Below, one piece after another: positions 1 to 47,370 of a stretch of DNA of 47,370 nucleotides. Every line of letters starts with the position of its first letter. Positions within the stretch are counted from its first letter, which is position 1. The stretch is from Sphingorhabdus sp. (GTDB lineage: Bacteria > Pseudomonadota > Alphaproteobacteria > Sphingomonadales > Sphingomonadaceae), in NCBI GenBank assembly GCA_023262005.1, contig JALREL010000158.1, forward strand, positions 1 to 47,370. Reading direction: 5' to 3'. Both the position numbers and the translations under genes were made by a program. The notes under the pieces are model-generated. The model ran no database searches, was not told where the DNA came from, and saw only the letters and a list, made by a program, of their open reading frames with translations.

Positions 1-116
1 AGTTCCCATAGCAATGTCGGCTTTCGCGAGATCTGCGCCGAACACCAGCCTAGATTGGTCGCGATGGTCGATTTGCCGACGCCGCCTTTGGGGCTGAAAA
101 TGGCGATTACTGCCAT
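1..116 (-). CDS. ParA/MinD-family P-loop ATPase, N-terminal part only
   Basis: The reverse strand opens at an ATG (116-114) and reads M-A-V-I-A-I-F-S-P-K-G-G-V-G-K-S-T-I-A-T, a deviant Walker A motif typical of ParA/Soj/MinD ATPases that partition DNA or position cell structures. About 38 codons are visible before the window edge cuts the gene; the truncation comes from the window, not necessarily from biology. Too little is present to separate a chromosome-partition ParA from a cellulose-synthase-associated or MinD-like paralogue. It diverges from the TonB receptor that starts at 259, so the 140 bases between them must hold both promoters. Confidence 0.8.
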   Translation of the reverse strand, partial: MAVIAIFSPKGGVGKSTIATNLGWCSAQISRKPTLLWE

Positions 117-258
117 TTCGGATCACCGCTTCTGGCTACCTGTTGCATGTCATCAAAGCGCCACAAAATCGCAATCTTTCTGCAATCGCTGAGTCCTCAA
201 CCCTTCACGCACCTACTCTAACGGCTCCTAGGATTTTCAATCTTCTAGGGGCAAAAAC

Positions 259-3063
259 ATGAACACCAAAGCGGTTTCCTTTTCGTTACGATGCGCACTT
301 TTCTGCAGCACCGCGTTGATCGCAAACTCCGCGTTTGCTCAGGTCGAAACAGCCCCCGGCACAGAAGATGCTGGCGACACAATCGTGGTCACAGCCAGTC
401 GTCCCATCGCCGAGTCCGAAGCTGCGGCGTTAGCGGTTCAGAAAAATTCCGACTCGCTGGTAACAGTGGCTGCATCCGATGCGGTCGGACGTCTTCCTGA
501 CCAGAATATTGCGCAAGCTGCTGGGCGACTCCCCGGCCTTGCCGTCGAACGCGATCAGGGGCAGGCGCGCTATTTGTCGCTTCGCGGTGCGCCCAACTAT
601 TGGACGACGCTTTCATTCGACGGCATCAATGTCGTCAGCCCGGAAGGCCGCGATGCCCGTTTTGATAGCATCCCTTCTGCCTTGGCTTCGCAAATTGTGG
701 TGTCCAAGGCAGTGACGCCCGACATGCCCGGCGAAACCATCTCGGGCAATGTAAACATCATCACCCGCTCGCCGCTCGACTATGATGGCTTCCGCATCTC
801 CGGCAAGTTGGGTGGCGGCAAGGTCGAACTGGGCAGCCGCGAAGAATATGAAGGTTCATTGACGCTATCCAACGTATTCGACACTAATATTGGTGAGATC
901 GGCGTACTGCTCTCGGGCAGCTATTATGAGCGCAACATGATCACCGACAATTTCGAGATCGATTGGGAACAGGTCTCGCAGGATCGCCGCCCTGGCTATG
1001 AAAGCCGTTTCTGGGCGCGCGAGACGGAAAACAAGCTCTATCGTCTTACGCGCAAGAACTGGTCGGTTTCGGGCCGCTTCGATTTCCGCCCCGATGCCGA
1101 CAACACCATTTCGCTGCGCTCGCTCTACACCATCTTCACCGACGATGAAGCGCGCGACAATTACATCTTTGACATGGACGATCGCCAGAGCGACCTTGTC
1201 GCGAACACGGCGGCTTGCTCGTCACCCGTCACGACAACCCCGACCAACACAGCCTATGCAGATGCGTGCAACAACAATCCGTTCCTAGGAACAGTCTATG
1301 GCGTAGACATCAACCAGCGTTCGACGCTGCGCGCATTCCGCCAGTCGGTGTTCACCAACACCATCGAAGGCAAGCATCGTTTCGGTGACGATTGGAGCTT
1401 CAAATGGCTCGCCAACTATACGCTATCGAAGGATGACCGTTCGGTCGTCGGCGAAGCCCGTTGGGATAGCCCGTCGACACGTACGCTTCGCCCGACTGTG
1501 GCTTATGATTTCACCAATGCGAATCTGGCCCGTGTGCAACTGTTCACCACCACCCAGCTTTCCAGCCCGACGCGTTACACCGCCGGAACCCCGGTGACGG
1601 CAATCGACAGCTTCACCAAGCCGCTGTCATCGCTGCGCCGGTTGATCGCGGTCGATCCGACCAAAGCTTATACTTACAAGGGTGAACTTTCGCGCGACCT
1701 GAATCTGTTTGGCGGCGAAGGCAAGGTTCGCATCGGTCTGCAATATGACCAGCGCACCAAGATCAACAATGAGAGCGAAATCCTGCTGAACACCGCAGCA
1801 CAATTTGCGGCAGTTGGTATCAGCACGACCTATCCCGCCTTCTCGCTTGATCGTCCTTTCCGTGGGGAAATCCCGATGGGTTATACCTTCCGTTATTTCA
1901 GCCAGGATGCGATGCGCACCGCGACTGACAAGGCGACGGAGCTTTTTGCCGCAACCCCGGTCAGCGGCAACCACTATAATGTGCGTGAGGAAATCCTTGC
2001 TGGCTATCTGATGGCGAATAGCAAGTTCGACTGGGGCAGCTTTGTCGGTGGTGTCCGTGTTGAGAAAGTTACCAACAAAGGCCGCTCGCTTGCCACCATT
2101 CCGGGCGTGACGGGCCAGGTGGAGACTGAAAGCAGCAGCACTTTGGCCTTCCCCAGCCTGCATGTGAATTTCGACGTGACCGACGAACAGAAACTGCGCG
2201 TCGGTTTCACGAGCGGGGCAGCACGGGCCGATTATGACCAGATGCGCCCCAATGTCGTCGTCGATGATGCGAACCAGCGTATTTCGGGCGGCAACCCTGC
2301 CGTAAAGCCCGAGCGCGCTTATGGCATCGACGCCTATTATGAATATTACGCGCAGCCGCAGGGCTATTTCATGCTGGGCGCATTCTATAAGCGGGTCGAA
2401 GATGTGCTTTACACCTCGCGTCGCACCTTCGGCTCGGACGCACTGAATTTCGGCGGCGTTGATCGCTCTGGCTATGCGTTCAGCGGCATCACCAATGGCG
2501 GTAAAGGCCGCATCTTTGGTGTCGAGGCAGCCGTACAGGCACAACTCGAACCTTATACGCAACAACTCGGCCTACCTGATTGGATGGGCGGTTTTGGTAT
2601 CACTGCCAATGCCACCTGGAACGACAGCAAAGTCACCAAGCCGGCGATACTCGACAATGCTGGTCTGACTTTGGTTCCGTCACGCCGTGTGCCGCTTCCG
2701 GGCACTTCAGAGGTCGTCTTCAATGTCGGCGGCTATTATGAAAAGTATGGCTTATCGTTGCGCCTGCAATATCAGAAGCGCACAACTTGGGCCGATGGCT
2801 TTGCTGATAATCTTGCCGATGCGGGCGATACCTATTGGGCGGGCGATGACGAGCTCGATTTTTCGGCGCGTTACGAATTGTTCAAGGGCTTCGAAGTCTA
2901 TTTCGATGCATCGAACCTGCTCGACAATCCGGGCCGTCGCTACTCTGATCCGTCCAACCTGTTGAATGCGCTGGGCGTCCCAGCCGATCGCAATGGCAAC
3001 TATACGATCGAGTGGGAGCGTTTTGGCCGCCGCTTCACCGGCGGTATCCGTTTCAATTTCTGA
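259..3063 (+). CDS. TonB-dependent outer-membrane receptor linked to phytase
   Basis: A 934-residue protein with a cleavable signal peptide (hydrophobic core ending SAFAQ at about 28), a TonB-box-like TIVVTASRP at about 41-49, a plug domain (about 55-175) and a long beta-barrel ending in a terminal Phe, as outer-membrane barrels do. Known TonB receptors take up scarce ligands across the outer membrane with energy from TonB-ExbBD. The phytase gene begins three bases after its stop codon, so the two are almost certainly co-transcribed. This receptor/beta-propeller-phytase pairing is recurrent in sphingomonads and Caulobacter, so import of phytate or its breakdown products is the natural inference. 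The substrate is not shown by the sequence. Confidence 0.92.
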   Translation: MNTKAVSFSLRCALFCSTALIANSAFAQVETAPGTEDAGDTIVVTASRPIAESEAAALAVQKNSDSLVTVAASDAVGRLPDQNIAQAAGRLPGLAVERDQGQARYLSLRGAPNYWTTLSFDGINVVSPEGRDARFDSIPSALASQIVVSKAVTPDMPGETISGNVNIITRSPLDYDGFRISGKLGGGKVELGSREEYEGSLTLSNVFDTNIGEIGVLLSGSYYERNMITDNFEIDWEQVSQDRRPGYESRFWARETENKLYRLTRKNWSVSGRFDFRPDADNTISLRSLYTIFTDDEARDNYIFDMDDRQSDLVANTAACSSPVTTTPTNTAYADACNNNPFLGTVYGVDINQRSTLRAFRQSVFTNTIEGKHRFGDDWSFKWLANYTLSKDDRSVVGEARWDSPSTRTLRPTVAYDFTNANLARVQLFTTTQLSSPTRYTAGTPVTAIDSFTKPLSSLRRLIAVDPTKAYTYKGELSRDLNLFGGEGKVRIGLQYDQRTKINNESEILLNTAAQFAAVGISTTYPAFSLDRPFRGEIPMGYTFRYFSQDAMRTATDKATELFAATPVSGNHYNVREEILAGYLMANSKFDWGSFVGGVRVEKVTNKGRSLATIPGVTGQVETESSSTLAFPSLHVNFDVTDEQKLRVGFTSGAARADYDQMRPNVVVDDANQRISGGNPAVKPERAYGIDAYYEYYAQPQGYFMLGAFYKRVEDVLYTSRRTFGSDALNFGGVDRSGYAFSGITNGGKGRIFGVEAAVQAQLEPYTQQLGLPDWMGGFGITANATWNDSKVTKPAILDNAGLTLVPSRRVPLPGTSEVVFNVGGYYEKYGLSLRLQYQKRTTWADGFADNLADAGDTYWAGDDELDFSARYELFKGFEVYFDASNLLDNPGRRYSDPSNLLNALGVPADRNGNYTIEWERFGRRFTGGIRFNF

Positions 3064-3065
3064 AC

Positions 3066-4130
3066 ATGTGTAAGTTGCCCATCCTGATCGTCCTAGTCGC
3101 GTCCGCCATGGCAGCGGCGCAGGACGGTCCGGAAATCCCCGTCGAGCAATTGATGGCCAAAGCTTTGCCCGCCAAATCGGTGCAGGCAAATGCTGAAACA
3201 ACGCCAGTTGGAACCGTGGATGACGCCGCAGATGATCCGGCGATCTGGCGGCATCCCACCGATCCGTCGAAGAGCCTCGTGGTCGGCACCGATAAGCGGG
3301 CGGGCATCCATGTGTATAACATGCGCGGCAAGGCAATAAGCTTCACACCCTCACCTCGCCTCAATAATGTCGATCTGCGCAGCAATGTGACGGTGGGCGG
3401 CAAGCCGTCGGTGCTTGTAGTGGCGAGCGACCGGCAGGATGAGGCCAATGCCGCAGCTGCGCTTTTCGTGCTCGATACCGATGCAGGCAAGCTGTTGCCG
3501 CTGGCGACCGTTCCCGTCGGTCAAGGCGAAGCCTATGGCATGTGCCTGTGGCAGCGCAAAAGTGACGGACAGATCTACGCTTTTTTGGTGCTCAAGGATG
3601 GCCGCATCGATCAGGTCGAGATCAACCTTACCGGTGAAATTCCCAGCGGCAAGGTGGTGCGTCGCATGAAATTGGGTACTCAGTCGGAAGGCTGTGTGGT
3701 CGATGACCGAACCGGCCTGCTCTATGTCGCCGAAGAAGATGTTGGGCTTTGGCGCTTCGACGCTCGGCCAGACGCATCCACCAAGCCAAAGGCTTTGGGG
3801 AAGGCAGACGGAAGGCGCCTCGTGGCTGATGCCGAGGGTTTGGCTATTGCTCCCTCCGGCAGGAACGGTGGATACCTGATCGCCTCAAGCCAAGGCGACT
3901 ATGCCTATACGCTATACCGATTAAGGGACGGGCGTTATCTCGGTCGTTTCCGCATCACTGATGGTGTCGTCGATGGCGTGCAGGAAACGGATGGGCTTGA
4001 GCTCGCTTTGGGTAATTTCGGCCCTGATTTTCCGGGCGGGCTGCTTGTCGTGCAGGATGGCGACAACAATCCCGAAACCCAGAATTTCAAATATGTTGCC
4101 TGGGCCGATGTGCTGAAGGCTTTATTCTGA
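3066..4130 (+). CDS. beta-propeller 3-phytase, secreted
   Basis: A 354-residue protein. The start is placed at ATG 3066, right after the receptor stop, because it gives a clean signal peptide (MCKLPILIVLVASAMAAAQ); a longer reading into the receptor gene is open but unlikely. The mature part carries beta-propeller phytase signatures: TVDDAADDPAIWRHP near the N-terminus, GTDKRAG, the QSEGCVVDD block, YVAEEDVGLW, and QDGDNNPETQNFKYV near the C-terminus. These acidic stretches bind the calcium ions and phosphate groups in the family. Enzymes of this family release phosphate from phytate in the periplasm or outside the cell. The 3' end overlaps the convergent ppx gene by nine bases. Confidence 0.9.
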   Translation: MCKLPILIVLVASAMAAAQDGPEIPVEQLMAKALPAKSVQANAETTPVGTVDDAADDPAIWRHPTDPSKSLVVGTDKRAGIHVYNMRGKAISFTPSPRLNNVDLRSNVTVGGKPSVLVVASDRQDEANAAAALFVLDTDAGKLLPLATVPVGQGEAYGMCLWQRKSDGQIYAFLVLKDGRIDQVEINLTGEIPSGKVVRRMKLGTQSEGCVVDDRTGLLYVAEEDVGLWRFDARPDASTKPKALGKADGRRLVADAEGLAIAPSGRNGGYLIASSQGDYAYTLYRLRDGRYLGRFRITDGVVDGVQETDGLELALGNFGPDFPGGLLVVQDGDNNPETQNFKYVAWADVLKALF

Positions 4131-5573
4131 TCTGGATGTCGCTGCCGAAAAAGCCTCGTTGAGATGCTTTAGGCGCCTTCGCACGGTCGTTGAATCAAGG
4201 TGCCGCAGCTCTGGCGTGTACTCCAACGAGATACCATTTGCCGATTTATGAAGGGTGACGCCTTCAAGCCCGATACCTGTGCCCCCATCAAGGCGTTGCG
4301 CCAAGCGGACAGCGAGGCCCCATAGCGTCGCTCTATCCAGTTGTTCGTTAGGCGCGAGCAGCGACAAGAGCGGCGGTCTTGCCTTCTTGCCACCATATGC
4401 GGCGTACAAAGCTGAGGCCATGATCGCGCGATCTGCTGCCGTCACGCCTGGCCAATTTCCCTCCAGCGCCAATTCGGCCGCATGTTCGGCACGATATTCG
4501 GGATGGCTATTCCAGACGCTGTCGGCGAGCAGGCATACAGTATCGCGCAGCCGTTGTAGGGGAGCCGGATCATCTTCAAAAATCGGTGCAATCCAGTTTG
4601 CAATACCATCACCATGATAGGCAAAACGTGACAGGCGGGCACCTTCGTGCCGGGCAGCAGCAAGCAATGGATCCTCCAAACGCGCGTCACCGGATAGCCG
4701 GTCGAACAGCAACCCTTCGCGAAGCCCGTAAACGCTGACAATCACTTCCGACGGACGGAAAAGACGGATCAGCGCTTCCATAGTCGCAAATGCTGCAGGC
4801 ATGAACGGCAATCTTGCTCCGGAAACCACACCTGATTGCTCCATGGCAGACCGGTCGCTCACAATCGCAGACAATCCCGCGGCCGCATCGGGCGGCATCG
4901 TGTAGTTGGACAGTATAGTAAGTGGATAATCGGTCACATGCATGTGCAGCTGGGCCAATGTGCGCCAAGCGCCGCCCACAAGGTGCAGCGGCAAACCCCT
5001 TTCAATCCGGAAATCAGCGCTATCCTCCAGCTGTTCTTCGATATCACGCGCCAGCGATTTGGCGTTGCAGTCGCCGTCATTGGTTAGCGGTATCGTCCCG
5101 TAGGGCATTGAGACCATCTGACGTGGCTCGCCAGCTTCAATCTTGGCAAGCTCAAGGCTGCCACCGCCCTGATCCGCGACATAACCCGTTGCCCAAGGCA
5201 TATCGCATACCACGCCAAGTGCGGAAGCACGCGCCTCCTCTTCGCCGCTGATAAGGTCGATCGGCACACCGGCTTTTGCAGCGCGCAACAGGAACTCGCC
5301 TCCATTTTTCGCGCGCCGCGTCGCTTCAGTAGCGACAACGCGAAGTTCACCGACCTTCATTGCCTCCGTCAGGGTCTTGAATCGCACCAGCGCAGCCAAT
5401 GCCTGCTCCAGAATCTCTGCACTGATTCCGCCGGTTTTCGAAACGCTGTCGCCAAGCGAGATTCGCGCCTTTTCATTGTAGATCGGCATCGGCGCACGCG
5501 GCGGGCCTCCATAGACGACCAGCCGGATCGCATTTGATCCGATGTCGATGACAGCGCGGGGGGATTGGATCAT
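4122..5573 (-). CDS. ppx: Ppx/GppA exopolyphosphatase
   Basis: A 483-residue member of the Ppx/GppA actin-like ATPase superfamily. It opens with VIDIGSNAIRLVVY (first phosphate-binding loop) at about 8-21 and has a second loop DQGGGSLELAKI at about 137-148. The C-terminal part, from about residue 300, is the all-helical HD-like extension found in exopolyphosphatases and absent from short GppA forms. It hydrolyses terminal phosphate from inorganic polyphosphate, or guanosine pentaphosphate in GppA-type enzymes. It lies 15 bases downstream of ppk on the same strand, an operon arrangement known widely. Its stop codon overlaps the end of the phytase gene. Confidence 0.9.
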   Translation of the reverse strand: MIQSPRAVIDIGSNAIRLVVYGGPPRAPMPIYNEKARISLGDSVSKTGGISAEILEQALAALVRFKTLTEAMKVGELRVVATEATRRAKNGGEFLLRAAKAGVPIDLISGEEEARASALGVVCDMPWATGYVADQGGGSLELAKIEAGEPRQMVSMPYGTIPLTNDGDCNAKSLARDIEEQLEDSADFRIERGLPLHLVGGAWRTLAQLHMHVTDYPLTILSNYTMPPDAAAGLSAIVSDRSAMEQSGVVSGARLPFMPAAFATMEALIRLFRPSEVIVSVYGLREGLLFDRLSGDARLEDPLLAAARHEGARLSRFAYHGDGIANWIAPIFEDDPAPLQRLRDTVCLLADSVWNSHPEYRAEHAAELALEGNWPGVTAADRAIMASALYAAYGGKKARPPLLSLLAPNEQLDRATLWGLAVRLAQRLDGGTGIGLEGVTLHKSANGISLEYTPELRHLDSTTVRRRLKHLNEAFSAATSRSE

Positions 5574-5588
5574 TTAACGCGAATAGGC

Positions 5589-7727
5589 TTACTGCCGGAC
5601 GAGGTCCAGCTTTGGCACGTCGTTCCGTTCAGCCAGCATGCCGCCGCGTCCGGAAAGCGAGGGGTTGGTCATGAAATATTGATGCAGATTGAAGCGCCTG
5701 CCTTTTGGTTTGATGCGTTCATACTCTCCAGTCGGCAAAAGCTTCCAGCTTTGCTCATTGTCGATAAGATTCGCGACCATCACCTGGTCCAGCACCTGAT
5801 CGTGCACCGTCGGATTTTCGATAGGCAGCATATATTCCACCCGCCGATCGAAGTTGCGGCTCATCCAGTCGCCCGACGATATGAACACGCGCGCGCCGGG
5901 ATGCGGCATTTCCTGGCCGTTGCCAAATGCCCAAATTCGGCTGTGCTCAAGAAAACGTCCGACGATCGACTTTACCCGAATTCGGGATGACATCCCTTGT
6001 ACCCCCGGGCGCAGACAACAAATTCCCCGAACGACCAAATCGATTTCGACGCCTTGCTCGCTTGCTTCATAGAGCTTGTCGATAATTTGCTGATCTACGA
6101 GTGAGTTCAGTTTTGCCCAAAGCGATGCTGGCTTTCCCTCTTTTGCAAATCCGATTTCGGCCTCGATCAGTTCGATGATTTTCTCGCGCATGCCGAGCGG
6201 ACTCATCGATAACATTTCGAGGTTGTGCGGCTCGACATAGCCGGTGACGAAGTTGAATATCTGACCCGCATCACGCCCAAGTCGCGGATCGGCCGTGAAG
6301 AAGCTTAAGTCAGTATAGATGCGAGCCGTGATGGGATGGTAATTGCCAGTGCCGAAGTGGCAGTATGTCTTGATGCCGCCATTTTCCCTGCGAACGACCA
6401 TCGAAATCTTTGCATGGGTTTTCATGTCGACAAAGCCGTAGATCACCTGAACTCCGGAGTTTTCGAGTTGTGAAGCCCACATCAAATTCTGCTCTTCATC
6501 AAACCGGGCCTTCAACTCGACCACAGCCGTAACGGACTTTCCGGCCTCCGCGGCATCGCAAAGCGCCCTGATCACCGCTGACTGCTTGCCCGCACGGTAA
6601 AGGGTTTGCTTGATGGCGATGACATCCGGGTCGGCCGCCGCCTGCTGAAGGAAAGCGAGGACAACGTCGAAACTCTCATAGGGATGGTGGACGACGATGT
6701 CCTTTTGCCGGATGGCGGCAAAACAATCGCCATCTTGCTCGAGGATACGCTCCGGAAAGCGGGGGGAATATGGTTTGAACTTGAGTGCCTTCCGGTCCTC
6801 TTCAACCAATTGTGCCAGATCCCCGATACCCAGAAAGCCGATCGTCTCAGTCACGATTGACTCTTCGCCGCCCAACGCGCGGCGGATAAGCTTTTGAATC
6901 CGCGAAGGAAGACCGCGCTGCATTTTCAAGCGGATAACGCGGCCACGCCGCCGCCGCTTGATCGCGCTGCGGAAATAGCGAACCAGATCCTCCGCCTCCT
7001 CTTCGACCTCGATATCGCTGTCGCGGATGATCCGGAATGCCCCTGCCGCCAACAGCTTGTGTTCGGGAAACAGCAAACCGACATAGGATTTGATCAGTTC
7101 TTCGATCGGCACAAACCGGCGTCGCGCCCCCGGCACACGGATGAAACGCGGTAGTGCGGAAGGAATCATGATTAGTTGGCGAACCAATTCCTTGTCATGC
7201 AGCCGCCGCATTTCAAAGATCAGGCTCAAGCCCTGGTTTGGTATAAATGGGAATGGATGTGCAGGGTCGAGCGCTTGCGGCGTCAGCACCGGCAGGATTT
7301 GCTCTCGGAAATGCAATTCGACCGCGGCTTCGGCCTTGCGGCCAATCTCGCCTGGATCGATGACCGAGATACCTTCCTTGGCAAGTTGCTTGCGCAGCTG
7401 CTGCCAGAGTTTCTGCTGGTCGGCCATTAGCGAGTCAGCTTCCACGGCAATCGCTGTCAATTGTTCGCCAGGTGTCATTCCGTCGAGCGAAAGCTCTTCG
7501 ATTCCTCTGATTTGCTGGCCACGCAGGCCGGCTACACGGACCATGAAGAATTCGTCAAGATTGCTTCCCGAAATAGAGAGGAACCGGAGGCGCTCAAGCA
7601 ACGGATGGCTTCGGTTAGCCGCTTCCTCGAGCACGCGGCGGTTGAATTTCAACCAGCTGATCTCGCGGTTGAAATATCTAAAGTCCGTAAAACCGGGCTC
7701 GTTCGTCCTCCCGTGAATAACCTTCAA
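5589..7727 (-). CDS. ppk: polyphosphate kinase 1
   Basis: PPK1 makes long-chain polyphosphate from ATP. The protein has all four PPK1 domains: N-terminal FRYFNREISWLKFNRRVLEEA, the head domain with FFMVRVAGLRGQ, and the two phospholipase-D-like C-terminal halves with YCHFGTGNYHPITARIYTDL (the block holding the active-site histidine region) and SSGDWMSRNFDRRVEYM. I choose the TTG at 7727: a perfect Shine-Dalgarno GGAGG (7737-7733) sits five bases before it, giving about 712 residues, and family homology starts soon after. An ATG at 7763 or 7784 would lengthen the protein by 12 or 19 residues but has no good ribosome site. The gene heads a ppk-ppx operon. Confidence 0.92.
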   Translation of the reverse strand: MKVIHGRTNEPGFTDFRYFNREISWLKFNRRVLEEAANRSHPLLERLRFLSISGSNLDEFFMVRVAGLRGQQIRGIEELSLDGMTPGEQLTAIAVEADSLMADQQKLWQQLRKQLAKEGISVIDPGEIGRKAEAAVELHFREQILPVLTPQALDPAHPFPFIPNQGLSLIFEMRRLHDKELVRQLIMIPSALPRFIRVPGARRRFVPIEELIKSYVGLLFPEHKLLAAGAFRIIRDSDIEVEEEAEDLVRYFRSAIKRRRRGRVIRLKMQRGLPSRIQKLIRRALGGEESIVTETIGFLGIGDLAQLVEEDRKALKFKPYSPRFPERILEQDGDCFAAIRQKDIVVHHPYESFDVVLAFLQQAAADPDVIAIKQTLYRAGKQSAVIRALCDAAEAGKSVTAVVELKARFDEEQNLMWASQLENSGVQVIYGFVDMKTHAKISMVVRRENGGIKTYCHFGTGNYHPITARIYTDLSFFTADPRLGRDAGQIFNFVTGYVEPHNLEMLSMSPLGMREKIIELIEAEIGFAKEGKPASLWAKLNSLVDQQIIDKLYEASEQGVEIDLVVRGICCLRPGVQGMSSRIRVKSIVGRFLEHSRIWAFGNGQEMPHPGARVFISSGDWMSRNFDRRVEYMLPIENPTVHDQVLDQVMVANLIDNEQSWKLLPTGEYERIKPKGRRFNLHQYFMTNPSLSGRGGMLAERNDVPKLDLVRQ

Positions 7728-7737
7728 AGCACCCTCC
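7728..7737 (-). promoter_or_regulatory. Ribosome binding site supporting a TTG start for ppk
   Basis: On the reverse strand the sequence AGGAGGGTGCT-TTG places an intact anti-Shine-Dalgarno match five bases before a TTG codon. The ATG codons further upstream in the same frame lack such a match. This is why the start of ppk is placed at 7727. Confidence 0.6.
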
Positions 7738-7902
7738 TGTTTGCAGGATACCAATGCTTCCATAATGTTACGAGAAAGCGACAAGCGGGTCGCGTATTTC
7801 TAATAGCTGCACTCCGGGACGTGCTAAATTATCCCGTGCTTGCCTGAATGAGAATGCGTAAGTTCTCGGAGGGAGAAATCGCAGACAAGTTATCGACAAA
7901 TA

Positions 7903-7978
7903 TGGTGCCGCTTACGTGACTCGAACACGTGACCCCATCATTACGAATGATGTGCTCTACCGACTGAGCTAAAGCGGC
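7903..7978 (-). tRNA. tRNA-Thr (anticodon CGT)
   Basis: On the reverse strand a full cloverleaf can be folded. The acceptor stem GCCGCTT pairs with AAGCGGC. The D arm is GCTC..GAGC, the anticodon stem CATCA/TGATG encloses the loop TTCGTAA (anticodon CGT, reading ACG threonine codons), and the T arm ACGTG/CACGT encloses TTCGAGT. The 3' CCA is encoded in the DNA. There are 76 bases including CCA. It lies alone between ppk and the crotonase genes. Confidence 0.97.
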
Positions 7979-8048
7979 GACGGGCGGGCGATTACCAGCG
8001 TGTGGGCCGTAAGACAAGCCCTGCGCTTACCAATCGATTTTTCCGCTC

Positions 8049-8822
8049 TTATTTGCCTGTCCAGTTCCCCGGGCGCTTTTCGATGAAGGCCGCCATGCCT
8101 TCCTTCTGGTCCTCGCTGCCAAACAGGCCGTGGAACAGGCGGCGTTCGAAGACGACGCCTTGCTGCAGTGTGGTTTCAAATGCGGCGTTGACCATTTCCT
8201 TGGCGGCGATGGCAGCCAGCGGCGCCATTCCGGCGATGGTCTCAGCGGTTTTCAAGGCTTCGGTAACAAGGTCTGCGGCTGGCACCACACGGGCGACGAG
8301 GCCCGATGCTTCGGCTTCGGCGGCATCCATGTTGCGCCCCGTCAGGCACATTTCCATCGCCTTGGCCTTGCCAACCGCGCGGGTCAGGCGCTGCGATCCG
8401 CCCATGCCGGGGGTGACCGCAAGCTTGATTTCGGGCTGGCCGAATTTTGCGCTGTCAGCGGCAATGATGAAGTCCGCCATCATCGCGAGTTCGCATCCGC
8501 CGCCGAGCGCCCATCCGGCAACTGCGGCGATCCAGGGCTTGCGCGTTGCTGTCACGCGATCATAGCCTGCGAAGAAGTTGGAGCCATACATGTCGGCGAA
8601 GCTCTGGCTCGACATCTCCTTGATATCGGCGCCAGCAGCAAAGGCCTTTTCGCTGCCGGTTAGGACGGCGCACCGCTGGCTATCATCGGCATCAAATTTG
8701 GCAAAGGCGTCGGTCAGGTCAGCGAGCACCTGGCTGTTAAGCGCGTTGAGCGCCTGCGGCCGATTGAGCGTGATCAGTGTGACCGCGCCCTTCTGTTCGA
8801 CGAGGATGGTTTCGTAACTCAT
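8049..8822 (-). CDS. enoyl-CoA hydratase (crotonase family)
   Basis: A crotonase of about 257 residues that hydrates enoyl-CoA esters to 3-hydroxyacyl-CoA. The start is ATG 8822, which overlaps the stop of the upstream gene as ATGA, rather than the ATG four codons earlier. Visible family features are the CoA-binding/oxyanion segment [10 protein letters not shown] (about 61-70), the [16 protein letters not shown] block carrying the first catalytic Glu (about 100-115), and the [17 protein letters not shown] block carrying the second (about 130-146). Translational coupling to the 3-hydroxyisobutyryl-CoA hydrolase-like gene suggests both act in branched-chain amino acid (valine) or fatty-acid breakdown. 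Confidence 0.9.
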
Positions 8823-9868
8823 AGCGGTTTCCATTCTTCCTGTGGCGGTAAGGGTGCGAAGATCGCGTCGAGCAGTTCTTCGCTCACACCCTCAGCATTT
8901 GCCGGATTCCATTTGGGATCATTGTCCTTGTCGACGATCACCGCGCGCACGCCCTCGGCAAAATCCGGCCGGGTGAGGACGCGGCTGCCGATGCGATATT
9001 CCATCGCCATATTGTCGGCGAAATCGTCAAGGCCGGCGCTCGTTGCCAATTGGCGCAGTGCGACCTTGCACGTTTGTGGGCTTTTGGTGCGCAGCGTTGC
9101 CAGCTCCTTAATCGCCCAGTCGCTGTCATCGCCTTCAAGGCTCGCCAAAATATCCTCATAGCGATCAGAGGCGAAATGCCGGTTGATGGCGAGGATGTTG
9201 CTAACGATGCGCGCTTCGGGGGGTGAAGCGGAAAGGGTGCCCAAAATGCCGTCGATGCGTTCGGGATCCTCAACCGCGATCCGCGCCTTCGCCTCGGCCA
9301 GCGCTTCGGAAGGCAAATTATGTGTGGCAAGGCCGAGCGCGAGGCATTCGGCGCCATCGAGCCGTGCGCCGGTCAGCGCAAGGAATTGGCCGACGCGCCC
9401 TTCAAGCCGCGAAAGATACCAGCCGCCGCCGACATCAGGAAACAGGCCAATGCCGGTTTCAGGCATTGCAAAACGTGTATTTTCCGTGGCGACCCGGAAC
9501 CGGGCGGGTTGGCTGATGCCCACGCCGCCACCCATGGTGATCCCGTCCATGAAAGCCACCACTGGCTTGGGGTAGGTGAACAGCAGGTGGTTCAGCTGAT
9601 ATTCGTCGTGGAAAAATTTGCGGCCTGATGCGCCCCCATCGTTCAGTGCTGAATTGCGCAGGAAGGCGATGTCGCCGCCAGCGCAGAAACCGCGACCTTC
9701 TGCATGGTCGATGATGATGGATTTGATCGCATCGTCATCCTTCCATTTGAGCAACGCTTCGGTCATGGCATGGACCATGGGCAGGGTCAGCGCGTGGATC
9801 GCGCCCGGGCGATTGAGGCTGATAACCCCCGCATGGCCCTCAATTCGAGTCAGGATATCGTCTGTCAT
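8819..9868 (-). CDS. 3-hydroxyisobutyryl-CoA hydrolase / enoyl-CoA hydratase-isomerase family
   Basis: A 349-residue crotonase-fold protein. The length, the [14 protein letters not shown] segment (about 59-72), [14 protein letters not shown] (about 106-119) and [17 protein letters not shown] (about 133-149) match the 3-hydroxyisobutyryl-CoA hydrolase branch, which is longer than plain hydratases and has a C-terminal extension. The Glu and Asp in the last block correspond to the catalytic pair of the family. The reaction is hydrolysis of 3-hydroxyisobutyryl-CoA in valine degradation. It overlaps the downstream enoyl-CoA hydratase by four bases, so the two form an operon. Confidence 0.88.
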
Positions 9869-9914
9869 CGCCGCCCCTATGCCGATGCTGCTCGCCTAAG
9901 TCGATAGGCTGAAA

Positions 9915-11402
9915 TCAGGGATTGGTTACAGGCTGCAAGGTCAACGACTGGATTTGCGGGCTCTGCGTGGGGGCGAGCAGGATTGTCCCCTCCAGTTTCC
10001 CCTTTGCGCAGGTCCAGCTGAAGCGACCGGAGAGATTACCGGTTGCGGTGATCGCCGGACTGTCGTCGCACGCACCCAGTTGGCCCGAAAGACCGGCCAG
10101 ATATTTGCGCCAATTGGCATCGCTGCGGTCCATCGTGAAATTCATCGCCAGATACGGCTTTTCGCCTTCGGGTCCGCCACTTTTCCAAATCCGCCGTGCC
10201 GCCGCATAGGCAGTATCCAGCGCAGGTGAGACTGTGGTCGGCCTCGCCGTGAAATAGCCTGATCGGGAAAGCGCGGTCGCTGCATCCCAGACGGGTGCAG
10301 TGGGGCCGGCATAGGTGCGGTTGGTGAGCGCAAACACGCCGACGCCCGCCTCAGGCATCAGCAACATATGACTGCCATAGCCGGGAAAGCCACCGCCGTG
10401 GAAAAGCACATTGCCGAGGACGCAGTCATTGGCCGCCACCAATCCCGCGCCATAAATGGCGGAAAGGCGGCAGTTGTCGCCCTCCTTGCCGGGGCGCCGG
10501 CGGGCATGCAGCATACCGCCGCCATATTGCATTGCGCGAACCGTCTTGCGGCTGGTCACTTCCATCTCGCGCGCAGGCCATGCGGAGAGCAGGTAGCTGA
10601 TCCACTTGGCATAATCATTCCCGGTCGTGACCAGCCCGCCCATCGCGCCAAAGGCACCGTGCGGCATGACCGGTTCGGGCGACCAGGCGTCATTTTCCCA
10701 GCGATAGCCCATGGCAAGCTTTTCGGCAGGCACATCACGCACTTCATATCGCGTCGATTCCATTCCCAGCGGTTTCAATACCGTTGCTTTCACGCGTTCT
10801 GCGTAGTCCTGTTTGGATGCATTGGTGACGATGCGGCCGAGCAGCGCATATCCGAAGTTGGAATATTCATAGCGCGTTCCGGGCGTGGTGGAGAATGGAA
10901 CCCCCGTTTCCAGCATCTTGGTGAACTCGGCTTCGGGCAGTGGCTGTTGCCTGTCACCCCATGGATCATCGGTTACGAAGCCGGCGGTGTGGTGCAGCAA
11001 ATCGCCTATGGTGATGCCGCCAGCCCAAGCAGCCGCCTCGGGCACATATTTGCTCACCGGATCGTCGAGGCGCAGCTTGCCTTCATCGCGCAACTTCAGG
11101 ATTGAATAGCCTGTAAAGGCCTTGGTCATGCTTGCGATGCGGAATGCGGTGTCTGCCGTCACCGCTTTTCTGGTTTGTACATCCTTTACGCCCATTGCGC
11201 GGACATGGACGAGCTTGCCATCTTTAACGATGCCCCAAACCAGCCCCGGGACATGCGCTTCGGCCATCCATTTGGCAAAGTCAGCATCAAGAGCAGCAAA
11301 ATCTGCCGCTTCGGCTGCAGCGGGGGTGGTGGCATATGTTGCAGGGGAAAATGCGGCTGTCGAAAGTGCCAGCAGGGCGGCGCAGAAGGCTTTTTTTCTC
11401 AT
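9915..11402 (-). CDS. secreted serine hydrolase, beta-lactamase class C / esterase family
   Basis: A 495-residue protein with a signal peptide (MRKKAFCAALLALSTAAFS, cleavage near ATYATTPA at about 25). The penicillin-binding/class C fold is shown by SMTK (SxxK nucleophile, about 92-95), YSN (about 180) and the HGGG motif (about 314), which replaces the KTG of true beta-lactamases and is more usual in esterases and D-aminopeptidases. A C-terminal domain follows from about 395. The likely location is the periplasm. The substrate is unknown; resistance to beta-lactams should not be assumed. It is divergent from the quinone oxidoreductase, the two starts being 99 bases apart. Confidence 0.85.
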   Translation of the reverse strand: MRKKAFCAALLALSTAAFSPATYATTPAAAEAADFAALDADFAKWMAEAHVPGLVWGIVKDGKLVHVRAMGVKDVQTRKAVTADTAFRIASMTKAFTGYSILKLRDEGKLRLDDPVSKYVPEAAAWAGGITIGDLLHHTAGFVTDDPWGDRQQPLPEAEFTKMLETGVPFSTTPGTRYEYSNFGYALLGRIVTNASKQDYAERVKATVLKPLGMESTRYEVRDVPAEKLAMGYRWENDAWSPEPVMPHGAFGAMGGLVTTGNDYAKWISYLLSAWPAREMEVTSRKTVRAMQYGGGMLHARRRPGKEGDNCRLSAIYGAGLVAANDCVLGNVLFHGGGFPGYGSHMLLMPEAGVGVFALTNRTYAGPTAPVWDAATALSRSGYFTARPTTVSPALDTAYAAARRIWKSGGPEGEKPYLAMNFTMDRSDANWRKYLAGLSGQLGACDDSPAITATGNLSGRFSWTCAKGKLEGTILLAPTQSPQIQSLTLQPVTNP

Positions 11403-11501
11403 CGCTGCAGGCTAGCGTGCCTTTGCCGATGGTCAAGCGCGCTGCATTAGCAGTTGCCGACCTGCGGAGTGCTGCATAGTCTGGCCGGGAAGGAGATACC
11501 C

Positions 11502-12494
11502 ATGTCCACAACCTTGGCGCGCCGCGCAGTCATTCGCGGCTTTGGCGGGCCCGAAGCGATCGAGATTGAAGAGGTTGAGCTTCCACCGCCTGGTCCTGGC
11601 GAGGTGCGGATGCGCAATAGCGCGATCGGCCTCAACTTCATCGATACCTATCATCGTAGCGGCCTTTACCCGATTGAACTGCCCAGTGGCCTGGGGGTTG
11701 AGGCAGCTGGCGTGGTTGAAGCAGTGGGGGAAGGTGTTGCCGACCTTGCCGTTGGTGACCGTGTTTGCACTTTCGGCCCGGAACGCGGTGCCTATGCAAC
11801 CGCGCGCAACATTGCCGCTTCGTCTTTGCTGAAAACGCCGGAAGATGTTTCCGATGAACCTGCGGCGGCAGCGCTACTGAAAGGCTGCACGGTCGAATTT
11901 CTCGTCGAACGGTGCGCACGCATCGAGGCGGGGGAGTATGTATTGGTGCATGCTGCCGCGGGTGGGGTTGGGTTGATCTTGGTGCAATGGCTGAAAGCGC
12001 TGGGCGCGCATGTCATTGGAACTGTCAGCACCGAAGCCAAAGCGGCATTGGCGCGCGCGGCGGGCGCCGATCATGTGATCCTTTACGGCGATGGTAATGC
12101 GGATGTCGCGCGGCAGGTGCGCGAATGGACGGGCGGAAAGGGCGTGCGCGTCTCGTTCGACGGTGTCGGCAAGGATAGTTGGATGGCTTCGCTGGACTCG
12201 GTGGCGCGCCGCGGCTTGATCGTCAGTTATGGCAATGCCAGCGGCCCGGTTACCGGCGTTGCCCTCGGGCAGCTTGCGGCCAAGGGTTCGCTTTTCGTGA
12301 CCCGACCCGGGCTATATGATTATTATCGCACGCCAGTGGAGCGTGCGGCTGGCTGCGCGCGGATGTTTGAGATGCTGGCAAGCGGGGCAATAAACATCAC
12401 CATTGGCCAGCGTTATCGCCTTGATGATATTGTCGTCGCGCACAGCGATCTGGAGGCGCGGAAAACATCGGGTGCAACGCTGATAGTTCCGTGA
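11502..12494 (+). CDS. NADPH:quinone oxidoreductase, zinc-free MDR family
   Basis: A 330-residue medium-chain dehydrogenase/reductase. The start is ATG 11502 because AAGGAG lies seven bases before it; an upstream in-frame ATG (11454) would add 16 residues of non-family sequence. The N-terminal GroES-like domain contains GLNFIDTYHRSGLYP, typical of quinone oxidoreductases. The Rossmann domain has HAAAGGVGLILVQWLKALGA (about 148-167). The cysteine-rich structural zinc loop of alcohol dehydrogenases is absent, as expected for the QOR branch. It reduces quinones with NADPH in the cytoplasm, a presumed detoxification role. Confidence 0.88.
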   Translation: MSTTLARRAVIRGFGGPEAIEIEEVELPPPGPGEVRMRNSAIGLNFIDTYHRSGLYPIELPSGLGVEAAGVVEAVGEGVADLAVGDRVCTFGPERGAYATARNIAASSLLKTPEDVSDEPAAAALLKGCTVEFLVERCARIEAGEYVLVHAAAGGVGLILVQWLKALGAHVIGTVSTEAKAALARAAGADHVILYGDGNADVARQVREWTGGKGVRVSFDGVGKDSWMASLDSVARRGLIVSYGNASGPVTGVALGQLAAKGSLFVTRPGLYDYYRTPVERAAGCARMFEMLASGAINITIGQRYRLDDIVVAHSDLEARKTSGATLIVP

Positions 12495-12502
12495 TGGTTG
12501 CG

Positions 12503-12525
12503 TTTGCAGGAGCAATGCCTGCAAA
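12503..12525 (+). terminator. Hairpin after the quinone oxidoreductase gene
   Basis: TTTGCAGG pairs with CCTGCAAA around a seven-base loop, starting nine bases after the stop codon. There is no T-run on the plus strand, so it may be a weak or factor-assisted terminator or simply a 3' stabilising hairpin. Confidence 0.4.
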
Positions 12526-12628
12526 TGAGAGCGATCATCCCGAAAAACAGTCAATAGCTGCTGTTTCTAAACTTTGACGGGTAATTCGGCGTCCTATAAG
12601 ACAGGCCAGCTAAAAGTGGGCTTTGAAC

Positions 12629-12931
12629 ATGGCAATGCGATTGGTGAATTTCCTGGTCGGCCTTCGGCGGCTTCCACCCCTGTCGGAACTTACCGGGGAT
12701 GAAGAAAGGATGCTGTTCGAATTGCGGTTGCTGTGGTCGACCCAGGGAAAACTGTCGGTTGCTGACGTCTATGATCTGGTGACATCACAGTCAGCCAGCA
12801 CCTCTTATCGCCAATTGATGGCGCTGAAGAAAAAAGGGCTCGTCAACATCGAAGTTTCAGGCGAGGATCGGCGGAAACGCAAAATATCCTTCACCAAATT
12901 GGCGGAAAATCTTTTCGCCGCACTTTCATGA
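12629..12931 (+). CDS. small winged-helix (MarR-like) protein
   Basis: A 100-residue protein beginning MAMRLVNFLVGLRRLPP. Residues of about 25-95 look like a winged helix: a helical DEERMLFELRLLW segment, SASTSYRQLMALKKKGLV as the recognition helix region (MarR-like), then a basic wing EDRRKRKISFT. It lacks the long dimerisation helices of full MarR proteins, so it is a minimal DNA-binding module. Its stop overlaps the ATG of the next gene (ATGA), so a small regulator and a membrane protein are translated together. The function is unknown. Confidence 0.72.
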   Translation: MAMRLVNFLVGLRRLPPLSELTGDEERMLFELRLLWSTQGKLSVADVYDLVTSQSASTSYRQLMALKKKGLVNIEVSGEDRRKRKISFTKLAENLFAALS

Positions 12932-13485
12932 CTGCATCTTTCCAGCGTGCAGCGTTGGCAACTTTGCTCTTTGCGCTCGCTTATGTGCTCTTATTCTATC
13001 TTTCCGGAGCATTGGTAGGCAATCAAACGATCGGCGGCATTGCCAGCCTCGTATTCCTGCCCGCCTTCATTCGGCTGCTCGGCTTTCTGGTCATCGGCTA
13101 TTGGATTATCCCCGCGCTGTTCCTGGCTGGGGCCTATTTGAGCGTCACAGGCGCTTACGACATTGCCCCTGGGCTATATGCCGAACTGCTCATCACTGGC
13201 GCGACGGCAGTGGGTGGCCCTTTGGGCGTGGCAATCGTCAGCCGGTGGATCAAACTCGAAGCAACGCTTGCGAACCTCACACCGCTCCGCTTGCTGGCGC
13301 TGTCATTCGGCTGCTCACTCGGCAATGCCTTTTTCCATCATGCGGGTATGATCTCGCTGGGCCTATCCGATGGTATATCAGAAGGCACCGTCAGTATTTT
13401 TATCGGCGACATGATTGGCAGCTGGGTGATTATTTACGGTTTGAAAGCCGCGATGGATTTTTACGCCAGGTCGCGCCCTTCATAG
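12928..13485 (+). CDS. integral membrane protein of unknown function
   Basis: A 185-residue hydrophobic protein with about five membrane spans (for example residues 9-30, 35-58, 60-76, 83-100 and 153-172 approximately). The arrangement FLPAFIRLLGFLVIGYWIIPALFLAG recalls MASE1-type sensory membrane domains, but no output domain follows and I do not claim the family. Translation is coupled to the winged-helix gene by a four-base ATGA overlap. A strong terminator-like hairpin lies about 150 bases downstream. The pair may sense a membrane or redox signal; that is inference only. Confidence 0.7.
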   Translation: MTASFQRAALATLLFALAYVLLFYLSGALVGNQTIGGIASLVFLPAFIRLLGFLVIGYWIIPALFLAGAYLSVTGAYDIAPGLYAELLITGATAVGGPLGVAIVSRWIKLEATLANLTPLRLLALSFGCSLGNAFFHHAGMISLGLSDGISEGTVSIFIGDMIGSWVIIYGLKAAMDFYARSRPS

Positions 13486-13566
13486 CTGCGCTATGGATAC
13501 TTCCGCGCAAATGATCTCCGACGCGGTCGCTGAAACATCAATTTACATTCATATATGAATTGAATT

Positions 13567-13670
13567 GACCTGGGCGTAAGGGGCTTATATCGCGACCAGG
13601 CATTCCAAATGGAATGGCACAACTGACCCATACTCATGCCCAGCATTTCTGAAAATGCTGGGCAGTTTTT
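13567..13670 (+). ncRNA. Candidate small RNA ending in a strong terminator
   Basis: A promoter-like TTGACC (13567-13572) with TATATC about 15 bases later (a short spacing) precedes a stretch with two stem-loops: CATTCC/GGAATG at 13601-13616, and the terminator hairpin at 13638-13663 followed by AGTTTTT. There is no open frame with a ribosome site between them. The alternative is that this is only the 3' leader and terminator of the 12629-13485 operon. It belongs to no RNA family I recognise. Confidence 0.3.
13638..13670 (+). terminator. Rho-independent terminator
   Basis: A perfect 11-base stem GCCCAGCATTT / AAATGCTGGGC encloses a CTGA tetraloop and is followed by AGTTTTT. It is placed to end transcription from the 12629-13485 operon or from a small RNA just upstream. 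Confidence 0.85.
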
Positions 13671-14415
13671 CGGGTTATAGGCAAACGCGCTGCTGCGTAA
13701 TCGGGATATGCTTCAGGCAGTAAATGCCGATAAATCAAGATTCCCCAGGGGTTCCAATCATCCAGCGGTTTCGCCGCAAGTCCTTGTACATGGCCGTGTG
13801 GCAATGACGGCATTGTGAAACCAGGTGGCTATCGACATATTTCGCTTTTTGTTGTGATCGCGTGTGCAAGCCAAAGGGGCAAAGGAACAATCTGCGAAGT
13901 AGTGACATGCCAAACCTCTCCTCCAGAGAGAGGGTATCATTTCAATTTTGATATTGAATAATTTTGGTGTCAATCCTGCGACAAGCGAGGTTCTGCATTT
14001 GTTAGGCCAACTTTAATACGCATCTGGGGAAGCATTAAACGCCCCCATTGTGCTTGCCAATCGTTCCAATTCCCGAATTTTGCTGCTAATTCGAGGTGGA
14101 ATTAGGGCGCTGATTTATTTGGTAGTTTTCATTAGTTGCGGAATTTTTTCTTTAACCGATCACAAGGCGCGGGCATTTCGCTTTCCAACGGACCTCTCCG
14201 ATTTGGATAAACATTCATTTTGCCAGCAAATTTGACCGAAATGAAAAACCAAGCAGCGCGCGATAAATTCGCATCATAGTAGCGGTGGCAATGGTTTCCC
14301 TTTACCGACGCCCTGAATCTCAAGCTCTTCACGCACGATATGGCAACTCAGGTAAATAACTGAGAATAACAGGCTACCGAACCAAAGCGAAATCGAACGA
14401 TTACTTGGAAAATCT

Positions 14416-14460
14416 GGAGCGGGCGAAGGGATTCGAACCCTCGACCCCAACCTTGGCAAT
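14416..14460 (-). other. tRNA-Gly(GCC) 3' half: attachment-site scar of a genomic island
   Basis: On the reverse strand the sequence runs from the anticodon loop (TTGCCAA, anticodon GCC) through variable loop and T arm (GAGGGTTCGAATCCCTT) to the acceptor CGCCCGC, discriminator T and encoded CCA. The 5' half of the tRNA, including the matching anticodon and acceptor strands, is absent, so it cannot be a working tRNA. Tyrosine-recombinase islands that use the anticodon-loop site leave exactly this kind of 3' fragment at the end away from the intact tRNA. The original chromosome continues 3' of the fragment (lower coordinates), so the island should lie at higher coordinates. Confidence 0.8.
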
Positions 14461-14664
14461 ATTCCGGTCGATGAATTTATCATTTTAATTCATGTATTTA
14501 TAAAGAACATGAAAAATCCGAACACGATCCGAACATCTGAATTCGCCCATTTATCTAGTTGTGACGCTTTCCAAAGAGGCGGCCTGTTTTTCTGCCAGGG
14601 ACAGCGGCTCCAAGGTCGGCTGGCCACCTGCCGGTAAAAGCCGCAAAGAAACCGTTAGAAGTCA

Positions 14665-14905
14665 TCACTGATGAAGAACTTGGATGGGTACACAAAGGCG
14701 ATAGCCCACCCCGCGGAGTGAGATGATGCTGTCGCCCTCAAAGCCACATTTCGCGAGCTTTTTGCGCAGGCGCACAAGTTTAACCTCAACATTATCTTTG
14801 TTGATGTCTGATCCAGCACCCAAATGCTCGGCCAACCGATCTCCACATTGCCTTCAAGGAGGAGGCAGACAGAGAGGTGGCGTGCAACTTCATGGACTTG
14901 ATGGA
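14665..14905 (-). pseudogene. C-terminal remnant of an OmpR-type response regulator
   Basis: The reverse strand from 14853 to 14665 encodes a winged-helix output-domain end: DRLAEHLGAG, then VEVKLVRLRKKLAKCGF, then ISLRGVGYRLCVP, the classic OmpR/PhoB recognition helix and wing. A stop codon lies just upstream in that frame. The preceding helix (EVARHLSVCLLLEGNVE) continues in the neighbouring frame, so a frameshift near 14842 splits it. The receiver domain is missing because glcF sequence begins there. It is a fragment, not a functional regulator. Confidence 0.7.
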
Positions 14906-16218
14906 TCGGACCGAACCGGAGGACTGAACCTGTCGAGCAGCGAAGGCGGACAAGGACCGCCGGTCGCCCAGTCGAGCAGTTCCACCGGATGGACCACGGG
15001 CAGATCGGCATGGCGACCGATCTGCGTGGCGCAACCGATGTTCCCGGTGGCGATCACGTCCGCGTCCAGCTGTGCGAGGTGTGCGGCCTTGCGTTCGCCC
15101 AATTGCGCCGCGATCGGCGCCTGAAGGATGTTGTAAGTGCCGGCCGATCCGCAGCACAGATGCGCTTCGGCAGGAACGCGCACCTCATATCCGGCATGTT
15201 CAAGAAGCCGCTTGGGCACATCGGTCACCTTCTGGCCGTGTTGGAGTGAGCAGGCGGGATGATACGCCACGGTCAATCCGCGCGGCGTGGCCGAGGGCAG
15301 CCCTGTGCCATCAAGGAATTCGGTAATGTCCCGCGCCAGCGCCGAAACGCGGGCCGCCTTTGCCGCATAGGCAGCGTCCTCGCGCAACATGTAGCCATAA
15401 TCCTTGATCGTCGTGCCGCAGCCGGATGCGGTAATAATAATCGCGTCCAGCCCGGCGCCTTCGATTTCGCGCGTCCAGGCGTCGACATTGCGCCTCGCGG
15501 CGTCCAGCGCGTCACTTTCGCGGCCCATGTGATGGACCAGCGCCCCGCAGCAACCCTCCCCGGCGGCAAAGGTCACGTCATAGGCGCAGCGGTTGATCAG
15601 GCGGATGGCGGCGGCGCGGAATTCCGGCCTGAGCACTGGTTCTGCGCAACCCTGAAGGATGGCGACCCGACCCTTGCGCTGCTTGACAGGGGAAGCGCTT
15701 GCCGGTGCCCTGGCGGCGATCCTGCGCGGCGCAAGTTCCAGCATTGCCGCCAGAGGCCGTAACGGTGCGATTCGGCGAAAGATCGGCATCAGGGGCCGCG
15801 CCACCAGTGCAAGCCGCAACGCCAGCCTGAAGCGCGCTTCATCGGGCAGCACGAAGGCCAGCAGTGCACGGTAAAAGCGTTGCGCTAGCGGGCGGCGATA
15901 GCGTTCCTCAATATAGGCGCGGGCGTGATCGATCAGATGCATGTAATCGACGCCCGATGGGCAGGTCGTCATGCAGGAAAGGCAGGACAGGCAACGATCC
16001 ACATGCTTGACGACCTGTTCGGTCGGCTGCCGCTGGTTCTCGAGCATGTCCTTGATGAGGTAGATGCGCCCGCGCGGGCTATCCAGTTCGTCGCCCAGCA
16101 GGGCATAGGTCGGGCAGGTCGCCATGCAAAAGCCGCAATGCACGCATTTGCGGATGATCGCTTCGGAAGCCTTCGTCGCCGGATCGGTGAGTAGTTCAGG
16201 CGGAAAGCTGGTTTGCAT
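14890..16218 (-). CDS. glcF: glycolate oxidase iron-sulfur subunit GlcF
   Basis: A 442-residue protein. The start is ATG 16218, with GGAGGGG seven bases upstream. It has two 4Fe-4S ferredoxin motifs, CVHCGFCMATCP (about 24-35) and CLSCLSCMTTCP (about 77-88), and two CCG domains (GCCGALVHHMG and LCCGSAGTYN) that hold further Fe-S centres. GlcDEF oxidises glycolate to glyoxylate and passes electrons to the respiratory chain at the inner membrane. It overlaps glcE by 23 bases. The last dozen or so residues run into the response-regulator remnant, so its natural C-terminus may have been replaced. GlcD is broken, so activity depends on a GlcD from elsewhere. Confidence 0.9.
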   Translation of the reverse strand: MQTSFPPELLTDPATKASEAIIRKCVHCGFCMATCPTYALLGDELDSPRGRIYLIKDMLENQRQPTEQVVKHVDRCLSCLSCMTTCPSGVDYMHLIDHARAYIEERYRRPLAQRFYRALLAFVLPDEARFRLALRLALVARPLMPIFRRIAPLRPLAAMLELAPRRIAARAPASASPVKQRKGRVAILQGCAEPVLRPEFRAAAIRLINRCAYDVTFAAGEGCCGALVHHMGRESDALDAARRNVDAWTREIEGAGLDAIIITASGCGTTIKDYGYMLREDAAYAAKAARVSALARDITEFLDGTGLPSATPRGLTVAYHPACSLQHGQKVTDVPKRLLEHAGYEVRVPAEAHLCCGSAGTYNILQAPIAAQLGERKAAHLAQLDADVIATGNIGCATQIGRHADLPVVHPVELLDWATGGPCPPSLLDRFSPPVRSDPSSP

Positions 16219-17362
16219 GGTGCCCCTCCATGAAACGGCCAGTCTCGAACAAACCGGCAGGGTCGAAGGCACGCCTGACCCGCTCCTCAAGCAATGCGAC
16301 ACCCCGCGAACGCGGATGAAGCGCCGGGATGCGCGCTCGCATCGCCTCGTCGGCGCGGACTAGAATCGCTTCGCCTCCGGCAGTAGCGGCGGCTTCGCGC
16401 AGTTCCCTACCCGTTCCGTCCAGCGCCACCCAGACCAGCCCCCCGCCCCAGTCAGAGGCCCAACGTGCATCAAGAGTGGCAAGAGAAGCGACAAAACCCG
16501 GCATGCGGGCGGGCGGAAGGTGAACCCGCCAAAGAACCGCACCGGCCAAGGCGTATCCGGTCGATGCCTCGCGCCACAACACATCGCCTTCTACCGCATC
16601 GACGCGCCGCAGCACGCCGAAATCGGCAAGGATGCGCGGAAGCGCGGCCGACCGCGCCTCAACTGAAGGCTCGAAACCGCCAAGGCGCAAAAGCGTGACG
16701 CCCCGCTCCAGATGAGCGGCAGCGGACACGTCGGCATTGCTGCCAAGCGCACGGGCCATCGCAGCATGGGCGCTGGTGGGATCGAGCCCGTCCATTACCA
16801 TGGTCAGCGTCACGCGTGGGCGAGGTAGAACCTTGATAGTCAGCTCGGTCATGGCCCCGAGCCGCCCCCAGCTTCCGGCCATCAGCTTGGGCAGATCATA
16901 GCCGGTCACGTTCTTGACCACCTTGCCGCCACCGACATAGGCCTCGCCCCGGCCAGACACCGCCGCAAAACCCAGAAGGTGATCGCGGGCGCTACCCGCC
17001 GTGACCCGGCGCGATCCGGCAACGCTCGCTGCGATCACGCCGCCGATCGTCGCCGCCCCCGCGGCTTCGCCCAGCAGCGGGCCATGATCGAACGGCTCGA
17101 AGGCCAGCATCTGCCCTTGCCCTGCGACGAGCGCTTCCACTTCGGACAGCTTGGTGCCGGGGCGCACCGTCAGCACCAGTTCGGCAGGATCGTAATCGAC
17201 CACGCCGCTCATAGCCCGCATGGACACGAGCACCGCGTCGCGCGTCGCGCCGATGCGCGCCTTGCTGCCACCGCCGATCACTTCCAATCGCTCGCCACGG
17301 GCGTTGGCGGCAGCGACGATCTCGCACAGATCAGCTGTGTCCCTGGGTTCGAGCATGGTCAT
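16196..17362 (-). CDS. glcE: glycolate oxidase FAD-binding subunit GlcE
   Basis: A 388-residue PCMH-type FAD protein, slightly longer than usual GlcE. The N-terminal VIGGGSKARIG (about 24-34) is the pyrophosphate-binding loop. The block AATIGGVIAASVAGSRR with VVKNVTGYDLPKLMAGSWG (about 160-180) is diagnostic for GlcE. The start overlaps the stop of the glcD remnant as ATGA. It works with GlcD and GlcF in glycolate oxidation. Confidence 0.9.
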   Translation of the reverse strand: MTMLEPRDTADLCEIVAAANARGERLEVIGGGSKARIGATRDAVLVSMRAMSGVVDYDPAELVLTVRPGTKLSEVEALVAGQGQMLAFEPFDHGPLLGEAAGAATIGGVIAASVAGSRRVTAGSARDHLLGFAAVSGRGEAYVGGGKVVKNVTGYDLPKLMAGSWGRLGAMTELTIKVLPRPRVTLTMVMDGLDPTSAHAAMARALGSNADVSAAAHLERGVTLLRLGGFEPSVEARSAALPRILADFGVLRRVDAVEGDVLWREASTGYALAGAVLWRVHLPPARMPGFVASLATLDARWASDWGGGLVWVALDGTGRELREAAATAGGEAILVRADEAMRARIPALHPRSRGVALLEERVRRAFDPAGLFETGRFMEGHHANQLSA

Positions 17363-17700
17363 CAGAAACGCGGCAATTCTGGGAAAGGAAGGTTCCCATG
17401 ATGCACATGCATGCGCCCCAGTTCAGCGCAGCGGTGCAACGTCGGAAAGACCTTGCCGGGGTTGAGCAGCAATTCGGGATCGAAGGCGCATTTGACCCGC
17501 TGCTGCTGCTTGAGATCGGTTTCGCTGAACATGTCAGGCATCAGGTCTCGCTTTTCAACGCCGACGCCATGCTCGCCGGTCAGCACCCCGCCGACCTCGA
17601 CGCACAGGCGCAAGATGTCGTTGCCGAATTCCTCGGCCCGTTCGAGTTCGCCCGGATTGTTGGCGTCGTAAAGGATGAGCGGGTGCAGATTCCCGTCGCG
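17362..17700 (-). pseudogene. glcD: GlcD (glycolate oxidase FAD subunit), C-terminal remnant
   Basis: Reading leftward from about 17700 the frame gives DGNLHPLILYDANNPGEL, then VGGVLTGEHGVGVEKRDLM and FDPELLLNPGKVFPTL, the end of the FAD-linked oxidase C-terminal domain of GlcD. Only about 110 of the expected 480-500 residues remain; the catalytic FAD-binding N-terminus is gone. Upstream sequence changes abruptly, around 17700, into an opposite-strand fragment next to a resolvase gene. A short ATG frame (17613) inside the remnant could still be translated and would keep coupling to glcE. Confidence 0.85.
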
Positions 17701-17706
17701 GAATCC

Positions 17707-17934
17707 CTGGAATCGAGCGCACCGCTGGCCGCAACATTGCTGCTGCGATCAATGATCGACTACGCGCTCGATCGCGCTAAATCCAAGCGCTACGGCCATG
17801 CCGCGCGTCATCTCCAGACCTGCGGTTACCTCGCCAAAAGAATCGAGGATTTCGGCGAGCACCCCGATCACGACGCCTATGTCGCAAGCCTGAAGGCTCG
17901 CCATGGCCGCAAGAGCGGTTTCTGGGGTGCGTAG
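17707..17934 (+). pseudogene. C-terminal fragment of an unknown protein (possibly DUF6880-like)
   Basis: On the plus strand the frame ending at TAG 17932-17934 reads SAPLAATLLLRSMIDYALDR, then YGHAARHLQTCGYLAKRIED, and ends HGRKSGFW-G-A. This resembles from memory the C-terminus of DUF6880-type proteins, but I cannot verify it. Homology would start near 17707. The part of the same open frame before that is the antisense of glcD. So the tail has been spliced onto the glcD remnant. The resolvase ATG follows one base after its stop. Confidence 0.5.
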
Positions 17935-17935
17935 A

Positions 17936-18499
17936 ATGGCTGTCGGACAACGGATTGGGTACATTCGGGTCAGTACATTCGATCAGAATGCCAACCGCCA
18001 ATTGGATGGTCAGGCACTGGATCGCACCTTTACCGACAAGGCATCGGGCAAGGATGTCAACCGGCCTCAGCTTGAGGCGCTGCTTGCCTTTGCTCGCGAT
18101 GGCGACACCGTTGTGGTGCACAGCATGGATCGGCTAGCGCGCAATCTCGACGATCTTCGCAAGCTGGTCCAGTCCCTCACCGGCAGGGGTATCCGGATCG
18201 AGTTTGTGAAGGAGAGCCTGGCCTTTTCAGGCGAAGATTCACCGATGGCCAATCTGATGCTCTCAGTCATGGGGGCCTTTGCCGAATTTGAGCGAGCCCT
18301 GATCAAAGAGCGGCAACGTGAGGGCATTGCACTCGCCCGGAAGCGCGGCGCATATCGTGGTCGAAAGCGCGCGCTAACCGACGAGCAGATGGGTGAACTG
18401 CATCGCCGCGTGGGCGATGGTGAGCCCAAAGCTGCCATCGCCCGCGATCTGGGGATCAGCCGCGAAACGCTGTACCAATATCTGCGGGCAAACGCCTGA
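17936..18499 (+). CDS. serine recombinase (resolvase/invertase, TnpR-like)
   Basis: A 187-residue protein of normal resolvase length. The N-terminal catalytic domain starts RIGYIRVSTFDQN with the serine nucleophile at residue 13. The conserved arginine segment SMDRLARNLDDL (about 63-74) and MGAFAEFERALIKERQREG (about 110-128) follow. The C-terminal Hin-type helix-turn-helix is PKAAIARDLGISRETLYQYL (about 164-183). Such enzymes resolve cointegrates of Tn3-family elements or invert DNA. No Tn3 transposase or terminal inverted repeat is recognisable nearby, so it looks like an orphan left from an element. I chose ATG 17936 over 17903 since the family starts here. Confidence 0.9.
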   Translation: MAVGQRIGYIRVSTFDQNANRQLDGQALDRTFTDKASGKDVNRPQLEALLAFARDGDTVVVHSMDRLARNLDDLRKLVQSLTGRGIRIEFVKESLAFSGEDSPMANLMLSVMGAFAEFERALIKERQREGIALARKRGAYRGRKRALTDEQMGELHRRVGDGEPKAAIARDLGISRETLYQYLRANA

Positions 18500-18562
18500 C
18501 GGCCATGTTCTCTCTATGTCCGCCAAATCGTTGTCTGGCGCACAAACCTTGCGGTGACGCCT
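18500..18562. other. Junction sequence between resolvase and MobA-like remnant
   Basis: This short stretch matches neither neighbour. It ends in GACGCCTAAG at the point where the MobA-like homology stops. The last bases loosely recall the inner end of Tn3-family repeats, but the outer GGGG end is missing, so no inverted repeat is called. Confidence 0.3.
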
Positions 18563-18868
18563 AAGTAGCAATTTTTCGCAATTTATCTCCACGGCGTGCC
18601 GCATGGCGACCGCGATCGACCCGGACAGACCGAGCCGAGCCTCCGGATTGCCGAGGAGCTTGGCGATACCTTCTGCCTCGGCCTCTTTCGCAAATTTGGG
18701 GCAGGTATCGCCGACGACAATGACCTAGTTCCTCGTATCGAACTCGAGAGCCGCATCCACCGCATGGCGTCCCAAGCGCTTTGAAGAAAATTCGACGTCA
18801 AGCTTGGGCCCTTCAAAACGGCGGGCCATGCCGGCCGCCATGATGGCTATGCAAAGCCGGTCGCTCAC
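18563..18868 (-). pseudogene. MobA/MocA-like molybdenum cofactor nucleotidyltransferase, broken
   Basis: A GTG at 18868 overlaps the XdhC stop (GTGA) and opens CIAIMAAGMARRFEGPKL, the nucleotide-binding loop of MobA-like NTP transferases that add CMP or GMP to molybdopterin. An in-frame TAG at 18727-18725 interrupts it after 47 codons. The frame then resumes with VIVVGDTCPKF and ARLGLSGSIAVAMRHAVE, clearly the same protein. Homology stops near 18563, about half the normal length. Family members are usually coupled to xdhC and Mo-hydroxylase genes, as here, so this is a decayed partner of the locus. Confidence 0.75.
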
Positions 18869-19716
18869 GGATGGGGGTGCAATGCTTCATAAGCGCCGAC
18901 CACTTCCGATAGTATCGATAAGGCCAAGACTTCCGGCGTGCGCGCTCGAGGCACAAGCCCCACGGGGCTGTTGATGCGGACCAGGGCTGTATCGTCCCAG
19001 CCATTGGCGCGCAGCGACTCAAGCCGTCGCGCGCGCGCCTGAGCCCCGCCCTGGCAACCGATGTAGAAGGCCGACGTGTGAAGGGCCCACGCGAGAAGGC
19101 GATGCTCCCATTCATGATCGTGAAACAGGAGAAGAACCGCCGTCCAGGGATCTGCTGAAATCCCGGTGGGGACCGTATTCAAGGAAAAATGCTGACCGGC
19201 CACGTGCCATTCGACCTCGACGCCTGTTGCCTTGGCCTGCCGTTGCAGCGCCTCACACTCCGCTCCAGTTCCCACGACAAGTAACCGGAGCCGCGGAATG
19301 TAGCGTCTCATGCGCAAGAAATGGCGATCGTCGGCGGCCGGAACAGCTAAAGACAGCGCGGTCGCCCGGCGTGCGTCGAGATCGGCGACGCACTTCGACA
19401 GATGTTGCATTTGCGGAGCGGGATCAATCAGAATGTCGAGGCCTGACCCGCAAGGGAGACGAAAGTCGATGAAAGGCGATCCTTTTCCGTAGCGCAGCAA
19501 TTTTATGATCCCGTCGCGCGCGGAAATTTTCGCCTGGCCCGCCAGTTCATTCTGCAGACAATTGTCGGCCAAGTCCCCTACCAGCGTACCATCGCGGCCG
19601 ATGGCGAGTTGCGCGCCGCACCGACGCGAGAAGCTGCCGTCGATCCCTATGATTGTGCACAAGGCGGCCGGTGCGTCTGCCGCATAAACGAGGGCTGCGT
19701 GGTCGGAAGACATCAT
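18865..19716 (-). CDS. XdhC/CoxI-family molybdoenzyme maturation factor
   Basis: A 283-residue protein with the two XdhC parts. The N-terminal half has CTIIGIDGSFSRRCGAQLAI and the conserved LPCGSGLDILIDP. The C-terminal NAD-binding-like half has LRLLVVGTGAECEALQRQAK and IGCQGGAQARARRLESLRANG, close to the family pattern YIGALGSRRTHARR. XdhC proteins bind and sulfurate the molybdenum cofactor and insert it into xanthine-dehydrogenase-family hydroxylases. It sits 99 bases downstream of the large hydroxylase subunit on the same strand, so it most likely serves that enzyme. Two adjacent ATG codons at the start make the exact first residue uncertain. Confidence 0.88.
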   Translation of the reverse strand: MMSSDHAALVYAADAPAALCTIIGIDGSFSRRCGAQLAIGRDGTLVGDLADNCLQNELAGQAKISARDGIIKLLRYGKGSPFIDFRLPCGSGLDILIDPAPQMQHLSKCVADLDARRATALSLAVPAADDRHFLRMRRYIPRLRLLVVGTGAECEALQRQAKATGVEVEWHVAGQHFSLNTVPTGISADPWTAVLLLFHDHEWEHRLLAWALHTSAFYIGCQGGAQARARRLESLRANGWDDTALVRINSPVGLVPRARTPEVLALSILSEVVGAYEALHPHP

Positions 19717-19815
19717 TCCTTTCCCGCACTCTTCGCTGGCCGTGCGATTTTGGAGGAGCTTGCACTCGAAACCGGGACCGACCTTTCAAGCGACAACATT
19801 TGTCGTCGCATTCCG

Positions 19816-22080
19816 TCAACTCGCCAGGATTTTGGCAACGGGCAGAGTGCGCAAACGCGGGCCGCCGGCATCCGCGATCGCGTTGACCAAGGCCGCGATC
19901 GTCACCGGCACTGCGTCCTCGCCGATACTGGCCGGCGGCTCAGTTGAGGGCAGGATTTCAATCGTAACCGCGGGCATCCGGTCAAGCTTCAGAATCGGAT
20001 AATCATGGAAATTGCTTTGCTGCACCTGTCCATTCTCGACCGTAATCTCGCTATGGAGTGCGGTCGTCAGGGCGTAGGCGATCCCTCCCTCCAATTGGGC
20101 GTGGACGATATCGGGATTGATTACGGTGCCGGCGTCGATTGCGAGAAAGACATGGTCGACCCGCAGGCCGGCCTGTTCGTCCAAGCTGACGTCGACGATC
20201 GCCGCCTTTGTCGACGAAGGATAGCTTGGATAGTAGCTCGTGTCCCCTACCGCGAGCCCGCGGCCGCGTCCCCTCCCCTTCGGAGCGTGCCAGCGTCCTT
20301 TCTGGATCGCGAAATCGAGAAGCTTGAGGTGATTCTTCACCCGGGCAACAGCGATGTCGCGGTCCTCTATATCGGCGGGAATATAGGAAGGATCGAGCAG
20401 CGACCGGTAGAATTCGGGGACGTCGCGGCCAGTCAGCAGACGCAGTTCGTCGAGGAAACCGAAGTTCATCCAAAGATGCTGGGTGAAGCCGACGCCCCGC
20501 ATCCAACCGAACGGAAGCGGCGAGTCGGGATTCCGCTTATAGGCAAAGCGGACATTGGGCGGCTGGAAAGGAAAGCGCGTTTCGCCATAGCTCTGCTCGG
20601 CCGACGTTCCGCTGGCGACAGAACAGGTCCAGACCGTCACGTTGCCGGCGCCGTCCAACCCCGCTTCAAAGCGCGCCGCCGTGATTGGCGCGTAGTAGCT
20701 CTTACGCACGCACTCCTCGCGTGTGAGCAGCAGTTTCACGGGCGTGCCCTTGCAGGCTAGCGCGATCTGCACCGCCTGATGGACAAAATCATTTTGCAGG
20801 CGCCGGCCAAAGCCCCCGCCGGCCGGGAGGATATGGACATGCGCCTTGTCGGGCGACACCCCGACCAGGCTGTGGGCGATGCGCCAGGCATCGTCGGGAA
20901 ACTGGCTATTGGTCCAAATATGAACCTCTCCGCCATCGACATACGCGCTGCAGTTCATCGGCTCCAGCGGCGCGGGATCCATATAGGGATAGCTATATTC
21001 CGCCGACAGTGTCTTCGCCGCATTTGCAAGCGCGCTCCTGGCATCGCCAGCCTCGACAACCACTGGGGCATCGCTCCGGGCCTGGTTGGCAAGCGTCTTC
21101 AGATACTCTGCGCTTGAAAATTTCGCATGGGGACCGGCGTCCCAATCGATTGCCAGCGCATCGAGGGCGGTTTTGGCCTGCCACCAGCTGTCGGCGACGA
21201 CCGCCACCGCATCATCCATCTTGACCGGCGCCGCCCAAACATCCGGATCCTCGCCTTCTGGAACGGGCCCATTATACCCGACCTTGGCTCCCTTGATCTC
21301 GACGACTTTGGGATTGCCCGGCATGTCTTTGATGCTGCCCTTGTCGATGCTGCGCAGCTTTCCGCCGAAAGTGGGACTTTGGCGGGCGGCCGCAAAACGC
21401 ATACCGGGCAGTTCGAAATCAATGCCATAGGTAATTTTACCGTGGATTGCGGCATCCACATCACGGCGCGGAATTGCCTTGCCGACCAGTTGCCGGTCAG
21501 CTGCATCCTTCAGCTTCACCGTTTTCGGATCGGGAATCGGCATTTTCGCGGCTGCTTCCGCCACTGACGCATAACTCAGTTTCTTTCCAGACGCCTTGTG
21601 ATGGATCGCCCCCTTGACCGCTTCCAGCTCGACTTCGGGCACCTTCAGCCGCGCAGCCGCGGCACGAATCAACATAGTCCGCACCTGTGCACCCGCTCGC
21701 TGGGTCGGTTCGAACAAGGTCTGCGCGGAATGGCTGCTCAAGACCGCCGTCCAGACGTAGACATTGCCCCGCGTTGCGTTAACGGCCGGATCGTAAAATT
21801 CGCTCTTTAGTGTGGACCAATCCACTTCGAGTTCTTCGGCCAGCATTTGCGGGATCGTCGTCAAGACCCCCTGCCCGATCTCGGTTTGGGGCACGCGCAA
21901 GGTGACGCTGTTGTCGCGATGGATCACCACCCAGGAGAGAAGTTCGACCCCCGGTTCGCTATCATCGGGAAGCTTCGTCCGGTCCTTGCAGCCTGCGAGC
22001 GAGAGCGTGAAACTCACGCCCGCCGCAGTCACCAGCGCGCCCGTGACGAAACCTCGCCGCGTGAGAACAGGTTCCTTCAC
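19816..22080 (-). CDS. molybdopterin-binding large subunit of an aromatic N-heterocycle hydroxylase (isoquinoline 1-oxidoreductase type)
   Basis: A 754-residue xanthine-dehydrogenase-family catalytic subunit of the IorB type. The N-terminus has a twin-arginine signal ([13 protein letters not shown] at 8-9) followed by a lipobox-like LAGC (Cys31), so it may be exported folded and anchored in the periplasm. Family blocks include [21 protein letters not shown] (Mo-cofactor loop), [24 protein letters not shown], and near the end [18 protein letters not shown] with GEDAVP, which carries the catalytic Glu region. It hydroxylates a carbon next to ring nitrogen using water. It overlaps the [2Fe-2S] subunit gene by four bases (ATGA). 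No FAD subunit and no cytochrome domain are present. Confidence 0.88.
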
Positions 22081-22538
22081 TGGCCGCCCCTCCCGCTCTG
22101 AGCCGCACTGCGGATTGCCTTGCGGATGCGGTTGTAAGTGCCGCAGCGGCAGATATTGGTGACACCCTGTGCAATCTCCTCATCGCTTGGGGAGGGATTG
22201 TTTCTGAGGAAAGCGGCAGCGGCCATGATCATGCCAGGCTGACAATAGCCGCATTGCGGCACCCCCGCTTCGCGCCATGCCGCCTGTACGGGATGCTCGC
22301 TGCTCGCGCCGAGGCCCTCGATGGAAGTGATTTTCGATCCAGCGGCCTGGCCGACTGAATAGGCGCAGCTGCGCACCGCGGCCCCATCGACATGAACCGT
22401 GCAGGCGCCGCACAAGCCTGCGCCGCATCCGAATTTGGTCCCTTTGAGTCCCAAGCTGTCGCGCAAAACCCACAACAGCGGCACGGCCGGATCGACATCG
22501 AGCCGGTGCTTCGTTCCATTCACTTCAATTTCGAGCAT
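22077..22538 (-). CDS. [2Fe-2S] small subunit of the Mo hydroxylase (IorA type)
   Basis: A 153-residue protein, the usual size for IorA/NicA-type subunits. ATG 22538 is chosen because the family begins [15 protein letters not shown]; an upstream GTG/ATG reading would add an unrelated lead. It has the plant-type ferredoxin cluster motif [16 protein letters not shown] (about 41-56) with its later Cys, and the second cluster in [10 protein letters not shown] and [13 protein letters not shown] (about 102-145). It passes electrons from the molybdenum centre to an unknown acceptor. It is the first gene of the hydroxylase operon, and a palindromic operator-like site lies about 120 bases upstream. 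Confidence 0.9.
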
Positions 22539-22659
22539 CCTGCGTCCCGTCTCCCATGCGATGCACGAAGGGCTTGGTGTGCCTGGCATTGAAAGTGTTA
22601 GAGGAAAGCACACCAACTTCCGCGCATCGACGATCCGAAAACGATAGCACCGCCACGCA

Positions 22660-22677
22660 ATTATACAAAAGAATAAT
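22660..22677 (-). promoter_or_regulatory. Operator-like palindrome ATTAT-N8-ATAAT, site 1
   Basis: Perfect five-base arms ATTAT and ATAAT are separated by eight bases (ACAAAAGA; TCTTTTGT on the other strand, sharing the TNGT end of sites 2-4). It lies upstream of the [2Fe-2S] subunit gene in a gap of 249 bases with no gene. It has the same architecture as the sites at 24189, 24397, 31154 and 34603. Confidence 0.6.
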
Positions 22678-22787
22678 TATTTGGGCGGCGGCTCGGTGGA
22701 AAGATGCCGCGCCCATAGCAACCGTGGCAGCAACCTTCGCCCGGCGCCACGAAAGTTAAGGTGGCTCAAACCTCGCTTCGGTATCGA

Positions 22788-23240
22788 CTAAAGCCCATGA
22801 TCGCGTTGTTCGATAGCCTTAGCAAAGGCCATCGAGTCGAAATGGGCGTGCTCGGTGCTCACCTTGCCATCGACGATGGTGTCGATCAAAACGACCCGCC
22901 ACGAGATTTCCGCACCGCCATTGGGCGCTCCCTCGCCGACATATCGAGCCTTGACTCGCAATTCGCCCACGACGGCCGTGCTGCTTGCAACAATATTCGT
23001 ATATTCGACCTGAACGGTTCCGGAAACGAACTGTGCATTGTAGCCTTCAAGATACTCACGAAACGCTTGCTTGCCCCGCACGGGCCGATCCGAGAATGGT
23101 ATGTCTATATAGACCATGTCCTCGTTGTAGAGCGTTAAGAGGTCATCCAGGTCGTTGCGCGCCCAAGCCTCGACCTGCCTCCTTAGCAACGCTTCGTTCT
23201 CGCGCGCGCGCTGCATTTCGACCGAAACCTCCATCATCAT
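22788..23240 (-). CDS. SnoaL-like (NTF2-fold) protein
   Basis: A 150-residue single-domain protein of the SnoaL/NTF2 superfamily: an N-terminal helix pair (LLRRQVEAWARNDLDDLLTLY), then the strand turn EDMVYIDIPFSDRPVRGKQA typical for SnoaL, then a sheet with WRVVLIDTIVDGKVSTEHAHF. Members act as isomerases, aldol cyclases or hydratases on small ring compounds, or have no known activity. It overlaps the NmrA gene by four bases (ATGA), so the two are co-translated. Its place between the hydroxylase and nic operons suggests a step in the same pathway; no substrate can be named. Confidence 0.82.
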   Translation of the reverse strand: MMMEVSVEMQRARENEALLRRQVEAWARNDLDDLLTLYNEDMVYIDIPFSDRPVRGKQAFREYLEGYNAQFVSGTVQVEYTNIVASSTAVVGELRVKARYVGEGAPNGGAEISWRVVLIDTIVDGKVSTEHAHFDSMAFAKAIEQRDHGL

Positions 23241-24103
23241 ACCCCCTCGGCTCGCCGGAGCAACGATGCGTGTTCCGCCAGAAATTCGTCGAGACTGCGC
23301 GGCGGGTGTCCGGTGATACTAGCGACAACGTCAGTTACCAAGGCCGTGTCACCCTTGATGATGCTGCGCCCTATGTCGGAGAAATACTCAATGAATTGCT
23401 CCGGCGCGCCTGCACTTCGCAGCCGTGCCTCTGCCGCCTCGGTCGTCTCTTCGACGGGCCGGACGACCGCCCCGGCGACTGCCGATACGCGATCCGCGAG
23501 CTGGTCGAGGGTGAGCGCATCAGGTCCGGTCAATGTGAGTGCTTGCCTGCCGCAAGCCTCGCCGAGCAGGAGCTCCACGGCAACATCGGCAATATCCCTG
23601 GCATCGATCCACGATGTCGCCGCGCCCGCGGTGGTCATCACAATGACGCCGTCTTCGCGGATCAGATTCCCGAAGAAGCGGTCGTCGATGAAGTCCTGCA
23701 TGAACCAGTTCGGCCGCAATATGGCGTAGTCGAGATTACTCTGCTCGATAACACGCTCTACCTGGCGCTCATGCGCGTCGTCAGCGCGCGTCTCGGCTGC
23801 GATTTCCGAGAGCAGCACGATCTTCGTCGCGCCAGACGTCTCCGCCAGACGCGTGAAGTCCTTGACAATATGCGTCACCTCGTCGGACTCGGGCTTTACA
23901 AGGTAGATAGCGTCGGTTCCATCCAGTGCGGGAGCCCAGGTCGAGCGGTTTTCCCAATCGAATGCCAGCGGGACGATGTTTTCTTGTGCGGCGAATGAAG
24001 GATTTCTCGATCCGGCCTTAACCGTGACGGCGCGTTTCGCGAGTCCGGTTACAACGTGCCTACCCGTTGTTCCGGTCGCCTTGGTAACCAAGATACCGCT
24101 CAT
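23237..24103 (-). CDS. NmrA-like NAD(P)-binding protein
   Basis: A 288-residue atypical short-chain dehydrogenase of the NmrA/azoreductase-like group. ATG 24103 is chosen, with GGAGGT seven bases before it; a longer open frame continues upstream without support. The nucleotide loop reads ILVTKATGTTGRHVV: the first glycine of the usual TGATGxxG is a lysine. ILRPNWFMQDF and SWIDARDIADVAVELL are typical NmrA features, and no Tyr-x-x-x-Lys catalytic pair is evident. It could be an NADPH-dependent reductase or a redox sensor. It leads a two-gene unit with the SnoaL-like gene, and has two operator-like palindromes upstream. Confidence 0.82.
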   Translation of the reverse strand: MSGILVTKATGTTGRHVVTGLAKRAVTVKAGSRNPSFAAQENIVPLAFDWENRSTWAPALDGTDAIYLVKPESDEVTHIVKDFTRLAETSGATKIVLLSEIAAETRADDAHERQVERVIEQSNLDYAILRPNWFMQDFIDDRFFGNLIREDGVIVMTTAGAATSWIDARDIADVAVELLLGEACGRQALTLTGPDALTLDQLADRVSAVAGAVVRPVEETTEAAEARLRSAGAPEQFIEYFSDIGRSIIKGDTALVTDVVASITGHPPRSLDEFLAEHASLLRRAEGV

Positions 24104-24188
24104 TCCCACCTCCTGTTCTCTGGCTGTTTTCGCGGCTCTTAATCCCGGCTTGCTGGATCGCCAATTTCGAACCAAGTCGAACTCATAA

Positions 24189-24206
24189 ATTATGTATTCG
24201 TATAAT
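24189..24206 (-). promoter_or_regulatory. Operator-like palindrome, site 2 (ATTAT-GTATTCGT-ATAAT)
   Basis: Perfect arms around an eight-base spacer, 86 bases upstream of the NmrA gene start. Over 20 bases it is identical to site 3 at 18 positions, including the spacer core TATTCGT, so the spacer as well as the AT-rich arms is conserved. Confidence 0.7.
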
Positions 24207-24396
24207 ATAGCCGCTGTCAACGATTCCTTGATGCCTCCACCGATCCGGGGCGATCGAGAGAGAGTTCCGCCAAAGGACATAGAGCTGCGCCAAAGAACCT
24301 CGCAAATCCGTCGCCGACCCGACGAATTTTTTGCGCCACCCGCTACAAATGCGGATGTTACCACTTCCCTGTGCGACACATCCGGCACGAACATAT

Positions 24397-24414
24397 ATTA
24401 GATATTCGTATAAT
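24397..24414 (-). promoter_or_regulatory. Operator-like palindrome, site 3 (ATTAG-ATATTCGT-ATAAT)
   Basis: A near copy of site 2, 208 bases away. An outer inverted repeat ATATTA/TAATAT (24395-24400 and 24411-24416) is perfect. It could act with site 2 through looping, or control a second promoter. No gene is recognised to its right before the tetR stop. Confidence 0.65.
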
Positions 24415-24416
24415 AT

Positions 24417-24965
24417 TTCTGGCCAGGCGTTGGATCGCCTCAAGACGGCCGCTGGTCCCGCCTCCTGCGACGAACCGCCGCGGAACTGAAAGCCCGTGGG
24501 CAATATGTTTCGGCGCTTAGCGTGCGCCGCGTGGGTCGCGCCCGATCACGGCGGCGTTTATGCATTCGGCGGGAACAATGGGGCCGATCTGGGCACAGAC
24601 CGCCGGCGCTGCAGACACGTCAAAAGCGGGAGGCAGAGGGGCCGATTTGCACTGATCAGCTCCCGGATCCCCGCTTGAGATAGCTGATCGTTTCAGACCC
24701 TGCGATCACATGAACGCGGGTTGCGTTAGGTCGGCACGATGCCGCGCAAGACATCAACATGACTTTTCCCGGCAGAACGCTCGATGAGGCGCTAGCCATC
24801 AGGCCACGGCTGCAAGCCCTTTCCGGAGACGCTCGCATTCATCAAGGCTTGTTGGACCAGACAGAATGGAGCGGGTCAATTCACCCGCAACGCCGTCCAC
24901 TGGATCGCATGGAAAGCCGACAGCTCCAAGGCGGACGCGCCTTCTCTTGTCGTCCCGGCAGCCAG
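24417..24965. other. Gap without recognisable gene
   Basis: About 550 bases between operator site 3 and the end of tetR. Reverse-strand frames near 24540-24660 (SAPLPPAFDVSAAPAVCAQI) and 24800-24960 look protein-like in composition but are short and carry stops, so they may be decayed coding sequence. I recognise no family. Confidence 0.4.
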
Positions 24966-25694
24966 TCAGGGCGGATCAGACTGCATCCCGGCCGCAAGGA
25001 ACGCCACCATATTATCGAGCATCTCGTCCTTCGACAGATTGTGGATCTTGCCTTCCGTCAAATCCTCGATACGCCCGAGATCATTCAACATGAACATATA
25101 TGTGCCGACCAGGAACGACATCCGCAATCCGATCGTCCGTCGGGGCAGATTAGGAAGGGCCTGAGCCAGAACATCGACATACCGCTTCACCGAGGCATCA
25201 TAGACTTCCTTGCGAAGCCGCAGGGCATGTTCTTCGGGTTCCGAATGAAGGCGGGACTGCAATTGCGCAAACGCGGCGCCGGCCTCTCCGCTGTATTTCA
25301 AATCCCACTGAGGCTGGAGATAGGCCCGAATGATGTCTTTTACCTGAAGCGGTTGACCAGATTCGAGCAACCGGTCCAGCAAAACGTGACGATGCCCGGA
25401 CAGCAGCCCGCCGCGCCGTTTATATACTTCGTCGAAAAGCTGCTCTTTCGTGTCAAAATAATAGCGAATCAGTCCCTGATTGACACCAGCGCGTTCCGCA
25501 ATGTCACGAACGCTAATCCCGGTATAGCCACGTTCGGCAAAGGCGATTTCCGCCGCGTCCAGAATCTTTTCCTTCAGTTTGCCGTTATTCTTGGGACGCC
25601 CAGGCTTCCTTGCCGGCTTCTTTTTCTCACCCTTCACTGCATTTTCTGCAGCGACCGTGGCCTTGGAATCCATCTCAACTCTTTCCGAATTCAA
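24966..25694 (-). CDS. TetR/AcrR-family regulator, likely repressor of the pyridine regulon
   Basis: A 242-residue protein. A basic, lysine-rich lead (KGEKKKPARKPGRPKNNGK, about 22-40) precedes a TetR DNA-binding domain: KILDAAEIAFAERGYTGISV, then VRDIAERAGVNQGLIRYYF with the recognition helix (about 63-81), then FDTKEQLFDEVY. The C-terminal ligand-binding half is helical and resembles the Rut/PsrA-like class in length. It is the last gene of the nic operon, 14 bases after the alpha/beta hydrolase stop, so it would be autoregulated. Palindromes upstream of all neighbouring transcription units are its most likely targets. The inducer is presumably a pathway intermediate. Confidence 0.9.
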   Translation of the reverse strand: MNSERVEMDSKATVAAENAVKGEKKKPARKPGRPKNNGKLKEKILDAAEIAFAERGYTGISVRDIAERAGVNQGLIRYYFDTKEQLFDEVYKRRGGLLSGHRHVLLDRLLESGQPLQVKDIIRAYLQPQWDLKYSGEAGAAFAQLQSRLHSEPEEHALRLRKEVYDASVKRYVDVLAQALPNLPRRTIGLRMSFLVGTYMFMLNDLGRIEDLTEGKIHNLSKDEMLDNMVAFLAAGMQSDPP

Positions 25695-25708
25695 GTTCGA
25701 GCCCTTTT

Positions 25709-26665
25709 CTAGCCATGAACGGCGTCACTGCCAGGAAGGGAAGCCTGTCCGCGGAGGTTCTGCTCGATCCATCCGACAAGCAAATCCGCGATCGCTGCGC
25801 TGTTTATCTCACTCATCAGCATGTGTCCATTGCCCCCGAGGCCATGCTCTTCAAGGCGGATATGCTCAAAAATATTTCCGCGATCGCGAATGAACGCGGC
25901 CGCGCGCGCATTGGCATCACGCATCCAACTTGCCTCGGCCGTGACGATTGCCACGGGTCGCTCGAACGGATCGGCCGTCCCGGCATAGGGCGCCGCACAA
26001 AGACCGTTCTCAAACGTTCCGAGTGGATGAACCATCCCAGGATAGCCCAGTGGCTCGATCGCGAGGATCCCCGCAACCTTGTCGCCGCCCTTGGCAGCTA
26101 GGGCCCAACCGCACGGACCACCGGCCGAATGACTGACGATGATCGTAGGGCCGGTCAATTCGAACAGTTGGTCGGCGATTGCCTCGACATGATGCTGGCT
26201 CGCCGCAAGCGTAGTCGCCATCGGACCTTGGCTCGCCATAAACCGGTCGCCAGCCTGGGGATCCTTGGGCCAGCGATCATGCTTTGCCGCCTCGGGCCAG
26301 AGATCATGCCGTGCCGGTTCAACAAAACGAGGATAAAGGAACCCATAGTCCGGAAGCGGCAACGCCGGGCCAAGTATCCGTTCGTTCCAGGCGCACCGCC
26401 CGTGTCCAGGGCGATCAAGGATAAAAACCGGATAGCCCGCGCTCAGAAAGCTATGCGCCCAGCCAGGCCGACCATCGGGTGTCCGCAGGAATTCGGACCC
26501 TTGCCCGCCCCCTCCGTGAACGAAGAGCACGGACACCGGCCGCGACTGCTCGGGTATGAACCACTCGACATAGGCACCGATCCCCGGCCAGATTTTGCCC
26601 TCAGCGTGAACGGGTTCACCGGTGAGGAACCGGCCGCCGAAGTCCTTGAGTCGATACGGCCCCAC
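25709..26665 (-). CDS. alpha/beta hydrolase of unknown substrate in the nic operon
   Basis: A 318-residue alpha/beta-hydrolase-fold protein without signal peptide. VLFVHGGGGQGSEFL gives the oxyanion-hole strand, FILDRPGHGR the next loop, and IIVSHSAGGPCGWALA the nucleophile elbow with Ser; EEHGLGGNGHML near the C-terminus supplies the His. The start is a GTG at 26665, eight bases from the stop of the monooxygenase gene, so translation is probably coupled. It is distinct from NicD, which lies in the same operon. Esterase or C-C bond hydrolase on a pathway intermediate are both possible. Confidence 0.8.
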   Translation of the reverse strand: MGPYRLKDFGGRFLTGEPVHAEGKIWPGIGAYVEWFIPEQSRPVSVLFVHGGGGQGSEFLRTPDGRPGWAHSFLSAGYPVFILDRPGHGRCAWNERILGPALPLPDYGFLYPRFVEPARHDLWPEAAKHDRWPKDPQAGDRFMASQGPMATTLAASQHHVEAIADQLFELTGPTIIVSHSAGGPCGWALAAKGGDKVAGILAIEPLGYPGMVHPLGTFENGLCAAPYAGTADPFERPVAIVTAEASWMRDANARAAAFIRDRGNIFEHIRLEEHGLGGNGHMLMSEINSAAIADLLVGWIEQNLRGQASLPGSDAVHG

Positions 26666-26672
26666 GATGACC

Positions 26673-27836
26673 TCAGAAATGAGTGATCAATTGGTCGGTG
26701 AAACTCAGTTCCCTTCGGATCAGTTCCTGATCCCCCGCGACGGTGCGGAGGAACTGAATTCGCTCCTCCTTCTCCTGGCCTTCCTTGAGATAATAGAGGT
26801 TGCGCAGGTTGAGCGAAGCGCGCGGTGACGTGATTTCGGTAAAAATGCGCCGCCGGTCTTGTTCGTAGAATTCCAGAATGTCGTGATCGGCGCCATCATG
26901 TATCACCCGGTTCAGAGCTTCGATCAAAGCGAACGCATCGAACATTCCGCCCGTGAGGCCGAGGCCGCCGGTCGGATTGGTCACATGTGCGGCATCGCCT
27001 ACGAGGATGACGCGGCCTACGCGCATCTTGTCCGCCACGCGCTGGTGCATTCGGTAGGGCGAGGCGGCCAGAACTTCGTACGGCAGATCGGGCAGGTGGT
27101 CGGCGAACATGGCATCGATGCGTTCGGGCAACCCCTCGAGGGGTAATTCCGGATCTTCGACGAAGGTAACGCGCCAAGCGTCCGACTGATCGATCTTGCA
27201 GATGACCGCGCCATGCTTTTGGTCGATCTGCATGACTGTCGGCGAATATCCCAACGATGACAGATCGATCTTTGTATTGGTCGCGATGTAGCGGTTGGGC
27301 CAGGTCACGCCGAAGAATTGCAGCCCGAGAACATCTCTGCGCACCGTGCTGTTCGCGCCGTCGGCGCCAATAAGGAAATCACCCTCCAAGCGTTCCGGCC
27401 CGCCCGGTCCGTCGAGCTCGGCGACCACGCCACCCGCATGCTGGCTGCAACCTTTCAAGCGCGCCTCGTAGCGGATTTCGATATTAGGAAGCATCGCGAC
27501 ATGGCGGGCCAGAACCCGGGAGAGCAAGCCTTGATGCAGATGCAGGGCCTGGCCGTCCTCATAGGCTGGCGAACCCGCCCACTCGATCATTTCGCCCGTG
27601 CTGTGGATGTGCCAGCCGAAGGTCTGCCGAAGGAAGCCCTCGTTGACACAGTCTTGCAAAAGCCCGAGCTTCTCGAGGTACGGCAAAACAGGATAGTGGT
27701 AGACAAGCGCTCGCGGACTATCGTTGAGCTGCGCCTCGGATTCGAGGATTGTAACGCGCGTCCCCGCTTTCGCGAGGCCGATCGCCGTGAGCAGGCCGGT
27801 CGGTCCCGCGCCGGCGATGATTACATGTTGGGTCAT
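26673..27836 (-). CDS. FAD-dependent aromatic-ring monooxygenase (PHBH family)
   Basis: A 387-residue class A flavin monooxygenase. It has the FAD loop HVIIAGAGPTGLLTAIGLAK (about 4-23), the DG motif IGADGANSTVRRDVLG (about 157-172), and the GD motif VILVGDAAHVTNPTGGLGLTGG (about 279-300). Enzymes of this family hydroxylate phenolic or hydroxypyridine rings with NAD(P)H and O2. Placed next to nicX, it most likely makes 2,5-dihydroxypyridine, either from a 6-hydroxypyridine with a 3-acyl chain (as 6-hydroxy-3-succinoylpyridine hydroxylase does) or by decarboxylating hydroxylation. It does not resemble NicC (6-hydroxynicotinate 3-monooxygenase) as I remember it. Overlaps nicF by four bases. Confidence 0.85.
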   Translation of the reverse strand: MTQHVIIAGAGPTGLLTAIGLAKAGTRVTILESEAQLNDSPRALVYHYPVLPYLEKLGLLQDCVNEGFLRQTFGWHIHSTGEMIEWAGSPAYEDGQALHLHQGLLSRVLARHVAMLPNIEIRYEARLKGCSQHAGGVVAELDGPGGPERLEGDFLIGADGANSTVRRDVLGLQFFGVTWPNRYIATNTKIDLSSLGYSPTVMQIDQKHGAVICKIDQSDAWRVTFVEDPELPLEGLPERIDAMFADHLPDLPYEVLAASPYRMHQRVADKMRVGRVILVGDAAHVTNPTGGLGLTGGMFDAFALIEALNRVIHDGADHDILEFYEQDRRRIFTEITSPRASLNLRNLYYLKEGQEKEERIQFLRTVAGDQELIRRELSFTDQLITHF

Positions 27837-28501
27837 TGATCTACCTCTCCTTCATTAACCGAGCCCCGCCCCTCCAAAGCCCCGAGCTGGCCGAACCAGT
27901 TCAGGATGTCGTCGGAGCTGGTAACGTCGCCATATTTTTGGGCGATGTCATAAAGATTGGCTTCGTGCGGCGCGGACGCCCGGTCCGCGCAGCAATCGCG
28001 CGGCACCAGCACGATAAAACCGGATTGCACGGCATCGACGACGGTCGCGCGCACGCATCCCGATGTGGTCGCTCCCGTAACTACAACCGTATCGACCCCG
28101 GCAGCGGTAAGCAGACCGGCAAGATTGGTGCCATGAAAGGCCGACGCACCATGCTTGACGATGATGGGATCGCCTGCGGCGATGCCCGTCGCGCTGTCGA
28201 TCTCGACCAACCTCGTGCCCGCCAACAGCGCCTTCATGCCGGTCGCCTTGCGAAGCCAGGGCAATGCCTCCGCCTCCCACGGCTGATAGGCGATCGTGGT
28301 GTAAATAACGGGAAAGCCGCGTTCGCGCGCACCATCAGTGAGCCGACGCGTCGCAGCGATCTCAGCCTTCATATCCGTGGCTGTGGGATAGCTGGTGTCG
28401 GTGAAGCCGTAGGAGAAATCGACCACGATAACCGCCGGACGGGTTCCTCTGGGAGCGCTGCGGCCGAATCCGGCCCTTTCATAAACCTCAGCCTGCGACA
28501 T
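27833..28501 (-). CDS. nicF: maleamate amidohydrolase (NicF), isochorismatase fold
   Basis: A 222-residue cysteine hydrolase. ATG 28501 is chosen because MSQAEVYERAGFG begins the family; a longer frame into nicX is open. The catalytic triad is visible: Asp in VIVVDFSYGF (about 28-32), Lys in IIVKHGASAFHGT (about 115), Cys in TGATTSGCVRATVVDA (about 148). NicF converts maleamate to maleate and ammonia in nicotinate degradation. It overlaps nicX by 14 bases and the monooxygenase gene by 4, in one operon. Assignment rests on the fold plus the neighbours NicX, NicD and NicE. Confidence 0.88.
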   Translation of the reverse strand: MSQAEVYERAGFGRSAPRGTRPAVIVVDFSYGFTDTSYPTATDMKAEIAATRRLTDGARERGFPVIYTTIAYQPWEAEALPWLRKATGMKALLAGTRLVEIDSATGIAAGDPIIVKHGASAFHGTNLAGLLTAAGVDTVVVTGATTSGCVRATVVDAVQSGFIVLVPRDCCADRASAPHEANLYDIAQKYGDVTSSDDILNWFGQLGALEGRGSVNEGEVDQ

Positions 28502-29564
28502 CGAACACCTTGCTTTCCGCCTCCCTCGAACGGCCGTTTCGGTCGAACTGGAGTTCCTTGACCACGATTTCACCATCGATCAGCACCGGTTTGCCATCGA
28601 GGAAGAGTGAGCAGCCGCGCATGGGAATATCGAGGTGGCAGGCCGTATCGTTCATTCCGCCAAGCTCGTTGTTGGGGCCGGTCGAAAACAGCACATTGCC
28701 GAGATAGCTGCGCGGCTCCATCCCCATGCCCCCGGGAAATTCGCCCGGCGTCATTCGATGCCATTTGGCATCCGGATTCATCCCCCAGCCAATATGGCTC
28801 ATGGCAAATCCGCGCTCGTCCTCAAAGTCGGCCATATAGGATTTGACGAGGTCGGCTTCCAAGCCGCCGCGGATGTCCGTGATCCATCCCCGCTTGATCG
28901 TATAGGTAATTGGCTCGCGAACGTAGATATTCTGGGGGAGGAGCACGTCGCCCGGCCCCACGACGATCTGACCATCGACACCGTCATCGTCCCCGCCGGT
29001 AAATACGAAGCCTGAAGGCCAATGATCCCAACGCCCGGGCTGGTCCGTGCAGGCATATTCGGTGATGGTGGGGTATGTGCCGAGCTTGTAGATCACATCG
29101 GTTCCATGAGGTGAGGTGATGTGCATCGTCTTGGCCTGCGCCAGCAATTCCCCCGCCCGCTCGACTTTCTCGCGCAGTTCAGGGTTCGGCAACATGCGCG
29201 CGAGCAGTTCGGGCGGCTCGACCACGGTCAGCACGCGCGTGCCGGCCGCCTGGATCGCCATCTGCTCCGGCGAGAACAGCAGAAAAATGCAGTCGATGAG
29301 CATGTCGGCGTTCTTGAGGGCCTCAACCGCCTCCGGCATGGCGGCGAGCGACGTCTGGCCGACCGCCCACCCCCCCATGGGAGACGCCGCGGGAAGGCGC
29401 ATGTGATAAATATTCGCGCCCAACGTCCTGCCGGCAGCGAGGAAGGCATCTGCATAGTCGAGGCGTTCGTCGCCCTGGGTGAGGACAATCAGGCGCTCGT
29501 TCGCACGCACTCCGGACATCTTCAGTTGATGCAGGCAAATTTCGATAAAGCTTGCGCGATCCAT
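28488..29564 (-). CDS. nicX: 2,5-dihydroxypyridine 5,6-dioxygenase (NicX)
   Basis: A 358-residue protein of the aminopeptidase-T-like (M29) fold with the sequence features of NicX. EPPELLARMLPNPE, YPTITEYACTDQPGRWDHWPSGF and LFSTGPNNELGG all match what I recall of NicX. The metal-binding triad reported for the family (two His, one Asp) can be placed in MSHIGWGMNP and CHLDIPMRGC. NicX opens the ring of 2,5-dihydroxypyridine with O2 and Fe(II), giving N-formylmaleamate. ATG 29564 is used; residues before it are unlike the family. The gene lies 19 bases after nicD, in the same operon. Confidence 0.92.
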   Translation of the reverse strand: MDRASFIEICLHQLKMSGVRANERLIVLTQGDERLDYADAFLAAGRTLGANIYHMRLPAASPMGGWAVGQTSLAAMPEAVEALKNADMLIDCIFLLFSPEQMAIQAAGTRVLTVVEPPELLARMLPNPELREKVERAGELLAQAKTMHITSPHGTDVIYKLGTYPTITEYACTDQPGRWDHWPSGFVFTGGDDDGVDGQIVVGPGDVLLPQNIYVREPITYTIKRGWITDIRGGLEADLVKSYMADFEDERGFAMSHIGWGMNPDAKWHRMTPGEFPGGMGMEPRSYLGNVLFSTGPNNELGGMNDTACHLDIPMRGCSLFLDGKPVLIDGEIVVKELQFDRNGRSREAESKVFDVAG

Positions 29565-29583
29565 TGCGGACGCTCCAATTCTG

Positions 29584-30369
29584 TCAAATTCTGAAATCGC
29601 TGACGGCGCGCAAAAAACCATCTAGGTCGTCCCACGGGATCATGTGCCCCGCGCCCTCGACCGTCGTGATTTCGATGTTCGGCGCAAGGCACTTGAACTC
29701 TGTGATGTCAGCCTCTTCGATCACCGGAGAGGCGCCGGCCACTACCAGGCGCATCGGCAAATCGAGGTGCGGCAAGTCCTGATGAATGTCGTCGGCGTGA
29801 AAACCCTTATAGGCGGTATCGATCGCATCAAGATCACAGCTATGGAGCCACTCAGCCCGCAGCGCGCGCTGCTCTTCGGTCCAGGTGGGGCAGAAGGTCT
29901 TCATGTCCTCCGCCGAACAGCCCCGCTGTGCCAACAGGATGGAGTCTTCGTACCAGGGCCAGGCCGAGGGATAGGGACGCCGGCCGGGTCCGCTTACCGG
30001 CGGATCGACGAGGATCAGCCCGCCAAAGACCCCCGGCGCCTTGCGAGCAGCGCGGATCGCCGTGCGTGCGCCCATCGAATGGCCAAGAACGATAGGCGCG
30101 TCCATTTCGAGCGCCTCAACAAGAGCGACAGCGTCGTCCGCCATCGCATCGAGCGAATAGTCGAGGTCTCCCCCTTGGCTGAGCCCGCGCCCCCGCACAT
30201 CCAGAACATGAACTTCGAAATGCTCCGAAAGGGGTTTTGCAACGAAGTCCCAGGTGACCGCCGGCGAGGTAATCCCCGGAATCAACAGCATTTGCGGGCC
30301 GCCCTCACCGTGCTGAATCAGATGGTGCCGGATGCCGTTCGCATGGACGTTATAGCCGCGCATCGCCAT
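29584..30369 (-). CDS. nicD: N-formylmaleamate deformylase (NicD)
   Basis: A 261-residue alpha/beta hydrolase matching NicD features: NVHANGIRHHLIQHG, LLIPGITSPAVTWDFVA, VLDVRGRGLS, the nucleophile elbow VLGHSMGARTAIRAA (Ser about 98), LVDPPVSGPGRRPYP, FCPTWTEEQRALRAEWLH, and GAGHMIPWDDLDGF with the catalytic His. NicD releases formate from N-formylmaleamate to give maleamate. It lies four bases after nicE. This is one of the most secure assignments in the window because long stretches recall characterised NicD. Confidence 0.92.
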   Translation of the reverse strand: MAMRGYNVHANGIRHHLIQHGEGGPQMLLIPGITSPAVTWDFVAKPLSEHFEVHVLDVRGRGLSQGGDLDYSLDAMADDAVALVEALEMDAPIVLGHSMGARTAIRAARKAPGVFGGLILVDPPVSGPGRRPYPSAWPWYEDSILLAQRGCSAEDMKTFCPTWTEEQRALRAEWLHSCDLDAIDTAYKGFHADDIHQDLPHLDLPMRLVVAGASPVIEEADITEFKCLAPNIEITTVEGAGHMIPWDDLDGFLRAVSDFRI

Positions 30370-30373
30370 CCCC

Positions 30374-31126
30374 TTAGTAGGCGCCAGAAAGCAGGGTGCC
30401 GCCGCCGGGCACCCGCGTGTCGAGATCGAGCGACTTGAGCATCGCCCAGGTCGTGGCGATCGCCGCGGTCAAAACGGGCTTGCCGACCTGCGCCTCGACA
30501 ATCGAGACAGCGGGCAGAGACGGCATCTGCACACATGCCGACAGCACGACCGCGTCGACGTCGCCGATCTGTTCCATGCTGGCGACAATGCCGGGAAGAC
30601 GGGCCGGGTCGTGCCCGGCAACCGCGAGATTGTCGGAAATCTCAAGAGCGCGCCATTCCGTCACTTCAATACCCTCACTGCGGATATAGTTCACGACCAT
30701 CTCCGTCAGCGGCTTCATATAGGGAGCAACGATAGCGACCTTCTTCGCGCCAATCGCCTTGATGCCATCGACAAGCGCTCCGGCGGAGGAGACAACGGGC
30801 GCTGAATTGCCGTTGTCGACGGTGACCTGATGCAGCCTCGCCTGCGACTCGCGATGATAGCCATGCCCCATCGACATGATCGCCACGAGGCAGGCATAGC
30901 CCATCACATCGACCGCAGCGTCGGACAGTTCAAGCGCGCAGCGATCACTCGCCGCATCCATCGCGGCCAATTCTTCCTTCGTGACATGCTTCATCCGCAT
31001 GCGCGAGGAATGGAAGGTGAAGCGCTCAGGCGAAATCGTCTCACGCGCACGCAAGAGTGCCGGAATCTCGGTTTCCATCGTCACGTTGGAACTCGGCACG
31101 ATCTGGCCGATGCGATAGGTTCTCAT
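30374..31126 (-). CDS. nicE: maleate cis-trans isomerase (NicE)
   Basis: A 250-residue Asp/Glu-racemase-fold protein. It begins RIGQIVPSSNVTMETEIPAL, characteristic of maleate isomerase. Both active cysteines are present: MGYACLVAIMS (about Cys79) and VVLSACVQMPSLPAV (about Cys197). It converts maleate to fumarate, which enters the citric acid cycle. It is the first gene of a seven-gene operon running leftward. AAGGAG lies seven bases before ATG 31126, and an operator-like palindrome at 31154-31171 overlaps where its promoter must be. Confidence 0.92.
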   Translation of the reverse strand: MRTYRIGQIVPSSNVTMETEIPALLRARETISPERFTFHSSRMRMKHVTKEELAAMDAASDRCALELSDAAVDVMGYACLVAIMSMGHGYHRESQARLHQVTVDNGNSAPVVSSAGALVDGIKAIGAKKVAIVAPYMKPLTEMVVNYIRSEGIEVTEWRALEISDNLAVAGHDPARLPGIVASMEQIGDVDAVVLSACVQMPSLPAVSIVEAQVGKPVLTAAIATTWAMLKSLDLDTRVPGGGTLLSGAY

Positions 31127-31153
31127 GAGGATCTCCTTTACTCATATATATTA

Positions 31154-31171
31154 ATTAGTCACTCGTATAAA
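31154..31171 (-). promoter_or_regulatory. Operator-like palindrome, site 4 (ATTAG-TCACTCGT-ATAAA)
   Basis: It lies 28 bases upstream of the nicE start. Each arm differs from ATTAT/ATAAT at one position. The spacer keeps the ACTCGT core that matches ATTCGT in sites 2 and 3. Its position fits repression of the nic operon. Confidence 0.6.
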
Positions 31172-32123
31172 TACAAGCGAAATTCGCCGGCCGCATGCAT
31201 TGGATACACGCCGAGCGAAGCGTTGCAGTAACAAAATCGCATAGCAACCCACCACTCTCAATATAATGTAACAGTTTCATAGCTATAAGGGGTATGCCAT
31301 AAAAACCTCCGTACAAAGCTGTTGGCTTGAAGCGGTGAGGGCTTCCCACGCTATGGCAATCTCGCCTAGGCCAGACGATTATGAAAAAGTTCTGCAATAC
31401 GATCAAATTCTGCGAATGCGGTATTTTCTGAAACGTCCACAATCAATTTTGTTGGGCTGTACTTGCCGCGCCGAAAGCAAAAGAACTGAGGCCAATCTGC
31501 GCAGCCATTTTTGCAGATCCGCCAACCATTGCTTGAAAATCGCCCGTTAACTCATGCAGGTCGAGCACATGGGCCGATTAGTCGACTTGAAAGCAGGCGA
31601 TCAAAATAAAACCTATCACAACATCAATCCCCAATGTTTTTTGCCGGCGTTTGGTGAAGGAACTTTCCAACCTGGTTAGTCGCTTACTACCATTGAATAC
31701 CTCAAGGGCTGCCACCCGACGCCGCCGATGCTTCCCCCCGACGCGAAAGCTCTCGCAGTCGTAGCTCCTTGGCACTGGGTAACGCCTGCGACGTTTATCC
31801 CCTCAAACTTTTACGCGCATTCAACTACTTGAAGCAGCAATTGAGCGCTGATCAAACATTGGCTTTCCAATGCACTATTGTGGATTTGTGAGCGCTTGAG
31901 GAAATCATCTCTCGCAATGGGACACCAACAAACCACTTTGGTAGCACAGTGAAATGGCGGATACTTGCCTCTTTCCCGAATGTGGCACGCGCAAAGCATG
32001 ATGATCAAACATTCAGTTTTATCGCTGCCGGTTGCGATAGGCGAGAGGCCGAACACTATACGAGTTTTCAAAAACGCGGCGGCTAACGTCAAACCAGACA
32101 CGGAAGGATTATCATTCAATTTG
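31172..32123. other. AT-richer gap with no recognisable gene
   Basis: Nearly 1 kb between the nicE promoter and the hairpin after the TonB receptor. Frames at 31335-31550 (plus), 31578-31775 (minus) and 31811-32119 (minus) are short, without ribosome sites, and match no family I know. It may contain decayed coding sequence. Confidence 0.4.
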
Positions 32124-32149
32124 CCCCCGCTGCAGCGTCGCAGCGGGGG
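32124..32149 (-). terminator. Strong hairpin after the TonB receptor gene
   Basis: CCCCCGCTGC and GCAGCGGGGG form a perfect ten-base stem with a six-base loop, about 36 bases past the receptor stop. On the reverse strand it is followed by CAAATTG rather than a clear T-run, so termination may be only partly intrinsic. Confidence 0.5.
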
Positions 32150-32184
32150 AAGTTTACCAAGAGATTTGTTTGTGGCTTCCCGGG

Positions 32185-34470
32185 TTAGAACCGGAAAGTA
32201 GCATCTACGCCATATGTGCGCGGCGTGCCCCGAATGAGGTAATCAAGCCCCGCAAACCTCAACGCTAAACCGTAGTTGAAATACTTCTGATTGAAGAGGT
32301 TTTTCACGCCTGCACCAACAGAAAAACGATCTCCGTTGTACGCAATCCGAGCGTTGGAAACCCAATAGCCCTTCTGGGAAACCGCTGTCGTTTGCGCAAT
32401 ATCAAAATAGATGCGCGAGGTATAAGACGCATCAATGTTGAGATCGACCGTCCCATCTTTAATTTCCGCGAGCACGAAGCCGCCCGTGAGGTTTAAGCTA
32501 AATTTCGCAGAATTTGATATTTGGTTCCCGGCGACAATGGTGCCGCTCGAACCTGATACGACAGCATCGTTGTCATATTCGGGATCCAGTGCACCAATGC
32601 CCACACCAAGCGTTACCCGATCTATTGGCCGCGCAGTTATCTCGGCTTCGATACCGCGGACGCGGGCACCACTGATCGAACGGAGAGGAAACAACCCCCC
32701 CGCTTCAGTCACGACGACCTGCTGGTTACGGTAGTCGGTCTGGAACAGTGAACCGTTGATCGTCAGCGTGCGATCTAGCAGGGTAGATTTGAAGCCAGCT
32801 TCATAGGTCCGCGCCGTCTCAGGGGGCGCGAAGGTGATTTCGGACGGATCACTGAACGCTTGCGCATTCACTGCACCGCTGCGATAGCCTTCGCGCATGG
32901 AGGCATAGAGCAAGACGTCGTCGGAAGGCTTCCAATTTACACCTACTTCGAAGCTGGTATTGCTAAAGGTGCTGCGGTCGGAATAGCCACTTATGGTTGG
33001 GAAGGCCAAGGGATCTATATTATCCCCTAGGAATGCGTTGAAGTTTGCAACAGCGACTTTATCCCGACTGAATCGCACACCGCCATATACGGAAACTGTC
33101 TCAGTTATTTCTAAATCGCCACGAAGATAAGCCGCATAGCTTTTGCGCTCTTGATCGAAACTATTTGACTGGACAAAACCCGTTCCGGTTGGCGTAAATC
33201 CAAAGCTGCATGCGGGACCGCAACCCGGATCGGTAAGGAGCGAATAATCGAACCCGGCATTGACCGAGTCTTTCGAATAGAAAAGACCGGCCTGAGCATT
33301 GAATGGTCCATCAAATGACGTCGCCAAACGCAACTCCTGAACGAACTGCTTGATATCTCGGCCAAAGGTGACGATCGGGTCATCAGCCTCGATAACAAGG
33401 CCGTCGTCATCTCCAATATCGACCCACTTGCCCCAGTCATAGGTCGTCACAGAGGTCAGCCTGATAACATCGGATGCATCCCAATTCATGATCAGGTTTA
33501 GCCCATCGCTGCGGATAGTCCGCTCTGGCGTGTTGGTCGTTGCAGTTTGAAAAAAGCCCAAGCCATTTCGGTTCGATCCGGGAAGACCGGACAAATTATT
33601 GCCGGGAAACAAAATTGCCGGATCATTGAAATCAATGTTCCCGGCGAACGGCGCATAGTTACGGCCACCGCTCCTAACATGGTTGTAACGTAGCGTAGCC
33701 TCAAAGCTGTTCGAGGGTTCGAACTGCAGTGCCCCTCTGAAAGCAAAGACGTCCGTCTGGTCCAGATCGCCAAGGCCCGGCGTCACGTTTTCAAGCACGC
33801 CAGTGTCATGGACGTAGAGCGCAGCAACGCGCACCGCCAGCACTCCATCTATCAAGGGAGCTTGCACGGCTCCCTGTAACCGAACACGATTAAAGTTACC
33901 GTAAGAGCCGGTTACATATCCTTCGGTCGAAAAACTAGGCTTTTTGGTTACGATGTTTACGGCACCACCTGTCGCATTCTTCCCGTAAAGCGTTCCCTGT
34001 GGGCCGCGAAGAACCTCGACGCGCTCGACGTCAAACAAAGGCATCGTTTCAAATGTTGAAAGACCGCGGATGCCTTCGTCGATATAGACGGCAATAGGCT
34101 TGCTCTGGTTCGCAGAATAGTCGGTTGAAGAAATACCCCGAATAACAAAGTTGGGCGGACCGCCTTCACCGAAGGGAGATGCGACTTGTGTATTTGGCGT
34201 AACCTTCATCAAATCGCCAATCTGCACCGCTTGGCGGGCCGCAATCGCCACTTCGCCAAAGGCGGAGACGGCAACCGGAACGTCCTGGAGACGTTGCTCG
34301 CGCCGTTGCGCGGTAACAATAATGTCGCCGGAGTCGCCTGCAACCTGCTGCTCTTCCTCGGGCGTTGCGGCATCCTGAGCATAAGCCGCCGAAGAATAAA
34401 CCAGCGGCAACGAAGCGAGCGAAACTGCCAACGCAGTATGTGCTGAACCGCGTATCAATCGAGCAATCAT
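32185..34470 (-). CDS. TonB-dependent outer-membrane receptor of the pyridine regulon
   Basis: A 761-residue receptor. The signal peptide ends SSAAYAQ at about 31. The TonB-box-like DIIVTAQRREQRLQDVPVAV (about 48-68) is characteristic of the sphingomonad FyuA/catabolic-receptor group. The plug ends with VERVEVLRGPQGTLYGKNAT, and the barrel ends in GVDATFRF with terminal Phe. GAGGGAGA precedes ATG 34470. An operator-like palindrome lies about 130 bases upstream, tying it to the nic and hydroxylase genes, so it probably imports the heteroaromatic substrate. Base composition is visibly more AT-rich than the chromosomal receptor at 259-3063. Confidence 0.92.
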   Translation of the reverse strand: MIARLIRGSAHTALAVSLASLPLVYSSAAYAQDAATPEEEQQVAGDSGDIIVTAQRREQRLQDVPVAVSAFGEVAIAARQAVQIGDLMKVTPNTQVASPFGEGGPPNFVIRGISSTDYSANQSKPIAVYIDEGIRGLSTFETMPLFDVERVEVLRGPQGTLYGKNATGGAVNIVTKKPSFSTEGYVTGSYGNFNRVRLQGAVQAPLIDGVLAVRVAALYVHDTGVLENVTPGLGDLDQTDVFAFRGALQFEPSNSFEATLRYNHVRSGGRNYAPFAGNIDFNDPAILFPGNNLSGLPGSNRNGLGFFQTATTNTPERTIRSDGLNLIMNWDASDVIRLTSVTTYDWGKWVDIGDDDGLVIEADDPIVTFGRDIKQFVQELRLATSFDGPFNAQAGLFYSKDSVNAGFDYSLLTDPGCGPACSFGFTPTGTGFVQSNSFDQERKSYAAYLRGDLEITETVSVYGGVRFSRDKVAVANFNAFLGDNIDPLAFPTISGYSDRSTFSNTSFEVGVNWKPSDDVLLYASMREGYRSGAVNAQAFSDPSEITFAPPETARTYEAGFKSTLLDRTLTINGSLFQTDYRNQQVVVTEAGGLFPLRSISGARVRGIEAEITARPIDRVTLGVGIGALDPEYDNDAVVSGSSGTIVAGNQISNSAKFSLNLTGGFVLAEIKDGTVDLNIDASYTSRIYFDIAQTTAVSQKGYWVSNARIAYNGDRFSVGAGVKNLFNQKYFNYGLALRFAGLDYLIRGTPRTYGVDATFRF

Positions 34471-34602
34471 TTCAATTCTCCCTCTTTATGTATGTCATTC
34501 CCACCGATCAGGACTCCATGGCATTCGAATTCCGCCATCCTCCTCCCGCTCGCGAACAAGCACTCCCGCCCAGAGAAGTACGGTTAAACCACCTTTGCTA
34601 TA

Positions 34603-34620
34603 ATTATCCTACTGCATAAT
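34603..34620 (-). promoter_or_regulatory. Operator-like palindrome, site 5 (ATTAT-CCTACTGC-ATAAT)
   Basis: Perfect arms with the same eight-base spacing as sites 1 and 2, 133 bases upstream of the TonB receptor start, in the divergent region shared with the APC permease. Confidence 0.65.
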
Positions 34621-34779
34621 TTATGTCATTGTCAACGTCAATGCAAGCCTATCTTAATTGCCCTCGCGGTCCACTCTGCGCCAAAAAAGCACCTAGAATA
34701 TAGCATATTATCATTAGTTTATGAAATTTTTTATGGATCGAATCGGAGGAGATATGACCACCTTGCCATCCTGACATAA

Positions 34780-34797
34780 AATCACCACTCGCATAAA
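34780..34797 (+). promoter_or_regulatory. Degenerate operator-like element, site 6
   Basis: AATCA-CCACTCGC-ATAAA keeps the spacer core ACTCG and most of the right arm seen at site 4, but the left arm is poor. It lies about 310 bases before the APC permease in the same divergent region as site 5. The rest of 34471-35107 is AT-rich and holds no gene that I can recognise. Confidence 0.35.
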
Positions 34798-35107
34798 TTA
34801 GTTGTGGAGAAAAGCAATTTTGCTACTAGTGTGAGTCGTTCGCGACCAGCGCGATTTTCAGGCGACGCAGCGAATGCCAGTTTGCCTGCAGACGATAGCG
34901 CAATTGTCTTTGGGGCAGTGCGAACGAGATGGAGGGGTGGATGCAGAAAACGGGAATTGTTGAGCTTCGTTCACGGCGCTATCGATCAGGCATCGGTGTT
35001 GCGATCAAGCAGGGGTTGGATGCTCTTTCGTTGAAGCCCTCGAGATCAGAACTGTTGCCGTCAAATTCGGCATCCAATGAAATTATTGGTCGTTCATGGA
35101 GGAATAT

Positions 35108-36574
35108 ATGACCCAAACAAAGGTCGCCGTCGCATCTGGGTCTGTTCAGCCCGCCGTTGACGGTCAATCCGTTGCGCTTCCGCGCTCTCTGAGCACATTC
35201 CGGCTCGCTGTCTTTGTTATCGCGGCCGTCGCGCCACTCGCCTGCGTCATTGGGGTGCTGCCCGTGGCACTTGTGTTCGGTAGTGGCACGGCCCTCCCGC
35301 TGGCATTCGTCGTTGCGACGGTCGTCACGGCATTGTTCGCAGTGGGCTATTCCGCTTTCAGTCGCGAAGTGGTGACTGGCGGCGCATTTTACACCTATAT
35401 CGCGCACGGCCTCGGTCCGGTTGTAGGCTTGGGAGCAGCCGGCGTCGCGGTCGCATCATACACAATGTTTGTGCCAGGGGGATTCAGTTATCTCGGTTAT
35501 ATGATGCAAACCACATTCAGCGACTTGCTCGGATTCGATCTCCACTGGGTCGTTTATTCTCTGGTAGCCTGGGTAATTATCGGTTTCTTGGGCCTTCGCC
35601 AGATCGACTTCAGTGCCAGAGTGGTGCTGATCGTCATCCTTATCGAATTCATGCTACTGCTATTTTTCGATGCAATTCTTGTTGGACAGTTGGGCAGCGC
35701 GGCTTTCCCGGCTCAATCGCTCGATTTCAGCGGTCTGTTAGGTGGTGCGCCCGGTGTTGCGATCCTGCTCGCGTTTACCTGCTATTTCGGTATCGAGTCC
35801 GCTGCACTGTTTTCCGAGGAAGCAAAGTCCCCCCAAAAATCGGTGGCCCGGGCAACTTACATCGCAATCTTCATAATCGGTATCTTCTACTTCATCACTT
35901 CGTGGATTACTATAGGTGCAATTGGACCCGACAACATTAAGGGAATTCCCGAAGCAGACGTCGGCCTCGTCTATTTCAAGCTGAGTGATAAGTATGTAAA
36001 TGACGCATTTACAACTATCATCCAGGCGGCTCTCGTTACCAGCATGTTTGCGACCGTTCTTTCGATGCATAATGTTGCTGCGCGCTATCTGTTCGTGCTT
36101 GGCCGTCAGGGCTTTCTGCCCCGCGTGCTCGGTCGCGCGCATCCGGTACACGGCGCGCCAACAGCAGCAAGCGCCTCGATTTCGGTCGTCGCGCTTATTG
36201 TCTTTACAAGCGCTGCATTTCTGGGGCTGCACCCAATGCTTGGACTGGGCTTGATCGTTCTTGGTTTTGCGGCGGTAGGTGTAATGTTCATGCAGGCTCT
36301 GACCAGTGTTGCGGTTGTGTCCTATTTCCGAAAGCATCCCGAACGTCACCTCTGGCAGCACGTGATCGCGCCGATATTAGCGTTTCTCGGGTTGTTGGTG
36401 GCGCTGTACTTCGCGGTGACAAACTTCGAATATCTGAGCGGCAGCCAGAATCCGGTGGTCAATCGCATTCCGATTGGCATACCGTTGGCAATGGCGGCCG
36501 GCATAGGGTTCGCGCTTTGGCTCCGCCGTTATCGTCCAGCGAAGTTCGCTGAGATGCAGCTGGACGACCTGTGA
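35108..36574 (+). CDS. APC-family amino acid/amine permease
   Basis: A 488-residue inner-membrane transporter. ATG 35108 is chosen since GGAGGA lies just before it; an ATG four codons earlier contains that ribosome site. About 12 membrane spans are evident. The first helix region VAPLACVIGVLPVALVFGSG and FSREVVTGGAFYTYIAHGLG match the APC pattern of a broken first helix and conserved helix 2-3 loop. ACYFGIES-type helix 6 (CYFGIESAALFSEEAKSPQK) is typical of amine/amino acid permeases. It is followed on the same strand by the glutaryl-CoA dehydrogenase and CoA-transferase genes, so it may import their precursor or the primary heterocycle. Confidence 0.88.
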   Translation: MTQTKVAVASGSVQPAVDGQSVALPRSLSTFRLAVFVIAAVAPLACVIGVLPVALVFGSGTALPLAFVVATVVTALFAVGYSAFSREVVTGGAFYTYIAHGLGPVVGLGAAGVAVASYTMFVPGGFSYLGYMMQTTFSDLLGFDLHWVVYSLVAWVIIGFLGLRQIDFSARVVLIVILIEFMLLLFFDAILVGQLGSAAFPAQSLDFSGLLGGAPGVAILLAFTCYFGIESAALFSEEAKSPQKSVARATYIAIFIIGIFYFITSWITIGAIGPDNIKGIPEADVGLVYFKLSDKYVNDAFTTIIQAALVTSMFATVLSMHNVAARYLFVLGRQGFLPRVLGRAHPVHGAPTAASASISVVALIVFTSAAFLGLHPMLGLGLIVLGFAAVGVMFMQALTSVAVVSYFRKHPERHLWQHVIAPILAFLGLLVALYFAVTNFEYLSGSQNPVVNRIPIGIPLAMAAGIGFALWLRRYRPAKFAEMQLDDL

Positions 36575-36650
36575 TGATCTGACATTCAACGGCAGGGCGC
36601 GTCAAACATGGCTGCAGTCAACATGTATGTGAATTTTGATCGGATTTTGG

Positions 36651-37825
36651 ATGCATCAATTTTTACGGTCCGACCCCTTTTACCTTGAAGACCAACTGAG
36701 TGAAGAAGAACGCATGATCCGCGATGCCGCGCGGGCCTACGCTCAGAACGAGTTGCAGCCCCCGGTTGCCGAGGCTTTTGCTCAGGAACACACCGATACC
36801 GCGATTTTTTCGGAAATGGGGCGCAAGGGTTGCTCGGCATCACCATTCCCGAGGCATTCGGGGGCACGGGTGCAAGTTATGTGAGCTATGGCCTCGTCAC
36901 CCGGGAGGTTGAGCGTGTCGACTCCGGCTATCGTTCGATGATGTCGGTGCAATCCTCATTGGTCATGTACCCGATCCATGCGTTCGGCTCGGAAGAGCAG
37001 AAGGCGAAGTATCTGCCCGGCCTGACAAGCGGCGAACTGATCGGTTGCTTTGGCCTCACCGAACCGGATGCAGGATCCGATCCGGCTGGAATGAAAACCC
37101 GAGCGCGCAAGGTCGATGGAGGATACGTGCTGACGGGAGCCAAGACCTGGATCTCGAACGCTCCGATCGCCGACGTCTTCATTGTGTGGGCGACTTCGGA
37201 AGTTCATGGCGGGAAGATCCGCGGGTTTATCCTTGAAAAGGGAATCAAGGGTCTCGACGCCCCCAAGATATCTGGAAAATTGTCACTTCGCGCCTCGATC
37301 ACGGGCATGATCATGATGGACGAGGTCTTCGTACCGGATGATGCCCTGCTACCAGGCGTCGAGGGGATTCGCGGGCCATTCAGTTGCCTCAACTGCGCCC
37401 GCTACGGCATCAGCTGGGGTGCGCTTGGAGCGGCCGAGTTTTGCTATGCCGCTGCCTGCCAATATGGGCTGGATCGAAAACAGTTTGAACGACCGCTGGC
37501 GGCAACCCAGCTCTGTCAGAAGAAGTTGGCGGATATGGCAACTTACATCGCCTTGGGTCTGCAGGCGAGTCTGCGGGTGGGCCACCTGATGGACGACGAT
37601 CGCTTCGCACCCGAGATAATCTCGATGGTCAAGCGCAACAATGTCGGCAGGGCGCTGGACATTGCGCGCGCCGCTCGCGACATGCATGGTGGAAATGGTA
37701 TTTCAGAAGAATATCAGGTCATCCGCCATATGGTCAACCTCGAGACGGTCAACACCTACGAGGGTACCCATGATGTCCACGCCCTGATTATCGGCAGGGC
37801 CATCACGGGGATCGCGGCTTTCTGA
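36651..37825 (+). pseudogene. gcdH: glutaryl-CoA dehydrogenase with a one-base frameshift
   Basis: The two halves together make a full-length enzyme of about 391 residues. The first frame (ATG 36651) gives [20 protein letters not shown] up to EMGRKG. The second continues [21 protein letters not shown] to the end. One base is missing at about 36828-36830, between a GGG and a TT. Signatures are strong for glutaryl-CoA dehydrogenase: [20 protein letters not shown] (with the Arg-Ser that bind the glutaryl carboxylate), [14 protein letters not shown], and [20 protein letters not shown] with the catalytic Glu. It oxidatively decarboxylates glutaryl-CoA to crotonyl-CoA. Either a real null mutation or a sequencing error. 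Confidence 0.88.
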
Positions 37826-38987
37826 TGCAGCAAGAAACCGCGAGCGTAAACCAGCCGCTCAAGGGCCTAAGGGTCCTTGAACTGGCCCGAATTCTGGCCG
37901 GCCCGTGGGCCGGACAGCTCCTCGGGGATCTTGGCGCGGACGTATTGAAGGTAGAAAGTCCGGACGGCGACGACACGCGCCGATGGGGGCCGCCATTTAT
38001 CGACAATGGCAACGGGACACATGACGCAGCTTATTTCCACGCCTGCAATCGCGGGAAGCGTTCGATTACCGCCGACTTCGGCAGGCCCGAGATCTCGAGG
38101 AGGTGCGCCGCCTGGCGATCGAAGCCGATGTCGTTTTCGAAAATTTTAAGGTGGGCGGTCTGGCCAAGTTCGGGCTGGACTATGCAAGCCTCTCGGCCCT
38201 GAACCCCCGCCTCATATATTGCTCCATCAGTGGCTTTGGTCAGGACGGTCCTTATGCCGCTCGTGCCGGCTATGATTTCATCGTGCAGGGTCTGAGCGGG
38301 ATCATGGACCTTACAGGCGAACCCGCCGGCGCACCGCAGAAAATCGGCGTGGCATTGGCTGACATCGTGACCGGCCTATATGCCGTCATCGGCATCCAGG
38401 CCGCCCTCACGCGCCGTGAACGGACCGGCCGCGGTGACCATGTGGATGTTGCCCTGCTTGACTGCATGACCGGTGTTCTTGCCAATCAAGCGATGAACTA
38501 CCTGGCGACGCAGGAAAATCCGGTCCGACTGGGCAACGCACATCCGAATATCGCACCCTATGCAGTGTTCCCGGCCAAGGATGGCTGGCTAATACTTGCG
38601 GTGGGCAACGATGGTCAGTTTGACCGCTTTTGCAAAGTAGTCGGACTCGACGAACTATCGGCGTCGTCTTCATTCGCGACCAATTCTTCGCGGGTAGCCA
38701 ACCGGGACGAATTGACCACCATCATCAGCGCAATCACGCAAAATTGGTTGCGTGACGACTTACTGGGTGCGCTGGAGGCCGCGACGGTACCAGCTGGCCC
38801 AATCAATACAGTTGCCCAGGTGTTGGCTGATCCCCAGATTACGGCGCGCGGACTGGTAAGACGATTTGATCGAGCCGGCGCGTCCCCGGTCGAGGGGATA
38901 CGCACGCCGCTTATATTTGAGCATGCCGGCCTGTCACTCGACTGCGGATCGCCCTTGCTAGGACGAGATCAGCCCTGCTGGCTTTGA
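37825..38987 (+). pseudogene. CaiB/BaiF CoA-transferase (glutarate-type) with a one-base frameshift
   Basis: The start overlaps the preceding stop as TGATG. The first frame reads [20 protein letters not shown] and [20 protein letters not shown] up to DFGRPE. After about 38090 the protein continues one frame over with [20 protein letters not shown] to the end. One base is missing in the GA|GAT stretch. The joined protein has about 387 residues. It has YCSISGFGQDGPYAARAGYD and the catalytic-Asp block GDHVDVALLDCMTGV of class III CoA-transferases, and resembles succinyl-CoA:glutarate CoA-transferase. Coupling to gcdH supports activation of glutarate to glutaryl-CoA as its job. Confidence 0.85.
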
Positions 38988-39500
38988 AGGTCAGTACTCC
39001 CCGAGGCAGCGATCGTCACATTGGACGCATTGCAGCACTAGGAAACAACCAGCGCCCGCCGCAAATCTAAGCCAACGTCACTCCTTGTTACGCTTGTTCG
39101 GCGACCGATGAAAGCGGGTTCGGGCGATCGACTGAAGCACCTCGCCGTCCCCACATCGAGCGCGATTGGCCCAACAAAGACACGATGACACCGCCCCGCC
39201 CGCCGACCGCGCCTACTTTGCAGTAAGCTTGCCGGCCGAACAGGAGGAGTTCTCGGCTTCCGGCCGCGAGTGATGATCGCAACGTCGAGAATGTCATAGC
39301 CGACATAGTCGAAGGCGTCTGCAAGGACCGGAAATATCCAGCAAAGGGCCGGAAAGCCAATCGGCCCGGCTCTGGAAGACAGACTAATGAGCCTTGTACA
39401 TGACCTGAGGGTGCACCGCGTGCAGCGCCCCCGAACTTGATCGGGAAGACCCTTGACATCGTGCGGCGGTTCAATACCGCGATGGGCTTCCCAGAAGCAA
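38988..39500. other. Gap without recognisable gene
   Basis: About 510 bases between the convergent CoA-transferase and SnoaL-like genes. Reverse-strand frames 39038-39517 and 39088-39549 overlap each other and match no family I know; they may be remnants. No terminator-like hairpin with a T-run was noticed. Confidence 0.4.
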
Positions 39501-40010
39501 TCAGTTGCCGAAGCCACCTGCTTGCCACATCTCCCGCACTACTCGCCAACCATGAACTGTACGCTTCAGCACGAAAAGCTGGCGAATCGTCTCTTGCTTC
39601 GTGGTCGCGGGCGGGTTAGGCTGACAAGTCAATACCGCAAACACCGAAGCCATGTCCCGGTCCGACGAGACAACAGTATCCTGCACGGCAAAGGCGCAGC
39701 CCTTATTGCCATTGGGGCCAAGATAAGCAAACCAGTCGTCAAGAGCTTTTACGGACGCCTCGATCCCACGCCTCGCCGCAACATCCCCCTCGCCGGTGAT
39801 AATCACATCGTGGCTATAAAATCGCTCTGCGAGTTCGGTCGACGTCAAACCATCACGATTGGCCTGATCTTGGTCGGCGTAGAAGGCATGGAGCTCCTGG
39901 ACGACATCGGCTGGCGCCGCTTGCACAGGCGTTTCGTGCGCCGCCGCTGATAGCGAAGGGGCACACATCAATGCGAGCAGAGCCAAGCGCGTCTTAAGGT
40001 TACAGGTCAT
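39501..40010 (-). CDS. secreted SnoaL/NTF2-like protein (DUF4440 type)
   Basis: A 169-residue protein with a signal peptide (LKTRLALLALMCAPSLSAAA, cleavage near residue 24). The mature part has an NTF2-like fold pattern: VVQELHAFYADQDQANRDGL, then LAERFYSHDVIITGEGDVAARRG and the C-terminal strand pair RQLFVLKRTVHGWRVVREMW. AGGAG lies five bases before the ATG. Related proteins are found in the periplasm with unknown roles or as polyketide-cyclase-like enzymes. It stands alone between convergent and divergent neighbours. An inverted repeat lies about 50 bases upstream. Confidence 0.8.
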   Translation of the reverse strand: MTCNLKTRLALLALMCAPSLSAAAHETPVQAAPADVVQELHAFYADQDQANRDGLTSTELAERFYSHDVIITGEGDVAARRGIEASVKALDDWFAYLGPNGNKGCAFAVQDTVVSSDRDMASVFAVLTCQPNPPATTKQETIRQLFVLKRTVHGWRVVREMWQAGGFGN

Positions 40011-40059
40011 ATAATCTCCTCATTTCCCTGTGACAATACGGCAGCTTACTGGGCCGCAT

Positions 40060-40087
40060 ATAATTAATTCTACACCGAGATAATTAT
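40060..40087 (-). promoter_or_regulatory. Inverted repeat upstream of the secreted SnoaL-like gene
   Basis: ATAATTA and TAATTAT are perfect inverted arms 14 bases apart. Inside, ATTCT-ACACCGAG-ATAAT (40067-40084) matches the ATTAT-N8-ATAAT pattern at nine of ten arm positions, but the spacer does not align well with TCGT. It may be a weak or unrelated operator. Confidence 0.35.
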
Positions 40088-40659
40088 CTGTCTGCGATTT
40101 GGGTGTCAAGCGAGGATTGGCGGTTGGGCGGCACGCCTGGAAAGTCCCCATTCCATATCGGGCCTCACAGCCCGGCCAAACCACTATCGCGGCGGGCGGG
40201 GCATAAGCAGCTAGATCTGCCGCATCCCTCGCGCCACTGCTGAAAATCCCGGCCACGCCAAAAGGAGACACGCCAAATCGAGTTCAGGTCGCCAATGAGC
40301 CGTAATCCTGCTCGAAAGACACCTGGGATGACATCGAGCCGCCTTGCCGCGCCGACGTCCTCTCCGCCCGCAGACGAAAGTTTCGAATCGCCAAACCACG
40401 GTATGGTCTTGTCGGGCAGAGTGCGAGGGCCATGTCCTATGAAGATGCGCGAGGCCACGACATCGCCAAGACTCGCATCGACCCGCAGTGAGCGCGCCGC
40501 GAGAATCTTTTCCTCATGTCGCTCGTCTCGCAGTGCAAGCCCATAATTCGTCGATTGCAGAATTGATTTGCATGTCGGATCGTGGCGGAATATAAGCCGT
40601 AGTCTCGCCGCGACGCGTTCAACCGGACCGACCCGGGTGCCGCACATAGCGGGCAGGTA
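40088..40659. other. Gap with uncertain coding content
   Basis: A reverse-strand frame (about 40165-40640, continuing under the MFS gene) is open and has GC-rich coding-like composition, for example SLGDVVASRIFIGHGPRTL, but it has no recognisable family, start or ribosome site. It could be the remnant of a lost gene. Nothing else is seen here. Confidence 0.35.
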
Positions 40660-41859
40660 ATGAACCGCATTGCGAAGGTGGAATGGATGGATAGCGGGCT
40701 CGGCGTGCGGCCGGTAAAGACATTGGCTATCGCGTGCATCCTTTACGCGCTTTCGATCATCCTGATCAATATCGCGCCATTCTTTGTCGGGCTCTACGTC
40801 GATACGCTTCACATAAGCTTGAGCGAAGCGGGGTTTGTCCAAACCATTGATCAAGCAGGCGGCATCATCGGGGCCGTCCTAGGCTTCTTTCTCATGCCGC
40901 GCCTCTCCTGGCGGACGCTGTCATTTTGCGCTGCGTTCGTGGCAACGATGGCCAATGCGGCAACGGCGTTGGCCGACAGTTACGTACTTCTGTGCCTGAT
41001 CAGGTTTGTCGCAGGGTTTGCGGTAGTCCTGTTGACTACAGTCTCCGCATGCACCCTGGCCCGCGCGCGCGTCCCGGACCGTGCATTTGGGTTTGGACTG
41101 ATGCTCGGCATGCTTCTTTCCGCCGTCGCGATCTGGGTGCTGGATGCGATAAGGACGGATTTTGGCTACAGCGCAAGCTTGGGATCGGGTGCTCTGTGGC
41201 TTTGCATCGCCGCGGGCCTTGCGCTGATGCTTCCTCGCGACCTGCGCGGGCGGACAGATAAGGCAGGCGCCTTCAGCGCCGACCCGGAACAGGCAAATAT
41301 GCGCGTACTCGGCAAGGTCGGCCTCATCGCGCTGCTACTCTTTTCCATAAGCGCCAACGTCGGCTTCAGCTTTACCGAACGGGTAGGACTGGACAACGGC
41401 TTGGCGCCGAGCGCTATAGCCAGATCCTTCGCGATCGGCTGCATATTTTCCTTGGCCGGTTGCCTTTTGCCGACGATATTCGGTGCAGCTGGCGGGCGGA
41501 TAAAATGGCTGTCTATAACGACTGCGTTTTTCATCATTGCACTTTGGCTCTTCTACACGGCCACAACAATTACCCTATATATTGTCGCCTTCTCCATATA
41601 TCTTTCGGTATTCAATATGGGCCTTGCCTACTATATGTCCGTGGTAGCGGAAAATGATCCCGAGGAACATTATACGCGGGCGATATATATCGTAAATGTT
41701 ACCGCTCAATCGCTTGGCCCCGCCATTGGCGCCCTGATACTGATAGGTTATCCTATCACCATTGTGTTCTTGATTGCTCCTATAACCGCAATAGGTGCCC
41801 TGCTCTTGGTAGCTTTTTATACATCGCGGCAGCCGCGCAATTTGCCGGCATCCCTCTAG
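40660..41859 (+). CDS. MFS transporter
   Basis: A 399-residue protein with about 12 membrane spans beginning at LAIACILYALSIILINIAPF. The helix 2-3 region RLSWRTLSFCAAFVATMANA and the central loop around residues 190-215 (charged, PRDLRGRTDKAGAF) show the two-bundle layout of the major facilitator superfamily. The start is either ATG 40660 (GGCAGG upstream) or ATG 40687 (AAGGTGG upstream). The substrate is not readable; its place beside flavoprotein amine oxidoreductases suggests an amine or an N-heterocycle metabolite. Confidence 0.85.
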   Translation: MNRIAKVEWMDSGLGVRPVKTLAIACILYALSIILINIAPFFVGLYVDTLHISLSEAGFVQTIDQAGGIIGAVLGFFLMPRLSWRTLSFCAAFVATMANAATALADSYVLLCLIRFVAGFAVVLLTTVSACTLARARVPDRAFGFGLMLGMLLSAVAIWVLDAIRTDFGYSASLGSGALWLCIAAGLALMLPRDLRGRTDKAGAFSADPEQANMRVLGKVGLIALLLFSISANVGFSFTERVGLDNGLAPSAIARSFAIGCIFSLAGCLLPTIFGAAGGRIKWLSITTAFFIIALWLFYTATTITLYIVAFSIYLSVFNMGLAYYMSVVAENDPEEHYTRAIYIVNVTAQSLGPAIGALILIGYPITIVFLIAPITAIGALLLVAFYTSRQPRNLPASL

Positions 41860-41940
41860 ATTGGCCGGAAGCGTGACTGGGACTTGGCGGGTCGCCCTAG
41901 TTCGGCGTGGCAATGGTTCAACTTTGGAAAGGTAAGATCA

Positions 41941-42042
41941 TTGGCGAGTTCAAACGACCAGGATTTGGTCGACCCGGTAAAGATTTTTGACTTCGGCAGC
42001 ACATCGATGCTCGATTCCTCCGATCTGTGGGCGACGCTCTAA
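41941..42042 (+). CDS. possible 33-residue peptide coupled to the oxidoreductase gene
   Basis: A TTG at 41941 with GGAAAGG eight bases upstream opens a frame of 33 codons rich in acidic residues (DQDLVDPVKIFDFGSTSMLD). It ends with TAA, which overlaps the ATG of the flavin oxidoreductase as TAATG. The coupling and composition make a translated leader or small protein plausible. There is no family match and the TTG start is unproven; it may instead be the degenerate end of a lost gene. Confidence 0.4.
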   Translation: MASSNDQDLVDPVKIFDFGSTSMLDSSDLWATL

Positions 42043-43472
42043 TGGCAGCGGCAGCTGATGATTCGACGCCCCACGGGTCCGGTGACCGTTCATCGCCGCC
42101 GCATGCCGGAAAGTCCTTCTGGATTCGTGACTTTGGCGCCTATTCTTCAAATCCCGACCTGGATACGGATATACACTGCGACATCCTCGTCATCGGCGGT
42201 GGCATTGCAGGCCTTTCATCGGCCTGGCATGCCGCAAAAAGCGGCTTGGGCAAGGTTGTCCTGATCGAGAGCGAGGTCATCGGCTTCGGAGCGAGCGGCC
42301 GCGCGGCGGGCTGGATCATGCCCCAGTTCGGGATGGACCAATTGTCCATCCGCAAGGCATATGGCGTCGAGCGTTCCAGAGCGGCCTTCGCATATTGTCG
42401 GCGCGCAACCGCTTATACGCGCGAGATCATCGAGCAAAACGGCATCGAAAGCGATTATCGCGCGCCCGGCCTTATGCGGGTGGCCTTTGACGACCGTTGG
42501 GTGGACGATCTCCATGACCTGTATTCCACCTACCAGGATATCGGTGTGGATACGGTGTCATGGCTGACCGCACCGGACGTTCAGGCCCATTATAACGGAA
42601 ATAGCAACTTCAAAGCGGCCATCTCCGACACGGACCTTGGCTTGCTCAACCCCTGCAAACAGGTGCGCGCGCTCAAGGCTCTGGCCGAAGCGGCGGGCGT
42701 TACGGTCTATGAAAACACCTCCGCGACACATATCGAGCGAAGGCCGGGCGGCGTATGGGTCATTACGCCGGGCGGCTCGATTCAGGCGAGCAAGGTGGTG
42801 ATTGCCACAAATGCTTTCACGCACCAACTGCAAGGGCCAGTGGGCCGAGAACTCGCTTCGTACCAGGCGCCGGTATTCGCGCGCGGCGCGGTAACGGAGC
42901 GGCTTTCGGACAAGCAGTGGGCCGAAGTTGGCTGGGAGCAGGGTAATGCGATCGAGAGCTCGCTTGACCTGTTTCACTATATGGCGCCCACCGCCGACCA
43001 ACGTATCCAGTTCTACTTCATCTATTATGGCGGCCATCCCGTTCGCAATGAGATGGAACCGGCGGTCAGCGCCAAGGGTTCGGACGTCTCGCTGGCACAT
43101 CTGAAACGCATATTCCCGGCTCTCCGAGACGTCCGGTTGGAGCATAATTGGGGCGGGCACATGTCGGCCACGCGCGACATGGTCCCTCACTTGACGAGTA
43201 TCGGTGATCAGCGCGTTATCTACATCGGCGGCTGCTGGGGCCATGGCCTTGCCATCAACCACCTGCATGGCCAGACAGTGGCAGACATGTTGGCGGAACG
43301 GTCAACGGACCTCACCGATTTCTGGATTGTCGACCGGAAGCCCAAGAGTTGGCCGGTCTGGCCTCTCGATTTTATCGGCAAGCAACTCGCCTGGTCTTTG
43401 CTCAAGCGCAAAGTGCGTAAGCAGATACGGGGGTCCATTTTCGAGGGATGCGACGGCGATCTCCAGGAATAA
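42042..43472 (+). CDS. FAD-dependent amine/amino-acid oxidoreductase (DAO family)
   Basis: A 476-residue protein of the glycine/D-amino-acid-oxidase fold, with a lead of about 30 residues and then FWIRDFGAYSSNP, reminiscent of gamma-glutamylputrescine-oxidase-like proteins. The FAD loop is ILVIGGGIAGLSSAWHAAKSG (about 50-70), then LIESEVIGFGASGRAAGW. The C-terminal HNWGGHMSATRDMVPHL and GCWGHGLAINHLHGQTVADM hold the second FAD-contact region. Members oxidise secondary or primary amines to imines with O2 or a quinone. ATG 42042 overlaps the stop of a small upstream frame and has no strong ribosome site of its own. Confidence 0.85.
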   Translation: MAAAADDSTPHGSGDRSSPPHAGKSFWIRDFGAYSSNPDLDTDIHCDILVIGGGIAGLSSAWHAAKSGLGKVVLIESEVIGFGASGRAAGWIMPQFGMDQLSIRKAYGVERSRAAFAYCRRATAYTREIIEQNGIESDYRAPGLMRVAFDDRWVDDLHDLYSTYQDIGVDTVSWLTAPDVQAHYNGNSNFKAAISDTDLGLLNPCKQVRALKALAEAAGVTVYENTSATHIERRPGGVWVITPGGSIQASKVVIATNAFTHQLQGPVGRELASYQAPVFARGAVTERLSDKQWAEVGWEQGNAIESSLDLFHYMAPTADQRIQFYFIYYGGHPVRNEMEPAVSAKGSDVSLAHLKRIFPALRDVRLEHNWGGHMSATRDMVPHLTSIGDQRVIYIGGCWGHGLAINHLHGQTVADMLAERSTDLTDFWIVDRKPKSWPVWPLDFIGKQLAWSLLKRKVRKQIRGSIFEGCDGDLQE

Positions 43473-43665
43473 GGGCTGCCTGCGACGGGCAGCTTGTCGC
43501 CGACCAGGAGCGTCTGCCGCATCGTCTCCGGCAAAAGCCCCTCCCCCTCTCGCCGCGATCACACCGCGTGACGCACAACAAAACGGGTCGGATCCATCCC
43601 TTCACGCTCAAAAGGGAGCTTGAATCGCCTTTTTCCGAAAATGAAGCGATCCATTGACCACAAGC

Positions 43666-45750
43666 CTAACGCCTGCTCGCAAACTGGTCCCACCCGTTCG
43701 GGTCGCGGACGAAAGGTTTTTCGATCAAATAGTTAATATCGCCGATTGGCGTTTGGTCCATCTCTCGACCGAACCGATGACCTGAATGGACCGCATCAGC
43801 GACTGTGCCTGGCGCAAAACAGTCACCAATTGCGTGGACGGTGAACATCGGTGAGTTCTCTGCAACTGTTTTACGTAAATCGTGAAGCAAGCCGTCGTTC
43901 GGTGACCGTAGGCAGATCATAACCACAATCGCCGCGGGCAAACGGATTGCTTTGCCGGTATAGATACAATGAGCCTCCACCTCGTCGGCACCGATCTCGA
44001 CCAGGCGTCTCGCTGTAACAAGCTTCACGCCGAGTTTAAGCAGGGTCTGGTGAACGGCCTCTCGCTCGGATGTATATTTGAGCAGCGGGGAAGGTTCCGG
44101 ATCAGGGGTAAGGAGCGTGACATCCAGCCCTTGCTTGGCAAGCTTCTCGGCGATTACACCTCCAAGATAATAGCCTTCATCGTCATTTATAACGACCGGC
44201 CCTTCGATCGTCCGGCCCGCCATCACGTCATCGGGCGTGATGACGTGCGGCTGGTCCCAACCGTTGACGGGAAATCTGTTCGCTTTGCCGATTCCGTCCC
44301 GGTCCCATGTCGATCCGGTTGCGACGACTATCGTTGTGAAGTCGAAATCGGCCACATCGGAAGCTTGAATTTCGCTTCCGAGGTAAATGTCGACATTCGC
44401 CAGCTTATGGATCTGACCAATTCGATAATCGGCTACGCGCCGGTAGGTGGACAGACCGGGAAGCGCCGATTCAAGCACGGAGCGTCCACCCAGAAAATTG
44501 CTCCGTTCCGAAAGCGCAACAGAATAGCCACGCCTTCCAAGCGTGAGAGTCGCTTCGAGTCCTGCCGGGCCGCCCCCAATTACCAGGATGCGTTCATCGG
44601 ACATTTTTGCCGGAACCCGCTCCGGGTGCCAGCCGCGCCGCCACTCTTCGCCGGTTGTCGGGTTTTGCGTGCAACGAATTGCGCCGCCCATATATTGCAT
44701 GGAAAGGCACGTGTTGCAGCCTATGCACTCACGAATATCCTCGATGCGGCCTTCTTCTATTTTCTTTGGCAGAAAAGGGTCGGCAATCGACGGACGCGCC
44801 GCACCGATCAGATCGACCAACCCATTTTTGATGAGCGACACCATGCGATCTGGCGACGTGTATCTCCCGACAGCGACCACCGGCTTGCTTGTCACCTGTT
44901 TCACGAAGGCAGTGAATGGCTCCTGCCACCCTTCGTCGGCAAAGCGGGCAGTCATCACATCGAGATTGATGTTCTGAACATTGACATCCCACAGATCGGG
45001 CAGCTCGGCCAGCATCTCGACGACCCGCCGACCATCGCCGCTACAGGTGTAACCCGCATCGCCAAGGCCTTCGTCCACCCCAAAACGGACGGCAACGGCA
45101 CAGTCGGATCCGATCTCTTCTTTGGTGTCCTCGATCAACTCACGCAAAAGCCTGGCGCGATTCTCGATAACGCCCCCATATTCATCCGTTCGCCGGTTGA
45201 CACGCTGCGTAATAAAGTCGCCGGGCAAGCCCATCATGTGGCTTGCGTAAACATATACGATGTCGAAGCCGATATCGCGTGCGCGCCGGGCAGCAGCGCG
45301 GTGCCATCTTCTGACATCGCTGATATCCTGCTTGTCCATCTGCCGGACGACAGCTGGTACATCCATTGCCGGCCTGGGCGAGGCCGACATCGGGCGTTCT
45401 CTGGACATGCGGTTTCCGGCCAGGGCACCCTGATGGGTCAATTCGCACCCGGCAAGGGCGCCATGCTTTTGAACCGCCTCGACCATGAGCTGAAGCCCAG
45501 GCTTGTCATCGTCCGACCAGAGCCGCTCCCCACCGCTGGGGGACGAATCCGAAGAAGGATGGATCATACAGAGTTCGGTGTTCACGACGCCCCATCCGCC
45601 TTCGGCCTTTATCTCCCGAAATTTTGCGGTAGCGTGCGGAGAAAATGTACCAAGCGCCGTACAATGCGGAACCTGATAAAAGCGATTTTTGGTGGTCTTG
45701 GGCCCGATTTTCACGGACTCGAAGAGAATATCAAATCGTGGATCGCGCAT
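43666..45750 (-). CDS. trimethylamine-dehydrogenase-like iron-sulfur flavoprotein
   Basis: A 694-residue protein closely following trimethylamine dehydrogenase. The TIM barrel opens RNRFYQVPHC with the cysteine at residue 30, the position that carries the covalent 6-S-cysteinyl-FMN. The [4Fe-4S] motif CIGCNTC...C (about 338-356) is followed by EEWRRGWHPERVP. The C-terminal part has the ADP/dinucleotide loop ILVIGGGPAGLEATLTLGRR (about 386-405). Tyr and His of YVYASHMM match active-site residues. The NTEYC segment of the enzyme reads NTELC here, so a substrate-facing aromatic may be lost. It probably oxidatively dealkylates a secondary or tertiary amine. AAGGAG precedes ATG 45750. Confidence 0.87.
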   Translation of the reverse strand: MRDPRFDILFESVKIGPKTTKNRFYQVPHCTALGTFSPHATAKFREIKAEGGWGVVNTELCMIHPSSDSSPSGGERLWSDDDKPGLQLMVEAVQKHGALAGCELTHQGALAGNRMSRERPMSASPRPAMDVPAVVRQMDKQDISDVRRWHRAAARRARDIGFDIVYVYASHMMGLPGDFITQRVNRRTDEYGGVIENRARLLRELIEDTKEEIGSDCAVAVRFGVDEGLGDAGYTCSGDGRRVVEMLAELPDLWDVNVQNINLDVMTARFADEGWQEPFTAFVKQVTSKPVVAVGRYTSPDRMVSLIKNGLVDLIGAARPSIADPFLPKKIEEGRIEDIRECIGCNTCLSMQYMGGAIRCTQNPTTGEEWRRGWHPERVPAKMSDERILVIGGGPAGLEATLTLGRRGYSVALSERSNFLGGRSVLESALPGLSTYRRVADYRIGQIHKLANVDIYLGSEIQASDVADFDFTTIVVATGSTWDRDGIGKANRFPVNGWDQPHVITPDDVMAGRTIEGPVVINDDEGYYLGGVIAEKLAKQGLDVTLLTPDPEPSPLLKYTSEREAVHQTLLKLGVKLVTARRLVEIGADEVEAHCIYTGKAIRLPAAIVVMICLRSPNDGLLHDLRKTVAENSPMFTVHAIGDCFAPGTVADAVHSGHRFGREMDQTPIGDINYLIEKPFVRDPNGWDQFASRR

Positions 45751-46022
45751 CTTGCCATCTCCTTCTGTTTACCGTTCCCACCGGTCGCAAATATCCCCGG
45801 CAGACCAACGCCGCAGCCTAGTCACAGTGCCGACGATCTTTCCGCCATGGGGCGCCTCAGTGACGAGCAGCCCCGGTCAGTGAGCATATCAACCTGCAAC
45901 CTTCGTGCCCCACCACCCCGCTACGGTAACTCGAGCCGATCCAGCCGCATCGTCGGCGCAGCGGTCGGCAGTCGCCACGACGGTGAGCAATCCTCGCGCT
46001 ACTTCGCCGCAGATCAGTCCGA
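45751..46022. other. Short gap without recognisable gene
   Basis: About 270 bases between two genes on the reverse strand. No hairpin terminator, promoter or open frame with support is visible. Confidence 0.35.
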
Positions 46023-47370
46023 TTACCGCTCAAAACGCGAAAAACGATAGGGTTTGGGATCAATGATCGGGGTCGAACCCATCAGTATATCGGCGGCAAG
46101 TTCGCCCGCCGCCGGAGCTGTACCGAAGCCGTGTCCCGAGAATCCAGAGCAGACAATCAATCCTGCAATTTCCGAAACCTGATCGATTACCGGCAGGGAA
46201 TCGGGCGTCACATCCACTGTTCCTGCCCAAAGTTCCGCGATCTCGGCATCGTCGAATATAGGCCAGGCCGCGCGCAGTGCGACAAAGGCTTCGTGGATGG
46301 CGCCCTCGTCAACAGCGGGATCCTTGATTCTCATGCGCTCAAAGGGTGAAATTCTTCCGGATTTCCAACGACGAGGTAGCGTTAGGTCGTCGATGAAGTC
46401 GCGTCCGAACGCCAGACGCAGATAGCGGCCCTGCGATCGAAGCGACGACAAATATTTACGCCCAATAAGCAAATGATCGAACGTAATCGGGGCTTTGATG
46501 GCGCTGCGCTGGGTTATTACAAATCCACCGTCTGCGCGCTTGCGAAAAGAGAAATCCGGTCCGCCAACCGCGATCTCGGTGGGGCCATCCATGGGAACAG
46601 TGCGTGCCACGGAAACCGTGAGCGGCAGGGTCGGCAGGTCGATGCCGAGGTTCCCAAGGAAGCGCCGGGACCATAAGCCGCCTGCAAGCAGGACCGTATC
46701 GCAGCCGATTTCGCCGCGTTCCGTAACCACCCCGGTAACCCGCCCCGCAGAGCGGACGAGTGAGCGCACGGCACAATTCTCGACGATAATGGCTCCCATC
46801 GCCATTGCAGCGCGCGCAATAGCCGACGCCGCGAGCGATGGCTCGGCGCGCCCATCGGACGGCGTGTATATACCGCCGGCCCAATTTCCCCGCCCCCCAG
46901 GCACCAGTCGATCGATCTCGCCAGGGGTCAGAAGGCGCGAGTCGAGATCGAGAGGTTCCACGGAATGGATCCAGGCTTCATGAGCCTCCATTTCTGCCTC
47001 GTTCCTGGCAAGAAAAAGAATGCCCGCTTCTCGATAGCCGACATCTGTTCCCACCCTTTCCGGAAGGCGAGCCCAGAGGCGATCGGACGCGACGGCGAGG
47101 GGCACATCGGCCGGAGCGCGACTCGTCTTGCGAATCCAGCCCTGGTTGCGTGACGATTGTTCGCCGGCGACCACGCCCTTCTCAAGCACGATGACAGGAA
47201 TACCGCGCTCACTGAGTGTAAGCGCCGCGACCAGACCGACAATCCATAGCACCCGCTCGGCAATCGGTTGGCCCGCGATCGCCTCATACTGCGGCCACAC
47301 GTCGGCCATGACGACGGTCAGAACCGCGATCAGCACATCGTCCTTGTCCGCGAAGTACCAGTAGATGGTG
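46023..47370 (-). pseudogene. Chimeric frame: TetR N-terminus joined to a DAO-type flavoprotein lacking its FAD motif
   Basis: The reverse strand is open from the window edge to 46023. Its first part reads TIYWYFADKDDVLIAVL, the end of a TetR DNA-binding domain, then DVWPQYEAIAGQPIAERVLW. Near 47240 it changes to IVGLVAALTLSERGIPVIVL and VVAGEQSSRNQGW, the N-terminal region of a DAO-family oxidoreductase, and continues to the normal end (SGFSGHGFGTAPAAGELAAD). The usual VVVGGGI start of the Rossmann loop is absent because TetR sequence replaces it. Such a hybrid should not bind FAD normally, so it is probably a deletion scar, though the frame is intact. The true start is beyond the window. 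Confidence 0.75.

Follow-up and report, generated by a model that had tools for sequence, protein, structure and literature searches.

An 18-bp palindrome as the probable operator of the TetR-family regulator in a nicotine-type degradation cluster of Sphingorhabdus sp.

The pyridine-degradation cluster of a Sphingorhabdus sp. carries repeated copies of a palindrome, with the arms ATTAT and ATAAT held eight bases apart, and we consider it likely (a probability of roughly 0.87) that this palindrome is the operator of the TetR-family protein encoded in the cluster, an NdpR-type ortholog and relative of NicR2 that would repress the cluster promoters until a pathway intermediate releases it. The sequence analysed, referred to here as the window, is the whole 47,370-nucleotide contig JALREL010000158.1 of assembly GCA_023262005.1, which amounts to 2.55 Mb in 234 contigs and is 82% complete. 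The contig probably belongs to its bin, since its polyphosphate kinase shares 86% identity with that of the nearest congener.

Gene content of the cluster

The TetR-family gene (24966-25694, - strand; TetR_N and TetR_C_30) begins 14 bp after an operon of six genes that were assigned by Pfam and homology (25709-31126, - strand). In the order of transcription these encode NdpH/NicE (30374-31126), NdpF (29584-30369), NdpE (28488-29564), NdpG (27833-28576), an NdpD/HspB monooxygenase (26673-27836) and an alpha/beta hydrolase (25709-26665). NdpH, F, E, G and D are 88, 78, 84, 80 and 74% identical to their counterparts in Sphingobium xenophagum, in whose record these genes are named, and the best solved match of the monooxygenase is HspB, 6-hydroxy-3-succinoylpyridine 3-monooxygenase (E 7e-144). 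Judged by these similarities the cluster is of the nicotine type (ndp/HSP) and not a nicotinate operon, and the label of a nic operon, given in an earlier reading made from the sequence only, has to be replaced.

More distant than the lower operon are the large and small subunits of an NdpA-like molybdenum hydroxylase (19816-22538, -; 46% and 57% to NdpAL/NdpAS) and a homolog of the 6-hydroxypseudooxynicotine oxidase NdpC (43666-45750, -; 47%); a 693-aa frame antisense to the latter (43969-46050, +) was rejected as a gene. The 6-hydroxynicotine oxidase NdpB, present in the related cluster of Sphingomonas sp. 3P27F8 (75%), has no match in the window, and for this reason we term the substrate nicotine-type rather than nicotine. 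The remaining genes considered here encode SnoaL-like and NmrA-like proteins (22788-24106, -), a TonB-dependent receptor (32185-34470, -), an APC permease that is probably NdpT (35096-36574, +; 80% to its ndp-cluster counterpart), a 169-aa protein with no Pfam or NCBIfam match (39501-40010, -; 62% to its Sphingobium ndp-cluster ortholog) and an MFS transporter (40660-41859, +; 55% to an ndp-cluster homolog). A longer NmrA frame starting at 24394 was discarded, as the domain begins near residue 100 of that frame and its extra 96 residues have no match in the two nearest orthologous loci; this start would place the site at 24189 inside the gene.

Occurrence of the palindrome

Perfect copies of ATTAT-N8-ATAAT are found at 22660, 24189 and 34603, exactly where the sequence-only reading had located them, and two further sites lack one (24397) and two (31154) arm positions, as it had described. 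The site at 34780 (AATCACCACTCGCATAAA), rightly called degenerate, lacks four. With the NmrA start at about 24106, all six sites are intergenic. The spacer pattern A-T/C-TCGT claimed for the second, third, fourth and sixth of them holds except at 34780, where the final base is C.

Against the three perfect palindromes observed, dinucleotide shuffles of the window contain 0.0067 on average, and none of 300 shuffles reached a count of three. In five intergenic regions taken by themselves (3440 bp), 2000 shuffles gave a mean of 0.003 and none with three, and a scan of spacings from 0 to 24 found perfect arms at spacing 8 only. Looser matching carries no such signal: with up to two mismatches the window holds 11 matches against 8.6 expected, a count attained in 24 of 100 shuffles, so loose matches by themselves are no proof, and the loose pattern shows no excess genome-wide (46 and 47 matches against 52 and 35 for the reversed control). 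A refined consensus allowing three mismatches had no value for testing the genome and was dropped. That the sites are chance AT-rich matches, as the lack of excess at two mismatches would allow, has next to no probability in our estimate, given three perfect sites against 0.007 expected and their recurrence in other genera, and we abandoned it on the shuffle statistics.

The assembly holds four perfect sites in all, three of them in the window. The fourth (C198:14101, locus L004) is flanked by a phosphotransferase-like frame and by a TetR-like gene other than that of the cluster, these genes having been called by eye and the TetR-like one also by alignment.

Architecture of the proposed operator and its individual sites

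Complete sites take the form ATTATTCA-NN-TGAATAAT, an 18-bp dyad in which the spacer takes part. Among 31 sites of our own selection, oriented to favour this pattern, C occupies position 7 in 29 and G position 12 in 23. The full palindrome ATTATTCAAATGAATAAT occurs in Rhizobium acidisoli, Agrobacterium vitis and Pannonibacter, and it is for this reason that the eight-base spacer is counted as part of the dyad. The arms and the spacing of eight proposed earlier hold; the spacer had been described as conserved but not as part of the dyad, which was incomplete.

This architecture also bears on whether the shared sequence is just an AT-rich promoter core, with TATAAT-like -10 boxes on both strands. 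TATAAT or CATAAT is indeed present in several sites, which also overlap candidate -35/-10 elements, but a -10 box has no need of a second arm at a fixed spacing of eight, second copies lie approximately 150-300 bp away at some promoters, and the scanned remainder of the same genomes lacks this density of sites. We regard this explanation as highly improbable, and as a pure -10 box reading it was rejected on the extension of the dyad to the inner C7 and G12 and, in Rhizobium, Agrobacterium and Pannonibacter, to palindromes over the full 18 bp.

The candidate operators were scored with a symmetrised matrix built from seven window sites. The first (ATTATACAAAAGAATAAT, 22660-22677) lies approximately 120 bp upstream of the 2Fe-2S and molybdenum hydroxylase genes (22538-19816, -) and includes TATAAT on the - strand; no clear -35 element was seen at this site, which is identical at 18 of 18 positions in Sphingopyxis sp. 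H053, against 0.67 in the flanks. The candidate upstream of the NmrA-SnoaL genes (ATTATGTATTCGTATAAT, 24189-24206) starts 8 bp after a TTGACA (24215-24220) that is kept in three species. A second, distal candidate at the same promoter (24397-24414) lies 208 bp further upstream, and a paired site is also found in Sphingomonas 3P27F8 (L214:10899 and 11102). The candidate at the ndpH promoter (31154-31171) fills the 17-bp spacer from TTGTAT (31171-31176) to TAATAT (31148-31153) on the - strand.

Between the divergent TonB receptor (-) and APC permease (+) genes lies the candidate at 34603-34620, preceded by 9 bp on the receptor side by a TTGACA (34630-34635) that is kept in three species. On the permease side a weak second candidate (34780-34797) has a score of 10.4, which is by itself at background level, although its identity to H053 (0.89) and 3P27F8 (0.67) exceeds that of its flanks (0.57 and 0.45). 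Two candidates had been overlooked, so that the earlier list, although correct in all six positions, was incomplete. One of these (40067-40084), upstream of the 169-aa gene, scores 15.4 and is itself one of the seven in the matrix; it overlaps the -10 region, 19 bp after a TTGACA (40104-40109) kept in two species. A strong site stands at the ortholog of that gene in Sphingobium (L165/L166), and in H053 the site is degenerate. The other (40546-40563), which precedes the MFS gene at 40660 (+) by approximately 105 bp, scores 15.1 from outside the matrix-building set, with a stronger counterpart in H053 (17.6, L175:8402). A match at 13945 was discarded, its score of 10.3 being that of the background (18 matches of at least 10 in 322 kb of the remaining genome).

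Conservation across species

Each of 15 loci with a TetR has a matrix site within 300 bp upstream of nicE/ndpH (shuffle p no higher than 0.01), as do two more. With the ndpH/nicE start aligned by homology, a score of at least 11 is found 41-57 bp before it in 17 of 17 loci that have nicE and a TetR ortholog (49-91% identical; Sphingomonadales, Hyphomicrobiales and Rhodobacterales), cases that are not independent, given their shared ancestry and several near-identical Sphingobium copies. In five Sphingobium loci the best-scoring site is a second one, at 207 bp. As most loci were chosen by TetR homology, and contain a TetR by design, these counts mean that the site accompanies this TetR and do not imply that it is exclusive to it.

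Fourteen Sphingomonadaceae nicE loci (best shuffle p 0.125) were discarded as controls because only L157 among them has genes for the 2,5-dihydroxypyridine pathway, and six matched loci were used instead. These have homologs of NdpH, F, E and G with no TetR match at 1e-8 in the stretch analysed, and none contains a match of 12 or more, the best scores being 10.1 (L226), 9.3 (L227, in which the NdpE match is a fragment), 3.3 (L228), 6.4 (L229), 8.8 (L230) and below 12 (L157); in three of them (L226, L227 and L230) nicE does not come first among the genes, and the whole 8.7 kb was scanned. Loci L231-L233 (7.4, 4.3 and 7.2), with NdpH alone, were left out of this count. L036, a 4.3-kb locus with a TetR copy and no nicE, has no match of at least 11. 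At greater distances, a locus of Azospirillum (TetR 39%) contains no site (best score 1.5), and one of Caballeronia (TetR near 40%) has a site scoring 16.8 between tetR and the monooxygenase gene.

Matches of at least 12 are concentrated at the clusters, as the sequence-only reading had expected for these promoters and their orthologs. H053 has seven, two of them overlapping, in 40 kb at the cluster versus eight in 360 kb elsewhere on the contig; 3P27F8 has four in 20 kb at the cluster and one in the next 100 kb, in the TonB-APC region; and the other contigs of the Sphingorhabdus genome have seven in 322 kb. Of the 19 perfect sites in seven genomes (approximately 33 Mb), 12 belong to an ndp-type cluster or an ndp promoter: three of four in Sphingorhabdus, H053 and Novosphingobium alike, both in 3P27F8, the only one in DJ77, none of four in S. 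estronivorans, whose cluster has no perfect site, and none in TCM1, which has no perfect site at all. In alignments with H053 and 3P27F8, identity is higher in the site than in its 30-bp flanks in every one of 13 comparisons, although barely so for 40067 (0.67 versus 0.65). The earlier proposal of a single operator common to several promoters in this block is supported.

The TetR protein as candidate binder

The nearest solved structure to the window TetR is NicR, with 5FGL aligned over residues 42-239 (E 1e-37), although the homology is distant (HMMER, 133 bits). Entries 5FGL and 5FHP are listed as NicR, which we take to be the Pseudomonas putida repressor NicR2. The turn and recognition helix of the window protein (residues 65-80) are 69-100% identical in 14 orthologs. 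Orthologs accompany the same genes in Novosphingobium guangzhouense, several Sphingobium, Sphingopyxis sp. H053 (91%) and Sphingomonas sp. 3P27F8 (86%), and also on plasmids of Sphingobium, Shinella, Pannonibacter, Paracoccus, Rhizobium, Agrobacterium, Pseudosulfitobacter and Sagittula; of 75 plasmid records with any TetR match, the analysis covered 11 TetR-bearing ones of approximately 50% identity or more. Among 397 sampled genomes of the family, the TetR is found at E 1e-30 in two, including Sphingorhabdus itself, compared with a nicE homolog in 20. The gene also lies inside the operon in L033-L035 and within approximately 6 kb in L037-L039, L165 and L166, and, Shinella left aside, six of the seven annotated loci of rhizobial and rhodobacteral origin have it between a MarR gene and nicE (L168, L170, L172, L173, L222 and L223, the exception being L169). 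An extra strong site precedes tetR itself in L168-L171, which is four of the six loci L168-L173.

This co-occurrence of site and TetR across loci makes the product of 24966-25694 the likeliest candidate for the binder, as had been proposed. It is also conceivable, though unlikely, that the sites belong to another regulator, a MarR, an AraC or a distantly encoded protein, and that the TetR merely travels along: several of the related loci contain a MarR or AraC gene, most loci were selected through the TetR, the sequence alone is compatible with a distant regulator, and the fourth perfect palindrome of the Sphingorhabdus assembly (C198:14101, L004) adjoins a different TetR-like gene. A common MarR or AraC binder was nonetheless dropped, since neither occurs among the 37 window ORFs scanned nor in all annotated site-bearing loci, with no MarR annotated in L165-L167. 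Moreover, L226 and L227 have a MarR, and L230 a winged-helix regulator, with no TetR match and no operator match of at least 12, and a distant regulator would need to follow the cluster across three orders.

Promoter position and proposed mechanism

The candidate operator at ndpH usually fills the spacer between the -35 and -10 elements. A TTG stands two bases before it in 14 of 15 sequences (16 of 18 in an enlarged set), and it is followed by TAAT-like hexamers, which begin with TAA in 10 of 15. Three other candidates, those of NmrA, the TonB receptor and 40067, come after a conserved TTGACA. By sequence, an inverted repeat overlaps predicted -35/-10 elements. Second sites at approximately 150-300 bp are found at 24397 in the window, in 3P27F8, and in Sphingobium at ndpH and at a tyramine-oxidase-like gene.

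The candidate operator thus lies for the most part over the spacer or the -10 region, and the natural reading is that the bound protein would repress by excluding polymerase. A TetR dimer, or two, would sit on the 18-bp dyad, ideally ATTATTCA-NN-TGAATAAT, within or over the -35/-10 elements, and would keep RNA polymerase from the promoters of the hydroxylase, NmrA-SnoaL, ndpHFEGD-hydrolase-tetR, the TonB receptor and APC permease, the 169-aa gene and the MFS gene. Release would come from a pathway intermediate, possibly 2,5-dihydroxypyridine or 6-hydroxy-3-succinoylpyridine, and the level of TetR may itself be set through the operator at 31154, because tetR closes the ndpH operon.

Relationship to known regulators

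In nicotinate clusters such as that of P. putida KT2440, NicR (a MarR) and NicS (a TetR) regulate the pyridine-pathway genes. The window differs in having no MarR among the 37 ORFs scanned and a monooxygenase of the HspB type.

NdpR of Sphingomonas melonis TY is reportedly a TetR protein that binds five sites in three ndp promoters through a conserved, partly palindromic motif, with 2,5-dihydroxypyridine as ligand and no autoregulation. The window shares with its cluster the same ndp genes, and the sites in L166, at ndpAS, at the APC permease and twice at ndpH, fit that description, with three further genes in addition. The Sphingobium ndp clusters have a single annotated TetR, 74% identical to that of the window, which by elimination is almost certainly the NdpR ortholog; no S. 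melonis record is among the TetR matches listed. Unlike the NdpR cluster, the window has tetR within the ndpH operon and has sites at the TonB receptor, NmrA-SnoaL and MFS promoters. NdpR is cited for strain TY (Wang et al. 2023, AEM 89:e00324-23) under a title that calls it a dual-role regulator (PMC10858194, PMC10813004, PMC11784139, PMC12710356), a role that paired sites could explain. The cluster of strain TY is described with a TetR and an AraC-type gene, and a TonB receptor stands in the gene list of a figure legend (PMC7688666), while S. chungbukense, S. xenophagum and strain KK22 are listed as carriers of TY homologs (PMC5343071).

NicR2 of P. putida S16 is described as a TetR-family regulator of hspB and the genes up to ami, binding AT-rich inverted repeats over the -35/-10 elements in competition with RNA polymerase; its repeat at two promoters spans 20 bp, with 7-bp half-sites (CATATAA) and a 6-bp spacer (PMC6550519). 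The window TetR resembles it in family, in nearest solved structure and in an operator over the -35/-10 elements. However, the window operator is 18 bp long (ATTATnC...GnATAAT) and found in about six intergenic regions, including that of the TonB receptor, and because the exact 20-bp repeat is absent from the window operators we do not class this TetR as NicR2 itself. A TetR beside ndhAB in Agrobacterium tumefaciens S33 (AWN88_01365) is 36% identical to NicR2, and its transcript rises from 21 to 355 on nicotine, its regulatory role being a prediction there (PMC5500553). The same arrangement is found in Shinella HZN7 (L167), with a 66% ortholog of the window TetR.

The regulon, supposed at first to be apparently undescribed, is in light of NicR2 (P. 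putida S16, PMC6550519) and NdpR (S. melonis TY) a well-supported further member of an established regulator type. In a literature search that covered few subscription journals, we found neither a common operator across nicotine and nicotinate clusters nor a TonB receptor as a member of such a regulon.

Wider significance

It is an evenly balanced question whether one TetR and its operator have travelled with the genes that take 2,5-dihydroxypyridine to fumarate, across nicotine and nicotinate pathways and at least three orders, with the operator kept in the ndpH/nicE promoter spacer. In sphingomonads the same control would also have taken over a TonB-dependent receptor and transporters, and the paired sites approximately 150-300 bp apart would give rise to looping or to the dual role named in the NdpR title. 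For the TetR family found with 2,5-dihydroxypyridine pathways, the present work provides an exact candidate operator, checked by sequence in other species, and with it new candidate members of the regulon (the TonB receptor, NmrA-SnoaL, the 169-aa gene and the MFS gene). Nicotine and nicotinate clusters become searchable for this control by sequence, and the candidate sites are usable for gel shifts and for pyridine biosensors. If the proposal is true, outer-membrane uptake of a pyridine compound would be switched by the same intermediate-sensing repressor.

Palindromes and repeats beyond the window

Elsewhere in the Sphingorhabdus sp. assembly (G000), at position 14101 of contig C198 (fetched locus L004:1501), lies ATTATCCAATTGGATAAT, a perfect palindrome that is symmetric throughout. 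It is flanked by a phosphotransferase-like frame and by a TetR-like gene other than the window's TetR (24966-25694, minus strand). This palindrome is probably the operator of the adjoining TetR-like gene itself, and there may be cross-talk with the TetR of the window. In Novosphingobium guangzhouense, perfect predicted operators occur at a second TonB receptor and at the hydroxylase small-subunit gene ndpAS (L220:546 and L220:3848), in the same genome but on a different contig. A further case comes from Caballeronia sp. Lep1P3, in which the operator-like TTTATACGGCCATATAAT (L224:2672) adjoins a TetR of approximately 40% identity and is midway in appearance between the window's site and the repeat of NicR2, the Pseudomonas putida TetR repressor.

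Five of the eight matches to the window-derived position matrix that lie outside ndp-type clusters on contig 3 of Sphingopyxis sp. H053 are grouped between 43 and 70 kb (L178:3271, 5859 and 9612; L179:5927 and 10216). These share a related form, ATTAAT/ATTCG, and are perhaps the sites of some other regulator. The same organism carries ten GCTATTCG units in tandem directly upstream of its NmrA gene (L174, ~12050-12135), a repeat found neither in the window nor in Sphingomonas sp. 3P27F8.

Integrity and origin of the catabolic block

A frameshift at 37825-38987 divides the window's family III CoA-transferase into two overlapping frames, and the H053 homolog contains an in-frame stop. The left edge of the block (17398-18499) is occupied by a DUF6880 gene fragment and a resolvase gene. 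Since TetR and nicE were found in none of the ten congeners listed, the catabolic block looks acquired.
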